Of a stretch of DNA of 64,000 nucleotides, positions 1 through 64,000 are shown one piece after another; positions within the stretch are counted from its first letter, which is position 1; each line of letters opens with the position of its first letter. A program made the position numbers and the translations under genes. The DNA is taken from the NCBI RefSeq assembly GCF_030867095.1, contig NC_081837.1:17781001-17845000 (forward strand), in the 5' to 3' direction. The notes beneath the pieces were generated by a model. That model was not told the origin of the DNA. It searched no databases and worked only from the letters and a program-made list of their open reading frames with translations. Source of the DNA: Alligator mississippiensis. Lineage: Eukaryota; Chordata; Crocodylia; Alligatoridae.

Positions 1-235
1 TTTCAGCTCTGCCCAGAAAGCACATGGTAGGGTAGTGGATGAGGCTGAAGTTGGTTGTTTATTCTCAGTTCCTTATTTCTTGTTCCCAGTTTCTTTTTCA
101 CACCTAATCTATACCCAATAAAAAGCTTGTTATTAATGAATTACATATCCTAGAGAAAGAGCGTTTCATTGGCTATGCATATATACTAATTAATATGTAA
201 AACAATATCCTGCATCTAGCATAGAGCCCTAAATG
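1..235. other. AT-rich flank, nothing recognised
   Basis: This stretch is AT-rich and holds no convincing frame, RNA or repeat boundary that I can see. It precedes the tandem array that starts near 236. Confidence 0.5.
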
Positions 236-1545
236 AAGGTCAGATGAGGATGGGATTATGGGGCAAAATGCATCTTGGGCCGCCCGAAATTTTCTCTTCA
301 TGCCACTGGGGGACTGTCCCAAGAAATCCTGATCACAGTCCTACCCAGCCCAAAGCATGGTCTGGCCATGCCAGGCTGCCAGTCCCCATGCCCACTGTAC
401 TAAAGACAATGGCTTCAATAAGGACCTGGCTTTTGGGCTGAGATTATGATTGGCAATTCTTTTTGGGCCATCCCATGCCATGTCTCTCTGTCACTGTAGG
501 ACTCTCCTGGACATCTCTGGCCAGGGTATTGCCTGGCCCAAAGCATGGTTTATGCACGTCAGGGTGCCAAATGACCAGTCCCCCCATGCCCACTGTACTG
601 AGTACATGGGCTCCAATAAGCAACCAGTTTTGGCTGGGTTTCTGGTTGGAAATCTTTTTTGGGCCACCCCACGCCATGGCTCTGTGCCACAGGAGAATCT
701 GATGGACATTTCTGACTAGAGACGCCAGGCCCTTGCCATGCCAGGCTAGTAACTGGCAGCATCCCAGCCACTGTGCTAAGTATATGGACCAGAAAAAGGA
801 ACTGGAATTTGGGCTGGGATTACAGCTAGAAATCCTCTTGGGCCACCCCATGGCATACCTCTGTGCCATAGGTCAGCTCTCCTGGACCTCTCTGACCAGA
901 GACTTGCCCGGCCCAAAACACGGTTTGGCCGTGCCAGGCTTACAACTGACCCCCCAACACCCACAGCCACAGCACTAAATATATGGGTTTGAATTAGGAA
1001 CTGGTTTCTGGGCAGGGATTAGAGACGGAAATGGTTCTTGGCCCACCCAACACCATGTCTCTGGCACTGGGGCACACTCCTGGACATCTCTGACCAGAGT
1101 CTTGCACGGCTCAAAGCGTGGCTTGGCCCTGCCCCCCCAGCCCACACACACACTACTAACTACATGTGTTTGAGTAAGGAACTGGATCTTGGGCTGGAAT
1201 AATGGTTGGAAATCCATTTTGGGCCACCTCACAGCATGCCTCTGTGGCACCAGGGGACTGTCCTGGTCATCTCTGGTCAGAGTCCTGCCTGGCCCAAGAC
1301 CCAGTTTGGCTGTGCTAGGCTACCAACTGACAGCCCCCCGAGACATTGTACTAAGTATATGGGCCTGAATAAGGAACTGGGTTTTGGGCTGGGATGACAA
1401 CAAGCAATCCTCTTTGGGCCACCCCCTGCCATGCCTCCGTGGCACCGGAAGACTCTCCCGGACACCGCTGACCAGGGTCTTGCCTGATAGAAAGAGCACT
1501 TTGGCCATGCCAGGCACCAATTTACTCCCCATCCCCACGTCCTAT
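236..1545 (+). repeat. ~190-bp tandem repeat array, about seven degenerate copies
   Basis: A motif reading roughly TTGGGCCACCCCATGCCATG recurs near 275, 463, 659, 840, 1040, 1220 and 1417, giving a period of about 180 to 200 bp. Each unit continues with shared blocks (TGGACATCTCTGACCAGAG, GCCTGGCCCAAAGCATGG, CCCACTGTACTAAGTATATG, GAACTGGATTTTGGGCTGGGAT) in the same order. Copies are visibly diverged. Open frames of 60 to 90 codons occur on both strands but shift between units and contain stops, so they are by-products of the repeat. It looks like a degenerate satellite or an internal array of a transposable element. The array ends around 1540, where the unit pattern fades. Confidence 0.85.
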
Positions 1546-1867
1546 TTACATTTCTACCAATAAGGAGCTGCCCTTATGCTGGGATCCTGGGGCCAAACCC
1601 TCATGAAATCATCCCAAAACATGTCCCCACTACCAAGGGAGCCTCCGGAAGAAATCTGGGCATGTCCCTGCCTCGCTTTTTGAGTGTGCGCCTGCCAGTT
1701 GACACCCAACCCTTAAGACCTTTATGTTGCTGTTCCACCAGGCACTGGATGGTAGGACGACTGCCTGCATGCAAATACAGGGCACCGGTACACGTGATGC
1801 AACTCTGCTCCGATGCATAGTCAGAGCAGACCCGATTAACTGAGTTTGCTGCCAGTCTGCTGAAGCA

Positions 1868-2058
1868 TGCTAATTAGTGCACTCCAGCAGCCTCTGCATC
1901 GTGTATTCAGTTGACTGTCCCCGTGTTTTAAAATGGCAGCGCCAGCACTTTAACTAAAGCTCTTCTAACAAGCTTTGTTAAAGCGCCCCTGCCGCCATTT
2001 TGAAGCACAGGACGCTGAATACATGTAACCCTGCAGCCGACTTAATTAGAGTGGCTCT
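1868..2058. mobile_element. Palindromic MITE-like element
   Basis: The sequence folds back on itself around about 1967. The left arm (about 1885-1955, including TGTATTCAG and TTTTAAAATGGCAGCGCC) is matched by the reverse complement of the right arm (about 1977-2050, including GGCGGCATTTTGAAGC-like sequence and CTGAATACATG). There is no coding capacity. Near-full-length inverted repeats of this kind are typical of non-autonomous DNA transposons of the foldback or MITE type. The superfamily cannot be assigned because I could not fix a target-site duplication. Confidence 0.6.
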
Positions 2059-2442
2059 CAGAGCCGTTCTGTTTAAAGCAGGCCCTCTCTCCACCCCAGA
2101 GCATGTATATAGAGGCCCCTAGGGATTTTTCAACAGCTTTTCACACTTACCTCCAGCCGCCACCCAGAAGCTTGGTAAAGTAACTTAAAGCTGGGTGTTG
2201 AAATTTAAAGCAACCTGCTCACTCACTAGCAAACATTAAATTAGAACAAGTTTATTACAAAGGAGAAGGGGAACAGTGGTACTCCAGAGCAAAACCTTAA
2301 CTATTAGCCTTCATTTGTAACTAAAAATGGATCACAGTCACAGTCAGTGGAAAACCAACCTAGGGAGCTCCCGCCTAGCCGAGTCACTGGGGAAGCGAGT
2401 CTCACCCACGGCTGCCATCCAGGGACCACCTGCAGTCCAAAA

Positions 2443-2640
2443 GAAATTCCTTACTCAAGCCTGTATACTTAGTGCAGTGGGCATGGGGGGCTGCCAGTTA
2501 GCAGCCTGGCACGAAGCTAAACTCTGATCAGGGGTGTCCGGGAGAGTCCTCTGGTGCCACAGAAGCATGGCGTGGGGTGGCCCAAGAAGCATTTCCATAT
2601 CTAGTCCCAGCCCAAAAGCCAGTTCCTGGTATCCACAGAC
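2443..2640 (-). repeat. Single inverted copy of the 236-1545 repeat unit
   Basis: Read on the minus strand this block reproduces the unit of the upstream array: the TTGGGCCACCCCACGCCATG motif, then TGGCACCAGAGGACTCTC, the CTGATCAGAG segment, the CCAGGCTGC segment and CCCACTGCACTAAGTATAC. It is one complete unit, opposite in direction to the seven copies at 236-1545 and separated from them by about 900 bp that contains the palindromic element. Confidence 0.8.
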
Positions 2641-4240
2641 AAGGGGATGGTGTTCCCACGCCAGTGAAATCTGTCTGCCCCCGGGGTGCAGCTGTATGTG
2701 ACCTAGATCAGAAATGCGCCAACTCAAGGCAGGTTCCGGAGGTGAGAAACAAGCAGAGTCTGAAGTGAGGGACGATGGTTGTGGGATGTGCTTGCTCCTT
2801 CCCCCCGGGGGCCGTTGCCATCCTTTGGGGGGAGCTGTGCAGGACCCCAGGCCTTACCAAGGTGGCGGTCCTAGAGATCTCAGCAGCAAACTCATTGGGC
2901 TGCACTGGTTTGCTCTCCTGAGTCCTTCTTCGACACGACCAGTGCTTCACAGCGCAGACGGTACCAGCTCCCTCCCGCCCTGCACTTGGTGCCACAGGCC
3001 AGCGGCAGTGACGTGTGGCTGAGCAGCCTGGGCTGTGCCAGGTGTCGAGAGGTTGTGCCTGAGTCACACACAGGTCACAAGAGGGGAATGTTCCCATAAG
3101 TGTTGCTCTTAGGGCTGGTCAAAGAGGGCAAGTGGCCCTTCACCTGGGATTCAGTCACCAGAGGACCTTGGGGCTGGGGAGCACAGCACAGGGGAGAAGG
3201 TATCGCTGCTGCAGAGCACGCAGGGGCAGTGAGTGGGGTGGGCAGGGATGGACAGAGGGCCCTTGAGTGCAGGAGCAGCAAGCTTGGGGGGTTACATTTC
3301 TGCTATCTCTTTGCAGGGGGTTCCCGTGGGTCTGTCTGAGAGATATGCAAAGGAATCAAGTCCAGACTCTAATGTGTCACTCTGGGCCTTGCTCCAGCCC
3401 CCAGCACTTCCCCAACCAGCTCCAGGATGTGCATGAGGCCCAGCGCTGATGGCCCACCTGGGACCTTTGTCCACTAACCCGAACGTGAAGCAGGAAGGGT
3501 CCCAGATGCCAGAGCCTCCCTGCAAACCAGTGATTTCCCATCCTTTCCCCAGCCTGCCTATGCCTCTGCGCCCTGGAACAGAGGCCCCAAGCACAGATAT
3601 CCCCACACACACCATCCTCACAATGCTCCAGGCTGAGCCAGGCACCCGGGGAGCCAGAAACCTCAGGGGCCGTTTCGAACCACGGTTTGTAGCCCCAAGA
3701 GATTCGAAAAGCTTCCAAATCACGAGCCCTGGGGATTTATCCAGCTCAGCCTTCCCCGCTGCTGGGGAGAGCACTTCTGACATGCAGGTGACACTTCTCT
3801 GCTGTGTTAGAGCTACCATAGCTGTGAGGAAAGACTGAGGGGCTAAGCCCTGCAAGGTGCTGGGTGAAGAGGCTGTGCTTCCCCAGTGTTGTCCCATGCG
3901 TCGGGTAGTGGGCCAAGCTGGCTCAACTGGCTGGATCCCAGGGAGGATGGAGCCTGCTCTGACCACAGCAAACGGTCTTGCTCTGTCCGGTGGGACAGCT
4001 GAGCCCTCTGCTTGTACTGCTGAGAGCCAAGGTTGAAACCCCACGGAGGAGTCGTGACCGGGGCTGCTGAGCAGCACTTGGTGCACAGGCAGCTCCGCTG
4101 TTTCCTGCCGCACTTGAGCAGCAAAATAGGAAATCCCTGGCCGAGGTGTTACATGGTGTGACTCTGAAATGCTGAGGAGATCAGACTAGCCCGGAGAGAG
4201 GGCCCCACACAGCTCACGGGGCAGGAACTTTGTTCTGAGC
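2641..4240. other. No recognised gene
   Basis: The region is GC-moderate with overlapping open frames on both strands, including one of 273 codons on the minus strand at 3292-4113. That frame shows no familiar domain, no splice context and ordinary low-complexity composition, so I treat it as chance. I see no RNA gene. Confidence 0.5.
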
Positions 4241-4299
4241 TATGAGCAGACATGGGACATTTGTTACATATGTTTGTGCTGCAGCGCCAGGCACTTTTA

Positions 4300-4505
4300 A
4301 AAGCACCCGGTGCTGCATTACATACATTTGTATAAACAGTGAAATGCATGTCAGCGCTGAGAAAACAGTGGTGGTGCACTTTCGAAGTAAAACACATCAA
4401 AAACGTTTTAGTTCAAAACCACACTGCTGCCATTTTCTCAGCACTGATGCACATTTCACTGTTTATATGAATGCAGGCGACGCAGCACCAGACACATCAG
4501 CTCGT
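4300..4505. mobile_element. Second palindromic MITE-like element
   Basis: The left arm at about 4308-4400 (ATAAACAGTGAAATGCATG, then CAGCGCTGAGAAAA, then AAAACACATCAAAAACG) is matched by the reverse complement of about 4400-4497 (ATAAACAGTGAAATGTGCATC, CAGTGCTGAGAAAA, AAAACGTTTTTGATG). The centre lies near 4400. Each arm is about 90 bp with high visual identity and no coding potential. It resembles the 1.9-kb element in architecture but not obviously in sequence. Confidence 0.7.
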
Positions 4506-5420
4506 GTACAGAGAAGACTCGATTAATTGAGTCTGCTCCAACACACGGGATCTCTGGCCCATTACAGCAGACAAATATACGTGGATAAATGTCCAAGGTG
4601 CCTAAGGAGGCGCACAGCATCGCAGTGGTTAAAGGAAGAGATGGTACAGAAGGGCTAATGCACCACACATCGCACAAGGTAGCCCCACATCACCTGCAAT
4701 GGGAGCAGGAACCTCCTTGCTTGAACTCAGCCCCCTGATTTAGTCAGTTCAATTCTCAAGTCCAGAAATGCAAACATTTGAAATATCCATATTTAAAACT
4801 GCAGGTGGCCACGTACATCTCATTAGGGGATCTGTGCGTGGGGTGTCCCCATATCTTGTCTGTCCTGTCTGACCGGTCTGTAAACACAGCCGCCCACCCA
4901 GCAGTGGCTGCATCTGTGTGCTGGGAGGGACGTGACTGTGGGAAGAGGCGCACTGTGTCTCCTGTTGGAGCTTGTGCAGTACCGGGGCCAGGTGCCTCAA
5001 ACCTCCCCCCAAAAGAACGTGTGTCCTCAGCAGCCTGGTGTCTCCCTGCTACCCCTGCACACACGGAGCTGCCAGCGGCTCCTGGCTCTTATTTGACTGA
5101 GAAAGTCACAGACCAGGGGAGCAAAACCCCTTCCGTGAAAACTCAGCACATCACCTCATCCACCACTGTGCTAAACCCCTCCTGCCTCTCCAGCCAGGCA
5201 CAGCTCTTGTATCACTCAGCCCTGCTTCCTTTCTTGATGCTGATAGCAGAACAGACCATGTCTCTGCGTCCCAGCTCCTGGGGACTCACTGGAAGGAAAA
5301 GCCAGGTTTCACTTTGGCCTTGACTACCCCAAAAGCTAAGCACCTCCTGCTCCCCTCACGCTGCAGTCCCCCTGGGCAGCCCAGGCACAGCCCCAGGCAG
5401 CAGGGCTGAGCACTGATCCA
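4506..5420. other. No recognised gene
   Basis: An open frame of 181 codons lies on the plus strand at 4778-5323, overlapped by frames on the other strand. It has no recognisable domain and no supporting splice or promoter context. I find no repeat boundary in this stretch. Confidence 0.4.
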
Positions 5421-5424
5421 GTCA

Positions 5425-5640
5425 GATGACAGGATCCCAGAGCAGTGGGGCTGGGAGGGACCTCCAGAGCTCACATCTAACCCCTGCCTGAGGCAGGACC
5501 AGCCCTGGCCAACCCATGCCAGGCACATCCACTGACTGGCCTCTTAGCAACACTACAGTCAACCCTGACACTACACTGGACATAACATGTAAACTGGCCA
5601 CAGCTAAAGCAGAGGGGTTACCCCAATACCTTGGACTGGG
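5425..5640 (-). mobile_element. CR1-like LINE 3' fragment
   Basis: The block begins with an AGTGGGGCTGGGAGGGACCTCC-type stretch followed by CCAACCCCTGCCTGAGGCAGGACCA-like sequence and continues with CAACCCTGACACTACA and CTAAAGCAGAGG. The same order appears at 8035-8230 and, in part, at 20853-20940. This is the reverse complement of a CR1-type 3' end, so the element points to the minus strand and is 5'-truncated. Confidence 0.6.
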
Positions 5641-6900
5641 GACCCAGGGAGTCTTTGGGAAAATGAAAGCTCGGGAGACAGGAGTTTCCACTCCACTCAC
5701 GTAGGTTTTCTCAGCACTCACTGCAGGGGAGCAGCAATCAGCCAGGAAAGAAGCCCTCTCCCAGGCCAGCTCCACAGAGCAGCAGGGAGAGCTGTATGAC
5801 CTGGCTTTGCTATGCTATGGGGCTCAGCCCCGGTGCTGAGAGATAAGAGGGAGCCAGGGGAGAGAGACAACAGTATGGCGGGTGCTGCAGGGTTAGGAGA
5901 GGAGCCTGGTCTCTCGTTGCTGCAGACACTCTCGGGTCTTCCAGGGGGTGCCATTGTGTGGTCACATAGCTCACAGGCTGGTGGCACTGGTTCCCTTCTG
6001 CCCAGATGCCTTGGTCTTCTGAATCCGGGCAGGAATTGAGATCAGACCATGCCAGGGTAGCACCCACCGGGGGGTTTTTTAGGTCTACAAAGCAGGAAAG
6101 CAGGGCAGCGTCCTCCCCTGCGTGACCATGCACAGGCTGTGCCTCTGGTCTGCTTGTTCCCAGTGTATTTCCCCTCCTGCCTTCCAGAATGTGCCCAGGC
6201 CTGAAGGAGCTGTGCACCAGCACTGGGGTGGGACAGGGAATCAAGGCTGGTCCAGTGTAGCTACATGCACTGCACAGCCCAACACAGAGGGAGCAGGATG
6301 GAACAACTGCTGCTTTGTACCCAGTTGTCCCAGATGGATGTCAGCACAGTTGCATGTTATGGGCAGGCTACAACAAATAGCTGCTTCTGTCTAAAGAAGC
6401 ACAGAGGCACATAAATAACCAGCATCTAATATATACTACAAGGCAGTTTACCACAATACCATATAACAGGAAATAAAACAATATAATATAACTTAACCTA
6501 GCCTAACCTAACATCATATATAGGGGGAAAGGAGAGGCAGGGAGGGTGGTGAGGGCTGGAGAGGGAGGGGGCAGAACAGAGGGAGTAGCTTTCTGGTGCT
6601 GATTTTCTTCCCTCCATCGTACAGCCCCCAAATCCACTCCTTCATGCTTGATGTCCTGCAGACCAGGTCCTGAAATACAAAAAGGCAACAGAGAAACTTT
6701 CAGCAACTTCCCAGGTGGCAGAGGAGGGAGAAAAAACAAAGGGTGACTTATAGGGGTGTGCAGAGACCACCACACAGCTGGAATCACCTGTCAGGACCCT
6801 TAGCAAATACTCTGAGCACAGCCTTGCTGTCCCACAGGGCACCAGCCCATCAGAGCTGTCTTCACCCATCCATCCTGCCCAGCTGCCTAGATGTTCGTCC
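5641..6900. other. No recognised gene; short AT-rich tract
   Basis: No gene is visible. Around 6400-6525 there is an AT-rich tract with TATAATATAAC and CTTAACCTAGCCTAACCTAAC runs, too short and irregular to be telomeric repeat. The rest is unassigned. Confidence 0.45.
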
Positions 6901-6914
6901 TGACTAACATCAGC

Positions 6915-7075
6915 TGAGTCACAAGAGTAGAAACTTCTACCAAGGAGACAGGGTGGACCCCACAGTGTGCTGGGGTTCCCACAGCACTGACACCTGCTGC
7001 CTGCCTGGGACATATGTTGGAAATCCAGTCTCTAGCAGTGGGAACTGTCCCCAGGGGTAGGGCAAACAATGCCCC
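6915..7075 (+). repeat. Duplicated block, copy 1 (pairs with 9535-9690)
   Basis: The run AGAAACTTCTACCAAGGAGACAGGGTGG, then TTCCCACAGCACTGAC, CCTGCTGCCTGC and ACATATGTTGGAAATC, reappears in the same order at 9535-9690 with substitutions. Neither copy has a conserved open frame. It is either a dispersed repeat or a local duplication. Confidence 0.7.
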
Positions 7076-8034
7076 CATGCACTGAGGAAGCTTGCCCACG
7101 GTGCCAAGAAGAGGCAGGCACCAAACCCTAGGCCCTCTCCCCACTGAGCTCTACCCAGTAGCCACTGGGGCTCTACTGTTCTTGCATCTTACCAGGAGGG
7201 AGCTGGGGGCCGCGGGTCACAGTCCGTGTTCCCAGAGAGGCGTGGGAACTGCCATAGTACAGCCGTAGAATCATCTTCAGTGGCTGCGGTGAAAGGCATC
7301 GTGACATGGCATCAGTGAGAGAGAAAAAAACTCATGGGATTAAAACCAATACAAAACCATGGCCACACCCTGATCCCAACGGGGCGGCACCCCCGGCAAT
7401 GCCCATGGCTGTGCCTGGGTGAATGCACTGCTGATACAGCTCTCAGATGGGCCAGTGAAAGCTGCTCTGTTGCTAACCCTCACTTCCATCCAGCTATTCG
7501 TTCCCGGTCCCTATTCCAGGGTTAGGCCCCCTAAACCTCTCACTGCTGCTATCAATTCCTGCCCAGGGCCCCTTCCCTCGAAGATGTGTCCTAGAAGACT
7601 TCCTTGGAGTCCCAGCTGTGGGGCTCCTAGGTGTCAAGAGATATCTCTGGTGAGTAACACAAGACATGTCTGAGGGGAGAGGTGATGGAGCTGCCTCCAA
7701 AACTCAGCCATCTTGTGTGAGCGCAGCCACTTCTGCTTTACACAAAGTTCCCATCACTGTAAATAATTTCAAGGCTTGGAAGCCCCCAATGCATGTGCTT
7801 CTGGAGATAATCTCTGTACAGGCCAAAGGCTGCACAAAGCAGTTGCTGTAGGGGGATACTGGGAAACTTAAGAGGAGACCAACCATAGAAAGCAGATTTC
7901 GGATGCTGCACCAAGCTGCACAGTTCTTGCCTGGAATCTGGAAATAAAATACAAATTATTTCCAATGGACTACCAGTTCTCAAAAGTAAAAAGAAACATT
8001 CACTAGTAACTTCACGTGAACAACGTAAAACATA

Positions 8035-8480
8035 AAATCGTAGAGAAGTGGGGCTGGAAGAAGGGACCACCAGAGGTCACAGCCAGTCCAACCCCTGCCT
8101 GAGAGAGGAACATCTCTATCCAAACCATCCTATACAATCCATCATCTAAACTCTACATCAGACTGCCCTCAACCCTGACATGACGCAAGACGTAACACCC
8201 TCACCTGCCACAGGTGAAGCAGGAGAACCATGGCAGCCAACGTCCTGCTTCTATGAAATGTTATCAATATACACTTGAGAGATCTTGCATACAAGCCACA
8301 CTCCCCACTACAGAGGAAGGAACCCCGCACCCCGACAGACCATACCAATCTCACCATGGGGTAAAATTCTTTCCTGACCCCAAATGTGGCGTTGGTCTGA
8401 TCCTAGGCAGATGGGTAAGACCCTCTAGCCAGGAGCCTCTGGCTTTGGTCCCAGCAGGAGCATTGGCACAGCACAGTCAA
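8035..8480 (-). mobile_element. CR1-like LINE 3' fragment (longer copy)
   Basis: It starts with a GTAGAGAAGTGGGGCTGGAAG stretch, passes through CCAACCCCTGCCTGAGAGAGG, CTCAACCCTGACATGACGCA and TAACACCCTCACCTGCCAC, and ends after AAATTCTTTCCTGACCCCAAA and GTAAGACCCTCTAGCCAGG. The order matches the shorter copies at 5425 and 20853. Read on the minus strand it is a 5'-truncated CR1-class element. Just downstream, 8605-8665 holds a small direct repeat of GGATTCTCACTTG. Confidence 0.65.
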
Positions 8481-9534
8481 GGTCCCCAGTCATAACACCC
8501 TCAAGGCACATATGTCCCAAAACATAACACCTTCACCTGCCTGTCTCCCCTGACGTCATAAAGAGGAAGAACAATCTGAGTGGCCTCAAGCTAATTCAAT
8601 TCCCTTGCTTGAAGGGGATTCTCACTTGAAGCTTGGATTCTCACTTGGATTCTCACTTGAAGCTGAGATGACATGTAAACATATTCCAGCCCAGCACATG
8701 AAAGGGAAATTTCAGATACATCCTTACCACACGGGCCATTGCTGGAGTGCAGAACTGGAAAATCAGTTACCACTAACAGACATGATACCTTTTGCAATGG
8801 CTCCAAGACATGCTGGATCCTCCCCTTCCCAGTGGGTCGAAGCTGACCAGGACTCCAAGTTTTTCCTGTCTGGAAAGTTTAACATGATGTTACTGGCAGA
8901 ACTGTGAAGTCCAAGAGGTGCCCAGGAGGCCCGCTGTGTTAGGACTCGGGCAAGAGAAGACTGTGCACCAACCCAGTACTTCTACTCCCAAGGGATGCAA
9001 TTAGGAAAGGTGGAAAAATACAGGAGCTACTGCATGAAGAACATCTCCACAGGAGCTTTAGGATTTCTGTTCCAATTGTATGATAAACAGCTGACAAAAG
9101 CCTCCCAGTTGCTCAGCAGTTTCACCTACCCATTAAGGCTGCCATGCTCTGCCACCTGATCTTGCAGGTTCCAGGCTTGGAGACATTGGCCAATAGCCCC
9201 TAGGCAGAATGGGGTTTTCTACATGTCTGTACAAAACATGAATTATCTCAGTGGGAACCTCTGAGAAAGGCAAAAGCTGCAAAGGGACATTCATGGACAA
9301 AGGTTCCTGCATCATGAGTCTAGAGGAGGCCGGGGCACAAACCTCTGCTTCCAGCAGTACCAAACGTCTGATCTTGCATCACAAGGTTGGCTTCCCTGGC
9401 AGTGGGGCCAGGGTGAGTGATAGCACTGGCATGGTGTCATATGGGAATTGGAGGGCACATTGTATTTCCATCACCTTCTCTCTCTGTCCATCCTGTCCAT
9501 TTGGCTAGAAGTTGATACTTGGGATACAATAAGC

Positions 9535-9690
9535 ATCCCAAGAATCAGAAACTCCTGTCAGGGAGACAGGGTGGGTCCCATGGGTTTCCATTCCCACAGC
9601 ACTGATAGGTGCTGCCTGCTAGAGACACATGTTGGAAATCTAGCTTCAAGCAGTATGAAGTATCCCCATGGGTAGTGGCCTGAAGGGATC
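9535..9690 (+). repeat. Duplicated block, copy 2 (pairs with 6915-7075)
   Basis: It shares with 6915-7075 the ordered segments AGAAACTCCTGTCAGGGAGAC, TTCCCACAGCACTGATAGG, TGCTGCCTGC and ACACATGTTGGAAATC. The two copies lie about 2.6 kb apart in the same orientation. Confidence 0.7.
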
Positions 9691-10686
9691 CTAGCCTGGG
9701 TTCAAAGGCACAAGTGGACAGCTGGGAGAAAAACTCACCTCTGCCTGCCCTGTCTTCTTCCCAGACATGGCATCATCCTTGGTCCATGCCCTCTGAAAAG
9801 ATCAAAGCATTTCTGTTTAGACCATGCAGTCCTGGCCACGGGGCTGCATCCCACTCACCTGAGGAAAAAACATGGACTGGGCCTTGTCACTAACCTGATG
9901 CATGGGATTTAAGGAGTAGGACAGAGGGTATTTCAAACCAGTTATGTCTTGTTTGGATTGATAGCATTGCAGGAGGCTGCCCCTGAGACCCAGAGTGAGC
10001 CTCAGTCCTCAGCTGTCTAGTGCCCCATGTGCCCAAATGCTACCAGTCTTGTCCTTAGCCACTATATCTCCTGAGAGGCATAAGTGGCTCCATCTGTCCC
10101 TGTAGCCATACCCATGCCTTGCAGGTGGTACTTCATATCACTTCAGGGGGTCCCTGGCTCCATCACAACACTTGGACCGCTCAGGCCTCAAACCTTTGTT
10201 GGGGCTTCAGCCTTCCTGGCTTTGGTCCTTTTTCTCTGGCTGTGCTCCGTCAGCCAAGGTCCATGGCCTTGGACTTCAGGTTCTGGACTTCAATCCCATC
10301 TTGCCCTTCTCAGCGCCCTTAGGCCCCTGACCCTGGTCTTGCCCATCTTGGGCTACTTGGGCCCCTGGCCCTGCTCTCAACCACCTTGAGCTGCTTGGTC
10401 CCCTCGCCCTAGCCCTGGCAAAGCTGCTGCCTTGCATCCCCACCCCCAGGGTCCCTGACCCAGGCTGGGCTGCTCTCATGCTGCTCAGGCCCTTTAAGGT
10501 CTCTCCCCTCTGCACAGCTCTATGCTGGGTGCCTCGCAGGTGCCCCCGTGACTTCCATACCACCCCCATAGCCACAACCCAGTCCTCCAGTCTTAGACTT
10601 CAGTGTAACACAAGTATAAGCAAGCAGCTTCCCAAGCTAAACTTTACCCTCACTCTGGGTCAATGCCCCACCACAAGGCATACCTC

Positions 10687-10977
10687 CCTTTAGCTAGGCT
10701 GACCATAACAAGATCATGGACATCCGGGACATTGCCCCAAACCTCTCCTCCCGCACTCTCACAAGCTGGCAGGGGGCTGGGTCGCCTTTAGGTGGGCAGC
10801 CGTTCCTGGCTGCTGCCTGCTAGCTGCGTTGTGCCACTCAGTGCCGTTCTGACTCCCTACCCTGCACCCCTGCATTTCCGAGGCACCCATTATAATTCTT
10901 CTCAGCCAGCCAGGCTGACCTCTTTAATCTGGGACTGTCTCAGCAAACCAGGCCAGGTGGTCACCCTTCCTTTAGCT
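10687..10977. mobile_element. DNA-transposon-like insertion with 9-bp target-site duplication
   Basis: The nonamer CCTTTAGCT occurs at 10687-10695 and again at 10969-10977. The DNA between begins AGGCTGACCATAAC and ends GGTGGTCACCCTT, so the two ends are imperfect inverted repeats (AGGCTGACCA against AAGGGTGACCA). The interior of about 270 bp has no open frame of note. A 9-bp duplication is typical of Mutator-like elements, whereas hAT elements make 8 bp; one extra matching base by chance would allow hAT. Confidence 0.6.
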
Positions 10978-10979
10978 GC

Positions 10980-13920
10980 TCTGTCTAGCACCCCTGGGTA
11001 GCTCGGGTGGCCATGGCACTGTTCCACGAGGCCTCTCTCTTCCAGGAGCTCCTTCCCCCCAGCATGCAGGGCAAGACTGCCCCTTTTGCCGCAGGCCCTG
11101 GGCTTTTATACCTCTAAGCCGCACCGCTTCTGGTCATGTGGCTCACCAGCCACACACAGGGGTTTCCCCTTTTCCCCATGGCCAGCACGTGCTCTCCTGC
11201 TGCAGCTGCACACAGCCCACTTGGCCCGCTGCACCCTCATTAAAGTGACAGGAGCCTCTGGCTTCCTGCCACGCCATTGATTCACACAGAAAACGGGTGC
11301 CGAGGGCGTTCCCTCTGACCTGATGATTTATTCTCTGACCAGGAAGATGAGCTGGAGAAAGATCCAGTCTGACAATGGAGGAGCAAAATGTTGGGAACAC
11401 AGAGGAGAGGAGAGGAGAGGAGGGCTGGCCGCCTCTCAGCAGAGGGTCACACAGCCCTGGGGTCCAGCACTGCCAGCGATGGGCCCTTCTTATTCCCATA
11501 CCCAAGCCGAGGAGGTCTCCACTACTACCACGTGAATTCAGCTGCACTCTGCGAAGCAACTGTTTTGCCAGTGGTGGTCTCTCTTCTGTGAATCGTACTG
11601 ACCAGAAGCCCAGGGGTCCTGGACACGGCTGCCTGGGGCCCCATGGAAAACAGTCCCAGCCGTCCACCTCTAAGGAGAGGCAGCGAAGGTAGGAAAAGCC
11701 CCACATTTCTCTCACTGCTCTCTCTGGAAAAATGTAACGTGGTATTTTCCCTAAACATTTCTCTTACCTCAGCAGATGTTTTGGGGGACTCAGCCAGGCT
11801 CCCTCTCAGGGCTGATCCAAAACGCCCACAAGGTAGCAAACAAATTGCTCTCCGAGCTCGTCTCCTGTGCCATTGGCAGGCCCTGAGTGGAGAGAGGGGG
11901 TTAGCTGTGTGAGACTGGACTCCGGCAGAAGGCAGCGCAGGGGTCTGTATTTCAGACTACTAGAGTTGCAAGTCAATGCTTTCACATGGAGATGGAGCTA
12001 ATTGTCACGTGCATGTGAAATCAAGGCTGTTACAGGCAGGATGGCATGACCAATTTCTTGGCACTAAGCTTTGTTGCCAAACAGTGCCTATTAGGGCTAA
12101 GCAAAGCAGTTTGCGATGGCATTTCGAAACCCTCCACTTGCATGGCCTAAGAAACTGGGGAAAAGGAAAAAACAGAAGTAAAGCCTCCCTTTGGTATTTT
12201 TGAAGTGAGATGGTTCACACTATACCTGCAAACTATATTTCTGTTTCAGTCTTTACCTGAATGTATTTGTTTTGAAATGCATCTCCCCAAATTCAAATGA
12301 AATGCTTCAAGTACACACCAACTGCTGAAACTTCCTTAGCCTGACAAAGAGTTTTTGAACTCGAAAGCTTGCTTAATAACTATTCTCCAACTATTTGGGT
12401 TGGTCTAATAAAAGATATCAAATTCACTCAAGGAACCTTGTCTGCCTCATTCAAGCAAAACATTCGTTGCCGCCTTAGCTTGCCTTGGCTACTGCCTGAA
12501 AAACCAAATCCTCAGACACTTGCCATGGTCACAGGGGTGAGATTTCACTTTACAGCTGAACAGAAATGGGATTATTTCCCTCAGAGGAAGTAGCATCTCC
12601 TCTAGTTCAAGGTCTCCGTATCCCCAGACACCTGCTGCTCAGCTTCCTTTCCAGGCAACTTTCCCAGAAGACCAGTCGAAATGCTAAGGAAGAGAACAGC
12701 CCGGGTAGGGGCTAAAAATCAGATGATGCCAACAAATAAGGGACTGTGCATCGCACCCTGAAAGGAGGGGCATAGTTAAAAAGGGAGCTCGCCACACTAT
12801 GGATTCTCCTTACGCCTGGAGACAAGGAGTCCCCACGGGCAGAAAGAGATTCTGCCGACTAAGTGAGAGCAGCAGGCAGCTGTCGCCTGGAAGGGCGGCC
12901 GGGATACCTGGGAAGGAGTTGATGGAGTGGCCTGGCCATCTTTGGAAGCAGGCTCTTGTTTTGCCAGAGTCTGAAAAAAGGAAACCCAGGTAGTCAGACA
13001 GTCTTCCAAGGGTTTTGTGGCTCCAGCAAAATTCAGCATCAGTCAAACACAGAACACAAGTAAATCACACATAATACACTGAAGCAAAGCCAGAGACAGT
13101 CGGTTCTGTTTGCTCTGTAAGGAGAGAAGGAGTAAGCCAGCAGTAAAGAGCGGGCACAGCCAGATGTCAGTCCTTCCTAGGGAACGCCTCTGTGGGCACA
13201 ACACCTTCCCCAGGCTGTTTCCCTCAGGGGGGTTGTAACTGGTCAAGCAGTTTCCAAAACCTGCTCCCACAGGAATGGCTCCATCTCTGCTCCATCAACT
13301 CAGGTGAGATTGTGCCATTAAACCAAGGGGATTCATTAGAAACAATTCCAGCCACCTCTACAGCTTTACCCAGCCGACAAAAGCCTCCTCGCTGTTTGGG
13401 AGTGTCACCCACTGGGTGCCTATGCACCTGCTCTGACCCGCTCTATTTAGAACCCAGCTGAGTGACTCTGGCCAAGTCCTGGAGTGCCGACCGCCTTGGA
13501 TCGGCATTAACGGTGGTGCAATGAAGCTGCTTTCTGGCTGGGGCCCTGGATGAGGTCAGAAAAGTTATTTAAAGTTGCGGCCACTTGGCCTGATCTCTCT
13601 TCTTGTTCCTGGGGTGCTGAAGTCTGAATGCTGATTTGGGAGCCAGGAAAGCCTGATACCCATGGGCGGAGGGCAGCGGGGGGGCACCCATGCTCTTCAC
13701 CGATGAAGCAAACTGAAACAATGTGCAGGACAAGCCTCAGGGACAGCGAGAGAAAATCTCTCAGGGCTTGAGACCTCTGTTCTCTCCCTCTGCTTTCTGG
13801 GTTTTTGAGTGGGATGAAGCTGTGTGAGGGACATCAATCCCTGCAGCAAACTGGCCAAGGTTGAAACCTGGCGTGAATCCAAAACACCATAAAACCAGTG
13901 GGACGTGTTCTTTTATTAGT
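10980..13920. other. No recognised gene; one dispersed repeat inside
   Basis: Several frames of 60 to 190 codons overlap at 11143-11912 but none has a domain, and the two strands carry equally long frames. A GGAGAGGAGAGGAGAGGAGG purine run lies at about 11403-11425. The dispersed repeat annotated at 12300-12455 sits here. I see no long terminal repeat immediately before the provirus at 13929. Confidence 0.45.
12300..12455 (+). repeat. Dispersed repeat family R, copy 1
   Basis: The block reads CACCAACTGCTGAAACTTCC, then GTTTTTGAACTCGAAAGCTT, AACTATTCTCCAACTATTTG, GGTTGGTCTAATAAAAGATA and ends near CCTTGTCTGCCT. The same order is found at 55328-55463 in this orientation and reversed at 26955-27130, 42222-42320, 51255-51400 and, more diverged, 54240-54400. 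It is a multicopy interspersed element without coding capacity. I cannot name its class. Confidence 0.75.
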
Positions 13921-13928
13921 ATGATGAG

Positions 13929-15278
13929 ATGTCCAAAAGGCGAACAAAATCTCAAACTAAAAGTCTAAAAGACTCTCAAAAAAAATTAAAACAGCAGTTA
14001 AAAGCTGTTCGGGAAAAATTGGCTGCTCCCCCAAATTACACGCCGGCCACTGCACCAATGTATCCAGCATTGCCTGGGGTGCCCCCACTGCCAAAGCCAG
14101 CAAAGAATATCCTTAACTTTTGTTCGAACCCTGCTCTCCTGAAACTCCCACATCAGCAACAACCGGTTCAACATCAGGCTGCAGCCCAGGCTAGTAACCC
14201 ATTAGCTGAAGCTCCTTTGGTAAACTCATCTACGGAGCTTAATAGTCCAAACTCATCCACCATACCTGCCACTCAATCATCACCAGTGTGGCAATTTACT
14301 CCTGGGTCACAACCCACCACAGGTGTATTTAGAAGAATGAGAATAGGCACGGAAAGATCTGCCATTAATCTTAGATCCCGGGATGTACAAATTCTGCCCC
14401 TAAGACAAATGCCAGGCATTGGCACCAATGGACAAAATATAGTAACCGTGCATGCACCCTGGACTCCAGGTGATCTCTACAATTTAACTCAAAAATTCCC
14501 CAAAATCAGGGAAGACCCAGAAAAATTTCAGGAAGAATTGCAGACTGTTATAAATTGTTATAATCCAACATGGGCTGACATTAATCAGCTCATGCGATCC
14601 ATTTTGCCCAAGGAAACTATGCTGAGTCTGTACGCTGCCAGTACTTGGCCAGATCAAAACCCAGGGACTGGCCAAGACTTTATTGACAAGAGAAATGCTT
14701 TGGTTCGGGCAGTTCTCACAATTTGCCCAAAAAAGGCAGACTGAACCAAAATAAATACCTGTAAACAAAACAAAAATGAACACCCCAGTGACTATTTGGA
14801 ACTCCTCAAACAGGCATTTGAATGATATTCAGGAATGGATAACCCGGTTGGAAATGCTAAACAAGCAATAGTGGTAGCATTCGTCCAGGGACTTAACCCT
14901 AAAATTGCTGAGAAAATTCAAACAGTTATTATTGGCTGGGAAACTAAAGATTTGACTGAAGTCCTTGCTGCAGCTAACCATTTTCATAACAAATTGGAAC
15001 GGTTCAAAGACAATGCTGAGTTTAAGTTAATGGCCTTACAGATTTCTCAGTTGCAGGGTCCAGGTAGAGGAAGGGGATGAGGACAGGGAAGGAGAGGCCC
15101 CAGTAGATTCAGGGGAAGAGATAGATCCTCGGGCCCACAAAACCCAGGCTATGGGAACCAATGTCATTATTGCAAGCAAGAAGGACATTGGAAATCAGAA
15201 TGCCCCAACCGCCCCGGCCAAGGACCCAGCCCCCAGCCCCCACCTCCTCTTCCTGTCAGTTTTCCCAGTGTTGAATAG
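13929..15278 (+). pseudogene. Endogenous retrovirus gag, gammaretrovirus-like, broken
   Basis: One reading frame, with start at 13929, can be followed as gag-like sequence to an amber codon at 15276-15278, interrupted by TGA codons at 14742, 14822 and 15078. The N-terminal part is lysine-rich and then proline/glutamine-rich. The capsid-like part (residues about 175-250) shows the PGDLYNL, EDPEKFQEEL and NPTWADINQLM pattern typical of gammaretrovirus-type capsids. Near the end a single zinc knuckle, CX2CX4HX4C, is readable at about 15161-15202. Gag would be the structural polyprotein of the particle. The three internal stops make this copy non-functional. No long terminal repeat or primer-binding site could be placed. 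Confidence 0.85.
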
Positions 15279-16270
15279 GACAGCCTGAGGGACAGTGACA
15301 TCATCGCTCCTTTGCTTGCTACTGACCAATCCGGTCCCTTTGTTGAATGCCTTATTTCTGGTAAACCTGTCTCCTGTCTTGTTGATACCGAAGCTTCCCG
15401 CTCCACGCTAAAGGCTACTGAATTTCCTTTCCTACCTCATTTCCCTGAAACTGTAAATGCTGTCGGTATAGGCAGACAGCCTATCCCACATCCCGTCTCT
15501 GAACCTGTCTCCATCTCTATTGGCCCTTTGTCTGAAAATCATGCCTTTCTTCTTAGCCCTTGTGCACCTGCTGAACTCATTGCTTTAACACATACTTACA
15601 TTCTTGCAAAAAATCAAACCACAACCATTTATACTGACTCTAAGTATGCTTTTGGTGTTGTTCATGATTTTGGACAAATCTGGAAACAAAGAGGGTTCCT
15701 CACTTCATCAGGGACCCAAATCAGTCATGGTTGTTATGTAAAAGCGCTCTTAGAAGCTGTTCAACTGCCTTCTGCTATTGCTATTGTTAAATGTAAAGCT
15801 CATGAGAAACCCGTTGATGATGTCACACGAGGAAATGATCGGGCAGACCGTTCTGCCAGAAACGCGGCCCTTTCTGGCCCACAGGCTCCTAACTCTGGTC
15901 TTGTTTGTTTTTCAGCAGACCAGTCTCCTTTGGCTAGCCTTTCAAGTCTGGCCCTTCTTCAAAAACAGGCCCTAAAAAAAGGAAAGGATGGCTGGCTGCG
16001 TGCAGGATGTTCACTGCGCCCCGACTCTCTCTGGCGCTCCCCGGACGGCCGCCTGGTGGCGCCTAGAGAGCTTTTGCCACATCTTGCTCGTTTAACCCAC
16101 ACTGTGGCCCATACGAGCAAAGGGGGAATGATTGCTATAGTACAAAGAGATTGGTTTGCCCCAAATTTTCCTTCCATGGCACAACAGTACTGTAGCTCCT
16201 GTCCCATCTGTCTAGCTTACAATATTGGGCAACGGGTAAAAACGACACCTGCAGCCCATCCCCCTGCATG
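15279..16270 (+). pseudogene. Endogenous retrovirus pol relic: protease, RNase H and integrase N-terminus, reverse transcriptase deleted
   Basis: The pol frame is the same as gag and follows directly after the amber codon, the arrangement gammaretroviruses use for stop-codon readthrough. A protease domain comes first (about 15330-15560); its catalytic triplet reads Asp-Thr-Glu rather than Asp-Thr-Gly, which should abolish activity. At about 15565 the frame passes without a break into RNase H (AELIALT, then YTDSKYAF, then GNDRADRSAR), so the whole reverse transcriptase and connection region are missing. An integrase zinc-binding domain follows (H-x3-H, then C-x2-C at about 16195-16215). The DDE core, env and 3' LTR are absent. 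The open frame runs on to 16490 through unrelated GC-rich DNA. Confidence 0.85.
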
Positions 16271-16274
16271 GGGA

Positions 16275-16455
16275 CTGTGTAAATCTGCAAATGCTGCGAG
16301 CGAGGAGAGCCCCCCCCGGCCTGGTCCGGCCCGGCCCGGCCCGGCCCCGCTGCTGCTTCCCTGCCCTGCCCTGTCCACGCTATGGGACCGCGAAGGATCG
16401 CAGGCGGACCAATCGGCGCACAGAACGGCATCCCTCCCAGCCAATCGCCGCACGT
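16275..16455. promoter_or_regulatory. GC-rich CpG-dense segment with two CCAAT boxes
   Basis: The segment is strongly GC-rich with a run of CGGCCCGGCCCGGCCCGGCC-type repeats at about 16318-16350. It carries two CCAAT motifs in similar surroundings (GGACCAATCGGCG near 16407 and CAGCCAATCGCCG near 16438). It sits exactly between the end of the retroviral pol relic and the broken methyltransferase exon. It resembles a small CpG-island promoter, though GC-rich filler or part of another element is possible. No transcript can be assigned. Confidence 0.35.
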
Positions 16456-16675
16456 CTCCAGGTGTCCCCCTGGCTTTAGCAGGGAGCTGATGTTCTTCAG
16501 GGCAGCACAAAACGTGCCCAGGTCTTTGCAGGCAGCTTCCAAGCACAGTGTGGAGAGCAGGCACTTGGCCGCAGGCAGTGTCATGGGGGCCAGAGGGTTG
16601 GGCTTCCTCACATCGCACTTCAGAGCCTGCTTCACTTTCTTCCTCGGTTTCTCTTCCTTCTCAGCCCACTTTTCC
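16455..16675 (-). pseudogene. NNMT/INMT-like exon 3, 5' half only (relic 2)
   Basis: On the minus strand a clean acceptor (TTTCTTCCCAG) ends at 16676 and is followed by a frame matching the start of exon 3 of the gene at 22232-24433: WAEKE, then [28 protein letters not shown] and [12 protein letters not shown]. Similarity stops abruptly at about 16455, inside the methyltransferase fold, where the GC-rich segment begins. The second half of the exon, including the C-terminus, is missing. No matching exon 1 or 2 was found nearby, so I regard it as a dead tandem copy truncated by rearrangement. Confidence 0.8.
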
Positions 16676-16679
16676 CTGG

Positions 16680-17385
16680 GAAGAAATATTGAGTGCATGA
16701 AACCTCTCAGTCAGCTGCCTGCCTAGAAGCTTGTGTTGATAGAAAAGGGAGGGCGTTCAATGAAACTGAAGAGCAGTGCCTTGAAGAGGGGATGCTCGCC
16801 CCCGCTCTATTATACACAACGAGGCTGTAGACCTTACTGCCACAAGAAGCCATTGAGGCCATGGCCAGGCACCTGCACTTGTTCCCAGACAGAGAAAGGC
16901 CCCTAACTCTGAGCTCAGGGTCCCCAGAGGGAGACTCGGGGTGCATATGCACTGCAAACTGGAGGAGCAAGGGCATCCTGTGCAGACACCCCCAAAGCTG
17001 CTTCCGGGGAGCTCCGATGCCAGCATGAGAAACATTGAGCTGTGGAAACCCCAGGACCAGAGAGACTAGATTAAAGCTATGTGAGTTGGTCAGCACCTGC
17101 TGTATCACATCAGGAGAAACTGCTAGAGTTGCTGCATGTAGCTACAGCTGCAGCTGTTTTCCCACTTACCATTTGCATTGCCTTATTCACATCAGGGCCC
17201 TTTGCAAGGCGGCAGAGATAAAGGTCCTGTTTGGAGGCCCTCTCCTTCAGGGACAGAGGCTGGTGAGAGCTGAGCTAGAATGAAGGGCCCACGAGCCCTC
17301 TGCTGGAATTGTTCAGAAACTCACCCAGAAAGGTTGTGTTGTCTGCAAAAATATCTAGTGTGCGGTTGTCTACGGTTTTCAGAGA
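16680..17385. other. No recognised gene
   Basis: This would be intron upstream of relic exon 3 if the duplicated gene were once complete. I find no exon 2 with the IDIGSGPT motif here on either strand, and no repeat I can name. Confidence 0.4.
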
Positions 17386-17389
17386 CTGT

Positions 17390-17935
17390 CAGGGGCTGCA
17401 AGGGACCTGGTAGATCGCCGGGTGCAGCCCCCTGCACTAGGCAGGAAAAGACACTGGGGTCAAATGACCCCAGCGAGGTGACCATCCAGTCTCCTGTTGA
17501 AGATGTCCAGGGTAGGTGACCGCACCACCCCTGGGGGGAGTTTATTCCACAGTCTGGACACCCTGACTGTGGAGGAGTTTTCCCTGGACTTGCACCTGAC
17601 GCGGCTTCCAGGAGTTTGTACCCATTGCTCCTGGTCTTCCCCAGGGGTGCCCTGGTGAACAGCTGTTCCCCAAGCCTTTGATGTACTCCCCGATGTAGCG
17701 GTAAGCTGCTACCACGTCCCCTCTCAGCCTGCTCTTCTGTGGGCTGAAGAGGCCCAAGTCCCTCGGCCTCTCCTCGTATGGCTTGTCTTGCAAGTCCCTG
17801 ATCCTATGAGTGGCAGCGTGGTGTTTGCCCTGCGGGCCGCAACATCGCACTGCCAGCTCATGTTCGTGCGATGATCTAGGACTACCCCTAGGTCCCTTTC
17901 GGCTGTGGTACAAGTCTAATTGTTGCCACCGAGCC
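17390..17935 (-). mobile_element. CR1 LINE fragment, reverse-transcriptase C-terminus and 3' end
   Basis: The minus strand carries a frame with RLRGDVVAAYRYIGEY and GHPWGRPGAMGTN-type sequence, plus upstream residues RTIRDLQDKPYEERP. These correspond to the post-palm end of CR1 ORF2 as also seen in the copy at 43708. The plus-strand sequence from CTGGTAGATCGCCGGGTGC to GAGGTGACCATCCAGTCTCC is the reverse complement of a CR1 3' end. The element is 5'-truncated and has several frame breaks. Confidence 0.8.
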
Positions 17936-18580
17936 TGAGGTCTGCTGGGGACTGTTTGCCCCCAGATGCGGGTGTTTCAGGCATGCTCAGCAGGAATAAG
18001 GAGCCTGTCCCATCTATTTTGACTGTACAGACCTGCGGTCAGGACAATTGCTTCCTGGGTGTTTGCACAGCACCCACTGCTCTGGGGCCCTGGTCTCAGG
18101 GCAGGCCTCTAACCACGGTTGGGTTAGTCTTTACCTATCCTAAAGCAGTTCAGCAGGGGACTTTGTCCAGACTGATGCAGGACAGGCTTTACCTACTTAG
18201 CTGCCTGCTGTATTTTTCAGCTTAGGAAGGGAAAGAGCAAGGAAAATCATTTAGGAACAGGATGCAGAGGCTACTTGTACCTTCCTGTGGGGTGGGGTGG
18301 TGGGAGAGCGAAAGGTTTAATTGCTGGTGCCAGCACCACCTGTTAATCCATCCCCACCTCTCTTGAATGGAGACTGCCTCCCATGTGGACATGGGTGAAG
18401 CCCAGTAATTAGCCAGTATGCTGGCAACGTAGTGACATGTGGGGTTAACAGACTTTGAGATACTGGCCATGGCTGCAGAGAGGAGCGGGTAGTGCGATGC
18501 ACGGTGAGCTGTCCTGGCCCCACAGCTGTTGCTACCAAGATGGGGGCGGGGGGTGTTTCCAGGCCCCTAGACATGCCTTG
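17936..18580. other. No recognised gene
   Basis: Nothing beyond short frames is visible. The first ~30 bp may still belong to the CR1 copy. Confidence 0.4.
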
Positions 18581-18584
18581 GCAC

Positions 18585-18850
18585 TTCCCAAGTGTGTCTA
18601 CACAAGACACTTATTGCACATTAGCCTAATAACACTGTGCAGTAGCTTGTCATGGCAAAAAATGTGCTATTAGTCTACTGCGCAGTCTTATTCAGGTAAT
18701 GTACAGTTAGCATCACTAAATAACTATGTGCCAGTGCTACTGCACTGTAACTTTAGTGCATTTCGTTAGTACTAAAATAAATGCACAGTATCTAAGGCGC
18801 ATTAATGAACACGAACCCACACAATGCAGTGTGCTGTGTGACACTCACTT
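18585..18850. mobile_element. Possible non-autonomous DNA element rich in TTAGT/CACTAA motifs
   Basis: The stretch starts with AAGTGTGTCTACACAAGAC and contains repeated, partly inverted words (GCACATTAG, TGTGCTATTAGT, GTGCAGTAG, GCACTGTAACTTTAGTGC). The TGTCTACAC start recalls the end of the element at 60225-60480. No clean duplication of the target site was found, so this is tentative. Confidence 0.35.
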
Positions 18851-18859
18851 AAAGCAAAC

Positions 18860-19900
18860 ATCTCACACAGGCTTCTCAGGTTGAGTGTCAGGATCTTGTT
18901 TCCTTTGCAGTGACTTGCACCGAGGCTGCAGTATGTTTCCAAGTAGATCCTGGGGTTGAAATCCATCTGATTCCCTTGTAAAACTGCTTCAGCAACTTTC
19001 TTAAGGACTGGATACAGAGGCTATGGGACGAGTGTTACTATAACAGCGTGCTGGGGCTGCGAGCTATTGCTGGGGGGGTGCTGGAGGATGGAAGTGGCCT
19101 ACAGATGCTTGTGTGTGTCAGGAAAGCAGAGACATGTGGGATTGCTGAATATTCGTCAAAACTCATCCCTCTTCCAGCACCGCAGCAGAGGGCTGTAGGA
19201 CAGGGCATCGTTCCCTGCTTTTATCATCCTTGTGAGTAACTGTGGCCATCGCTCCCTGTGTTTTATCATCCTCATGAGTAACTTTTCATGGCAGCAAAGT
19301 GAAGCAAAGTCAGCAGGAGAGGGATTCATTTTGGCTGTAGGAGTGCAACTCACTGAACCAGGCGGGAGATCCAGAAGTCTCTGAGCTCCCTAGGGATGCC
19401 TGTGAAGTAGGCACTTGGTAGTTAACATGTGACGGCATTTTTCTTGATGTATCACAGGCTTCAGAACAGGACGGAGAAGAAACTGTGCCCTGTGCGATGG
19501 GATGGGTTGCATTGGGTGGGTGAGATGCATTGGTGAAGTGGCATGGGAACTGCCCGCTGGGACAGCAAACAGCGCTATAGCTCGGCTCCAGACAGACTGT
19601 GCTGAGGGCACCTAAGGGCTGGCAGCCTTCTCTGGGTTTGCTTCATGCTAAACAGGGCTCTTGGTATTAGATGAGTTAGAAAGCAGCAAAAAAAAAAAAA
19701 AGCGGGGGGGGGGGGGGGGTGTTGCAAAATAACTCCTCCAAACTGGCAAAAGTTTCCAGTTCTGTTTTATTGATCCATAGATGAGAACTCCGTGCAGAAA
19801 TAGTTTGCATGTTATACTGGATACGAGCATTTTCTATTCAAGAGTTAAAGCAGACTATTGTGTTTCAGGCAGGTGTAATTAGTTCTAAGAAGCCGATCTA
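18860..19900. other. No recognised gene; poly-A/poly-G tract
   Basis: A homopolymer run of about 14 A followed by GC and about 16 G lies at 19688-19720. Flanks carry no domain-bearing frame. A duplicated ATCATCCT(C/T)(A/G)TGAGTAAC word near 19224 and 19266 is a small local direct repeat of about 42 bp. Confidence 0.5.
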
Positions 19901-19931
19901 ATGGATTATTTGATTGTTTTCAATGCAGACC

Positions 19932-20183
19932 AGAGGGCAAATCACTCTCCACAAGAAACAACAAATACCATCCGACTCACAACCCACTTCCTCTCCCATT
20001 CCTGGCATTGGTGCCTCCTATTATCAAAGACTGGGATCAGACAGACCAGACATTGGACCAAAAACCACAGGGCCCATCTTGGGTGCCCATATACAGTGCC
20101 CTTCCAGACGTGGTGAAAGGTTTGTCAAGAGCTTGAGAAACCCAGGGCCTGAAAAGATCTGGAATGGCATAAGCAATCCATGA
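19932..20183 (+). other. Exon-like open frame of unknown identity
   Basis: A good 3' splice-site context (TTTGATTGTTTTCAATGCAG) ends at about 19929 and is followed by an open frame to a TGA at 20181-20183. The frame is rich in Pro, Gly, Ser, Arg and Tyr (for example PIPGIGASYYQRLG and DRPDIGPKTTGPILGAH). Composition is unlike the surrounding DNA and codon-like, but I do not recognise the protein. A donor-like G|GTTTGT occurs near 20120. It could be a terminal exon, a pseudo-exon or chance. Confidence 0.35.
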
Positions 20184-20504
20184 TTAGTACATGTGGAAGC
20201 AACACCCTGGCCACTCTCAAGGCAGTTTTCACGTTGCTCCTGTTGTTCAGGGTCAGAAGACACTAGCATCACACCTGAGAGTCTGCGCTCCTCTCCTGCC
20301 TAGCGGGGACTTCCACTCACATGCAAATGCTGCAATTTCTTATTTTTTAAGGAGATGTGTGTATTTTCACAGGAAAGGGTGAAACACATTTTAAGCAGGA
20401 ATATATGCATCATCCTGGGCATAATGTAGCTTTTTAATTAATTTAATTTTAATTTCTATTTTAGAAGGATCCTTTTGTGTCCCACTTATTCTCCAAGGGA
20501 CTTA

Positions 20505-20853
20505 AATCACTTTCTCTTTGTGGGCGACAATGAAGTACATCCCAGAAAAATGGCAGATTTCCTGCATGGTGTCGCCGTCCCTGGAGAGGACATCAAACTC
20601 CTGAATGGCAAAGCCAGTTGCACTAAGGGCCCCCCTCAAAAATTCCTCTGTCAGAACAGAAGAACTTTTTGGGACCGACCATGTAGAAACTGGTGCCCAA
20701 ATCTCCACTCAGCACCAAATGCCCCCGTGGTTTTAGCAGAGAGCTGATGTTCTTCAGAGCAGCACGGTAGGAGCTCTGGTCTTTGCAGACTGTTTCCAAG
20801 CAAAATGATGACACCGGGCAGTCAGCCGGAGGGAGGACATCTGGATCCAGGGG
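20505..20853 (-). pseudogene. NNMT/INMT-like exon 3, frameshifted and truncated (relic 1)
   Basis: On the minus strand this copies most of exon 3 of the gene at 22232-24433, through CLETVCKDQSSYRAALKN, SLLKPRGHLVLSGDLGTSFY, MVGPKKF and, in another frame, TEEFLRGALSATGFAIQ and SGMYFIVAHK. A small deletion near 20655 shifts the frame between the two halves. The 5' end of the exon is cut off at about 20853, where a CR1-like fragment abuts. The normal stop position reads through three codons. It lies about 1.4 kb downstream of the complete gene in the same orientation, consistent with a dead tandem duplicate. Confidence 0.85.
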
Positions 20854-21020
20854 CTTAGACTCTACCTAAGACTACCTTCAACCCTGATGCAACATAGACC
20901 TAGCATCTTAACCTGCCACTAGTAAAGCAGAGGAACCACAGCTTCCTTTAGATGTTGCCACTATACGATCAAGAGGTCCTGGGTAGAGACCACATCCCCC
21001 ACTATAGAGAAAGGCAAAAC
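20854..21020 (-). mobile_element. CR1-like fragment abutting relic exon
   Basis: The order CTCTACCTAAGACTACCTTCA, CCTGATGCAACATAGACC, CATCTTAACCTGCCACTAG and AAAGCAGAGGAACC matches the middle of the fragment at 8035-8480. It starts where exon-3 similarity ends, so its insertion or a rearrangement at its edge removed the 5' part of the exon. Confidence 0.55.
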
Positions 21021-21024
21021 CCCC

Positions 21025-22231
21025 ACTGTCCAGAACAAGCCCTTTCTCTGAGCACAACCCTACCCCCAGCACCTTGCATGAGCAAACTGAGGGAGAGGGT
21101 AAGAAATGGAGGAGTGTTACTTCTTGGGAATATCCAAGCTTCCTATGCCTCAAATCCCTGACCTGTAAAAAATTGTCTATCCCTGCTGAAATTGTGGTGT
21201 CCTGGCAATGTGGTCGGGAAGGACATGGGTGATGCACATTTCCAGGGAACTCATAAACCTAAGGAAAAGGATGACATAGTACAGTTAGAGAACAATTCAG
21301 CGTTTATTGGAAACAATGGCAAGCCACACATAATACATTTGGTTTAGGTCTAGTAGAGTCAGTCTCTCATGTTCATCACTGGGAATATTTAATAAAGCTG
21401 TATTTTGATTCCATTTTTCATACAGCTAATTTTGAGAAGTAACGTGACATTTGACAAACACTTGAGCAGCATCCATTGAGTTATCTGGAGATGCCAAAAA
21501 TGTGGAGAGCAAGAACAAGGACAACCACCACGACAGAGAACAGCTTTCCTCTCACGATGTGGTTTCCTGGAGGTTTGCTTCAGAAAATGCCAAGGCCAAA
21601 AGGACAGGGTGTGCAGAAAGCGTTCAAGAATCACCTAAATTTAAGGCATGTTAATTAGCATATTTCTACTGGACTATCTACTGCAAAGGAATTTGATTTT
21701 GATTTGTTGCTGCAGCAACTAAGTTTTGGGTGCCACTGTTGAAATGGGCACAGTATCCAGAGTCTCTCTTGCCTGAAGAAGGGTGTATGTGCCTGAAAAC
21801 TTGCAAAGGACAATATTTCCAACTATTTAGTTGGTCTACAGAGCACCAAGGAAAAAGAACTGTCTGCTGCTACAGAAGAAGGCGAAACCCCCTATAGTTC
21901 CCACTCAGGCTACGTGACAACTTGACTTTTCTGCTCATAAATCCCAAATTCCATCAGTTCCAATCAATCCCATTCCAAGGAATGAGGACAGATCAAGGCC
22001 AAGATACCAATTAGGGTCTGCTAGTTATTGCCTCGAATTGTCCCTCTATGAGAGTAAACGTCTTCAGTCCAAATTAAGGGCATGTAGGAAAATCTTTCCC
22101 TGTCATCACGGGGAATGCACAACAATTAAAGGAGAAGAGAGCCATGACCAGCAAGAGAATGAAGCCTTAATAAGATTCTCTTTTCCCACTGGGGACAATT
22201 TTCCCCCAATTCTCCAAGGGACTTAATCACT
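21025..22231. other. Intergenic DNA downstream of the methyltransferase gene
   Basis: No gene is visible. A weak match to the dispersed R family (CCTGAAGAAGGGTGTATG, then CCAACTATTTAGTTGGTCTA) lies at about 21770-21845. No AATAAA close to the stop of the methyltransferase gene was found on the minus strand; the nearest hexamer I can see is near 21300. Confidence 0.45.
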
Positions 22232-24433
<2,202 letters not shown>

Positions 24434-24520
24434 GGGTTTGCTCTGCCCTGGCTCTTCCCTGGCTTTGCTCTATTCTTGCCTGAGTCTCTTCTTGGGGCTT
24501 GTATCATCCCATCTACACTC

Positions 24521-24530
24521 AGCCTTTTAA
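24521..24530 (-). promoter_or_regulatory. TATA-like box of the methyltransferase gene
   Basis: TTAAAAGG on the minus strand lies about 90 bp before the ATG at 24433, a distance that would leave a 5' leader of roughly 60 nt. Further upstream, GTTAAC words near 24610 and 24690 resemble halves of HNF1-type sites, and a TATATG(TATATG)2 run is at about 24740-24757. Function is inferred from position only. Confidence 0.3.
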
Positions 24531-24759
24531 CCCCTTTGTGCCCCTGACACTGAAAAGCTGCTTGTAGCTTGTCTATACCTCAGAGGGTCACTTTAGGGTT
24601 GCAGCCGGCTGTTAACAATCCCCACTTGCTCTTTGAGCCGAAGGGGGAGGACACCCCGGGGTTGCAGCAGTCACAGAGTGATGTGAATAGTTAACGACTC
24701 AAGGCCATCCCGTTAGCTGCCACCTTGGCAGCATCGCAGTATATGTATATGTATATGCA

Positions 24760-26100
24760 CAGCAAGGGACTTCTGACCCTTGGCCAAATTCCCCATCGTG
24801 GACGTGAGAGCAGCGAGGAGAGCAAGTTCATATAAAGATCAACATCAGCAGCACAAAAGCTCTCTTAATGCCTCACTGCAGCATTCGTGTGCTTCATCTG
24901 ATGTGTGAGAGGAGCCGGAGAGACTCCCCACGGCTGTTGATCCCAAGAAGCCCAATGATCATGGCAAAGGAGCCTGGAGATCTGAGTCTGATAGGGTAGG
25001 ATACAGTGCCCAGGAATAGCCCGCATAGGCGAAGTGCCTGTGCTTAGGAGTAGCCATGAGAGGTGAAGTACCTGGGAGAAGCAGGCAAGCCTGGAAATCA
25101 CACCTCAGAGTAGCTGAGGGAGGCCTGGTCACAGGGACTGAGGCCATGGACCAAAGGGGCTGATGAAGGAGATGGTTGATACCACCTACAAGGCATGGGC
25201 GTGGTGTGAGGGGCAGTTGAGCCACATCAATTAGCCCTTAAGGCAATGACCATGGACACCTGTGGTCACAAAAGTAAGGCCAGGCTTGGGAAGCCCTGGG
25301 ACAGCCTCTGTTTTTTCTAAAAGGTAGTACCATCAAGGTGTGGCAGGAAAGTGAAGGGGGAATGCCCAAAGAAAGCCAGACTGGGCAATGGCTGAGTGTC
25401 ACCACCGGCCCTGGGACCAGCACTTGCTACACCTCTGCGTTTGATCCAGGCCCCGGTTACTGCCAGCCTCCAGCACATGCAGAGCAAGAGGCTGTGCACA
25501 CATTTAGGCGTGCTGGTCCCCATCCTGCCCTTGCCAGAGGTGTGACCCTTGCGGGGCTCAGGCCATGCTCCCTGCAGCTGGCTGTTCATACAGCTGTGGA
25601 GAGGAGTGACATCCTCACCCAGCATCTGCCCCAGATCCCCAGGTTCATGTCCAAAGATACCTAAGGGGAAGGTAGTTCCCCAGGACATGGGTGAGGGGCT
25701 TGTAAATCTTAACCGGACCATGTTCTACCGTTTACCCTCTGGTGAACCAAGGAAATCAACTTCTGGATATAATCCTGCCCTGATCCCCCATGGGCTGCCC
25801 AAGATGAGACCTGATCCATCTCGCCACCATCTCTATGTCAAATTTTTCCCTGCACATTTGTTAGTTGGCTCCGTCTGGCAAGACCACAGGACGGAGCTGT
25901 GCCATCCTGCCCGGAGCTGTGCCTTTTCCCATCTCTCTTGTGCTTGTCCTCTTCCTCTGCAAGGAGGAGCGCATGGATCCGGAGCACAAACACACGTCGT
26001 CTCAGCATTTCCAATGAGCAGGTCTTAGTGGTTTCACCTGTTCCTTTCCCCTTCCCTCAGCCCATTTCCATTCCTGACCAGTACCCCAGGATATGCTTTT
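24760..26100. other. No recognised gene
   Basis: Frames of up to 159 codons occur on both strands at 25317-26028 without a domain. The plus-strand word order at 25715-25870 faintly recalls the CR1-like fragments but is too diverged to call. Confidence 0.4.
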
Positions 26101-26119
26101 AAGTGAGCCTATATTTTGT

Positions 26120-26290
26120 GTTCAGGTTTAGTTTTTCCATAACGCAAGCTACTCTAAACCCATCACTGCACCCCTGAGCCATGCAATCCCCCTTACAAAT
26201 TACTGTAATTAATGACAAGCCCTTGGATTACATTACTTGTCTCTGGGTTTGTGGTAATTGATAGTAACAAAACAATACAACGCGATTTGC
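26120..26290. repeat. Diverged copy of methyltransferase intron 1 sequence
   Basis: The run CATAACGCAAGCTACTCTAAACC, CATCACTGCACCCCTGAGCC, ATGCAATCCCCCTTACAAAT, TTGTCTCTGGGTTTGTGG matches 23430-23545 inside intron 1 of the gene at 22232-24433 in the same order and orientation. It suggests the tandem duplications of the methyltransferase once extended upstream. No exon is preserved beside it. Confidence 0.5.
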
Positions 26291-26299
26291 TAGGGCTCC

Positions 26300-27520
26300 C
26301 ATTTGCCGTCTCACAGCTAGGTAAACAGCATTAGAAATAACAGCTCATTTCCTTCACAATAACAGACGAAGGAGGGCATTTGATATTTTAATGCGGTGCT
26401 TATGGAGAAGCTTTGCAATCAAATGTTATCAGTCTTATCTCTGCTGCCATCTTCTCCAGCACTAACATGTTCTGGATTGAATTTGGATCATACCCTGCCA
26501 TGTTAATGACTCTCCAGAGAAATCTGGAACTTACACGTTCGGTGCATTTCTTTCCCCTTGGCTTCCCTCTCCACACCCAGCCTTGCACCCTGTATTTGTT
26601 TAAAGCTTACAGGGATGCGAGACCTGAGCTCAGCCGCAGCAGAGACTGGTGAATGCCCTTGCTTATGTGCAGAAGTGCAGGAGGCTGGCCGCCTTCTTTT
26701 AAACCTTCTTTTAAATCCCATTTGCTTTCAGATCAGGAGGGAAGGGCTGTGGGGCCCAAACAAAGATCTTGGGACAGGTAACACATCCTGCAAAGTCCTC
26801 TGAGGGGTCGATAGCTGCATGCCCTGATATCTGGGGGAAATACAGACACACCGAGAGCATCCTGAGACATGGCCCTGTGCCTGTCACCAGCATGGTATTG
26901 GGGACCTGAGCCTCCCAGACTGGGGCAAGGCACCGAGATGCGTTTGTTGTCATTAGGGGTGTAGGTTGCAGCCACGTTAGTCTAAGGACACAGGCAGACA
27001 AGGTTTTGGGGTTAAGTCTGATATCTTTTAGAATATCAGAAAACTCTTCTTCTCAAGCTTTCAGGTACAAATAATACCCTTTGTCGGGCTGAGGAAGTGT
27101 CTGCAGATGGTCCGTGCTCTTCCTGGATGAAGTAGTAAAGCAGCCAGAGGCTGGCAGTTTGGATCACTTGCAAGCACTTTAAGCACCGAGGGCCTTTGTC
27201 CTCAAAAGCCTTTGGTAGAGAAGACCATTTTGGACAGAGAAGACCATTTTGGACAGAGCCTTTTGGACAGAGAAGACCATTTGGCTGTGGGGCTGGTGTT
27301 ACTCCAATCTCCAGGCAAGACTGCAGGCTGCTTTATTTTAGGTGCCGATGGATGGGCCCACTTCAGTGATCAAGTGCTCCCATCTCGGCTCATTTCAGGC
27401 TTGTGGCACTCTCTGTAGGTAGATGGCTGAATACTCCCAGTTGGACCGGGATAGCACAGCATATCCCCTTGCAGGCGGAGGGGAAAATCTGCCACATCCT
27501 ATTGAGTTCTCATCATGCTT
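26300..27520. other. No recognised gene; repeat R copy and short tandem repeat
   Basis: A reversed copy of repeat family R is at 26955-27130. At 27212-27290 the words GACAGAGAAGACCATTTTG repeat about three times, interrupted by a partial unit. No coding sequence is recognised. Confidence 0.5.
26955..27130 (-). repeat. Dispersed repeat family R, copy 2 (reversed)
   Basis: It starts GGGGTGTAGGTTGCAGCCACG, then GGACACAGGCAGACAAGG, TGATATCTTTTAGAATATC, and GTCGGGCTGAGGAAGTG, followed by GTGCTCTTCCTGGATG. This is the reverse complement of the order in the 12300 and 55328 copies and is one of the more complete copies. Confidence 0.65.
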
Positions 27521-27524
27521 TCTC

Positions 27525-27650
27525 TTTTCTGGCCACGAAGAGGCAGCAAAGGCTCATGTGAAACTCCACTGCTCCTTGTTCTGTTATCTGCCCCCACTGA
27601 GAACAGCCCAGCTCCATCCTCATTGCAACCCCCTGCAGGGAGCTGAAGCT
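27525..27650 (-). mobile_element. Short CR1 fragment
   Basis: On the minus strand the frame [20 protein letters not shown] matches [20 protein letters not shown] of the CR1 fragment at 50640-51045. Only this small part of the ORF2 C-terminal region remains. Confidence 0.6.
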
Positions 27651-27659
27651 GAGCGGCAA

Positions 27660-30135
27660 GGACAATTCTGCTGCTGCTTGAAGGCACCTTGCAAAGAGAA
27701 GAACAGGTTTGTGCATGCACCAGTTGGGAAGGGAATTGTTCTTGGGGAAAAAAATTCACCAGAAGCCTTTATTTTATTGCTTTTACTCTCAGTTGCATGA
27801 AGGGATCTTGCTGCCGCTTTGGCTGTGCATACTTATGTCCAGGAGAATACCCACAGGCCCTCCTCACCCAGTACAGAGGTAACGAGGGTCCTTCATCCGT
27901 TCTTCTCCCAGCTGCCAATGCAATTGGTGCATCCAAGGCAGGCTGTGGGCAAGTTGGGGGTCAGGGGAATGGTGGGAAAATGTGGTACCATGGCTAATTT
28001 CTGCTTCCAAACCCCTGAGATGGCTCTGCCTGCATTGGGGGCCAGACAGACCAGTCTGCATGTCCCAGAGTCTGATCAGCACAAATCCCCTGCAATTCTC
28101 TAGAGGCTCCTACACTGCACTGATCTCCGTGGTATCTGCGTGTCCCCAGTTGTGTGATAACTACCACCTTCCTTGTGTTTTTCTCTAGTCCTGACCCTGG
28201 GACAGCAGGGTGGGCACAGGGGGAAGGTTTTAAATCATTTTAAATGATCTCTGTTGGTATTTATGCCACTGATGTGCACAGCGGTGCCAGCTCAGGCATG
28301 TTTCCATAGGCTACATTGGAGAAACCAAAGTCACGAAAACTTGCCAGGCATTTAGAGGGAAAGCTGGCAAGGTTGGATGGTCCTGTGCTTTCATGGGGGC
28401 CAGCCCCTGAGATAGCTCTGGAGTTTAAAGCCAGCTTTGCCCTCCCTTCCCCTTCTTCCCTGCCTTGTTCCTGCACCTAAAACACAAGCAGTAACCGAGA
28501 AGCGGACCCAGAGGTCCAGAGGTGGATACACCTCTGTGGCTATCCAAAAGGCTTCCTTTGCCTCAAAACCTCTGGTGGCCTGAACTTGTGGTATCTTTGC
28601 TGGCTCACAAACTTTCTCCGTGGTCAAGGCCTGATTCCAGCGCAAGGCAGGTGTGAAACTGCAACGTCTATTTTATAAAAGTGAACTTTTTGCCCTCTTT
28701 GCTCGAGCAGTGCTGGGCTTCTGGTGTTACCTGCAGAGTCCCACCTCTTGCACTGGATTCCTCTCCCCTGGGAACAAAAGATCCCGCTTGCTCCCGCAAT
28801 ACAGGATTGTGAAACAAAGGATTTGCATCCTAGTTCACTCTGTCCTTGTCTTTCTCCCTCTCCTTCCTGCTCTCTCTCATACCCTCCATCGGTGGTTTAA
28901 AAGGGTTCTTTTTTTTTCTTTGAATTTCTCTCTGCTGTAACAAGAAACTAGCAATTAACTATTATAAGGCTATTTTACAGTCCTATGGAAACCCCTTTTA
29001 TCCATTTTGTTTTAAATGGTTATATCTTTTATTCCTAGTTTTCAGGAATATAAAACTTTACAACATTTGCTGCAAACCTTCATACTTTGCTTTGCAGTTT
29101 ATGGCTCCCTCTGCAGATATATCTTACACATAAATAAGGCTTTCATCTCTACAGTACTTGACCATGCACTGCAGTGGCTGGGAGCAGTTTCATTAATGCA
29201 AATCTCTCTGCAAATCGCAGCGTGATTCATATCCAGTCTCCATCTAGGTTGGTCCCGTGGTGCAGAGCCTGGAGAAGTGATCCTAGCTGAGCATCTAGTC
29301 TATTCGGACTGTCAGTTCTTCAGGGCAGGGACCATCTCTGGTGCATGTGGGCAGAGCGGTCAGCCCAAAATGAGAGCCCATCTCTTCAGTGGCCTGGAGA
29401 TACAAATAAGCCCTAATGAACCCTCTCTGTAATGAATGTAGCCAGGAGCTCTGCTGATTTCCCCTGCTGCTGCTGATCTGGCCCGCAGGTGTCTGTCTGG
29501 AGAGGGAAACCCTCGGCCAGTGCGGAGGCCTGAGTGTGCCGTTCCCCTCCGATAAAGGCATTTTAGGATTAATAAGGGGGTCCCGTGATGCACTCAAGCT
29601 CAACAAAAGTTTTGCATGCCCGCTCCCCCGGCCCCATCACACAAACAGCAGTCGGCACTGGTTGCTGCTGGCACTGGGGTAGCCGGCATCGTGAAGCCCA
29701 TCCCCATGCTCCCACCCAGAACACCCCATGCCAATGCACCTCTCTGCTTCCACCGAGGCAATAAAAGTCACCAAGAGGCTTTGGTGTCCATGCAGATTTG
29801 CAGTGAGCTGTACTTTGTCAAAGGCAAGAGCAGCTCATGCCTTTGGAGCTGAGCTCCAGGGTTTGACCCCACTGCCAGGGGCAGGGTGTGCCGCGAGGGA
29901 TGGTTTTAGCAGGACAGATGGTTTGGTTCCTGGGTGGGGCAGCATCTCCACAGCTGAGAAGGGACATTCCTACAAGAGGCAGATCCCTGTGTAACATTGT
30001 GGGTTTTGGATACACGATGGTGGTGGAGGATCGGATGTGAGCGAAGGCAGGTCTGCTGCATGTTGAGGACTTAGCCAGTAATGGGGGGGGGGTCTCTCTT
30101 CGAGTATGGAGAAGCAAGTGCCAATTCAGTTTGCA
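27660..30135. other. No recognised gene
   Basis: Mixed composition, AT-rich around 28900-29050, with no frame showing a domain and no tRNA-like fold noticed. A G-run of nine lies at about 30082. Confidence 0.4.
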
Positions 30136-30139
30136 GGCA

Positions 30140-30560
30140 AGGTTTCATAGTTTCATAGTTGGTCGGGTCAGAAGGGACCTGAGCATATCATCAAGTCCGA
30201 CCCCCTGCCATGGCAAGAAAGAGTACTGGGGTCAAACGACCCTGGCGAGGTGTTCGTCCAACCTCCTCTTAAAGACCCCCAGGGTAGGAGCCAGCACCAC
30301 TTCTCTTGGAAGCTGGTTCCAGATCCTAGCCGCCCTGACCGTGAAGTAGCATCTCCTGATGCGTAGCCTGAATCTACCCTCTGCCAGCGTGTGACCGTTA
30401 CTCCTTGTCACCCAGCGGAGTCCACCCTGCTCCTGCAAGGTATGTCCCACCTCTACTGCACTACGCGCTGGCTGTAGGTCGGAGTAGCAGGATGACTGTC
30501 GCGTGAGACTGAACCTCTTTTTTCTTTTACAGCAGCAACACGAGCCCAGGCATGCTGTCA
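30140..30560 (-). mobile_element. CR1 LINE fragment, ORF2 C-terminus and 3' end
   Basis: The plus-strand edge TTTCATAGTTTCATAGTTGG is the reverse complement of the CR1 3' terminal repeat. The minus-strand frame ends RLRIRRCYFTVRAARIWNQL, PREVVLAPTLGVFKRRLDEH, the C-terminus of a CR1-type ORF2. It is 5'-truncated near 30545 and differs in subfamily from the 43.7-kb copy. Confidence 0.85.
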
Positions 30561-30574
30561 CCCACGTTTCTTAA

Positions 30575-30735
30575 GCAGTGTGCCTATATATATATCTCTG
30601 TCTCTGTATATATATAAAGCTCTGTATATCTCTATGTAGGCATATACATAAAGCTATCTCTCTGTCTATCACTATATATTTCTATCTCCATTTCTACAGA
30701 GGTGTATTTCTATCTCTATCTCTATTTCTCATTGT
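30575..30735. repeat. Degenerate TATC/TATA microsatellite
   Basis: Runs of TATATATATC, TCTGTATATATATA, TATCTCTATG and CTATCTCTATCTCTATTTC make up most of this stretch. It abuts the 5' truncation point of the CR1 fragment. Confidence 0.8.
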
Positions 30736-30739
30736 GTTT

Positions 30740-32125
30740 GCTGTGCAAGCCCCAGACCCTGTGAGAGGCCATGGCTTTCTCTCTGCAGCCCATTTTGTAG
30801 CAGTCCTGGCTCTGCGCAGCCAGGGCACCTGAGTCCAAGTCAGAGCCCCTGGCCGTGCCCCGCCTCAGGGCTGGCTGGAAGGGGAGGCAGAGGCCTGAGC
30901 CCTCGGAGGGGCGCCCTTACCTCTTGGGTGTCAGAACCCAGCCCAAGCTGAGCCGGGGAGCCGGGGCTGGCTCGGGCTCAGCTCCCAGCTCCGTGACACG
31001 TGGCTTGTCCTGGGAAGGAGCCTCGCAAGCGCCCATCAGGCGTGACTGCTCATGATCAGCACCTGTCCCACCGCTCCCCCAGGGACCCGCGGCTCCCAGC
31101 TCCCTGCAGCTTTGGTGCAAGTCCCCGGCCACTGCCACTGCCCCTGCCGCCCCACATATCATCTAATATGGGCGGAAGGTAACCGAGCAGAGCATAACTC
31201 GCCACTCGCACGCAACATCTGTCGTGAGCGTGGTGAGCACTCCTGGCCGCACGGTGCAGCTGGCCCTGGTCCCCCAAGTGCCGCAGCTGGGGTGCTGGTG
31301 GCCAGGACCCGCAGCCCCAGCAGAGGCCTGTGCAGCTTCCTCGCACCGTACCTCCAGCCACAGCTCCGCAGATGGACATGCCCGTGTGCAGCCACAGGCC
31401 CTGCTGTGCTCCAGGTAAGTCGGGCACGGAGAGACTGGGCACAGCCGGGGAGGCAGTGCAGGGGGTAAACGAGGCGATGGCTGGGGCTTGCAGGAGCTGC
31501 CTGAGGCAGGCTTGTGCAAGAGGCAGAGGGCAGGCAGTGCCTGTGCCCACCCCGGAGCCTGGCTCGCCTCCCAGGCTGCCTGACCTGGACGTAGCACTTC
31601 ACCATGTCTCCCCAAAGTCAGGGTAGATGTACACCCGATAGACTGGAGACCTGGGATCATGGCTCTGCTCCAGGTCAGGTCAGTCTAAGTTTCAGCAGCC
31701 AAGCTGTCTGCCATGCTGCTGGGCTCCTGGGTGAGATGCTCCTGCCTGCTCTCACCTAGCTGGACCCATTCCCCTGACGGGAAGTGAAACATGGAGGTTC
31801 AGACCTGGTACTAAAACCAACAGTCAGGCTGGGGCTGTAACCATTGTGCTTTTTTGAGGCTCTCAGCCGGGGCCACTTAGTGCCTACAAGGAGGAGCGTG
31901 CTCAACAGAAGACACATATTAGCCAGCGTTTCCAGGAGCCTGGGGGGGGCAGCGTGTTTTCAGAGCTAAGTCCCACGCTGCTCCATCAGCGAGACTGGAG
32001 GTCAAGTCCTGATACAGGAACGGTGGGTGTTTGGGTGCAAGCAGTGCGACTGAACGGGGCCCCGTGTTAGTCGAGATGAACAAAGACACCAAAGCCCCCA
32101 GTCTTTAATGCTCTTGTTCCACCTC
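30740..32125. other. GC-rich DNA, possible short exon, no recognised gene
   Basis: Frames of 140 to 165 codons overlap on both strands at 31052-31660, as expected of GC-rich DNA. A very good donor, CTCCAG|GTAAGTCG, falls at about 31412 on the plus strand behind an acceptor-like CTCCGCAG near 31370, enclosing a 42-bp open piece that starts ATGGACATG. I cannot connect it to other exons. Confidence 0.35.
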
Positions 32126-32130
32126 AGAGG

Positions 32131-33062
32131 CACCGAGTCAAGGGGCGCAGCGCAGAGCTCTATGTCCAGAGGTGCTTGCTAGCCTGGAGGGCAGAGTCCC
32201 TGCCTAAAGCCTCGGTGTTGTGGGTTTGAATCCTTCCCTGGCTAGTAGGGTGATTTCCTGGGTCACTTCTTTGCTCTTGTGGCCTCCTCCTTCTTTCATT
32301 GCTGGGGCCGGTGGCACCGGGTCAACAGGCGCAGCCGACAGCTTCTCCTTCAGTAGAGCTTGCTGGCCTGGTGGGCAGAGAGCTTATCTAGAGAGTTGGT
32401 GTCATAGATTCAAATCCCACCCAGGTTCTATGAGCAAGTGCCCTTTGTAAGCTGGTCTCTGGGGCCAGTGCTGTACTCCCAGGGCCCCTGACTCTTTCAT
32501 TGCTGTGGCCAGAGGCACCAAGTCAAGAGGTACAGCCAAAAGCATTTTCATTAGGAGAGGTTGCTATCCTGGTGGGGAGAGTGCTAGCATAGAGGCTTGG
32601 TGTCATGGGTTCAAATCCCACCCTGGCTCAGACAAGCTGGTCTCTGGGGTCAGCTCTTTACTTCTGGGGCCCCTGACTCTTTCATTGCTGCAGCCAGAGG
32701 CACTGAGTCAAGAGGTGCAGCCGACAGATCTCCAGGAAGAAGAGCTTGCTGGTCTTGTGGGTGAGGCGCTGTCTTTAGACACTGGAAGCATGGGTTCTAG
32801 TCCTGTGTGTGTCTCAGCTGGATGAGTGAGCCAGAGACCCATGGCCTGCGTGCCCCCCTAGCTGTGCTGTTTGAGCGCAACGCAGTTGGGGTTGGCTACA
32901 TGTTTCTTCTTAGGCTGCTGTGCAGGTACCTACAGGCACTGGGTACTGTTGTGGCAGGACCTTTTGGAGGGGTCTGGGGGCATCCAGTTTTGGCACTTCC
33001 GGTGTACATGTGCAGTGTACAGTCGTACATCCAGTGTACAGTCGTCCAGGTGAATGTAGAAG
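32131..33062 (+). repeat. Left arm of a large palindrome: four tRNA-like ~190-bp units
   Basis: Units begin near 32131, 32311, 32512 and 32697, each opening GAGGCACCGAGTCAAGAGG and GCAGCCGACAG, followed by GCTTGCTGGCCTGGTGGGCAG and, in three units, a B-box-like GGGTTCAAATCCCACC. They end CCCCTGACTCTTTCATTGCTG. The fourth unit runs on into about 250 bp of non-tandem DNA up to 33062. The B box plus a weak A-box-like segment points to a tRNA-derived SINE, but no full cloverleaf can be drawn. The same units recur inverted at 33140-33860. Confidence 0.85.
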
Positions 33063-33139
33063 TCCACGTGGACATGACTAGTCTGGTTTTGAGCCTCCCA
33101 GTGACTAAAAGGCATACACATAATCAGTAACAGAGACTT

Positions 33140-33860
33140 CTTTGTTCACCTGGATGACTGTACACTGTACATGTACACCAGGAGTGCCAAAACTGGATGC
33201 CCCCAGACCCGGGGGACCTCTCAAAGGTCCTGTGACAACAGTACCCAGCAACCTAAGGCATGCTGAGAAGCAGCATGGAGCCAAGCCCAACTGCTGTGCA
33301 CTCAAACAGCATAGCAAGGGGGGCACCCAGGCCATGGATCTTTGGCTCACTCAGGATCACTCACCAGGCCCAGACCCTATGCCACCAGTGTCTCAAGGCA
33401 GCATCTCACCCACAAGGCCAGCAAGCTCTCCTTCCTAATGACCTGTCGGCTGCGCCTCTTGACTCGGCGCCTCTGGCCGCAGCAATGAAAGAGTCAGGGG
33501 CCCCCGGAGTAAAGAGCTGGCCCCAGAGACCAGCTTATCCGAGCCAGGGTGGGCTTTGAGCCCATGACACCAAGCCTCTATGCTAGCACTCTCCCCACCA
33601 GGCTAGCAACCTCTCCTGATGAAAAAACTGTCATCTGCGCCTCTTGACTCGGCGCCTCTGGCCGCAGCAATGAAAGAGTCAGGGGCCCCCGGAGTAAAGA
33701 GCTGACCCCAGAAACCAGCTTATCCATGCCAAGTGGGATTTGAACCCACACCACCAAGCCTCTAAACCAGCACTCTCCCCACCAGGCTAGCAACCTCTCC
33801 TGAAAAGGAATGCTTTCGGCTGCGCCTCTTGACCCTGTGCCTCCGGCCCCAGCAATTAAA
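33140..33860 (-). repeat. Right arm of the large palindrome: about three inverted units
   Basis: Read on the minus strand, this arm repeats the left arm in mirror order: CATCCAGTTTTGGCACTCC, GTGTACATGTACAGTGTACAG near the centre, then GGCCTTGTGGGTGAGATGCTG, then two units with CCCCTGACTCTTTCATTGCTG and GAGGCGCCGAGTCAAGAGG at about 33450-33500 and 33635-33690. The third begins near 33815. The spacer between arms is only about 80 bp (33063-33139). Confidence 0.85.
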
Positions 33861-33939
33861 GGGACAGCAGGTTGACCACACTGCAGTACTCAGTGCCAGG
33901 GCTCGGGCAGAGGTGCAAGTGCAGCCAAATCAGGTGGAG

Positions 33940-34040
33940 AGAGAGAGAGAGAGCGCAATATAGAAATATAGTGATAGAGAGAAATAAAAAAACCCTGCAC
34001 TATTTCTCCCTATATTGCTCTCTCTCTCTCTCTCTCTGTG
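33940..34040. repeat. GA/TC microsatellite hairpin
   Basis: A (GA)n run followed by GCAATATAGAAATATAGTG is matched downstream by CACTATTTCTCCCTATATTGC followed by a (CT)n run. The two arms of about 36 bp are separated by roughly 20 bp. Such purine/pyrimidine mirror and inverted tracts can form cruciform or H-DNA. Confidence 0.8.
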
Positions 34041-34044
34041 ACAC

Positions 34045-35880
34045 AGGAGGGAGACAGCTGGAGAGACCAAGGGTGTGCCACAGGCCTTGGGCCCCGGCCC
34101 TCCCCGGGAGCTGGTTAAATACAGGGTTGTGTTCCTGTATTAATGCAGAGCCTAGGACCATCTTAGACTCCTCTCAGACTTCCCTTGCTTTACTTAACCA
34201 AGGGGTCATCATCACTGCACCCGCGTGAAGCAGGGACCTGTTACATGGAGCACCTGGTGCGTGGAAGGGGGGTGCAGATTGAGACTCAGGGCAGAGCCAC
34301 AACAAAAACGGACCTTGGGCAGGTAAAGTGGGGCTTCGGTTGCAAGCCAGGAGCCTGCATCCAACACTGCTACCCGAAAACCGCGACTTGGCTGCTGCCC
34401 AAACCTGGAGGTGACCAGACATCAGGGCCTCCTGTATCTCGGACCTTAAGGCTTCCCCGATGGCAACAGCTGCGTCTCAGTGAAGGCCAAAAAGTTTCCC
34501 AATCTTACCCGATCAGCAGCCAGGCGCCCAACTCCCCTAAACCCGTCAGCATTCAGAAGATACGCCTATCTCCCCAGCCAGCCCCGCTGCCCCCATGGAG
34601 CAGCGCCGGCTCACGCCGCCCCGCACCTCTTCTCCGGCCCTGCAAACACCACGTCCCGCAGGCCGGGCCCGCCACCTCCGCCAAGCCCTCGGCTCCCGGC
34701 TCAGCCCTACCCCGAGCAGGGTTGGCTTTCCCTTGCGGGCTGCCAGGTGGAGCTGGCAGCACTGAGCAGGGGTTCTTCCTTCGGTACATTTTTTGTTTTT
34801 TGATGTGGATCAGCCAAAAGCAAGAGTAGCTTTGTATCCTATGTCAATCAGAAGCCTCCACTTGGTCAAATGCATTTTTGTTTCCACGGTTCGAAAATAT
34901 TCATTCCCTCCCTCCAGCCAAATGTGCTGGGAAACGTGCTGACCGTCACTGACTCACCATTTCCCCAATAATTAAAATAAGTAATATGGCTGAAAATAAA
35001 TTCAAAATAAATTTAAAAATTATATATTTTAAAAATATAATGGCAGTGAGAAAATGTGTCTGGCTCTCTCCCAACTCAGTAGCCCCTCAGGGATGAAAAT
35101 CGGGAGACATGGCTGAAAGCCCGTGGACATTACATTGAACAGGCATGGGGAGGGGCGGAAACCACAGTTGGACTTCAGGGACTCGCGAAAACCTGGAGGC
35201 GACTGGGGATCGACACAGGCATTCTCCTTCTCGCAAGGGGACAAGTACATCTTCCCCCTGCCGTGACCCAGCCTGGTACAGAAAGAGCACCCACCGTGCT
35301 AGTAGAAGTAGCAAGACTCGTACCAGAGCCATTCAGAGACTACGGTCTGAAACGCTGGAACTAAACCACACCAAGAAGCTGGGAAGTTAGTCCTAAGTAT
35401 TTTACTTTTACTGGGACCAGTTTCTCTTTTTAGACGAGGATCGGCTGAACTTCCACAGATCGTACCAAAGCATCACTACTTCACTGTACCTTATTTTCAG
35501 TTCCTCACAGAATCAGGACTGATTTCCTACAGTGCATTAGCAATTGTGAACTGATGACTAGGAACCATCTGTTACAGTCTTTTACCACTTGTAAATCACA
35601 ACAGGAAACATTTGCATTAAACAAGTAAGACCACGGACTGGATCAGTAGATAGAATGAAAAAGTTTATTCCTTCAGCCAGCCTCAGTAGGAAGGATAATG
35701 GCTGAATCTTCTCAATGTAGACAAGCACCAGCCACAAGGTAAAAAGTTTTTTATACCGTTGAGTGTTCGACTGTGTACATCTTAAGCCCACTTGTTCCTA
35801 CCGGTTAGACAATGACGTCAATTAACTTTACGATCGTTTGGACACGGGACAAGATCTTCGTCCCAATTGGAGTTGGAGAT
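34045..35880. other. GC-rich then AT-rich DNA, no recognised gene
   Basis: 34430-34760 is CpG-rich with an open frame of 214 codons (34185-34829) that lacks a domain. 34970-35045 is nearly pure A/T. A frame without ATG, about 35083-35365 on the plus strand, has varied composition (for example ETWLKARGHYIEQAWGG) but I cannot identify it. AATAAA on the minus strand at 35664-35669 could serve the cassette at 36.3-37.1 kb. A palindromic TGACGTCA (CRE-type) sits at 35813-35820. Confidence 0.4.
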
Positions 35881-35884
35881 TAAC

Positions 35885-36266
35885 ACTTTCAAACACCCAT
35901 GGAGCCTTCACTTCCAGACGCAAACAAACTGCACCACAAACAGCCTCAAATTGGCCCCGCAACCTCCAGCCGAAGCAGCTACAGCCAAGCCACGAACAGA
36001 ACCGAGCACAAACCTGCGTTTCTACGCTACCACCGAGAACCGCTCAACAAGAAAAACCTACACGCTGCCTTCAGTCGCATCTATTTGGACCAACCGCTTA
36101 ACTAGCAAAGCCAAACAACCCGCAAAACCCTCGACTGCCGCATATCAGTACGCACAACCGGCACAATGCCTCAACCTCGTCACGCACAATTGGGGCCAAC
36201 CCAAGACCAAATGCACGGTGCAACTTGAAGCGTGGGGCTGCTTGCTCCTAATGGGTGTTTGAAAGT
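35885..36266. mobile_element. 382-bp element with perfect 16-bp inverted termini
   Basis: ACTTTCAAACACCCAT at 35885-35900 is repeated as its exact reverse complement at 36251-36266. The interior is unusually poor in G and rich in A and C on the plus strand, contains many CpG and is open in long stretches of all three plus frames (131 codons at 35867-36262 is the longest). No target-site duplication is obvious. The ends suggest a DNA transposon or MITE. The skewed, non-repetitive interior is odd for a MITE, so captured sequence is possible. Confidence 0.6.
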
Positions 36267-36349
36267 GGAGAGATGCACACCGTCTCCATCAGGACTCGTC
36301 TAAGCATGCATTAACAATTCCCCTCCCGCCCACCCCAACCCACGCTATT

Positions 36350-37044
36350 TGTTCCCCAGCTTCTTTTCCTGCTTCCGTTCGCTCTTGTCCAGCTGCCCTT
36401 CAGGGACCTGCAATAGTACACAAGACAGAAGTCAAGCTGACTGGCAATGAGTTGCACACCCCCCATAGCATATAAAATAACGTAGCTCACACCGCCTACT
36501 CAAACTTGGTGTCCTTTCAAAACAAGGGGGGGGTGACATATGTCTGGTTTCCTAAATGAGTACCCCGCTAGCACTCACCCGTGTATGACAACAGGAGGAC
36601 CTAAGGCACGAATCCTGTGTATAAGGGGGTCCCACTGCTCCAAACCTTCCACGACATGTTCATCACAAGGTCGGCAACTTGGGGATGCAACTTGCAGAGA
36701 GGACAGACACTGTGTTCAAACTCCTTTACCTTCCCTCCGGGTGGGCTGACGTGGGTCTCTTCCCTCCTTGGTGGCTAACTCCTGCTCGTCTGCCATTTCC
36801 CTGCTTCTCCTTCTGGAGCCTTAGAAAACAGACAGGCACTGGATTTAAGTCAGCACGTCAGAGGACGAGACTGCAGGCCCCAACTTCTCTTCTCCTCTTA
36901 CCTGTGAATGGACCTGCTGCCACTCCATCGTCAGTCCGTGCAAAGTGGGAAGAGCAGACGTCTGCAGGTTCGGCCTCTGACATCCAGCCAGGAGCAGAGT
37001 GCGATGGGCCAGAACTCCGGACAGAACTGCTCGGGCGGCACCAT
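36350..37044 (-). other. Exon-like cassette A (duplicated gene fragment of unknown identity)
   Basis: On the minus strand a series of exon-like pieces with good splice signals can be read: an upstream open piece from ATG 37044 (starts MVPPEQFCPEFWPIALC); a piece ending at 36902 with donor CACAG|GTAAGAG; 36819-36730 between acceptor TTTTCTAAG and donor GGAAG|GTAAAG (frame contains RRRSREMADEQELATKEG); 36690-36579 between CTCTGCAAG and ACACGG|GTGAGT (frame contains CDEHVVEGLEQWDPLIHRIR); and a last piece from 36407 after TACTATTGCAG (frame VPEGQLDKSERKQEKKLGNK then stop). The first three joins keep one frame; the join to the last piece does not keep the frame that looks most protein-like. Cassette B at 39.0-40.2 kb has matching pieces. 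I do not recognise the protein. Confidence 0.45.
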
Positions 37045-37069
37045 GAACGGTGACCGCAAGCACCGGCAA

Positions 37070-39221
37070 CCCTGCTTACAGGGCGGTGCTCCCTGCACAC
37101 AGCTGGCTGCTGGGGTATGAAGCCCGGAGACAACCTGCAAAGCCCCGAATGCCAGCTGACAGCTGCATCGGGAGGTCTCGATCAGGGGTCAAAGCTGCCC
37201 CGTGTGTCCAGAGCACAAGAGGGCCACAACTTCAGGCTCCCATCACAGAACCAACGGAGGCCAAAGGTCTAAACAATGTCTCTTCCCCCCACGGCCAGAA
37301 GGGGTGGGGGCGCAGCCCTGCTTACAGGGTGCCGCGGGAGGCCGTCTCAATAGCGCCAGGAGCAGCAGAGCAGAGGAGCAGAGACCTGGACCCAAGTTAC
37401 AGGAAGGTCAGGAAGCCTTGGGGTCCCAACACACTCAGTATCTTCCAGAAGCCTGCAACTTTCCCTGCAATCCGTGGGTATCGTCTCTGGCTGGCCTCTC
37501 CAAGTGGAACGAGAAGTAGAGAATCAAAGGGACCTGCACCCTGCTTACAGGCTGCAGGCCGGGCGTGGGGGTGCCGAAAAACAGCCGGCCAAGTGCCAGG
37601 GCGCTCGTCTCGCCAAGGACTTGGGGATGGAATACATAGCCTGCTCTCAAAAATGACGGCAGTAACCCTTCATGCGAGCTACTGAGTGACCACAAGAACA
37701 TGCTAGTCACCCAACAAAAGGGGGCCCCTACCCTGAGATACACTGAGGTCTTTTTTCCAAAGTGATTAGGGGTGGCCTAATGCACCCCCAGGCCAGAAGG
37801 CACAAGAATTAATAGCAGTGCTTAACCCCCTAGGGGAAGAGGTGGGAGGAGAAGGCAACGAGGACGCATCTCACCCCTTTTCCAGCACTGGGAAGAAAAC
37901 AAAGTACGCTGCAGCGATTTTAAGAACATAAAGAAAATAAATGCTTTTGTTCCCAGGCACTCCTCTCTCTCGTCATCCACACTCTCACACGGGTAAAAAG
38001 ACTGTTCCCAGGCTGGAAAGGAGCTCCATGCCGCAAACCGCTTCACCTCCAGCCTTCCACGGGAAAATCCTCCTCCGCTCCCAGGGGGCAAGAAGGCTGA
38101 GACCGGCACCCGCCTTACAGGGCCCGGCCTGCCTGACTAGTCACACTGCCCACAAGGGGCAAAAGGGAAAGGCCCACAGCCCTGCTTACAGGGAGAGCTG
38201 ATAGCCAGGCAAAGGACAGAGCTGTCCCCAGAGGCACAGTGAGACCTGGACCCTGCTTACAGGGTGGTCCACAGCTCTGCAGACCCCAGCCCTCCACCAG
38301 GGGCGTGGGACTCGCACCCTCATTACAGGGTGGCCCAGCCATCCGGATGTGGAGTGCCAGGCATAGATGCAGGAAGGAGGACCGGTGCCTGGACACAGGG
38401 ATCGGAGAGGAGGCCACTAGCTTCAACCCAGCCACAGGAGGGTCGTCCAGCTCTGGGGTCTAAGGAGTTTGCCATCACCCCACGAGACTCGGCTCCTGTC
38501 TGCAAGGCTGCCCTGCGGCACTGTGCTGCAGACTGCTCTGGCTCGCTCACGCCAGCGCAAGGAGGCTACGTCCACCCTGCTTACAGGGGCACCTCTCCGA
38601 CTGGCTGGCTATGGCAGCGGACCTGGCCTCCCAGTTACGGGACGTCCAGCGCTACGCACGTCCAAACCCCCTGTCCTTCTCCTGTGATAGCAGGCACCAC
38701 GCACCCTGCTTACGGGAGCCTGCGCCGTTGGCAGCCACGTCTAGCAGCTGGCCTGGACCCCGACTACAGGGCGGCTGCGCTGCGCTGCACAAGACCACCA
38801 ACCAGATCCACAGCTTTACGAACGAGGTGGCGGCGACACACGCCTTGCTTACAGGGCTGCCCACCTGCCACCTGACTGCTGCACAAGTGCAACACCATCG
38901 AGGGCAGAGACACATTTCCAGGTTATAAGGAGTTTGCCCAAAAGCTCACGCGCCCAAAATTTGGCCAATACATGATGGAGACCTAAAGGCAGGGAGGCCG
39001 TTCCGTCCAGAGTCCCTTTCCTTTGCATCCTGCTTTGCTGGCTTTTGGCCTCTCGTGGTTTGCCAGCCGCATGTCCTTCTGGCAGCTGCAAGAAGGAAAA
39101 AGAAGAGAAATAACAACCCACCCCTGGAAAAATACAGAGAGACAGTCTGGGTGTGAGGCATGGAGCCAGGGACCGAGACAGAAATTTCTAACGCTCTGTT
39201 AGATCACCAGGGCTTACAGGG
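37070..39221 (+). repeat. ~72-bp periodic array with palindromic core CCCTGCTTACAGGG
   Basis: The core or a close variant occurs at 37070, 37316, 37391, 37539, 38109, 38180, 38251, 38317, 38575, 38630, 38704, 38759, 38843 and about 39208. Adjacent spacings are mostly 66 to 75 bp, and 148 is twice that. The core is an inverted repeat, CCCTG-CTTA-CAGGG. Read on the plus strand, almost every copy encodes (H/D/S/N)-P-x-Y-(R/G) whichever frame surrounds it, with changes falling in the x codon and in wobble positions. Between cores the sequence is GC-rich and poorly conserved, and stops prevent one long frame. It is a degenerate minisatellite, not a CRISPR array. Confidence 0.75.
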
Positions 39222-40215
39222 AAGGACCAGTCTTCTGTTCAGCAGAGGGGCGAGCATGCCCTCTCCTTGTTCAGCTTCCCAGGACTGGGGCAGTTGGACA
39301 TGGCAAGCCATGGGCCACAAGCCTACAGGCCCAACTTGTACCATGGCACAATAGATGGCACCTGGGATCCTACCGACAGGATGGTGCCCCTCCCAAGCAC
39401 CGGCTTCCGTGGCAGAAAGCCAGCCTCACAAGGGTTGCTCAGGTGGCGCGGTTCAAGAAAGCAAGCCGCCCCACACCTGGAGGACAACAGGCAGAAACTA
39501 CCACTTTCCTGGCAAGGAACTCAAAACTCTCGAGTGCGGGTGTTTTCAACCTTTGCTTGGTCCTTCAAGTGGGGCATGTAATGAAACCCCGGATAACAGC
39601 AGCGAGTGGGGGAGCCAGGCTCTTCCCCAAGCGACAGGAGGCTCACAATGCCCGCTGCCCTAAAGAGCTCGCTGCCTTGTAAGAAGAAGGGGGACAGGAC
39701 ATCCCTCTGGCTTGCAGGACCCTCAGGACTCCACCTAAACCTGACCCATGCACGACAACATCAGGCGCTAAGGCATGAACTTGGCACCTCCTTATAAGCA
39801 ACAGTCCAGCCTTCTGGGGTCTACAGCTTGACAACTGATCCCAAGATCTAGTTTGACAATGGAACCGCACCACCCCAAATGTCACCCTGGCAAAACTCCG
39901 TTACCTTTCTGGGCTGGCACGGTTTTCTGGCCTCCTCAGCCGACTCCTGCTTGTGTGTCATGATCCTGCTTCTCCTCCCAGCGCAGACAGGCCCTGCACT
40001 CACTCACCAGATGGGAAGACAAGTTTGTGGGCCGCAACTTCTCCCTGTCTTTCACCCATACCCGAATCTGCTGCCAGTCCGTCCTCTGTCTATGGAAAAG
40101 GGAGAGGGAGAGGGCACACGTGCTGGCTTGGCACTGACATCCGGGGCAGCCAGCAGCAGAGCACGATGGCCCAGGACTCTGGACAGAACTGCTCAGGCGG
40201 CACCATGAACGGTGA
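39005..40215 (-). other. Exon-like cassette B (paralogue of cassette A)
   Basis: On the minus strand this repeats cassette A. The block from about 40215 (CTTGCGGTCACCGTTCATGG) is nearly identical to the start of A. A piece 40089-40062 lies between acceptor CCCTTTTCCATAG and donor TTCGG|GTATGG. A piece ending at 39905 with donor AGAAAG|GTAACG contains MTHKQESAEEARKPCQPRK from ATG 39961. A piece near 39805-39740 reads VHALAPDVVVHG against IRALGPPVVIHG in A. A last piece starts at 39085 after TTTCCTTCTTGCAG (LPEGHAAGKPREAKSQQ). Several splice sites present in one cassette are lost in the other, so at least one is probably degenerate. Amino-acid-level similarity in the same frame favours former coding function. 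Confidence 0.45.
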
Positions 40216-41005
40216 CCGCAAGCACTGTTATTGCCTTGTTCCCCCTGCCTTTCCCCAGACCTCTGACACTGCTATCGCCTTGTCTCCACTGCCTTTTCTC
40301 CTGATCTCTGCCACCGCTATCACCTTATCAGGAGAAAAGGCAGTGGAGACAAGGTGATAGCAGTGGCAGAGGTCAGGGGAAAGGGCAGTAGACACAAGGC
40401 GATAGCAGTAGCACAGGTCAGGAGACAAGGCAGTGGCAATCAGGTGATAGCAGTGGCAGAGATCAGGAGAAAAGGCAGGGGAGACAAGGTGATAGCTGTG
40501 GCAGAGATCAGGGGAAAAGACAGTGGAGACAAGGTGATAGCGGTGGCAGAGATCAGGAGAAAAGGCAGTGGAGACAAGGCGATAACAGTGGCAGAGATCA
40601 GGGGAAAAGGCAGTAGACACAAGGCAATAGCGGTAGCAGAGGTCATGGGAAAAGGCAGTGGAAACAAGGCAATAACAGTGGCAGAGATCAGGGGAAAAGG
40701 CAGTGGAGACAAGGCGATAACAGTGGCAGAGGTCAGGGGAAAAGGCAGTAGACACAAGGCAATAGCGGTAGCAGAGGTCAGGAGAAAAGGCAATGGAGAT
40801 CAGGCGATAGCAGTGGCAGAGATCAGGAGAAAAGGCAGTGGAGACAAGGTGATAGCAGTAGCAGAGGTCATGGGAAAAGGCAATGGAGATCAGGCTTTAG
40901 CTGTGGCAGAGGTCAGGAGAAAAGGCAGTGGCAATCAGGCGATAGCGGTGGCAGAGATCAGGAGAAAAGGCAGGGGAGACAAGGCGATAGCCGTGGCAGG
41001 CCACG
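40215..41005. repeat. 45-bp minisatellite with an orientation switch
   Basis: About fifteen units of 45 bp (GATAGCAGTGGCAGAGATCA, then GGAGAAAAGGCAGTGGAGAC, then AAGGC or variants) run from about 40330 to 41005. From 40215 to about 40328 the same unit occurs about two and a half times in reverse complement, so the array turns round at about 40329. As 45 is a multiple of three and the unit lacks stops, a 218-codon plus frame and a 175-codon minus frame result; I do not regard either as a gene. Confidence 0.9.
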
Positions 41006-41039
41006 GTTAGAAGAGAACAGAGCAAGGGTGAAAAGGACC

Positions 41040-41283
41040 CTTGGCTTGGGGGACCAAGGAGACAGGGGCAAAGAGGTGCCTAAACCTCCCTGCTCTGGGA
41101 CATGCACCAGCTGCACCAGGGAAATGGGGCACCTGCCTCTGGAGCTGGATAAAGGGGGATGCTCAGCACACCAAGCTCCAAGGCCAGGCTGCCCAGGCAC
41201 AACACCAACCAGGGCTCATCTGGGAGTTAAACCCAGGATCTCTCACATCCTAAGTAGGAATCATGCCCCTAGACCAACAAGTC
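41040..41283 (-). repeat. Duplicated tRNA-Pro neighbourhood, copy 1
   Basis: The block GAGGTGCCTAAACCTCCCTG, CATGCACCAGCTGCACCAGG, CCTGCCTCTGGAGCTGGATA, GCTCAGCACACCAAGCTCC matches 43470-43590 in order and orientation. In both copies it lies directly on the 3' side of a tRNA-Pro sequence on the minus strand, so the tRNA and its flank were duplicated together. Confidence 0.75.
41212..41283 (-). pseudogene. tRNA-Pro (AGG) pseudogene
   Basis: The minus strand matches the tRNA-Pro at 43614-43685 over all 72 positions with substitutions. The anticodon loop still reads TTAGGAT. The acceptor stem has an A-C mismatch, the anticodon stem has a C-A mismatch, and the T loop is altered (TTTAACT). It therefore looks decayed. 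Confidence 0.75.
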
Positions 41284-41284
41284 A

Positions 41285-41925
41285 CGTGCCTATCATTGCT
41301 CACCTTTACCCTGCAAGAGTCCATGTGACCCCTGAGCACCTGAGCAGCAGCTGCACCACAGGCAGGCCCTGCTGGCCTTGGCCTCATGCTGCAGAAGGGG
41401 GAGAAGACAGTGCAGGTGGAGCAGCAGCCACCCTCACTGCTGGGGTCTGGGGGTGCAGCAGCCCTCCCATGGTGGGCACAGGATCTGCAGACAGAGTCAT
41501 AGAGGGCTGCACCAGCATGCTGCAGACTGCTGTGGGACAAGAAAGCAGGTGGCCAGGGAGCATCATGTGGGACTACCTTTTAAAGAGTAATCCTAGCACG
41601 CACGCAGCTGTGGCTGGAGCCTCCACCTCCTGCTAGCTATGGCAGGGAGGCAGAGCAGGGCCAGAGGAGGCGTGGACCAGGCTAATCCCATAAGGAGGAA
41701 ATCTCTTCCAAATGGATGCATGTGTAGACAACATCCCAGGGCTGGCTCATTGCACAGGACATTACTGAGCAGTAAACCCAAATAGCATTAATTGCATGTG
41801 TAGGCAGACCCTGTGACTTATGAGGGACGACTTGTGACTGAGTACAATGATCTGACGAGGTTTGAATAATGATTGGTTTTAGAGTCCAGAGTTCCAAAAT
41901 GTATCCCACGAACTGTGTTAAAGCA
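41285..41925. other. No recognised gene
   Basis: GC-rich DNA with many CAGCAG/CTGCTG-like words around 41340-41530. No frame with a domain was seen. Confidence 0.4.
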
Positions 41926-41929
41926 AGGA

Positions 41930-41984
41930 AATAGTGAGAGTTGAACTCCCAAGCCCAGGCCTCTACACCCTGAGCTACAGAGCC
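41930..41984 (-). pseudogene. Truncated tRNA-like sequence
   Basis: The minus strand reads GGCTCTGTAGCTCAGGGTGT, then AGAGGCCTGGG, then GGGAGTTCAACTCTC. This gives an acceptor-like start, a D arm (GCTC...GAG) and a T-arm-like hairpin, but the anticodon arm is missing or collapsed. It lies about 20 bp on the 3' side of the tRNA-Thr gene. Confidence 0.4.
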
Positions 41985-42002
41985 ACACCAAGTGCAAGAC
42001 AT

Positions 42003-42076
42003 AGGCCCTGCTGGGATTTGAACCCAGGATCTCCTGTTTACTAGACAGGTGCTTTAGCCAACTAAGCCACAGGGCC
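42003..42076 (-). tRNA. tRNA-Thr (AGT)
   Basis: Read on the minus strand it gives a perfect cloverleaf: acceptor GGCCCTG pairs with CAGGGCC, D stem GCTT with AAGC, anticodon stem CCTGT with ACAGG around loop CTAGTAA (anticodon AGT), and T stem CTGGG with CCCAG around TTCAAAT. There is no intron and CCA is not encoded, as expected for a eukaryotic gene. Internal A and B boxes are intact. I saw no immediate T-run on the 3' side, where the truncated tRNA-like piece lies instead. Confidence 0.93.
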
Positions 42077-42221
42077 TCCTGTCTCTGGGTCAAAATCATG
42101 GGAATTTCAGCAGTATCATTCAGGATTTATGTCAGGACATCAGCTTAGTTTATTTGTGTCCCTACAGGAGCCTGATGATCAGGGTTTTCCATTTCCCTCG
42201 GAAAAACATGGAGTAAACCGT

Positions 42222-42320
42222 GTTGCAGGGGTTTAGGTTGTAGCTGTGTTGGTCTAAGGATATAGGCAGACAAGGTTCCTTGGGTGAATTTGATATCTTT
42301 TATTAGACCAACCTGAATGG
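42222..42320 (-). repeat. Dispersed repeat family R, copy 3 (reversed, partial)
   Basis: It reads GTTTAGGTTGTAGCTGTGTT, GGTCTAAGGATATAGGCAGA, CAAGGTTCCTTGGGTGAATT, TGATATCTTTTATTAGACCA and then breaks off. This copy shows the terminal part of the family that is missing from the shorter copies. Confidence 0.7.
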
Positions 42321-42324
42321 AGTA

Positions 42325-43435
42325 AACCGTGGATTTTACCTTTTACCGGAGGCAAATGTGGATTTCTCATTTTACCAGGGAAGCCCGTAAATTTTGCAGT
42401 TTTGCCATGAGCTCCCTGCAGACTGGCACAGTTCATGTTTGCCAGGAGCTGGCAGGGAGCTGGAGGAGGGCGGTACACGCACATGGCCCCAGGCAGCCCA
42501 GAAAGCAGGTCCTGATGGGGGGTGTAGGAAGGGGCGGTATTGAGCCCCCATAGGGAGGGAAGGGGAGATAGGGGTAGTTGGAGAAGAAGGGGGCTGGGGC
42601 TGCCCCACTGTTCCCTGCCATGCTGGGTCGTGCCCACTGGGCTGCGGCGGTCCCAGAGTAGGGGAGCAGGGTGAGAGCCTGAGCCCGCAGGCTGTGCCCA
42701 CAATGTGGATAGATCTGGGGGGTGCAGGTCCCCCCTGCCTCCAGGGAATGCGTGCAGAGCCAGAGAGCTGCCACCCCCTCCGCCCAAGGACACAACCTGC
42801 CCTGCGCTCAGATCTGGCGGGCACGGGTTCCCCCTGCCCCCTGGGCGTGCATGCAGCAACGGAGAACCAGCCTCCCATGCCCAAGTCCACAGCAGGCAGG
42901 CAGCAGCGGGGAGCCGGGCTGCAGAAGCTGTGACCTCCTGCCTCCTTGCCCAACTCACAAGCTTCTCCTCTTCTCCTTCCCTCTTCTCCTCTTCACACAC
43001 CACACCAGGTAACAAGGCCACACACCTTGCCAGAGGAAGGACTTCAATCAGGGAACTTCAAACTGGGCAGCCAATGCTCTACCAGCTCAGTGACACAGCT
43101 TCTAGGAAAGAAAGAGCATCCCTCTCGGCTCAAGACCGTCAAGCAGGCCAGCGAGCAAGTGAAAATGGTAGCAGCCAAGCATTTCTATCGGCTTCACCAC
43201 GTGGTGGAGCTTGCACATGGCCCCTCCAACTGAGCTCCAGCCCCTGGCACAGGTACCACCTTCCACATCTCCACACCACAGGTTCTGCACCAACCGAACT
43301 GTGCCCTGAAGACGCCTTGCTCAAGGACATTCTTCCCTAACGACAGCTCCCTCACCCACACAAAAGTACTCACCTGTCCCGGTGCCAGGCACTGCCTTTT
43401 GAAAACCCCCACAGCTCAACTTGATGCCTCGATGG
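42325..43435. other. GC-rich DNA with a weak tRNA-like piece, no recognised gene
   Basis: Frames up to 255 codons overlap on both strands at 42254-43340, typical of GC-rich DNA, and none has a domain. At 43039-43096 the minus strand reads CACTGAGCTGGTAGAGCATT and TTCCCTGATTGAAGTCC, resembling a D arm and T arm of a decayed tRNA. Confidence in that reading is low. Confidence 0.4.
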
Positions 43436-43469
43436 CCACCGTCATCCAACACTATGGGTTTGGGGGGAG

Positions 43470-43613
43470 CAAGGAGGTGTCTAAATCTCCCTGCTCTGGG
43501 CCATGCACCAGCTGCACCAGGGAAATGGCCTCACCTGCCTCTGGAGCTAGATAAAAGGGGCTGCTCAGCACACCAAGCTCCAAGGACACGTGGTGCAGGC
43601 ACAGTGCTAAACA
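43470..43613 (-). repeat. Duplicated tRNA-Pro neighbourhood, copy 2
   Basis: It carries the same ordered words as 41040-41211 (GAGGTGTCTAAATCTCCCTG, CATGCACCAGCTGCACCAGG, GCTCAGCACACCAAGCTCC) on the 3' side of the intact tRNA-Pro. The two copies are about 2.4 kb apart in direct orientation with the tRNA-Thr between them. Confidence 0.75.
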
Positions 43614-43685
43614 GGGCTCATCTGGGAGTTGAACCCAGGACCTCCCACACCCTAAGTGGGACTCATGCCCCTAGACCAACAAGCC
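43614..43685 (-). tRNA. tRNA-Pro (AGG)
   Basis: The minus strand folds as a 72-nt tRNA: acceptor GGCTTGT pairs with ATGAGCC (two G-T pairs), the anticodon stem CCCAC pairs with GTGGG around TTAGGGT (anticodon AGG), and the T stem CTGGG pairs with CCCAG around TTCAACT. The discriminator base is C. Compared with the copy at 41212-41283 all stems are intact, so this is probably the functional gene. A 5'-truncated CR1 starts only some 10 to 20 bp from its 5' end. Confidence 0.9.
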
Positions 43686-43694
43686 AGGTACCAT

Positions 43695-45290
43695 TAATGG
43701 TGATTTCGTGAAGGAACATCTTGAGAAGCTGGATGCCTTCAAGTCAGCCGGCCCTGACAATCTTCACCCCAGCGTACTCAAGGAGCTGGCGAGCATCATA
43801 GCCCAGCCTCTAGCACGGATCTTTGAAAACTCTTGGCGCTCTGGTGTAGTGCCCGAAGACTGGAAGAAGGCCAATGTGGTGCCTCTCTTCAAGAAAGGGA
43901 GGAAAGTGGATCCGGCTAACTATAGGCCCATCAGCCTGACTTCTATGCCCGGGAAGATCTTAGAAAAGTTTATTAAAGAGGCCATGCTTAATGGACTGGC
44001 CGACGTCAACATCTTAAGGGATAGCCAGCACGGGTTTGTTGCGGGTAGGTCTTGCTTGACCAATCTCATTTCCTTCTACGACCAGGTGACCTATCACCTG
44101 GACAAGGGAGAAGAGATTGATGTCATATATCTTGACTTCAAAAAAGCCTTCGATCTGGTTTCCCATGATCGCCTCTTGGAGAAACTGGCCAATTGTCGCC
44201 TTGGGTCCTCCACGATCCACTGGCTGCAAAATTGGCTCCGGGGTCGGACCCAGAGGGTAGTAATTGATGGAAGTCACTCATCGTGGTGTCCTGTGACCAG
44301 TGGAGTCCCCCAGGGCTCTGTCCTTGGACCAGTACTGTTCAACATCTTCATTAATGATGTGGACACTGGAGTCAGAAGCGGACTGGCCAAGTTCGCCGAT
44401 GACACCAAACTTTGGGGCAAAGCACCCACACCAGAAGACAGGCGGGTGATCCAGGCTGACCTGGACAGGCTCAGCAAGCGGGTGGACAAGAATCTGATGG
44501 TGTTCAATGCCGATAAATGCAAGGTTCTCTACCTTGGGAAGAAAAACCTGCAGCATCCTTATAGGCCCGGCAGTGCTACGCTGGCTAGCACTATGGAAGA
44601 AAGAGACTTGGGGGTCATCATGGACCACAAGATGAACATGAGCCTGCAATGCGATGCTGCAGCTAGTAAAGCGAGCAAAACACTGGCTTGCATCCATAGA
44701 TGCTTCTCAGGCAAATCCCGGGACGTCATTCTCCCCTTGTACTCGGCCTTGGTGAGGCCGCAGCTGGGGTACTGCGTCCAGTTTTGGGCTCCACAATTCA
44801 AAAAGGATGTGGAGAAGCTTGAGAGAGTCCAGAGAAGAGCCACGCGCATGATCAGAGGTCAGGGAAGCAGACCCTACGATGACAGGCTGAGAGCCCTGGG
44901 GCTCTTTAGCCTGGAAAAGCGCAGGCTCAGGGGTGATCTGATGGCCACCTACAAGTTTATCAGGGGTGACCACCAGTATCTGGGGGAATGTTTGTTCACC
45001 AGAGCGCCCCAAGGGATGACGAGGTCGAAAGGTCACAAACTACTACAAGACCATTTCAGGCTGGATATAAGGAAGAATTTCTTTAGTGTTCGAGCCCCCA
45101 AGGTCTGGAACAGCCTGCCACCGGAGGTGTTTCAAGCGCATACATTGAACACCTTCAAGAGCAAACTGGATGCTTATCTTGCTGGGATCCTATGACCCCT
45201 GCTGACTTCCTGCCCTTTGGGCAGGGGGCTGGACTCGATGATCTTCCAAGTCCCTTCCAGCCCTAATGTCTATGAAATCTATGAAATGTA
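43695..45290 (+). mobile_element. CR1 LINE, 5'-truncated, with an open 495-codon reverse-transcriptase frame
   Basis: The frame 43708-45195 covers the reverse-transcriptase domain and C-terminus of CR1 ORF2. Motifs in order are AFKSAGPDNLHP, NYRPISLTSMPGKILEK, YLDFKKAFDLVSHD, SGVPQGSVLGPVLFNIFIND and the catalytic FADDTK (about 44391-44408). After these come the region with ERVQRRATRMI and LRALGLFSLEKRRLRGDLMA, and the end WNSLPPEV. There is no stop or frameshift across the whole piece. ORF1 and the endonuclease are missing, so it cannot move by itself. The 3' part ends with CTATGAAATCTATGAAATG at about 45270-45288, the repeated tail used by this LINE clade for priming. High intactness implies a fairly recent insertion. 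Confidence 0.93.
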
Positions 45291-45625
45291 GGTGCTTGAA
45301 CCACCTCCGGTGGCAGGCTATTCCAGACCTTGGGGGCTCGGACAGTAAAAAAATTCTTCCTTATGTCCAGCCTGAAATGGTCTTGCAGTAGTTTATAAGC
45401 GGTTGCCCTTGTCATCCCTAGGGGTGCTCTGGTGAACAATCGTTCCCCAAGATACTGGTGGTCACTCCTGATAAACATATAGATTGCCATCAGATCACCC
45501 CTGAGCCTGCACTTTTCCAGGCTAAAGAGCCCCATGGCTCTCAGGCTGTCGTCGTAAGGTCTGTTTTTCTGCCCTCCGATCATGCGCGTGGCTCTTCTCC
45601 CGGCTCTCATGACAGTAGATTCAGA
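45290..45625 (-). mobile_element. CR1 fragment, tail to tail with the preceding copy
   Basis: The minus strand frame reads RATRMIGGQKNRPYDDSLRA, MGLFSLEKCRLRGDLM and ends KVWNSLPPEVVQAPTF, the same C-terminal region of ORF2 as 44830-45150 but inverted. It lacks the 3' UTR and tail. With the copy before it, it makes an inverted repeat with arms of about 320 bp. Confidence 0.88.
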
Positions 45626-45884
45626 ACCAGGACCCTATTAATGATTACTGAGCTAATATTTTGTCAACATGATGCTTTGCAATGGGGCATTGCAATGGGG
45701 AATTATTTGTTTTTTGCACCTTACAACCTGAGGTTATGTTCTCATGCAAAACTGCATAGGAACTATCCCAATTGCAATCTGGTGCCTCCCTGCATCCTAA
45801 GGTGCCCAGTCTGGCTAACAGGGACAACTGAGCAAGACAGAGAAGCTCAGGGCCTTCTCGGAGATCCCATGACTTGTGTTGTGA

Positions 45885-46100
45885 GGGAGATTAAAGCAGA
45901 GCACAGCTCTGCTGTTCTGCTAACATCTGTACAGCTCAGACTGTTTACATCTGGGCTTTTCCTTCTGAGCTGTGCAGGACCCCAGGGAACGAGTCCCAGG
46001 AGCCTTTGGAAGAAAACTACTGCAAAATTGCCGTCTTGCTTCACTCCTTTTCTACAAGGCAGAGTTGAGGTCAGCTGCACACTCAGAAACCTGGTTGGAT
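45885..46100 (+). repeat. Duplicated block upstream of an OR locus, copy 1
   Basis: The order GAGCACAGCTCTGCTGTTCTGC, ACAGCTCAGACTGTTT, TTCTGAGCTGTGCAGGACCCC, GAGTCCCAGGAGCCTTTGG and TTGCTTCACTCCTTTTCTAC is found again at 63815-64000 with substitutions. Here it lies about 0.8 kb before an OR pseudogene. It may be a 5' untranslated exon or promoter segment that was duplicated with the receptor. Confidence 0.7.
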
Positions 46101-46912
46101 TCACTCCAGTCGTTCAGTGACAGAGGGAACAGAGAAAGACCTCCGAGTTAGCTGTGCTTCTGGGGACCTAGACTAGTGGTTGGTGCAGAGGAGAGCTGAG
46201 ACATCAACTGGACAAGAGCAAAGGATCTTGGCAGGGGAAGCCTGAATGGGACACAAGAGATGAGGAAACTTCCACAAAAACAATTTCAGTAAGTTTTCTG
46301 CATCAGTGAAGTGTCCTGTCTTAGTAAGATGCAGAGGAGATTTTAAAACATTACAAGTTGGAAAACCTGGCTACATAAATCATTCTGCATTTTCTGTATA
46401 ATAGATTCAAAGCTACACGAGTGAACGAAGACATTTTCAATGTTTTTGCTATGAATACAGATAATGTTATATAGCATATTGGAAGTAGGGTGGGAAGAGG
46501 AGAGGGGTGGGATTGGGACCTCTAAGGAATGCATCTTTTTTATATAATATCTTTTATTTCATACATATTTGTTTCCAGCATACATTTTCTAGGTGAGATC
46601 TATTGAAAAAATGATAGACTTTCAGATTTAAAGCACAGGAAAAAAACTCCTGAGGTGTGGCTGGGTTAACATTTTCTTCACTTTCTAAAGGAATATCAAA
46701 ATATTTTATTTTATGTAGGGTCTTGCCAGGGAAAAATCATTTATTAAAATCAAATATTTCATGGGAAGAAAAATGGATTTTTTCCATTCTTAGCATGAAA
46801 TTTGGAGACATTATCAATGGGAATATCAAAGCCACTGAGTTTGTTACTCTCCTCCTTACCACTGCCCTTCTTATATTATACCTAGGACTTGCACAGCACC
46901 CTGGGAAGGAAG

Positions 46913-47405
46913 ATGTCCAACTGGACCACTGTAACCGAATTCCTCCTCCTGGGCTTCTCGGACACTTGGGAGCTGCAGATCGTACACTTTGTCATATTTC
47001 TGGCAGCGTACCTGGCAGCTCTGGTGGGGAACCTCCTTGTTATCACTGCTGTAACTACAGACCACCACCTCCACAGCCCCATGTACTGTTTTTTGGCAAA
47101 TTTGTCCATCCTTGACCTTGTGTCCATCTCTGTCATTGTCCCCAAGTCCATGGCCAATTCTCTCTTAAACACCAGGACAATTTTGCATGCTGGATGTGTG
47201 GCCCAGGTCTTTCTCTTCTTCCTCTGTTGTGCAGCCGATCTTGCGTTCCTCACCGTCATGGCATATGACTAGTACGTTGCCAACTGCAAGCCACTGCACT
47301 ATGAGATAATAATGAACAGGAGAGCTTGCGTCCAGATGGCTGCCGGTGCATGGGTTGTTGGTGCCATCAACTCTGCAATGCACACTGGGAACACCTTTAG
47401 TCATG
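46913..47405 (+). pseudogene. Olfactory receptor pseudogene, stop in the MAYDRY motif, 3'-truncated
   Basis: A class II olfactory receptor frame starts at ATG 46913 (SNWTTVTEFLLLGFSDTWEL, with an N-glycosylation site NWT). TM1 is readable (LVGNLLVITAV), then HLHSPMYCFLANLSILDLVS, then TM3 with a Cys and LAFLTVMAYD. The arginine of MAYDRY is replaced by TAG at 47270-47272. The frame continues YVANCKPLHYEIIMNRRACV through TM4 to about 47395, after which receptor similarity ends. TM5 to TM7 are absent. It would have coupled to the olfactory G protein in neurons. Confidence 0.9.
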
Positions 47406-47409
47406 GAGA

Positions 47410-47690
47410 AACCTCACTCCATCAGGGAGAAGACAGTACTATCCAGGGATCCTGGTTTTCTCTGATAAAAACAATCCCTCATTTTCAGATTAATCATAGA
47501 AAAATGTGGATTTTGGGTTACTTTTTTAAAAATGAAACACCAGTATATGTATATGTATCTATATATTAGTGGTGTTTCATTTTAATCATGGAAAAATGTG
47601 GATTTTGTGTTACTTTTTTAAATCCAAAAATTAGGGATTTTTTTTTTTAATCAGAGAAAACCAGGCTCTCTGGTAATATCCGGATAACGT
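47410..47690. other. No gene; short near-duplicated T-rich segments
   Basis: GTGTTACTTTTTTA-like and GAAAAATGTGGATTTTG words occur twice (about 47500-47540 and 47590-47625), as does CTGGTTTTCTCTGAT in both orientations (47450 and 47650). Together they look like a small inverted repeat that starts where the OR pseudogene ends. Confidence 0.5.
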
Positions 47691-47779
47691 ATATGTAGCA
47701 CCCTTTATTTTGGTAGAGGTGGTATGCAGTAACAGCAAACACACCAACACAGGGGAGGCCTGAGGCTCTTTGGGGATTG

Positions 47780-49870
47780 AAGAGACAGCCCATTCACTCC
47801 ACTTGTTGGCAGGACATATCATGTGCCTGTGCACCTGCAAGCAAAAAACCCACACACACAGCAAGTCCCATCCCATCCACATTGCGACACACCTGCACAC
47901 AGTCCTCTCACTCCAGCAGGGAGCAGTGCACAAGATTTGCATGCCTGTGTGTGCACACTCATGTGCATGCACACACCGATGCACAGAGTGGGTCTCATTG
48001 CCACCAGCAGAAGTCAGCATGTCGCAACACACACATGTGCATGCACATACACTGATGCATAAACTCATCCATTATTTCAGTGGGGAGCAACATACTCAAT
48101 GCAGTCAATGTTTCAAGCAGGGGACAGCATGCAAGAATAAATACAAATGTGTTCACGTGTGCATGCATATGCAGGTACCTTGTATGCAGCTGCCTCATAC
48201 TAGAGTGGGTCTCAACCTTTTTAGACTCAAGGCACCCCTTAGAAAATGCCAGCTCTTAGTTTTCACTCAGTTCTTTGACCCAAGAAAAATAATAGAGCAG
48301 TTCTGCTTCAGAGAGATTGCAGCAGGTCAGAATATTTTTGGCGCTTGGATTCCTATTTGAAATCAGTGGGTTTATCTTGTGAATCATGTTTGCACACCTA
48401 ACAGTGCTACTGTTGTGTGGCACGCCTCGGCACCCTTGAAAGGCTCCCAAAGCATCCCAGGATGCCACAGTACCTTGACTGAGAATCACTATTCTACCAG
48501 GTAGCAACATGCAACATGTGCATGAGTATGTACAAGCACAAAAACATATAAAGTATGGCTCATCCCTCCTACCTGTCAGCGTGTGTCTCTGTGTGTATAT
48601 CACACAGAGACATGCATGCATACAGACACAGATGACGGGGTTCATCCTCTAGTAAGATGTAGCACGTTATTACAGCCCCTCAAAGGATAGCCTGTTTCCC
48701 CCTCAGCCTTTTAGGGACCAGCACACAAGATTTGATGCGAGTTTGTGCATGGACCTCCCTTACTTCCGCAGGGTATACAATGCACACAGCTGCCAAGCAA
48801 AGCCTAATCAGTGTTCTTGCTCTCCTACCAAGAAGCAGTACCCATCGTATCACACATTTGCAAGTATCTCCTTCAAATCAGCAAGGAGCAACAGATAGTA
48901 ATACTCACACCAACATCCATATATGCACAGAGCAGGGTTCAATCTGTCCAGACCGGAGCAGCACACAGGAGGGATACCCACTGCTCAATTCTGCAGGTGC
49001 AGCACACAATAGTGTACACACGCACACCCCCCAAGGCTCAGTTTCTCAGCATGGGATGGTGGTGGACATGCATCCTAACAGAGAAAGCAGGATGTATGTC
49101 CTGCATGCATCCTAACAGAGAAAGCTCAAGCACTCTAGCAAGAAGCACCAAACAGCAACACCCAGGTTGCTCCTTTACTTCAGCAGGGAGCGAAACTCCA
49201 TAGTAATACTCCCCCATGCGCACAATGCAGAGGCCATCCTTCCCAGACCAAGGCAGCACACAATGCTACACACAGGCTCACACCTGCATCTTGCTTCAGT
49301 GCGAAGCAGCACACACAGTAACATGCATATATACACAAAGCAGGGTTTGGTCTTTCCATCAGGGAACTGCAGGAACACCTCTCTTCTACACACCCACATG
49401 CAGGGTGTGCAGGGCACATGCAATCGGGAGGATTAAATCATTTCCAAAGCAGGTCAGAGGACAAATATTCACTCGCCCACACAGAAAACAAGGCTCTGTC
49501 CCTTTTCCAAAGATCATCACACATACTTGAACCACACACACACACACCATGACACCCCTTAGGAAGGAGTTGTGGGGAGCAGGAATTCTGGGGGTTGATT
49601 TACACCACTCCTTTTTCCACCAGGCGGCAGCACGCAGCATGCAGGCTCATACACAACAGGGGATTTAGCTGTTCGGCTGGTGGACAGCAGCGTTCTCTCT
49701 GTCCGACAGGTGGTAGCACACCGTCAGCAATACACGGGACCTTCTGTCGGCCTCAGTCCTTCCAGGAGGTGGTTATAGGAATGCTACGCAGCATAAGATC
49801 CTCGAGACTTTTTCAACGGTGCTGCAGGATGCCACACAATGTTAACTGCTGGGTGTGCAAATGCAATTCA
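47780..49870 (+). repeat. Degenerate CA-rich tandem array, ~70-bp units
   Basis: Words such as CAGCAGGGAGCAGCACACAA, followed by alternating ATGCACACACATGCACAC-type sequence and AGCAGGGTTTGGTCTTTCC, recur through the region (for example near 47905, 48000, 48080, 48890, 48955, 49180, 49255, 49300, 49680). Units are strongly diverged and about 60 to 80 bp. Frames of 80 to 196 codons are incidental. A hAT-like element interrupts the array at 48199-48506. Confidence 0.65.
48199..48506 (+). mobile_element. hAT-like non-autonomous element, copy 1
   Basis: It begins AGTGGGTCTCAACCTTTTTAG and ends CTTGACTGAGAATCACTATT, imperfect inverted ends of the CAGTGGTTCTCAACC type common in hAT elements. Inside are GTTTATCTTGTGAATCATGT and TTTGCACACCTAA, shared with the copy at 54935-55255. 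No transposase frame is present. Confidence 0.65.
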
Positions 49871-50149
49871 TAAGATAAGCCTAGGGGTTTCAGAAAGGAA
49901 TCCAAGTGGCAGAAACATCCTGAAATGTTGTTATCCGAGCTCTTTGCAACTGCAGCACGGATCTATTGTTTTTCTGTAGTCAAAAAACAAGTGAAAATTA
50001 AGCTGGCATTTTACGAGGGCTGCCTCGAGTTTATAAAGGTTGAGACCCCAAATGCACACACGCCAGGCCTCAAGCTGTTCAGCAGGGTGCAGCAGGAACC
50101 TGGGTGCTGGTGTGCATACCGGAGGGCTGCTATGTACAATTGAGGTCTA

Positions 50150-50430
50150 AGAGCGGCACTCGGGCCCGCTGGAGGCAGGTCTACTTGGTGCTTTTTGCCC
50201 TTATGTCCCCTGCTGGCATTGCTGTGGGCATTGGGGTCTCGTTTTCTGTGGGGGATGCCAGCAGCCTGGCCAGGGCTGTACTGGAGGGGGTGGCAGCTGG
50301 GACTTTTCTCTATGTCACCTTCATAGAGATCCTGCCCCATGAACTGCACTCCTCGGAGGCTCCACCTGCCAAATTCTTCTTCATTGGCATTGGCTTCACT
50401 TTCATGGCTGTCATTGCCATATGGGCCTGA
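50150..50430 (+). pseudogene. SLC39A2-like zinc transporter (ZIP) C-terminal fragment
   Basis: The frame reads LVLFALMSPAGIAVGIGVSF, then SVGDASSLARAVLEGVAAGT, FLYVTFIEILPHELHSS and ends with the TM8-like IGIGFTFMAVIAIWA before TGA 50428-50430. This is the last three membrane segments of a ZIP1-subfamily metal importer and resembles SLC39A2 most. The first five segments, including the metal-binding TM4-TM5, are not found upstream, where the frame is interrupted. No clear acceptor is visible. It is probably an isolated pseudogene fragment; a last exon of a real gene with distant exons is less likely. Confidence 0.7.
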
Positions 50431-50639
50431 TGATGAGGGAAGGCCAAGAAATGGGATATGGGGCCTTTCCTCCTGGCAGGGAGGCATGAGGATGCCAGCT
50501 TGTGGGTGGGGGAGCTAGCTACCTGGCTCCAAAGGGTGGGGAATAGGGCACAGGGTGCTAGTTCTGTCCCCAGGGTAGGGAGACTAGTCAGTGTGGGGTG
50601 TGGGGAGAGGTACCCCCTAGCCAGTGAGGGGTGTGGGGG

Positions 50640-51045
50640 ACATGGCTTATGAGGACAGGCTGAGGGAACTGCATTTATTTAGTCTGGAGAAGAGCAGACT
50701 TGGAGAGGATTTGAAAGCAGCCTTCAACTACCTGAAGGGGGTTTGAAAGAGGATGGAGCTGGATTGTTCTCGGTGGTGGCAGACGACAGGACAAGGAGCA
50801 ATGGGCTCAAACTGCAGCAAGAGAAGTTGAGGTTAGACATTAGGAAGAATTTTCTTACTAGGAGGGCAGTAAAACACTGGAATGGGTTACCCAGAGAGGT
50901 GGTGGAAGCTCCATCCTTGGAGGTTTTCAAAACCTGGCTAGACAAAGCCTCAGCTGGGATGATGTAGTTGGGGCTGGTCCTGCTTTGAGCAGGGGGCTGG
51001 ACTAGAGGTGACCTCCTGCCAACCCTAATTTTCTATGACTCTGTA
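50640..51045 (+). mobile_element. CR1 LINE fragment with 3' end
   Basis: The sequence encodes [20 protein letters not shown]-like residues, then [40 protein letters not shown] and [12 protein letters not shown], the ORF2 C-terminus, and ends with a CR1 3' UTR (GGGGCTGGACTAGAGGTGACC, then CCTAATTTTCTATGACTCTG). It is a different subfamily from the 43.7-kb copy, and its tail is the ...TCTATGACTCTG type. It starts immediately after the SLC39A2-like fragment region. Confidence 0.85.
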
Positions 51046-51254
51046 ATTGTGGTACGTTTCTATGCATGCCTCAGTTTCCTTTTCTCAATGTTTTGCACTT
51101 AACACTGGGAAGGAATGGGATAATATTCACCCTGGACATGGAGTAGGGGGTAAGAGGTTAATTTCTGTGGGTAGCTGTTGAGGCTGGTAGAGCATGTCCA
51201 ACAAGTATGGAATAGATCAGTTTACATGTGGAAAAACACCTGTCCCATTCAGAC

Positions 51255-51400
51255 AAGGTTCCTTGGGTGAATTTGATATCTTTTATTAGACCAACCCAAA
51301 TGGTTGGAGAATAGTTATTAAGCAAGCTTTCGGGTTCAAAAACCCTTCGTCAGGCTAAGGAAGCTTCAGCACTTGGTGCGTGCTCTTCCTGGATGTCCCA
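51255..51400 (-). repeat. Dispersed repeat family R, copy 4 (reversed)
   Basis: It reads ACAAGGTTCCTTGGGTGAAT, TTGATATCTTTTATTAGACC, AGAATAGTTATTAAGCAAGC, TTTCGGGTTCAAAAACCCTT, CGTCAGGCTAAGGAAGC and GTGCTCTTCCTGGATG. It is the clean reverse complement of the 55328 copy. Confidence 0.8.
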
Positions 51401-51404
51401 TTCA

Positions 51405-51996
51405 GTGCATTTGAGGGTGATGTTTGCAGGAGATGGATCAAAGACATCCAGTGTGGGAAAACTGAGCTGAAAGGGGGCCATGGCTTAGACCTTGGGACTC
51501 AAACTAAGATAGTATGACCCAAAAAGGGACGCAGCTGCGTAGGCCTGGGCAGTGGACATGTCTTATTGACGAGGACTTTGCTTAGACTTGACTTAGCATC
51601 CTTGGAACAGGATCACACTTAATACATGCTGACTGGGTTGAGAAGGGCTCCTTGCCTCCCTGAATTTCACCTCTGGTTTTGCCAGTTCCTGTTAAAGAAT
51701 GAAACCCCAGTTACGTCCTACAGCTGCTTGAGCTTATCTGTAGAGCTACGGAGGCAGAGACGGGGCCAAGTGAGCCCAAAGAGACATGGGCTCACCTTCA
51801 CTAGTCTCCACACCTGGGCTGTGTCCCTGGATAACCTGAAAGGCTACCAAGAGACGCACACTGATATTTACTGCAAAAACTAAAATTGGCATTAAAAAAA
51901 ATGAAATATGCATTTTTTGTTTCCTTCAGGAAAAAAATACAGCTTTGCTTTGAAAATATCCTTTCTGTTTTAAATTGGATTTTTGCACCTTTTTTG

Positions 51997-52049
<53 letters not shown>

Positions 52050-54235
52050 AAGGAAAAGAACCCCCACTTTCTTGGGCTTCTAGTTTTTACCCCAATTTTT
52101 CAAATGGAAACAAGTAAATAGGGATATGAGGGTTTTTTCTCTGCTTTTCACCTCTGGTTGAAGGTGCTAAGGTGCCTTCCTTATCATAGCACCTTATAAA
52201 GGTCCTTAACTTATACCCTTTATTGCCTCTTATATCAATGGGAAAAAAAAGGAGAAAGGATAATAATTAAAAAACCCTGAAAGTAAAAATTCCCTCACCA
52301 TTTTACGGTAAAAAATATTGACCTTCTGCCTCATTCTTCATATTTTTAGTTTCAAAGCTTTTTTTTGAAACTTGAAACTTTACTGGAAAATGCTGTTTTT
52401 AATTATTTTTTTTATTTGTTCAGAAGTCCCACATTTCAATATAACATATTTCTTGGGCCACAAAATACATTGCATGTCAGTCCAGAGAGGAGTTAGTGTA
52501 GATAGATAGGTCTTTTAGAGAAAAGCTGAACATTTTCAGAGCTACCTAAGGGATTTTGTCATGCAATTCCCCTTAGTTTAATAAAAATGCCATTGATGTA
52601 CAATGGCAGATGATCTGACCGTAACAATTTCTACCCGGCCTCATAACTTTGCAATTCTAGGATGCAGGGAGAGACTCAGATGGATAAAAGGGATGCAGAT
52701 TTCAGAGGATTCATCTCAGATCTGTCTACATGAATTATCCTTGTAATTTGGAGGAAGATTCCTGTTTACTAGCTGACCCCGGTAGTGTAACAAGAGGTGG
52801 GCAACTAGGGCACCAGCCTCAGGTGCCTAGTGTGAGGGGGCACAAGAATGGCAGCCACTACTGCTGCCACCCAGGGCACAGACCCTGGTTGTTAAGTCTC
52901 TGGCTGGCACATCTAAACATTCAAAAACCTGTCTGTGCCTCTGTCTTGGCAAGACTTAAGGGCACAAATGCAGTCATTTAAAGCGTTCCTGAGAAAGAGC
53001 CTTGCTAAATAAAGATCAGCGTGTAAAGTGTTTTTCTCCCTCTAAAAAAAAAAAAAAAAAGAAGAATTGTCTTCTTGAAGTTCAATCTGTTGAAGCTCTG
53101 CTCACTGAATACAGCACTCAAGAAACAACTCTTCTGGAAATCACTTGAAACAGTGTCTGTAAAGCACCGAGAACTGATGCGTGACTCCCCAGGGAGACCA
53201 CTGCAATATCTATGCCAGCCCCACACTTGCTTAGCCAGGCTTTCAGCTATTAGTACAACACAGCACTCGGTGGCTGATGGGCTGTGTCGGGAGATGCTCC
53301 TTTCCCACCAGGACGGGGTTGCAGAAGTGCAGAGGCGATTCTTTGATGGGAGACAGCAATGCCTCCCTGTCAGGTAAGGTTATTTTTGCTAAAAAGAAAA
53401 AAAGGCGAGGGTTCAAGATTGCACTGTGGGTCAGTTTTCTTACATAGGAATGTATGTGCCAGACCAGTTGCTGGTGTATATAATTAGCATGCTCACCTCT
53501 ACTGCCCTTGATCAGACCAATGGGGTATCTAGCCTAATATCCTCTCTCCCTTGCCCACCCAAGTCTGTTGGCCCAATGAGTCTGTCAGCCCAACATCTCC
53601 TTTTGCCTGACACCCTGTATTAGACAGCTGGACCCATCTAACACAGTAGCCCTGCTATGTTAAATGTCCTCTATCCCTTCATTTCCAATCAGAGCAGTGG
53701 AGTCAGAACCATGGCTCTACCTGATATAATAGATCCTTTCCTTTTGGCTCTAAATCAAACCAATGGGCCAGGCTAGGGCAATATTTCCCAACCTGCCAAT
53801 CAAGCTTTAACCAATGTTTCCACCTAGCTTGGTATTTCTTTCCCTATTCTTCGATGCCCCGAATCATACAGAATGGCCCTTTATCCCCATCTCCCTGCCG
53901 TACTGGGAGGCTAGTGTCCCATCCCCCAGCAGTATGAGACCAGACTGACAGCACAGCTGGTCCTTCCCCCAACCTCCCTGCCATAGTAGATTATCCCTTA
54001 TTGACCAAAAACCTCAGCCTCTGGTGCCAGGGTCAGCAACTTCCAGGAACATTTTTTGTATTTCTGACAACCTACTTTAAGCCCTGCTCTCCTCTCCCAG
54101 CCTCAAGGTTGGGACCCTGGGACTGAGTCACAAAAGAGCAGTGGGGAGGAGGAAGATAAGCTCACCTTTTGCATTAAGTTTTTCAGAGATTGGATCAGGG
54201 TGGAAAAGACTCACATTTAGGCACCTAAGTCCACT
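51405..54235. other. Unassigned AT-rich DNA with simple repeats
   Basis: A poly-A run passes into a (TA)n microsatellite at about 52000-52045, and another A-run is at 53044-53060. Around 53505-53800 the words GATCAGACCAATGGGGTATC and AATCAAACCAATGGGCCAGG recur, resembling a dispersed reptile repeat, though too diverged to classify. No gene is recognised. Confidence 0.5.
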
Positions 54236-54239
54236 TTGG

Positions 54240-54680
54240 TGTTTGATAGGTGGAATATACAAAAAACTAGAACTCTTGGTTCCAAAATGGTTATTAGACC
54301 AACTGGAAAATGGCAAGAAAATTGTCTTTTTCTGCAAACTTTCGGGATCAAAGTCCCTTCATCAGGCTCTGGGAAACGTGTAGATGGTACAGGAGGGTAA
54401 AAAGTCCCCATAGGTAGGAAATCAACCATTTTTGCACAGAGGGAGCTGAAGATGGAAGTCTGTCCCTCTGGGTCCACGAGAGTGTCTTTGTGAGCTGTGT
54501 TGAGTAGCTCTTTGACGTGTTGATCAGGTAGAAGTCCTTCCCTGGAGGTGTCAGATGGGAGGCAGGGAAGTAAAAATACTTCCTTGTAGTTCTGCAATGA
54601 AGTTTAAAATCCAAAATTGGCTGAAATTCGGCATCTTCCATGTTTCAGGGGTGTACTTGGTAGCCGTGTTAATAGGTGGA
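54240..54680 (-). repeat. Dispersed repeat family R-like, diverged copy 5
   Basis: The words GGTTATTAGACCAACTGGAA, TGCAAACTTTCGGGATCAAAG and TCCCTTCATCAGGCTCTGGG at 54290-54375 match the R family in reversed order. TTCAGGGGTGTACTTGGTAGCCGTGT at about 54646 may be a broken terminal part of the family. The copy is much more diverged than the 51-kb and 55-kb ones. Confidence 0.5.
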
Positions 54681-54934
54681 ATAGAATCTGGCCCTTATTT
54701 TCTGAATCATAGTGAAGCATAGGTGACAGAAATAAAAGACGCAGGCATACAAGGCACTTTTAGGGTCCAAAGTGGGGTTTTGTCAGGATCAGAGTTTTGA
54801 CCTGGGTGCCTACGTTCCTTCTCAGACCTGCGCTAGGCTCTTAAGCCCCAAGTAGGTTTTTTCAAAAACATGTCATCTGCTGAGTCCTCTTGCTTTCAGT
54901 GACAGATGTGAAAGTCCCATTTGGGTACCTTTGT

Positions 54935-55255
54935 GAATGTGGTTCTCAGCTTTTTTGCATTCAGTGCACCTCTGGTTAGACTCAAGCTCCCTTGCATAGA
55001 TATGAAGCATCCCTGGGAAAGTGCTAGATCTTAGTTTTCACATTTTTTTTTGCCTACAGAAAAATAAGGGCGGGGGGGGGGGAGTTTCTGTTGCAAAGAG
55101 CTCAGACAGAGCACAACAATGGATTTGTATTTGTAATCTCTGGGTTTATCTTGTGAATCATGTTTGCAAACCTAAGTGCTAATCTTGTGTGATACCCTGC
55201 AACAACCTGGGGTGCCTTAAGATCCTTTCAAAGGTGTCTTGGCTGTGCTTATTGG
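54935..55255 (+). mobile_element. hAT-like non-autonomous element, copy 2
   Basis: It begins GTGGTTCTCAGCTTTTTTGC, contains GAAAGTGCTAGATCTTAGTTT, a G-run at about 55068-55082, GGGTTTATCTTGTGAATCATG and TTTGCAAACCTAAGTGC, and fades near AAGGTGTCTTGGCTG. The shared interior with 48199-48506 shows it is the same family. Its 3' inverted end is poorly kept. Confidence 0.65.
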
Positions 55256-55327
55256 TGCACACTCAGTGCTTCTCTAAAGCAACTGCATTGTCTCTTTTCT
55301 TGACTTTTCATTTCATCCAAGAAGAGC

Positions 55328-55463
55328 ACACACCAACTGCTGACACTTCCTTAGCCTGATGAAGGGTTTTTGAACCTGAAAGTTTGCTTAATAACTGTTC
55401 TCCAACTAGTTGGGTTGGTCTAATAAAAGATATCAAATTCACCCAAGGAACCTTGTCTGCCTT
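55328..55463 (+). repeat. Dispersed repeat family R, copy 6
   Basis: It runs from CACACACCAACTGCTGACACTTCC through GATGAAGGGTTTTTGAACCT, CTTAATAACTGTTCTCCAAC, TTGGGTTGGTCTAATAAAAG to CCAAGGAACCTTGTCTGCC. It lies only 200 bp before the OR gene and nearly matches the 12300 copy. Confidence 0.8.
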
Positions 55464-55662
55464 GTCTCTTTTCTGGCATTTATAGTGGGAGGCAGTGGGT
55501 GGATCATTCTTCACAGTGGTTCTCCTAGGTTTGGTTCTGAGATGGTGTAGGTGTGTATTAAGTGACTTGTCTAATCCTGCATAGTGAGTCTGTTTAGGTC
55601 CTCCCTTACCCCAGTCTTGGTTTAGTGCTATAAGCATTGAGTCATCTTTACTCTCCTTCTAG

Positions 55663-56616
55663 ATGAATGACCCTCTGGGATGCGCCAGGAGGGAGAATGG
55701 CACCATGGTGATGGTGACACAATTCATACTCTTGGGCCTTTCTAGCCGCTTGGAAGACCAGTTCATCCTCTTTGGATTCTTCACAGTCTTCTACCTGACG
55801 GCCCTGGTGGGAAACCTACTTATCTTAGTGATGATCAGCATGGACTCCAGGCTCCACACGCCCATGTATTTCTTCCTGGGCAATCTGTCAGTGGTGGACA
55901 TAGGCTACACCACCTGCACGGTGCCCAAGATGCTGGTGAACTACCTGTCACAGGACAAGTCCATCTCGCTTCCTGGCTGCCTCACTCAGATGTACTTCTT
56001 CATTTCCTTTGGGGGGATCGAGTGCCTGCTGCTGGGGGTCATGGCGTATGACCGCTATGCTGCCATCTGCCACCCGCTGCGCTATGGTGTTCTGATGAGC
56101 CAAAGGGCATGCTCTTGTCTGGCTGCAGCTGCCTGGGCCGTTGGCTTGGCCAACTCGGCTGTGCACTTGGGTCTGATGTTCCGCTTGTCCTTCTGTCATG
56201 ACAACGTCATCCGCCACTTTTTCTGTGACATCCCCCCACTTTTCCAGCTCTCCTGCTCTGACACGCGGATCAATCAGATTGTCACTTTTGCTGTGGGAGG
56301 TGCTGTCATCATGGGCTCCTTCCTGGTGACTCTTGTGTCCTACATCTACATTGTTCTGGCCATCCTCAGGATCCACACCAAGGAAGGACGCCTCAAGGCC
56401 TTTTCCACCTGCACCTCCCACCTGGCTGCAGTCAACCTTTATTTTGGCACCATCATCTTCACCTACATCCGCCCCAATTCCAGCTACTCCCAAGAGCAGG
56501 ATCGGGCTCTGCCTGTGCTCTATGGCATTATCACCCCCATGTTAAATCCTATTATCTATAGCCTGAGAAACAAGGAGGTGAAGAGGGCTCTCCAGAAAGC
56601 CTTAGGCAGGAGCTAG
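55663..56616 (+). CDS. Olfactory receptor, class II, intact
   Basis: A single-exon odorant GPCR of 317 residues for the plasma membrane of olfactory sensory neurons, where it would act through the olfactory G protein and cAMP. An acceptor-like CTCCTTCTAG sits directly before the ATG at 55663, as is usual for OR coding exons. The N-terminus has a glycosylation site (NGT). Seven membrane segments can be placed. Hallmarks in order are LVGNLLIL (TM1), RLHTPMYFFLGNLSVVD (TM2), conserved Cys plus MAYDRYAAICHPLRY (end of TM3), SY in TM5, KAFSTCTSHLA (TM6) and PMLNPIIYSLRN (TM7). The tail KRALQKALGRS is short, as usual. There are no frame breaks and the length matches the family, so it is probably functional. 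A start at the in-frame ATG 55705 would remove the glycosylation site and is less likely. Confidence 0.96.
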   Translation: MNDPLGCARRENGTMVMVTQFILLGLSSRLEDQFILFGFFTVFYLTALVGNLLILVMISMDSRLHTPMYFFLGNLSVVDIGYTTCTVPKMLVNYLSQDKSISLPGCLTQMYFFISFGGIECLLLGVMAYDRYAAICHPLRYGVLMSQRACSCLAAAAWAVGLANSAVHLGLMFRLSFCHDNVIRHFFCDIPPLFQLSCSDTRINQIVTFAVGGAVIMGSFLVTLVSYIYIVLAILRIHTKEGRLKAFSTCTSHLAAVNLYFGTIIFTYIRPNSSYSQEQDRALPVLYGIITPMLNPIIYSLRNKEVKRALQKALGRS

Positions 56617-56619
56617 AAG

Positions 56620-59600
56620 AGTCTTGCCTCCTAAATAGTAGTGCCCTGGATTTTAGCCAGGATTCCTGGAGGTTTAGGAGAAGAATAAGGCTGAGTGAGT
56701 GAGAACAGGTTGGGGCTGGTAGCCAGGCCTCTCGATGTCTACTCCCAGCTCTAGGAGAAGATAGTTAGAGCAGGGGATTGTGCATCAGGAGTCCTAGGAT
56801 CCCTACCTAACATAGGAGGTGTGTGCATGTGTGGGTTAGTGCTCCAGCCAGGAGGGTTTCAGCAGCTAAACCCAAGACATTTTCTGGCTTTCACTGAACT
56901 CTGTTCTCTTTTAAACCATATTAGGGCTAATGTTTTTGGATTTGGAGCAAAATTTGTAAGGGTTTTTCCCCCACCCAATTTCTGAAAATGAAAAGAAATC
57001 ATCTGATTTTAGTTTTTTGACCAATAGTAACCCTTCCTTGAGAAGTCATTTTTCCCACTAGAAGGAGACACTCAGATACCCATAATTTGGGTGCACATTG
57101 TTTCCCATTTGTGCCTCAGTTGTTAGTCTGTGCATCTGGGAAACCCTAATTCAGTGGGAAAAAACCCAATTATTTTTCATAATATTTTCCCTACAAAAAA
57201 GAAGAATCTGTTGGGAAGTTGCCAGTCCATAGCCTGCCTTCAGCAACAACAACAACAACAAATCTGGAAAAAGGAAAGAACAACAATCCAGGATTGTTTT
57301 TATTATTTTTAATTTTCCAGTGTTGGTCCTGGCCCTGGCCTTATGTCTCCAGAAAGGCAGAAGCAATCCTGCCATTGTCTCTCCATTGTATTCAACGGCT
57401 ATGAGATACATGGTTCATCAACACCATTGGGAAAAAGAGCACCCATCGCATCCTCTTTGCCAGGGTGTCTTTCTTACTGATCCACCCTCACCCTAGCTTG
57501 CTTGCTTTCTGACCCCGCATATTCTTTCTGCTTGCTGTCTAAGGCTATATACAAGTGTTGCATTTGAACTGGTGGAATTGCAGTTTCCCCAGTTGAAATG
57601 CTATGTAAAGTACCAGTCACTGGGCTTCAAATGCTTACAAAAATGGCTGATGTCAACCCCATAACCCCAATCAATTGGACCCATTGGGATGTGCTTTGGC
57701 ATCCCAGTGTGCCCTGCTTCTGCCCTCTCCTTCTCCCCAGGGAGATGCTTTTTGACTCAGACTACACTCTACTGGTCCAGCCCAAATGATAGAAACCACC
57801 ATATAAGCCCAGCCTCTGGACATGGAGAGGACAGTTTGACCCTGGAGGTAGGTGAGGTACTTGGGGGATGGGACTGGGGAAACAAGCCTGTCCTAGGTAG
57901 GAGGACTAGAGGATACAGGGACCCCAGGCAGGTTGGAACTAGTTGAGTTGGTATTTTATGCTCATGAAGACTTGAGTAGTGGGGAAGGTTTGGAGGCCAT
58001 GTGCCAGGGGTGCTCCTCAAGATGAGACCTTCTCTGGGCAGGGATGTGAAGGGGTGAAGCCTGGGAGCCAATGGGCTGAAAGCTTGCCCAGAAAAAAGGG
58101 GGGCAAGGCTGGGGCTGCTGAAACCCAACCAAGTGTTTTGAGGCCGGTGGGGGACTGCCCCAAAGGGGAAGCACATTAGGGAAGCACAAAGACCCTGGGG
58201 ATGAGTTTGGGTAGAGAAGCCCAGGGATAACGCCAAAAGTTACTCCTTGCCTCTAGGGGCCACCTCCCCAGTATATTAGTAATAACAAAGGTGTGGCAGG
58301 AGAGACACTGGAGGTGAGGTGGGGTCACGGAGTGTGGCAGGCAGATTTGACCCAAGGGGGCATCAGGAACTGGGGTGGACCCACAGGTCTGCTACATGGT
58401 GCTTCTTATATTGCAGGTGATCTGCAGAACGTGCAGACAATCCTTTGAAAATATTGTACAAGTTTCAGCTGGTTGAATTTCACATGGCTTAAAGTAACTA
58501 ATTGAACTCCAACTCTTTGACGTGAATTTCTTGTACACACCTTGAAGGGACAGTTTGGTCAGGAGGGGTGGAAGGCATGCTCAGCGGTTCCTGGTCTATG
58601 GGTGTTCCAGTGTCAGCAAACTTCCCCACTTACAAGCAATATCAACTATAACAGGGTTTATAGAATTGGGAAAGGGAGATGGGATGACAAACAGGTTTAA
58701 GAGCCCCATAATAACCAGTATCTACCTCAACCCACTGTTAACAGCTCCAGCTCAGTCAATAGGTTTAGAGTTCTTGCCTAGTCCCACAGATAGTCAGCAG
58801 AGTTAGTGTAGCTTTAGCCCAAGGTTTCCCTTGCCTCGCTGCTCCTGGGGCGCACCGCTTCTTGCTGCTGTTCTTTTAGATGCAATCTCAGCTCTTTCAG
58901 GATCTGGTAGATACAAATTTCTGCTTGCTGGTATGCTAAGGAGTTCCACTTTTTAGGAGCAAGTGAGTAACAGGCTCAGACTGAACCTACTGAAGGAACT
59001 TGTGTATCACTAGCACATATCCCTTTATGGTTGGATGGTGAGACGTGATACCATCCCCCTAAGAAGAGGTCACCGACCTGACACCTCTTCTCCGCCAGCT
59101 CTTGGGAATCCTGAGCTGGGTGTTTCTTCACCTTAGACTTCGACACAAGTCATGGTGAGCACCAACCATTGGCTACATTTGCTCAACTTTCTCCTACAGC
59201 ATCAGTCCCCTGATGAACTTTCCGATTTCAGAAGGCAGGACCAGTGCATACAAACCTGACTTCTCTTGCCTCTTAAAAGCAGGTAAAACATGTTATCACA
59301 GTCAAAACAAGCACAAAGGAGTTTTTCATCCCTTGCCCATATATACAACTAGATGATATGCAGATAAGAGAAAAAGTTCCCTGTAATCTGACCTTGCACA
59401 CTAATGGTGGTATGCAAATAAGCACCACAGAAATGTAGTTACACATGTACAGTAGCAACAGGATCATAATTGTACCAAGTTTTCACTTGAGATACACAAA
59501 TAAATGTTGTATAAATATACAGTTGAGCTTATTTCAGGAATCAATCACTGGGTAAGTTTTTCTGACTGGTATATTATTGCAGGATGGGATATGTTGATTG

Positions 59601-60220
59601 AAACTTCTGACCTTAAAAATCTATCAGCTAGATTCCTGTCCACTGTAAATTAGCAGCTATCAATTTACCTCTGTGGAATAATACTTTTTAATTGTTGTAG
59701 ACTAGCCTATCAGCATCTTGGGATCTGGTTGTTGTTCTGGCATGTTCGGGGGTTGGGTGGGTTCCCAGCCATCCTCCTCTCCCTCTGAGAGCACACTGAC
59801 TCAAGCAGCCTGAACACCAAGAGGCAGCTGCCTGCAAGCAGCCTCCCAGAGCTCGGGTGCAACATAGAAAGAATGAATCTAATACATATTCAGTGGTGAA
59901 AACAGATAGGTTCGTTAGAAAACTGAACAAAGAAAGGAAAAGAAGGGGGCCAGGGGACCAAACCAAACCAAAACTGAGACACCTGCATGTGTGTGCAAAC
60001 ACCCACACATGCAAATGCAGATGTACACACACACTCATACACAGCCTCAGGCGCCCTGGTTCTCTTCTGACACAAACTCCCAAGCAAACTTCCTCTTTCT
60101 TCACTGCTCCGCCGAGGAATGACTCATAGACCCTAATCCTATCCTCCTTCATCCCAACGTTTTCTCATCCCCTGTCCATTGAGATTCCATTTCCCATGGC
60201 CCAATATCTATTTCCTCCAT
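56620..60220. other. Intergenic DNA after the OR gene, no recognised gene
   Basis: A short (CAA)n tract lies at 57243-57262. Frames up to 155 codons at 57769-58236 have no domain. Around 59985-60045 there is a loose CACACA-rich stretch. Nothing else was identified. Confidence 0.45.
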
Positions 60221-60225
60221 ACAGG

Positions 60226-60478
60226 ATGCATCTACATGTGCGCTGGACTATGCAGTTGTTACTGCCCAGTCATTTAGCACTTGCTTAAGCAAGCAGTAGC
60301 CAACATTAGTGTACAGTCCCGACTCTGCACAGGTCTTTTACAATGCTACCATGCAGTAGTGTCGGCATCACGGTTCGTACCCACTGATGCTATCTATGTT
60401 CCCATAGCAATGAGCTACGGTGATGTAGCTCATCGCTATGACGACATAGCGTCTCATGTAGATGTGCCGGCAAGGTTT
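60226..60478. mobile_element. MITE-like element with CATCTACATG inverted ends
   Basis: The left end GATGCATCTACATGTGCGC and the right end CTCATGTAGATGTGCCGGC are inverted repeats of about 11 to 14 bp. Inside, small hairpins (TGAGCTACGGTGATGTAGCTCA at about 60411-60432) are present. There is no coding capacity. Its family is not assigned. Confidence 0.55.
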
Positions 60479-60479
60479 T

Positions 60480-61368
60480 AGCTTCAGATACTCCAAGACA
60501 CCTGGTTAATTCTCCCGGCCCACAATTTCCCTCCATTTTTAAAACTCTCACTTCCATTATATAATCACAAATCTCTTTCCTTCCTCTTAGTTCCTTGCAC
60601 CCTTGTTTCCAAACATCACCCCTTTCCCTTCTCCTCTACCCCAATTTAAGGCCTGGATACTGCTCCATTACTTTTTAGTTCTTCTCCACCTTCCTTGCTC
60701 TGTGGTTGTGTTTTAGATATTACTTTCAGAGCTGCTTCCTCCTTGGCAGGCCTCAAGAGGGTTATGTTACCCTTTGTCTTCCTCAGAATTACAAATGCCT
60801 TGAGATCAGGGTCCCCCCAGATATTACTCCTCCAGTCAGAGCAACTCTGGTTTGGGAAGGAAGGCCAGACTACTGGACTTCCCTTCCCACCCCTGAAGTG
60901 GTATGGGTCTGGAAGGGTACCATTGATCAGTAGGACTGAAAATGAAACCCCGTGGAAATACTAAGGGCACTTTTCCTGTCCCTGGGCAATTCTCTCAGGC
61001 TCTCAGCAGACTCAGGCAGGCATCATTGCAACAGTTGCATTCAAGGCATCTCTACATGAGTTGGTGAAGTTTGCAAGAGGTATAGTTTCTGATTTTGGCC
61101 CCTATCAGAGGCACAGGGCATTGAACTAAAGAAGATGACACAAATTTTAACACACAGGTCCAAAATTCCTGATAAAATTATTCCAAATTTAATGGCTGAC
61201 CTCAAAAGAGCTAGCTGAAGAGCTGTGTGTATATTTGAGGAGTCCCACCCATCTTAATCTGTCCTCCCTAGGTCCTGCTGCCTCTCTGTGCTTGTTGTCA
61301 TTTTCTGGATAGGATATTTATGGAGTTTAAAGAAACAGAGCACTGAAGAGTTGGACCTCATCCAACAT
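60480..61368. other. No recognised gene
   Basis: Pyrimidine-rich in its first half, with no frame carrying a domain. It ends where the CR1 copy at 61370 begins. Confidence 0.45.
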
Positions 61369-61369
61369 A

Positions 61370-62335
61370 TTGTTCAACATCTTCATTAATGATGTGGACA
61401 TTGGTGTCAGAAGCAGACTGGCCAAGTTCACCGACGACACCAAACTCTTGGGTAAAGCATCCACACCTGAGGACAGGAGGGCGATCCAGGCTGACCTTGA
61501 CAGGCTCAGCAAATGGGCAGACAAGGACCTGATGGTGTTTAACACCGAAAAATGCGAGGTTCTCCACCTTGGGAGGAAAAACCTGCACATCCTTATAGAC
61601 TTATCAGTGCTACGCTGGCTAGCACTATGGATGAAAGAGACTTGGGGGTCATGATTGACAACAAGGTGAACGTGAGCCTGCAGTGTGATGCTGCAGCTAG
61701 TAAAGCAAGCAAAATGCTGGCTTGCATCCATGGATGCTTCTCGAGTAAACCCCAAGATGTCATTCTCCCATTGCACTCAGCCTTAGTGAGGCCGCAGCTG
61801 GAGTACTGCATCCATCCAGTTTTGGGCTCCACAATTCAAAAAGGATGTGGAGAAGCTTGAAAGAGTCCAGAGGAGAGCCACGCACATGATCAGAGGTCAG
61901 GAAAACAGACCTTACGACAACAGGCTGAGAGCCCTGGGGCTCTTTAGCCTGGAAAAGCGCAGGCTCAGGGGTGAGCTGGTGGCCACCTATAAGTTTATGA
62001 GGGGTGACCACCAGGATCTGGGGGAATGTTTGTTCAGCAGAGCGCCCCAAGGGATGATGAGGCCAACTGGTTATAAACTCCTGCAAGACCGATTCAGGCT
62101 GGACATAAGGAAGAATTTCTTTACTGTCCGAGCCCCCAAGGTCTGGAATAGCCTGCCATCGAAGGTGGTTCAAGCACCTACTTCAAACGCCTTCAGGAGT
62201 AAAAATGGATGCTTATCTTGCTGGGATCCGGTAACACCAGCTTACTTCCTGCCCTTTGGGCAGGGGGCTGGACTCGATGATCTTCCGAGGTCCCTTCCAG
62301 CCCGAATGTCTATGAAATCTATGAAATATGTAGTG
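61370..62335 (+). mobile_element. CR1 LINE, 5'-truncated reverse transcriptase, frameshifted
   Basis: The copy starts inside the palm domain (LFNIFINDVDIGVRSRLAKF, then TDDTKLLGK where the FADD motif should be) and ends with the CR1 3' UTR and CTATGAAATCTATGAAATATG. It aligns along its length with 44338-45290. At least two frame changes occur (near 61600 and 61830), and the catalytic alanine of FADD is changed to Thr, so it is dead. It belongs to the same subfamily as the intact 43.7-kb copy. Confidence 0.92.
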
Positions 62336-62339
62336 GATT

Positions 62340-63790
62340 AAAACAATGGACTGCAAGGGAATAGACAGTGAGCCAGTAGTATTATTGGATGTCTTATTAC
62401 GCAACCTCATTTTTTTTTCCTTTGGTTGGGCAGACAGACTGATCTCATGACTAGTTCTCATGTTATTTCATGCATGTGTGAAGTGTTTGAACTTAAGATG
62501 GCGTTAATAAAGTTTTAACAAATTATCTGATTTTACTGAAACAGCCCTTTCCAAACAGAAGTGCTTGGGGATCCAGTTGGAGCCTGATCACATTAAACTT
62601 AGTAGAATGATCCCAGATCTTAACTACTGCAAATAGTTCTTGAATCCAGCAATGTCTTATCTAAACCTGTGTATGGCACAGGGCTCCCTTACGCCATCGT
62701 AGAACATGCTTTCTTGCCCACATCTGCTTGAGTGCTCCAACTTTTTTTTCCCCTGAAGGCTGTGAATGAAAGGGTAATTTGCTTGAGCTTTTTCCTCCTA
62801 CCTTCATCCCTGTGACACTATTTTTTTATCATTTTTAGGGCTGGTATGTCTTCATGGAACATTTTCTTTTCTGCCCTGAGCCCAAGGCTGGTGACTAGAG
62901 TGCTGCAGGTATCAGGCATAGGGATGATGTGTCTGGCTGGTCTTCTAATAAGTGGGACTGGGTTGAATGTAGATGGAAAGAGGGGGTTACATGCTGAGAA
63001 CTGAGTTGACAATAGTGGGGATTACCCAACTGTATGTTGCTGAGGAGCATGGGGTAAAGGTATCACTGCCAAGTGGCTAAACGTGCATTGAAGTTGCAGG
63101 TGTGGGAGCTGGTTTGAATGGTGATGGAAGGAGCTAGGGAAGCACTGCTGGCAAGAGTAGGTGCTATCTTATGGCTAGGCATACACAACCCATGATTGAA
63201 GACCTCTGTGGTGCGCCTACATGAGATGCTTTACTGCTCTGTGACAGGGAGTTGCCTGGACCACCAGTCAATCCCCTAGTTAGGGTCAACACTCCTCTGT
63301 CCTTTAGTTTCTGTCCTGCCACAACTTTATTGGTATTATTATGGACAGGAAGAAATGCAGCCCATGATAGATCTTTTCTAGATTGTTTTAGGGATTGGTC
63401 CTTTCCCAGGGCTCCTCTTTCCCCTACATCCTGGCCTGACACACACCCGAGATGTTTTGCAAACTATGGACCTTGCGACATCTGCTTTCAACGTCCTTGT
63501 CACCTTTGACTTGGGGATTCTTCTCAATTTATGTTAGACACAGATCATTTACACACAAGTAGAAACTCAAACAAAACCGAAGGTCAAACTCTGGTCCTCT
63601 ATAGAGACTTCCTTGGTGACTACCGTATCACAATTCAGATTCAGGCTTGGCTGGACTTTTCTCACAGTCCAGGCCTGACTCATGATGAGGCTTCAAAGTC
63701 ACTTGAAAGGACTGTTTCTCTTAATCAGTTATTGCCCTAGATGTTCAACTGGGCTCTAGGGCTCACGGGTTTCTGCACCTAAGTCTGTGC
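62340..63790. other. No recognised gene
   Basis: Short frames only. Nothing with a domain and no named repeat was identified. Confidence 0.45.
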
Positions 63791-63804
63791 CTATGACTTA
63801 TGTT

Positions 63805-64000
63805 CTGCAGGAGATTAAACTAGAGCACAGCTATTCAATTCTGCTAAAATCTATACGGCTAAGACTGTTTGCATTTGGGTCTTTGTTTCTGAGCTGTGCA
63901 GGACTCCAAGGAATGAGTCCCATGAGCCTTTAGAAGAAAATAGCTGAAGAATTGCCTCCTTGCTTCAGTCCTTTTATACAAGGCATGGTTGAGCTCAGCT
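63805..64000 (+). repeat. Duplicated block upstream of an OR locus, copy 2 (runs off the window)
   Basis: It carries the ordered words of 45885-46100 (GATTAAACTAGAGCACAGCT, TTCTGAGCTGTGCAGGACTCC, GAGTCCCATGAGCCTTTAG, TTGCTTCAGTCCTTTTATAC). As copy 1 lies about 0.8 kb before an OR sequence, another OR may begin just past the window edge. Confidence 0.7.

What the first reader, a model, noticed from the sequence alone, without database searches (positions are those of the whole stretch)
36350..40215. Two paralogous exon-like cassettes, each joined to a different tandem array, may be an undescribed gene family
Seen: cassettes A and B on the minus strand share a near-identical opening block (CTTGCGGTCACCGTTCATGG onward) and then a series of pieces with matching order, several bounded by good acceptors or donors. 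In several pieces the same frame resembles the other copy at the amino-acid level (MADEQELATKEG against MTHKQESAEEARK; IRALGPPVVIHG against VHALAPDVVVHG). Directly upstream of the shared block, A has the 72-bp palindromic array and B the 45-bp minisatellite. Inference: a tandemly duplicated multi-exon gene or pseudogene pair whose 5' regions attracted unrelated minisatellites. I do not recognise the protein.
Basis: partly seen in the sequence, partly recalled or inferred. Interest (0 to 1): 0.8.

Follow-up and report, generated by a model that had tools for sequence, protein, structure and literature searches.

The report
Decayed copy of chromosome-end gene family
The two cassettes are the last two repeated modules of a broken copy of a many-copy gene in a crocodilian genome, whose near-identical complete copies sit near the ends of many chromosome-sized sequences and point toward those ends; it looks like an undescribed RNA-type gene family rather than a protein gene.

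Summary
A (37063-36407, minus strand) and B (40225-39085) are paralogous: 64% over 590 columns, 176 bits against at most 29.7 for 200 shuffles. They are not a local pair. The window's own genome has at least 40 places like A. Complete versions lie near scaffold ends: 22 of 22 near-identical (95-100%) promoter/exon-1 matches are within 1 Mb of an end and point toward it. The complete copy L029 has a CpG-island promoter (CCAAT-type boxes, TATA, 103-bp repeats), three modules of small exons separated by the 72-bp hairpin array, and AATAAA. Thirteen end copies on ten scaffolds are 97.6-99.7% identical. The window copy, interstitial at C14:17.8 Mb, lacks promoter and first module. Coding is not supported: codon positions vary about equally and exons are no more conserved than introns. 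The 72-bp array belongs to the family; the 45-bp minisatellite does not. Best reading: a truncated, decaying member of an undescribed subtelomeric, probably non-coding gene family. No RNA data were available.

The parts
40147..40225 (-). B (module 1): opening block, 91% like that of A
39905..39961 (-). B: remnant of the MAD exon (frame MTHKQESAEEARKPCQPRK), donor GTAACG kept, acceptor stretch deleted
38939..39085 (-). B: basic exon; acceptor TTGCAG before 39085; matches the alligator model P0001 at 39079-38939 (63%)
37061..38900 (-). 72-bp hairpin array (core CCCTGTAAGCAGGG), the family's own intron sequence between modules
36985..37063 (-). A (module 2): opening block; the exon runs on to the donor after 36902
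36730..36819 (-). A: MAD exon (ATG at 36796; MADEQELATKEGRDPRQPTRRE); donor GT kept in 17 of 17 compared copies
35664..36407 (-). A: terminal exon up to AATAAA (35669-35664); acceptor AG kept in 16 of 17 compared copies
40223..40999 (-). 45-bp minisatellite in place of the promoter and module 0 of complete copies; switches orientation at about 40327

Best explanation
Shown: A and B are modules 2 and 1 of one interstitial, 5'-truncated copy of a multicopy gene. Its complete form sits near scaffold ends, points toward the end, and is near-identical between chromosomes; the complete copy read in full (L029) has a CpG-island promoter, three repeated exon modules separated by hairpin-array introns, and a polyadenylation signal. 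Inferred: RNA polymerase II transcribes the end copies toward the chromosome end into a spliced, polyadenylated and mainly non-coding RNA; exchange between chromosome ends keeps those copies alike; segmental duplication seeded the interstitial copies, which decay without visible constraint; unequal exchange between the shared blocks changes the number of modules. The window copy has no promoter of this kind and is most likely inert.
For: 40 A-type places. 22 of 22 promoter copies at 95-100% lie within 1 Mb of a scaffold end and point to it; 26 of 26 chosen module-0 exon rows do too. CpG observed/expected 0.82-0.96 over the promoter with CCAAT-type boxes, TATA and exon-1 start kept in three relatives whose wider surroundings are not alignable. 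Exon-1 donor, MAD acceptor and donor and basic-exon acceptor unchanged in 13 of 13 end copies. Two alligator models use the same junctions, and the MAD exon of L028 gives the same 22 residues as P0001. No coding signal. The window lacks promoter and module 0.
Against: No transcript was seen. The two scaffold ends that I read (1.2 kb each) carry no telomere array, so the distance to real telomeres is unknown, and the genome-wide TTAGGG search did not complete. A-type interstitial copies that lie within 1 Mb of an end do not follow the orientation rule: C7:0.88, C11:0.15, C11:75.6 and C15:38.36 Mb point away, C7:0.37 and 0.39 Mb toward. Interstitial copies keep their splice dinucleotides, but they are about 87% alike everywhere, so this says little. 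A 47-aa frame is open in 12 of 13 end copies.
Confidence: 0.62

Rival explanations
1. A protein family: the MAD and basic exons encode small, very basic proteins (in end copies MADGSERADREGGKRGQP...); the end copies are functional and the interstitial copies are pseudogenes.
For: The ATG GCA GA start recurs in three modules of different copies; the 47-aa spliced frame is intact in 12 of 13 end copies, and L029 2701-2800 has 0 of 100 polymorphic columns among 13 copies; the database holds two alligator proteins.
Against: Extra states by codon position 23/14/19 (MAD) and 9/10/14 (terminal exon) in 17 copies, pairwise differences 303/303/280 in the basic exon; the two alligator models read the basic and terminal exons in another frame than the short frame; L042 has a stop in the MAD frame; no Pfam match. 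Most of these copies are interstitial, so the test is weaker for end copies.
Confidence: 0.13
2. A mobile element: a promoter-bearing, non-autonomous element (LTR-like or retroposon) spread the unit and later gained hairpin repeats.
For: More than 40 places; relatives on C1 and C3 share only about 320 bp of promoter and exon-1 start with L029.
Against: No terminal repeat in the L029 self-comparison, no reverse transcriptase or transposase domain in the 10 of 15 longest L029 frames scanned; copies come with large flanks and cluster on few scaffolds, and end copies form 31-34 kb tandem units on C2, C7 and C16, all as in segmental duplication.
Confidence: 0.15
3. An untranscribed subtelomeric macrosatellite or segmental duplication with no function; the exons are relics.
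For: Conservation is flat over exons and introns in interstitial copies; end copies are near-identical throughout; the unit is flanked by related 16-bp-period repeats on both sides.
Against: CpG-island promoter with undecayed CpG and conserved boxes in order; splice sites kept in 13 of 13 end copies.
Confidence: 0.1

Closest known systems
Human TERRA promoters with 61-29-37 repeats (passages of PMC6600276 seen)
   Same: CpG-rich promoter with tandem repeats on many chromosome ends (about twenty in the passage), transcription toward the telomere.
   Different: Here the repeat unit is 103 bp and the unit is a multi-exon gene with its own AATAAA about 87 kb from the scaffold end in the copy read; no telomere repeat was seen next to it and no RNA is known. 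Sequences were not compared.
Subtelomeric segmentally duplicated gene families such as human WASH or DDX11L (recalled, not tested)
   Same: Near-identical gene copies on many chromosome ends in one orientation, with interstitial relics.
   Different: No sequence comparison was made; no known protein domain here.
Alligator mississippiensis hypothetical proteins Y1Q_0018165 and Y1Q_0012746
   Same: Same exons and junctions.
   Different: Annotated as uncharacterised proteins; my tests find no coding constraint in the copies compared.
Crocodilian satellite DNAs (passages of PMC9656864 and PMC10900743 seen)
   Same: Repeated DNA, some with signals in subtelomeric regions (CNI-Sat-96, CNI-LTR-48).
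   Different: The passages seen describe no promoter-bearing multi-exon unit; sequences were not compared.

Membership tests
Subtelomeric multicopy gene family | near-identical copies on many chromosome ends | tested here: met
   22 of 22 promoter copies at 95-100% within 1 Mb of a scaffold end, on 14 ends; 13 copies on ten scaffolds 97.6-99.7% identical. Scaffold ends, not proven telomeres.
Subtelomeric multicopy gene family | gene structure: promoter, splice sites, polyadenylation signal | tested here: met
   sequence features in L029 and, from promoter to basic exon, in 13 copies
Subtelomeric multicopy gene family | spliced transcripts | not testable with these tools
   no RNA data at hand; alligator gene models only
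Protein-coding gene family | selection on the reading frame | tested here: not met
   codon positions vary about equally; flat conservation. For end copies alone the data are too alike to decide.
TERRA-type transcription unit | CpG-rich, repeat-bearing promoter aimed at the chromosome end | tested here: met
TERRA-type transcription unit | transcription into TTAGGG repeats | tested here: inconclusive
   two scaffold ends read show no array; genome-wide pattern search unanswered
LTR retrotransposon or other autonomous mobile element | terminal repeats and an element-encoded enzyme | tested here: not met
   no terminal repeats in L029; no Pfam match in the 10 longest frames scanned. A non-autonomous element is not excluded.

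The most novel reading that the evidence does not exclude
A crocodilian counterpart of the TERRA promoter: a CpG island with tandem repeats, copied to many chromosome ends and kept alike by exchange, drives an end-directed, spliced, hairpin-rich non-coding RNA that acts in subtelomeric chromatin or telomere maintenance.
Probability: 0.15. Interest if true: 0.85.

Novelty: new member of a known kind. Interest (0 to 1): 0.58.

Why it matters
If the end copies are transcribed, crocodilians have a promoter-bearing transcription unit present near many chromosome ends and aimed at them, a setting in which TERRA-like roles and exchange between chromosome ends could be studied in long-lived reptiles. 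It also suggests that two alligator 'hypothetical proteins' are fragments of a largely non-coding repeat gene. For this window it turns an apparent local gene pair into a relic of a genome-wide family.

Tried and rejected
Rfam: in the window only a tRNA reached its cut-off and in L029 nothing; the many microRNA matches at 40244-40410 are the inverted minisatellite forming a hairpin, below their gathering scores. Cassettes as a local pair: rejected. Array as a foreign minisatellite: rejected. Coding: not supported. The longer frame of the basic exon (RRKGTLDR...), open in several copies: no excess of third-position changes. Solved structures: one match at E 1.6, taken as chance. Relatives outside crocodilians: three protein searches gave only two A. 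mississippiensis models and two unnamed ORFs from contigs of 974 and 1184 bases; the method needs shared 5-residue words and one search scored only the best 7993 candidates, so absence elsewhere is not shown. Literature: eight searches listed no title on this family; only open-licence papers are held, and I saw listings plus passages of three papers. Not answered: copy number of B alone, genome-wide TTAGGG, whether interstitial copies share clusters with olfactory receptors.

Full report
Setting. The window is C14:17781001-17845000 of an assembly of 2.35 Gb in 195 contigs. I take it for a crocodilian from its alligator matches (inference); it does not carry the A. mississippiensis models unchanged (best P0001 match 91%). 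Among ten frames of the window given to Pfam were NNMT/PNMT-type methyltransferase pieces, a ZIP transporter piece, two olfactory receptor frames, a reverse transcriptase and retrovirus-like frames.

The observation. A and B align over 590 columns at 64% (E 1e-47), far above shuffles, with a 79-bp opening block at 91%. The 72-bp array (core CCCTGTAAGCAGGG) and the 45-bp minisatellite are real. A further piece pairs as well: A from 36407, B from 39085.

Not a local pair. A splice of the A pieces found one protein, A. mississippiensis Y1Q_0018165 (P0001, E 1.7e-3), whose parts lie in order on the minus strand of the window: 39079-38939, 36932-36882, 36811-36731, 36409-36344. A second model, Y1Q_0012746 (P0003), joins opening block, MAD exon and terminal exon. 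In the window's own genome A has 40 places with matches over 400 bp at 81-100% (164 candidates, 40 scored, plus 9 short rows): C7 17, C11 11, C15 6, C14 3, C13 2, C3 1. Of the C14 places one is the window and one an inverted copy identical over the 10 kb compared.

Complete copies near scaffold ends. P0001 as query gave 150 scored matches of 305 candidates. I picked by eye the 26 rows of the module-0 exon type within 1 Mb of a scaffold end: 26 of 26 point toward that end, on 16 ends, 24 at 88-205 kb and two at 860 and 941 kb. I left out the second-module rows about 3.3 kb further on. Interstitial-type copies within 1 Mb of an end do not follow the rule: C7:0.88, C11:0.15, C11:75.6 and C15:38.36 Mb point away, C7:0.37 and 0.39 Mb toward. 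Promoter and first exon alone gave 44 rows (319 candidates, 40 scored): 22 at 95-100%, all within 1 Mb of an end (14 ends) and pointing to it, and 22 rows at 71-89%, mostly interior. None of the 44 lies at the window. On C2, C7 and C16 the units recur at 31-34 kb steps.

Anatomy of one complete copy, L029 (C16:86500-96499, minus strand; q counts from its 5' end). CpG island q1-1000 (observed/expected 0.82-0.96); CCAAT-type boxes at q515, q542, q634 and TATA at q676; 103-bp tandem repeats; donor GGGGAG|GTGAGG. Module 0: MAD exon with ATG at q2343, basic exon from q2728. Hairpin array. Opening block q4919, module 1. Array. Opening block q8449, module 2, terminal exon from q8948, AATAAA q9776. 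In L029 itself the module-2 MAD exon is dead. Array plus opening block of modules 1 and 2 are 93% identical over 1757 bp. Fourteen further regions were fetched; twelve of them with L029 make thirteen end copies that are 97.6-99.7% identical over about 3.1 kb; the other two, L042 and L043, are 70% and 60% like L029. All thirteen keep the exon-1 donor, MAD acceptor and donor, and basic-exon acceptor.

What the window copy lacks. Module 0 and the promoter: L029 q1-2300 finds no counterpart in the window, CpG observed/expected at 39601-43600 is 0.06-0.35, and the minisatellite stands there instead. The minisatellite occurs in 6 of 20 fetched loci (L009-L013, L022); in L011 and L013 it abuts the A opening block and in L012 the B basic exon, which would fit exchange between repeated blocks (inference). 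The 72-bp array is present at least in part in 15 of the 20 loci; L011, L013, L014, L016 and L027 lack it.

Coding. For 17 A-type copies (21 at hand, 4 near-identical ones dropped) identity is about 0.87 over 37064-36090, exons and introns alike, with a dip to 0.71 just before the MAD exon. Extra states by codon position: MAD exon 23/14/19, terminal exon 9/10/14. Basic exon, 9 sequences: 303/303/280 pairwise differences. Frameshifts, stops and lost starts occur. A 47-aa spliced frame is intact in 12 of 13 end copies (read by eye; L038 has lost the ATG), weak evidence in sequences this alike.

Promoter. Relatives on C1 and C3 (L048, L049) share with L029 only q460-782, promoter and exon-1 start (69-71%), with boxes, TATA and exon-1 start largely kept, and carry other repeats downstream. 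The promoter block is thus the part that can be traced furthest; a functional transcription unit would show this, and so would a mobile promoter.

Verdict. A truncated, decaying copy of an undescribed, probably non-coding, end-directed gene family. The comparison with TERRA promoters is an analogy of layout. Transcription, distance to real telomeres and function are not shown.

Noticed in passing
window 42003-42076 (-) and 41212-41283 (-): tRNA-Thr gene (Rfam 71.8 bits) and a weaker tRNA-Pro-like copy (23 bits, below the cut-off; ARAGORN calls it) just upstream of the minisatellite.
   Followed up: no
L009 (C14:18.46 Mb) and L010 (C14:19.94 Mb): 100% identical inverted copy and 99% copy of the window region over the 10 kb compared: recent segmental duplication or an assembly duplicate.
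   Followed up: no
window 40327: The 45-bp minisatellite reverses orientation, giving near-perfect inverted arms of 58-91 nt.
   Followed up: no
L048 (C1:387.84 Mb) and L049 (C3:151.32 Mb): Old relatives share the promoter and exon-1 start but run into other repeats (CTGCATGAGGCAG type), as if one promoter had been joined to several hairpin arrays.
   Followed up: partly
window 32449-33861: 185-bp tandem repeats, which also lie beside many of the fetched family copies on C7 and C11.
   Followed up: no
L046 and L047 (C16 flanks of L029): Both flanks of the complete copy carry related CTCCAGCTCTGAATAT-type repeats, and a second GC-rich stretch lies downstream of the AATAAA.
   Followed up: no
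window 13920-16490 (+) and 43675-45195 (+): Retrovirus-like frames (Gag_p30, RNase H, integrase zinc-binding matches) and a 506-aa LINE-type reverse transcriptase frame.
   Followed up: no
window 22232-23241 (-), 50044-50430 (+), 55663-56616 (+): NNMT/PNMT-type methyltransferase pieces, a ZIP transporter piece and an open 317-aa olfactory receptor frame.
   Followed up: no
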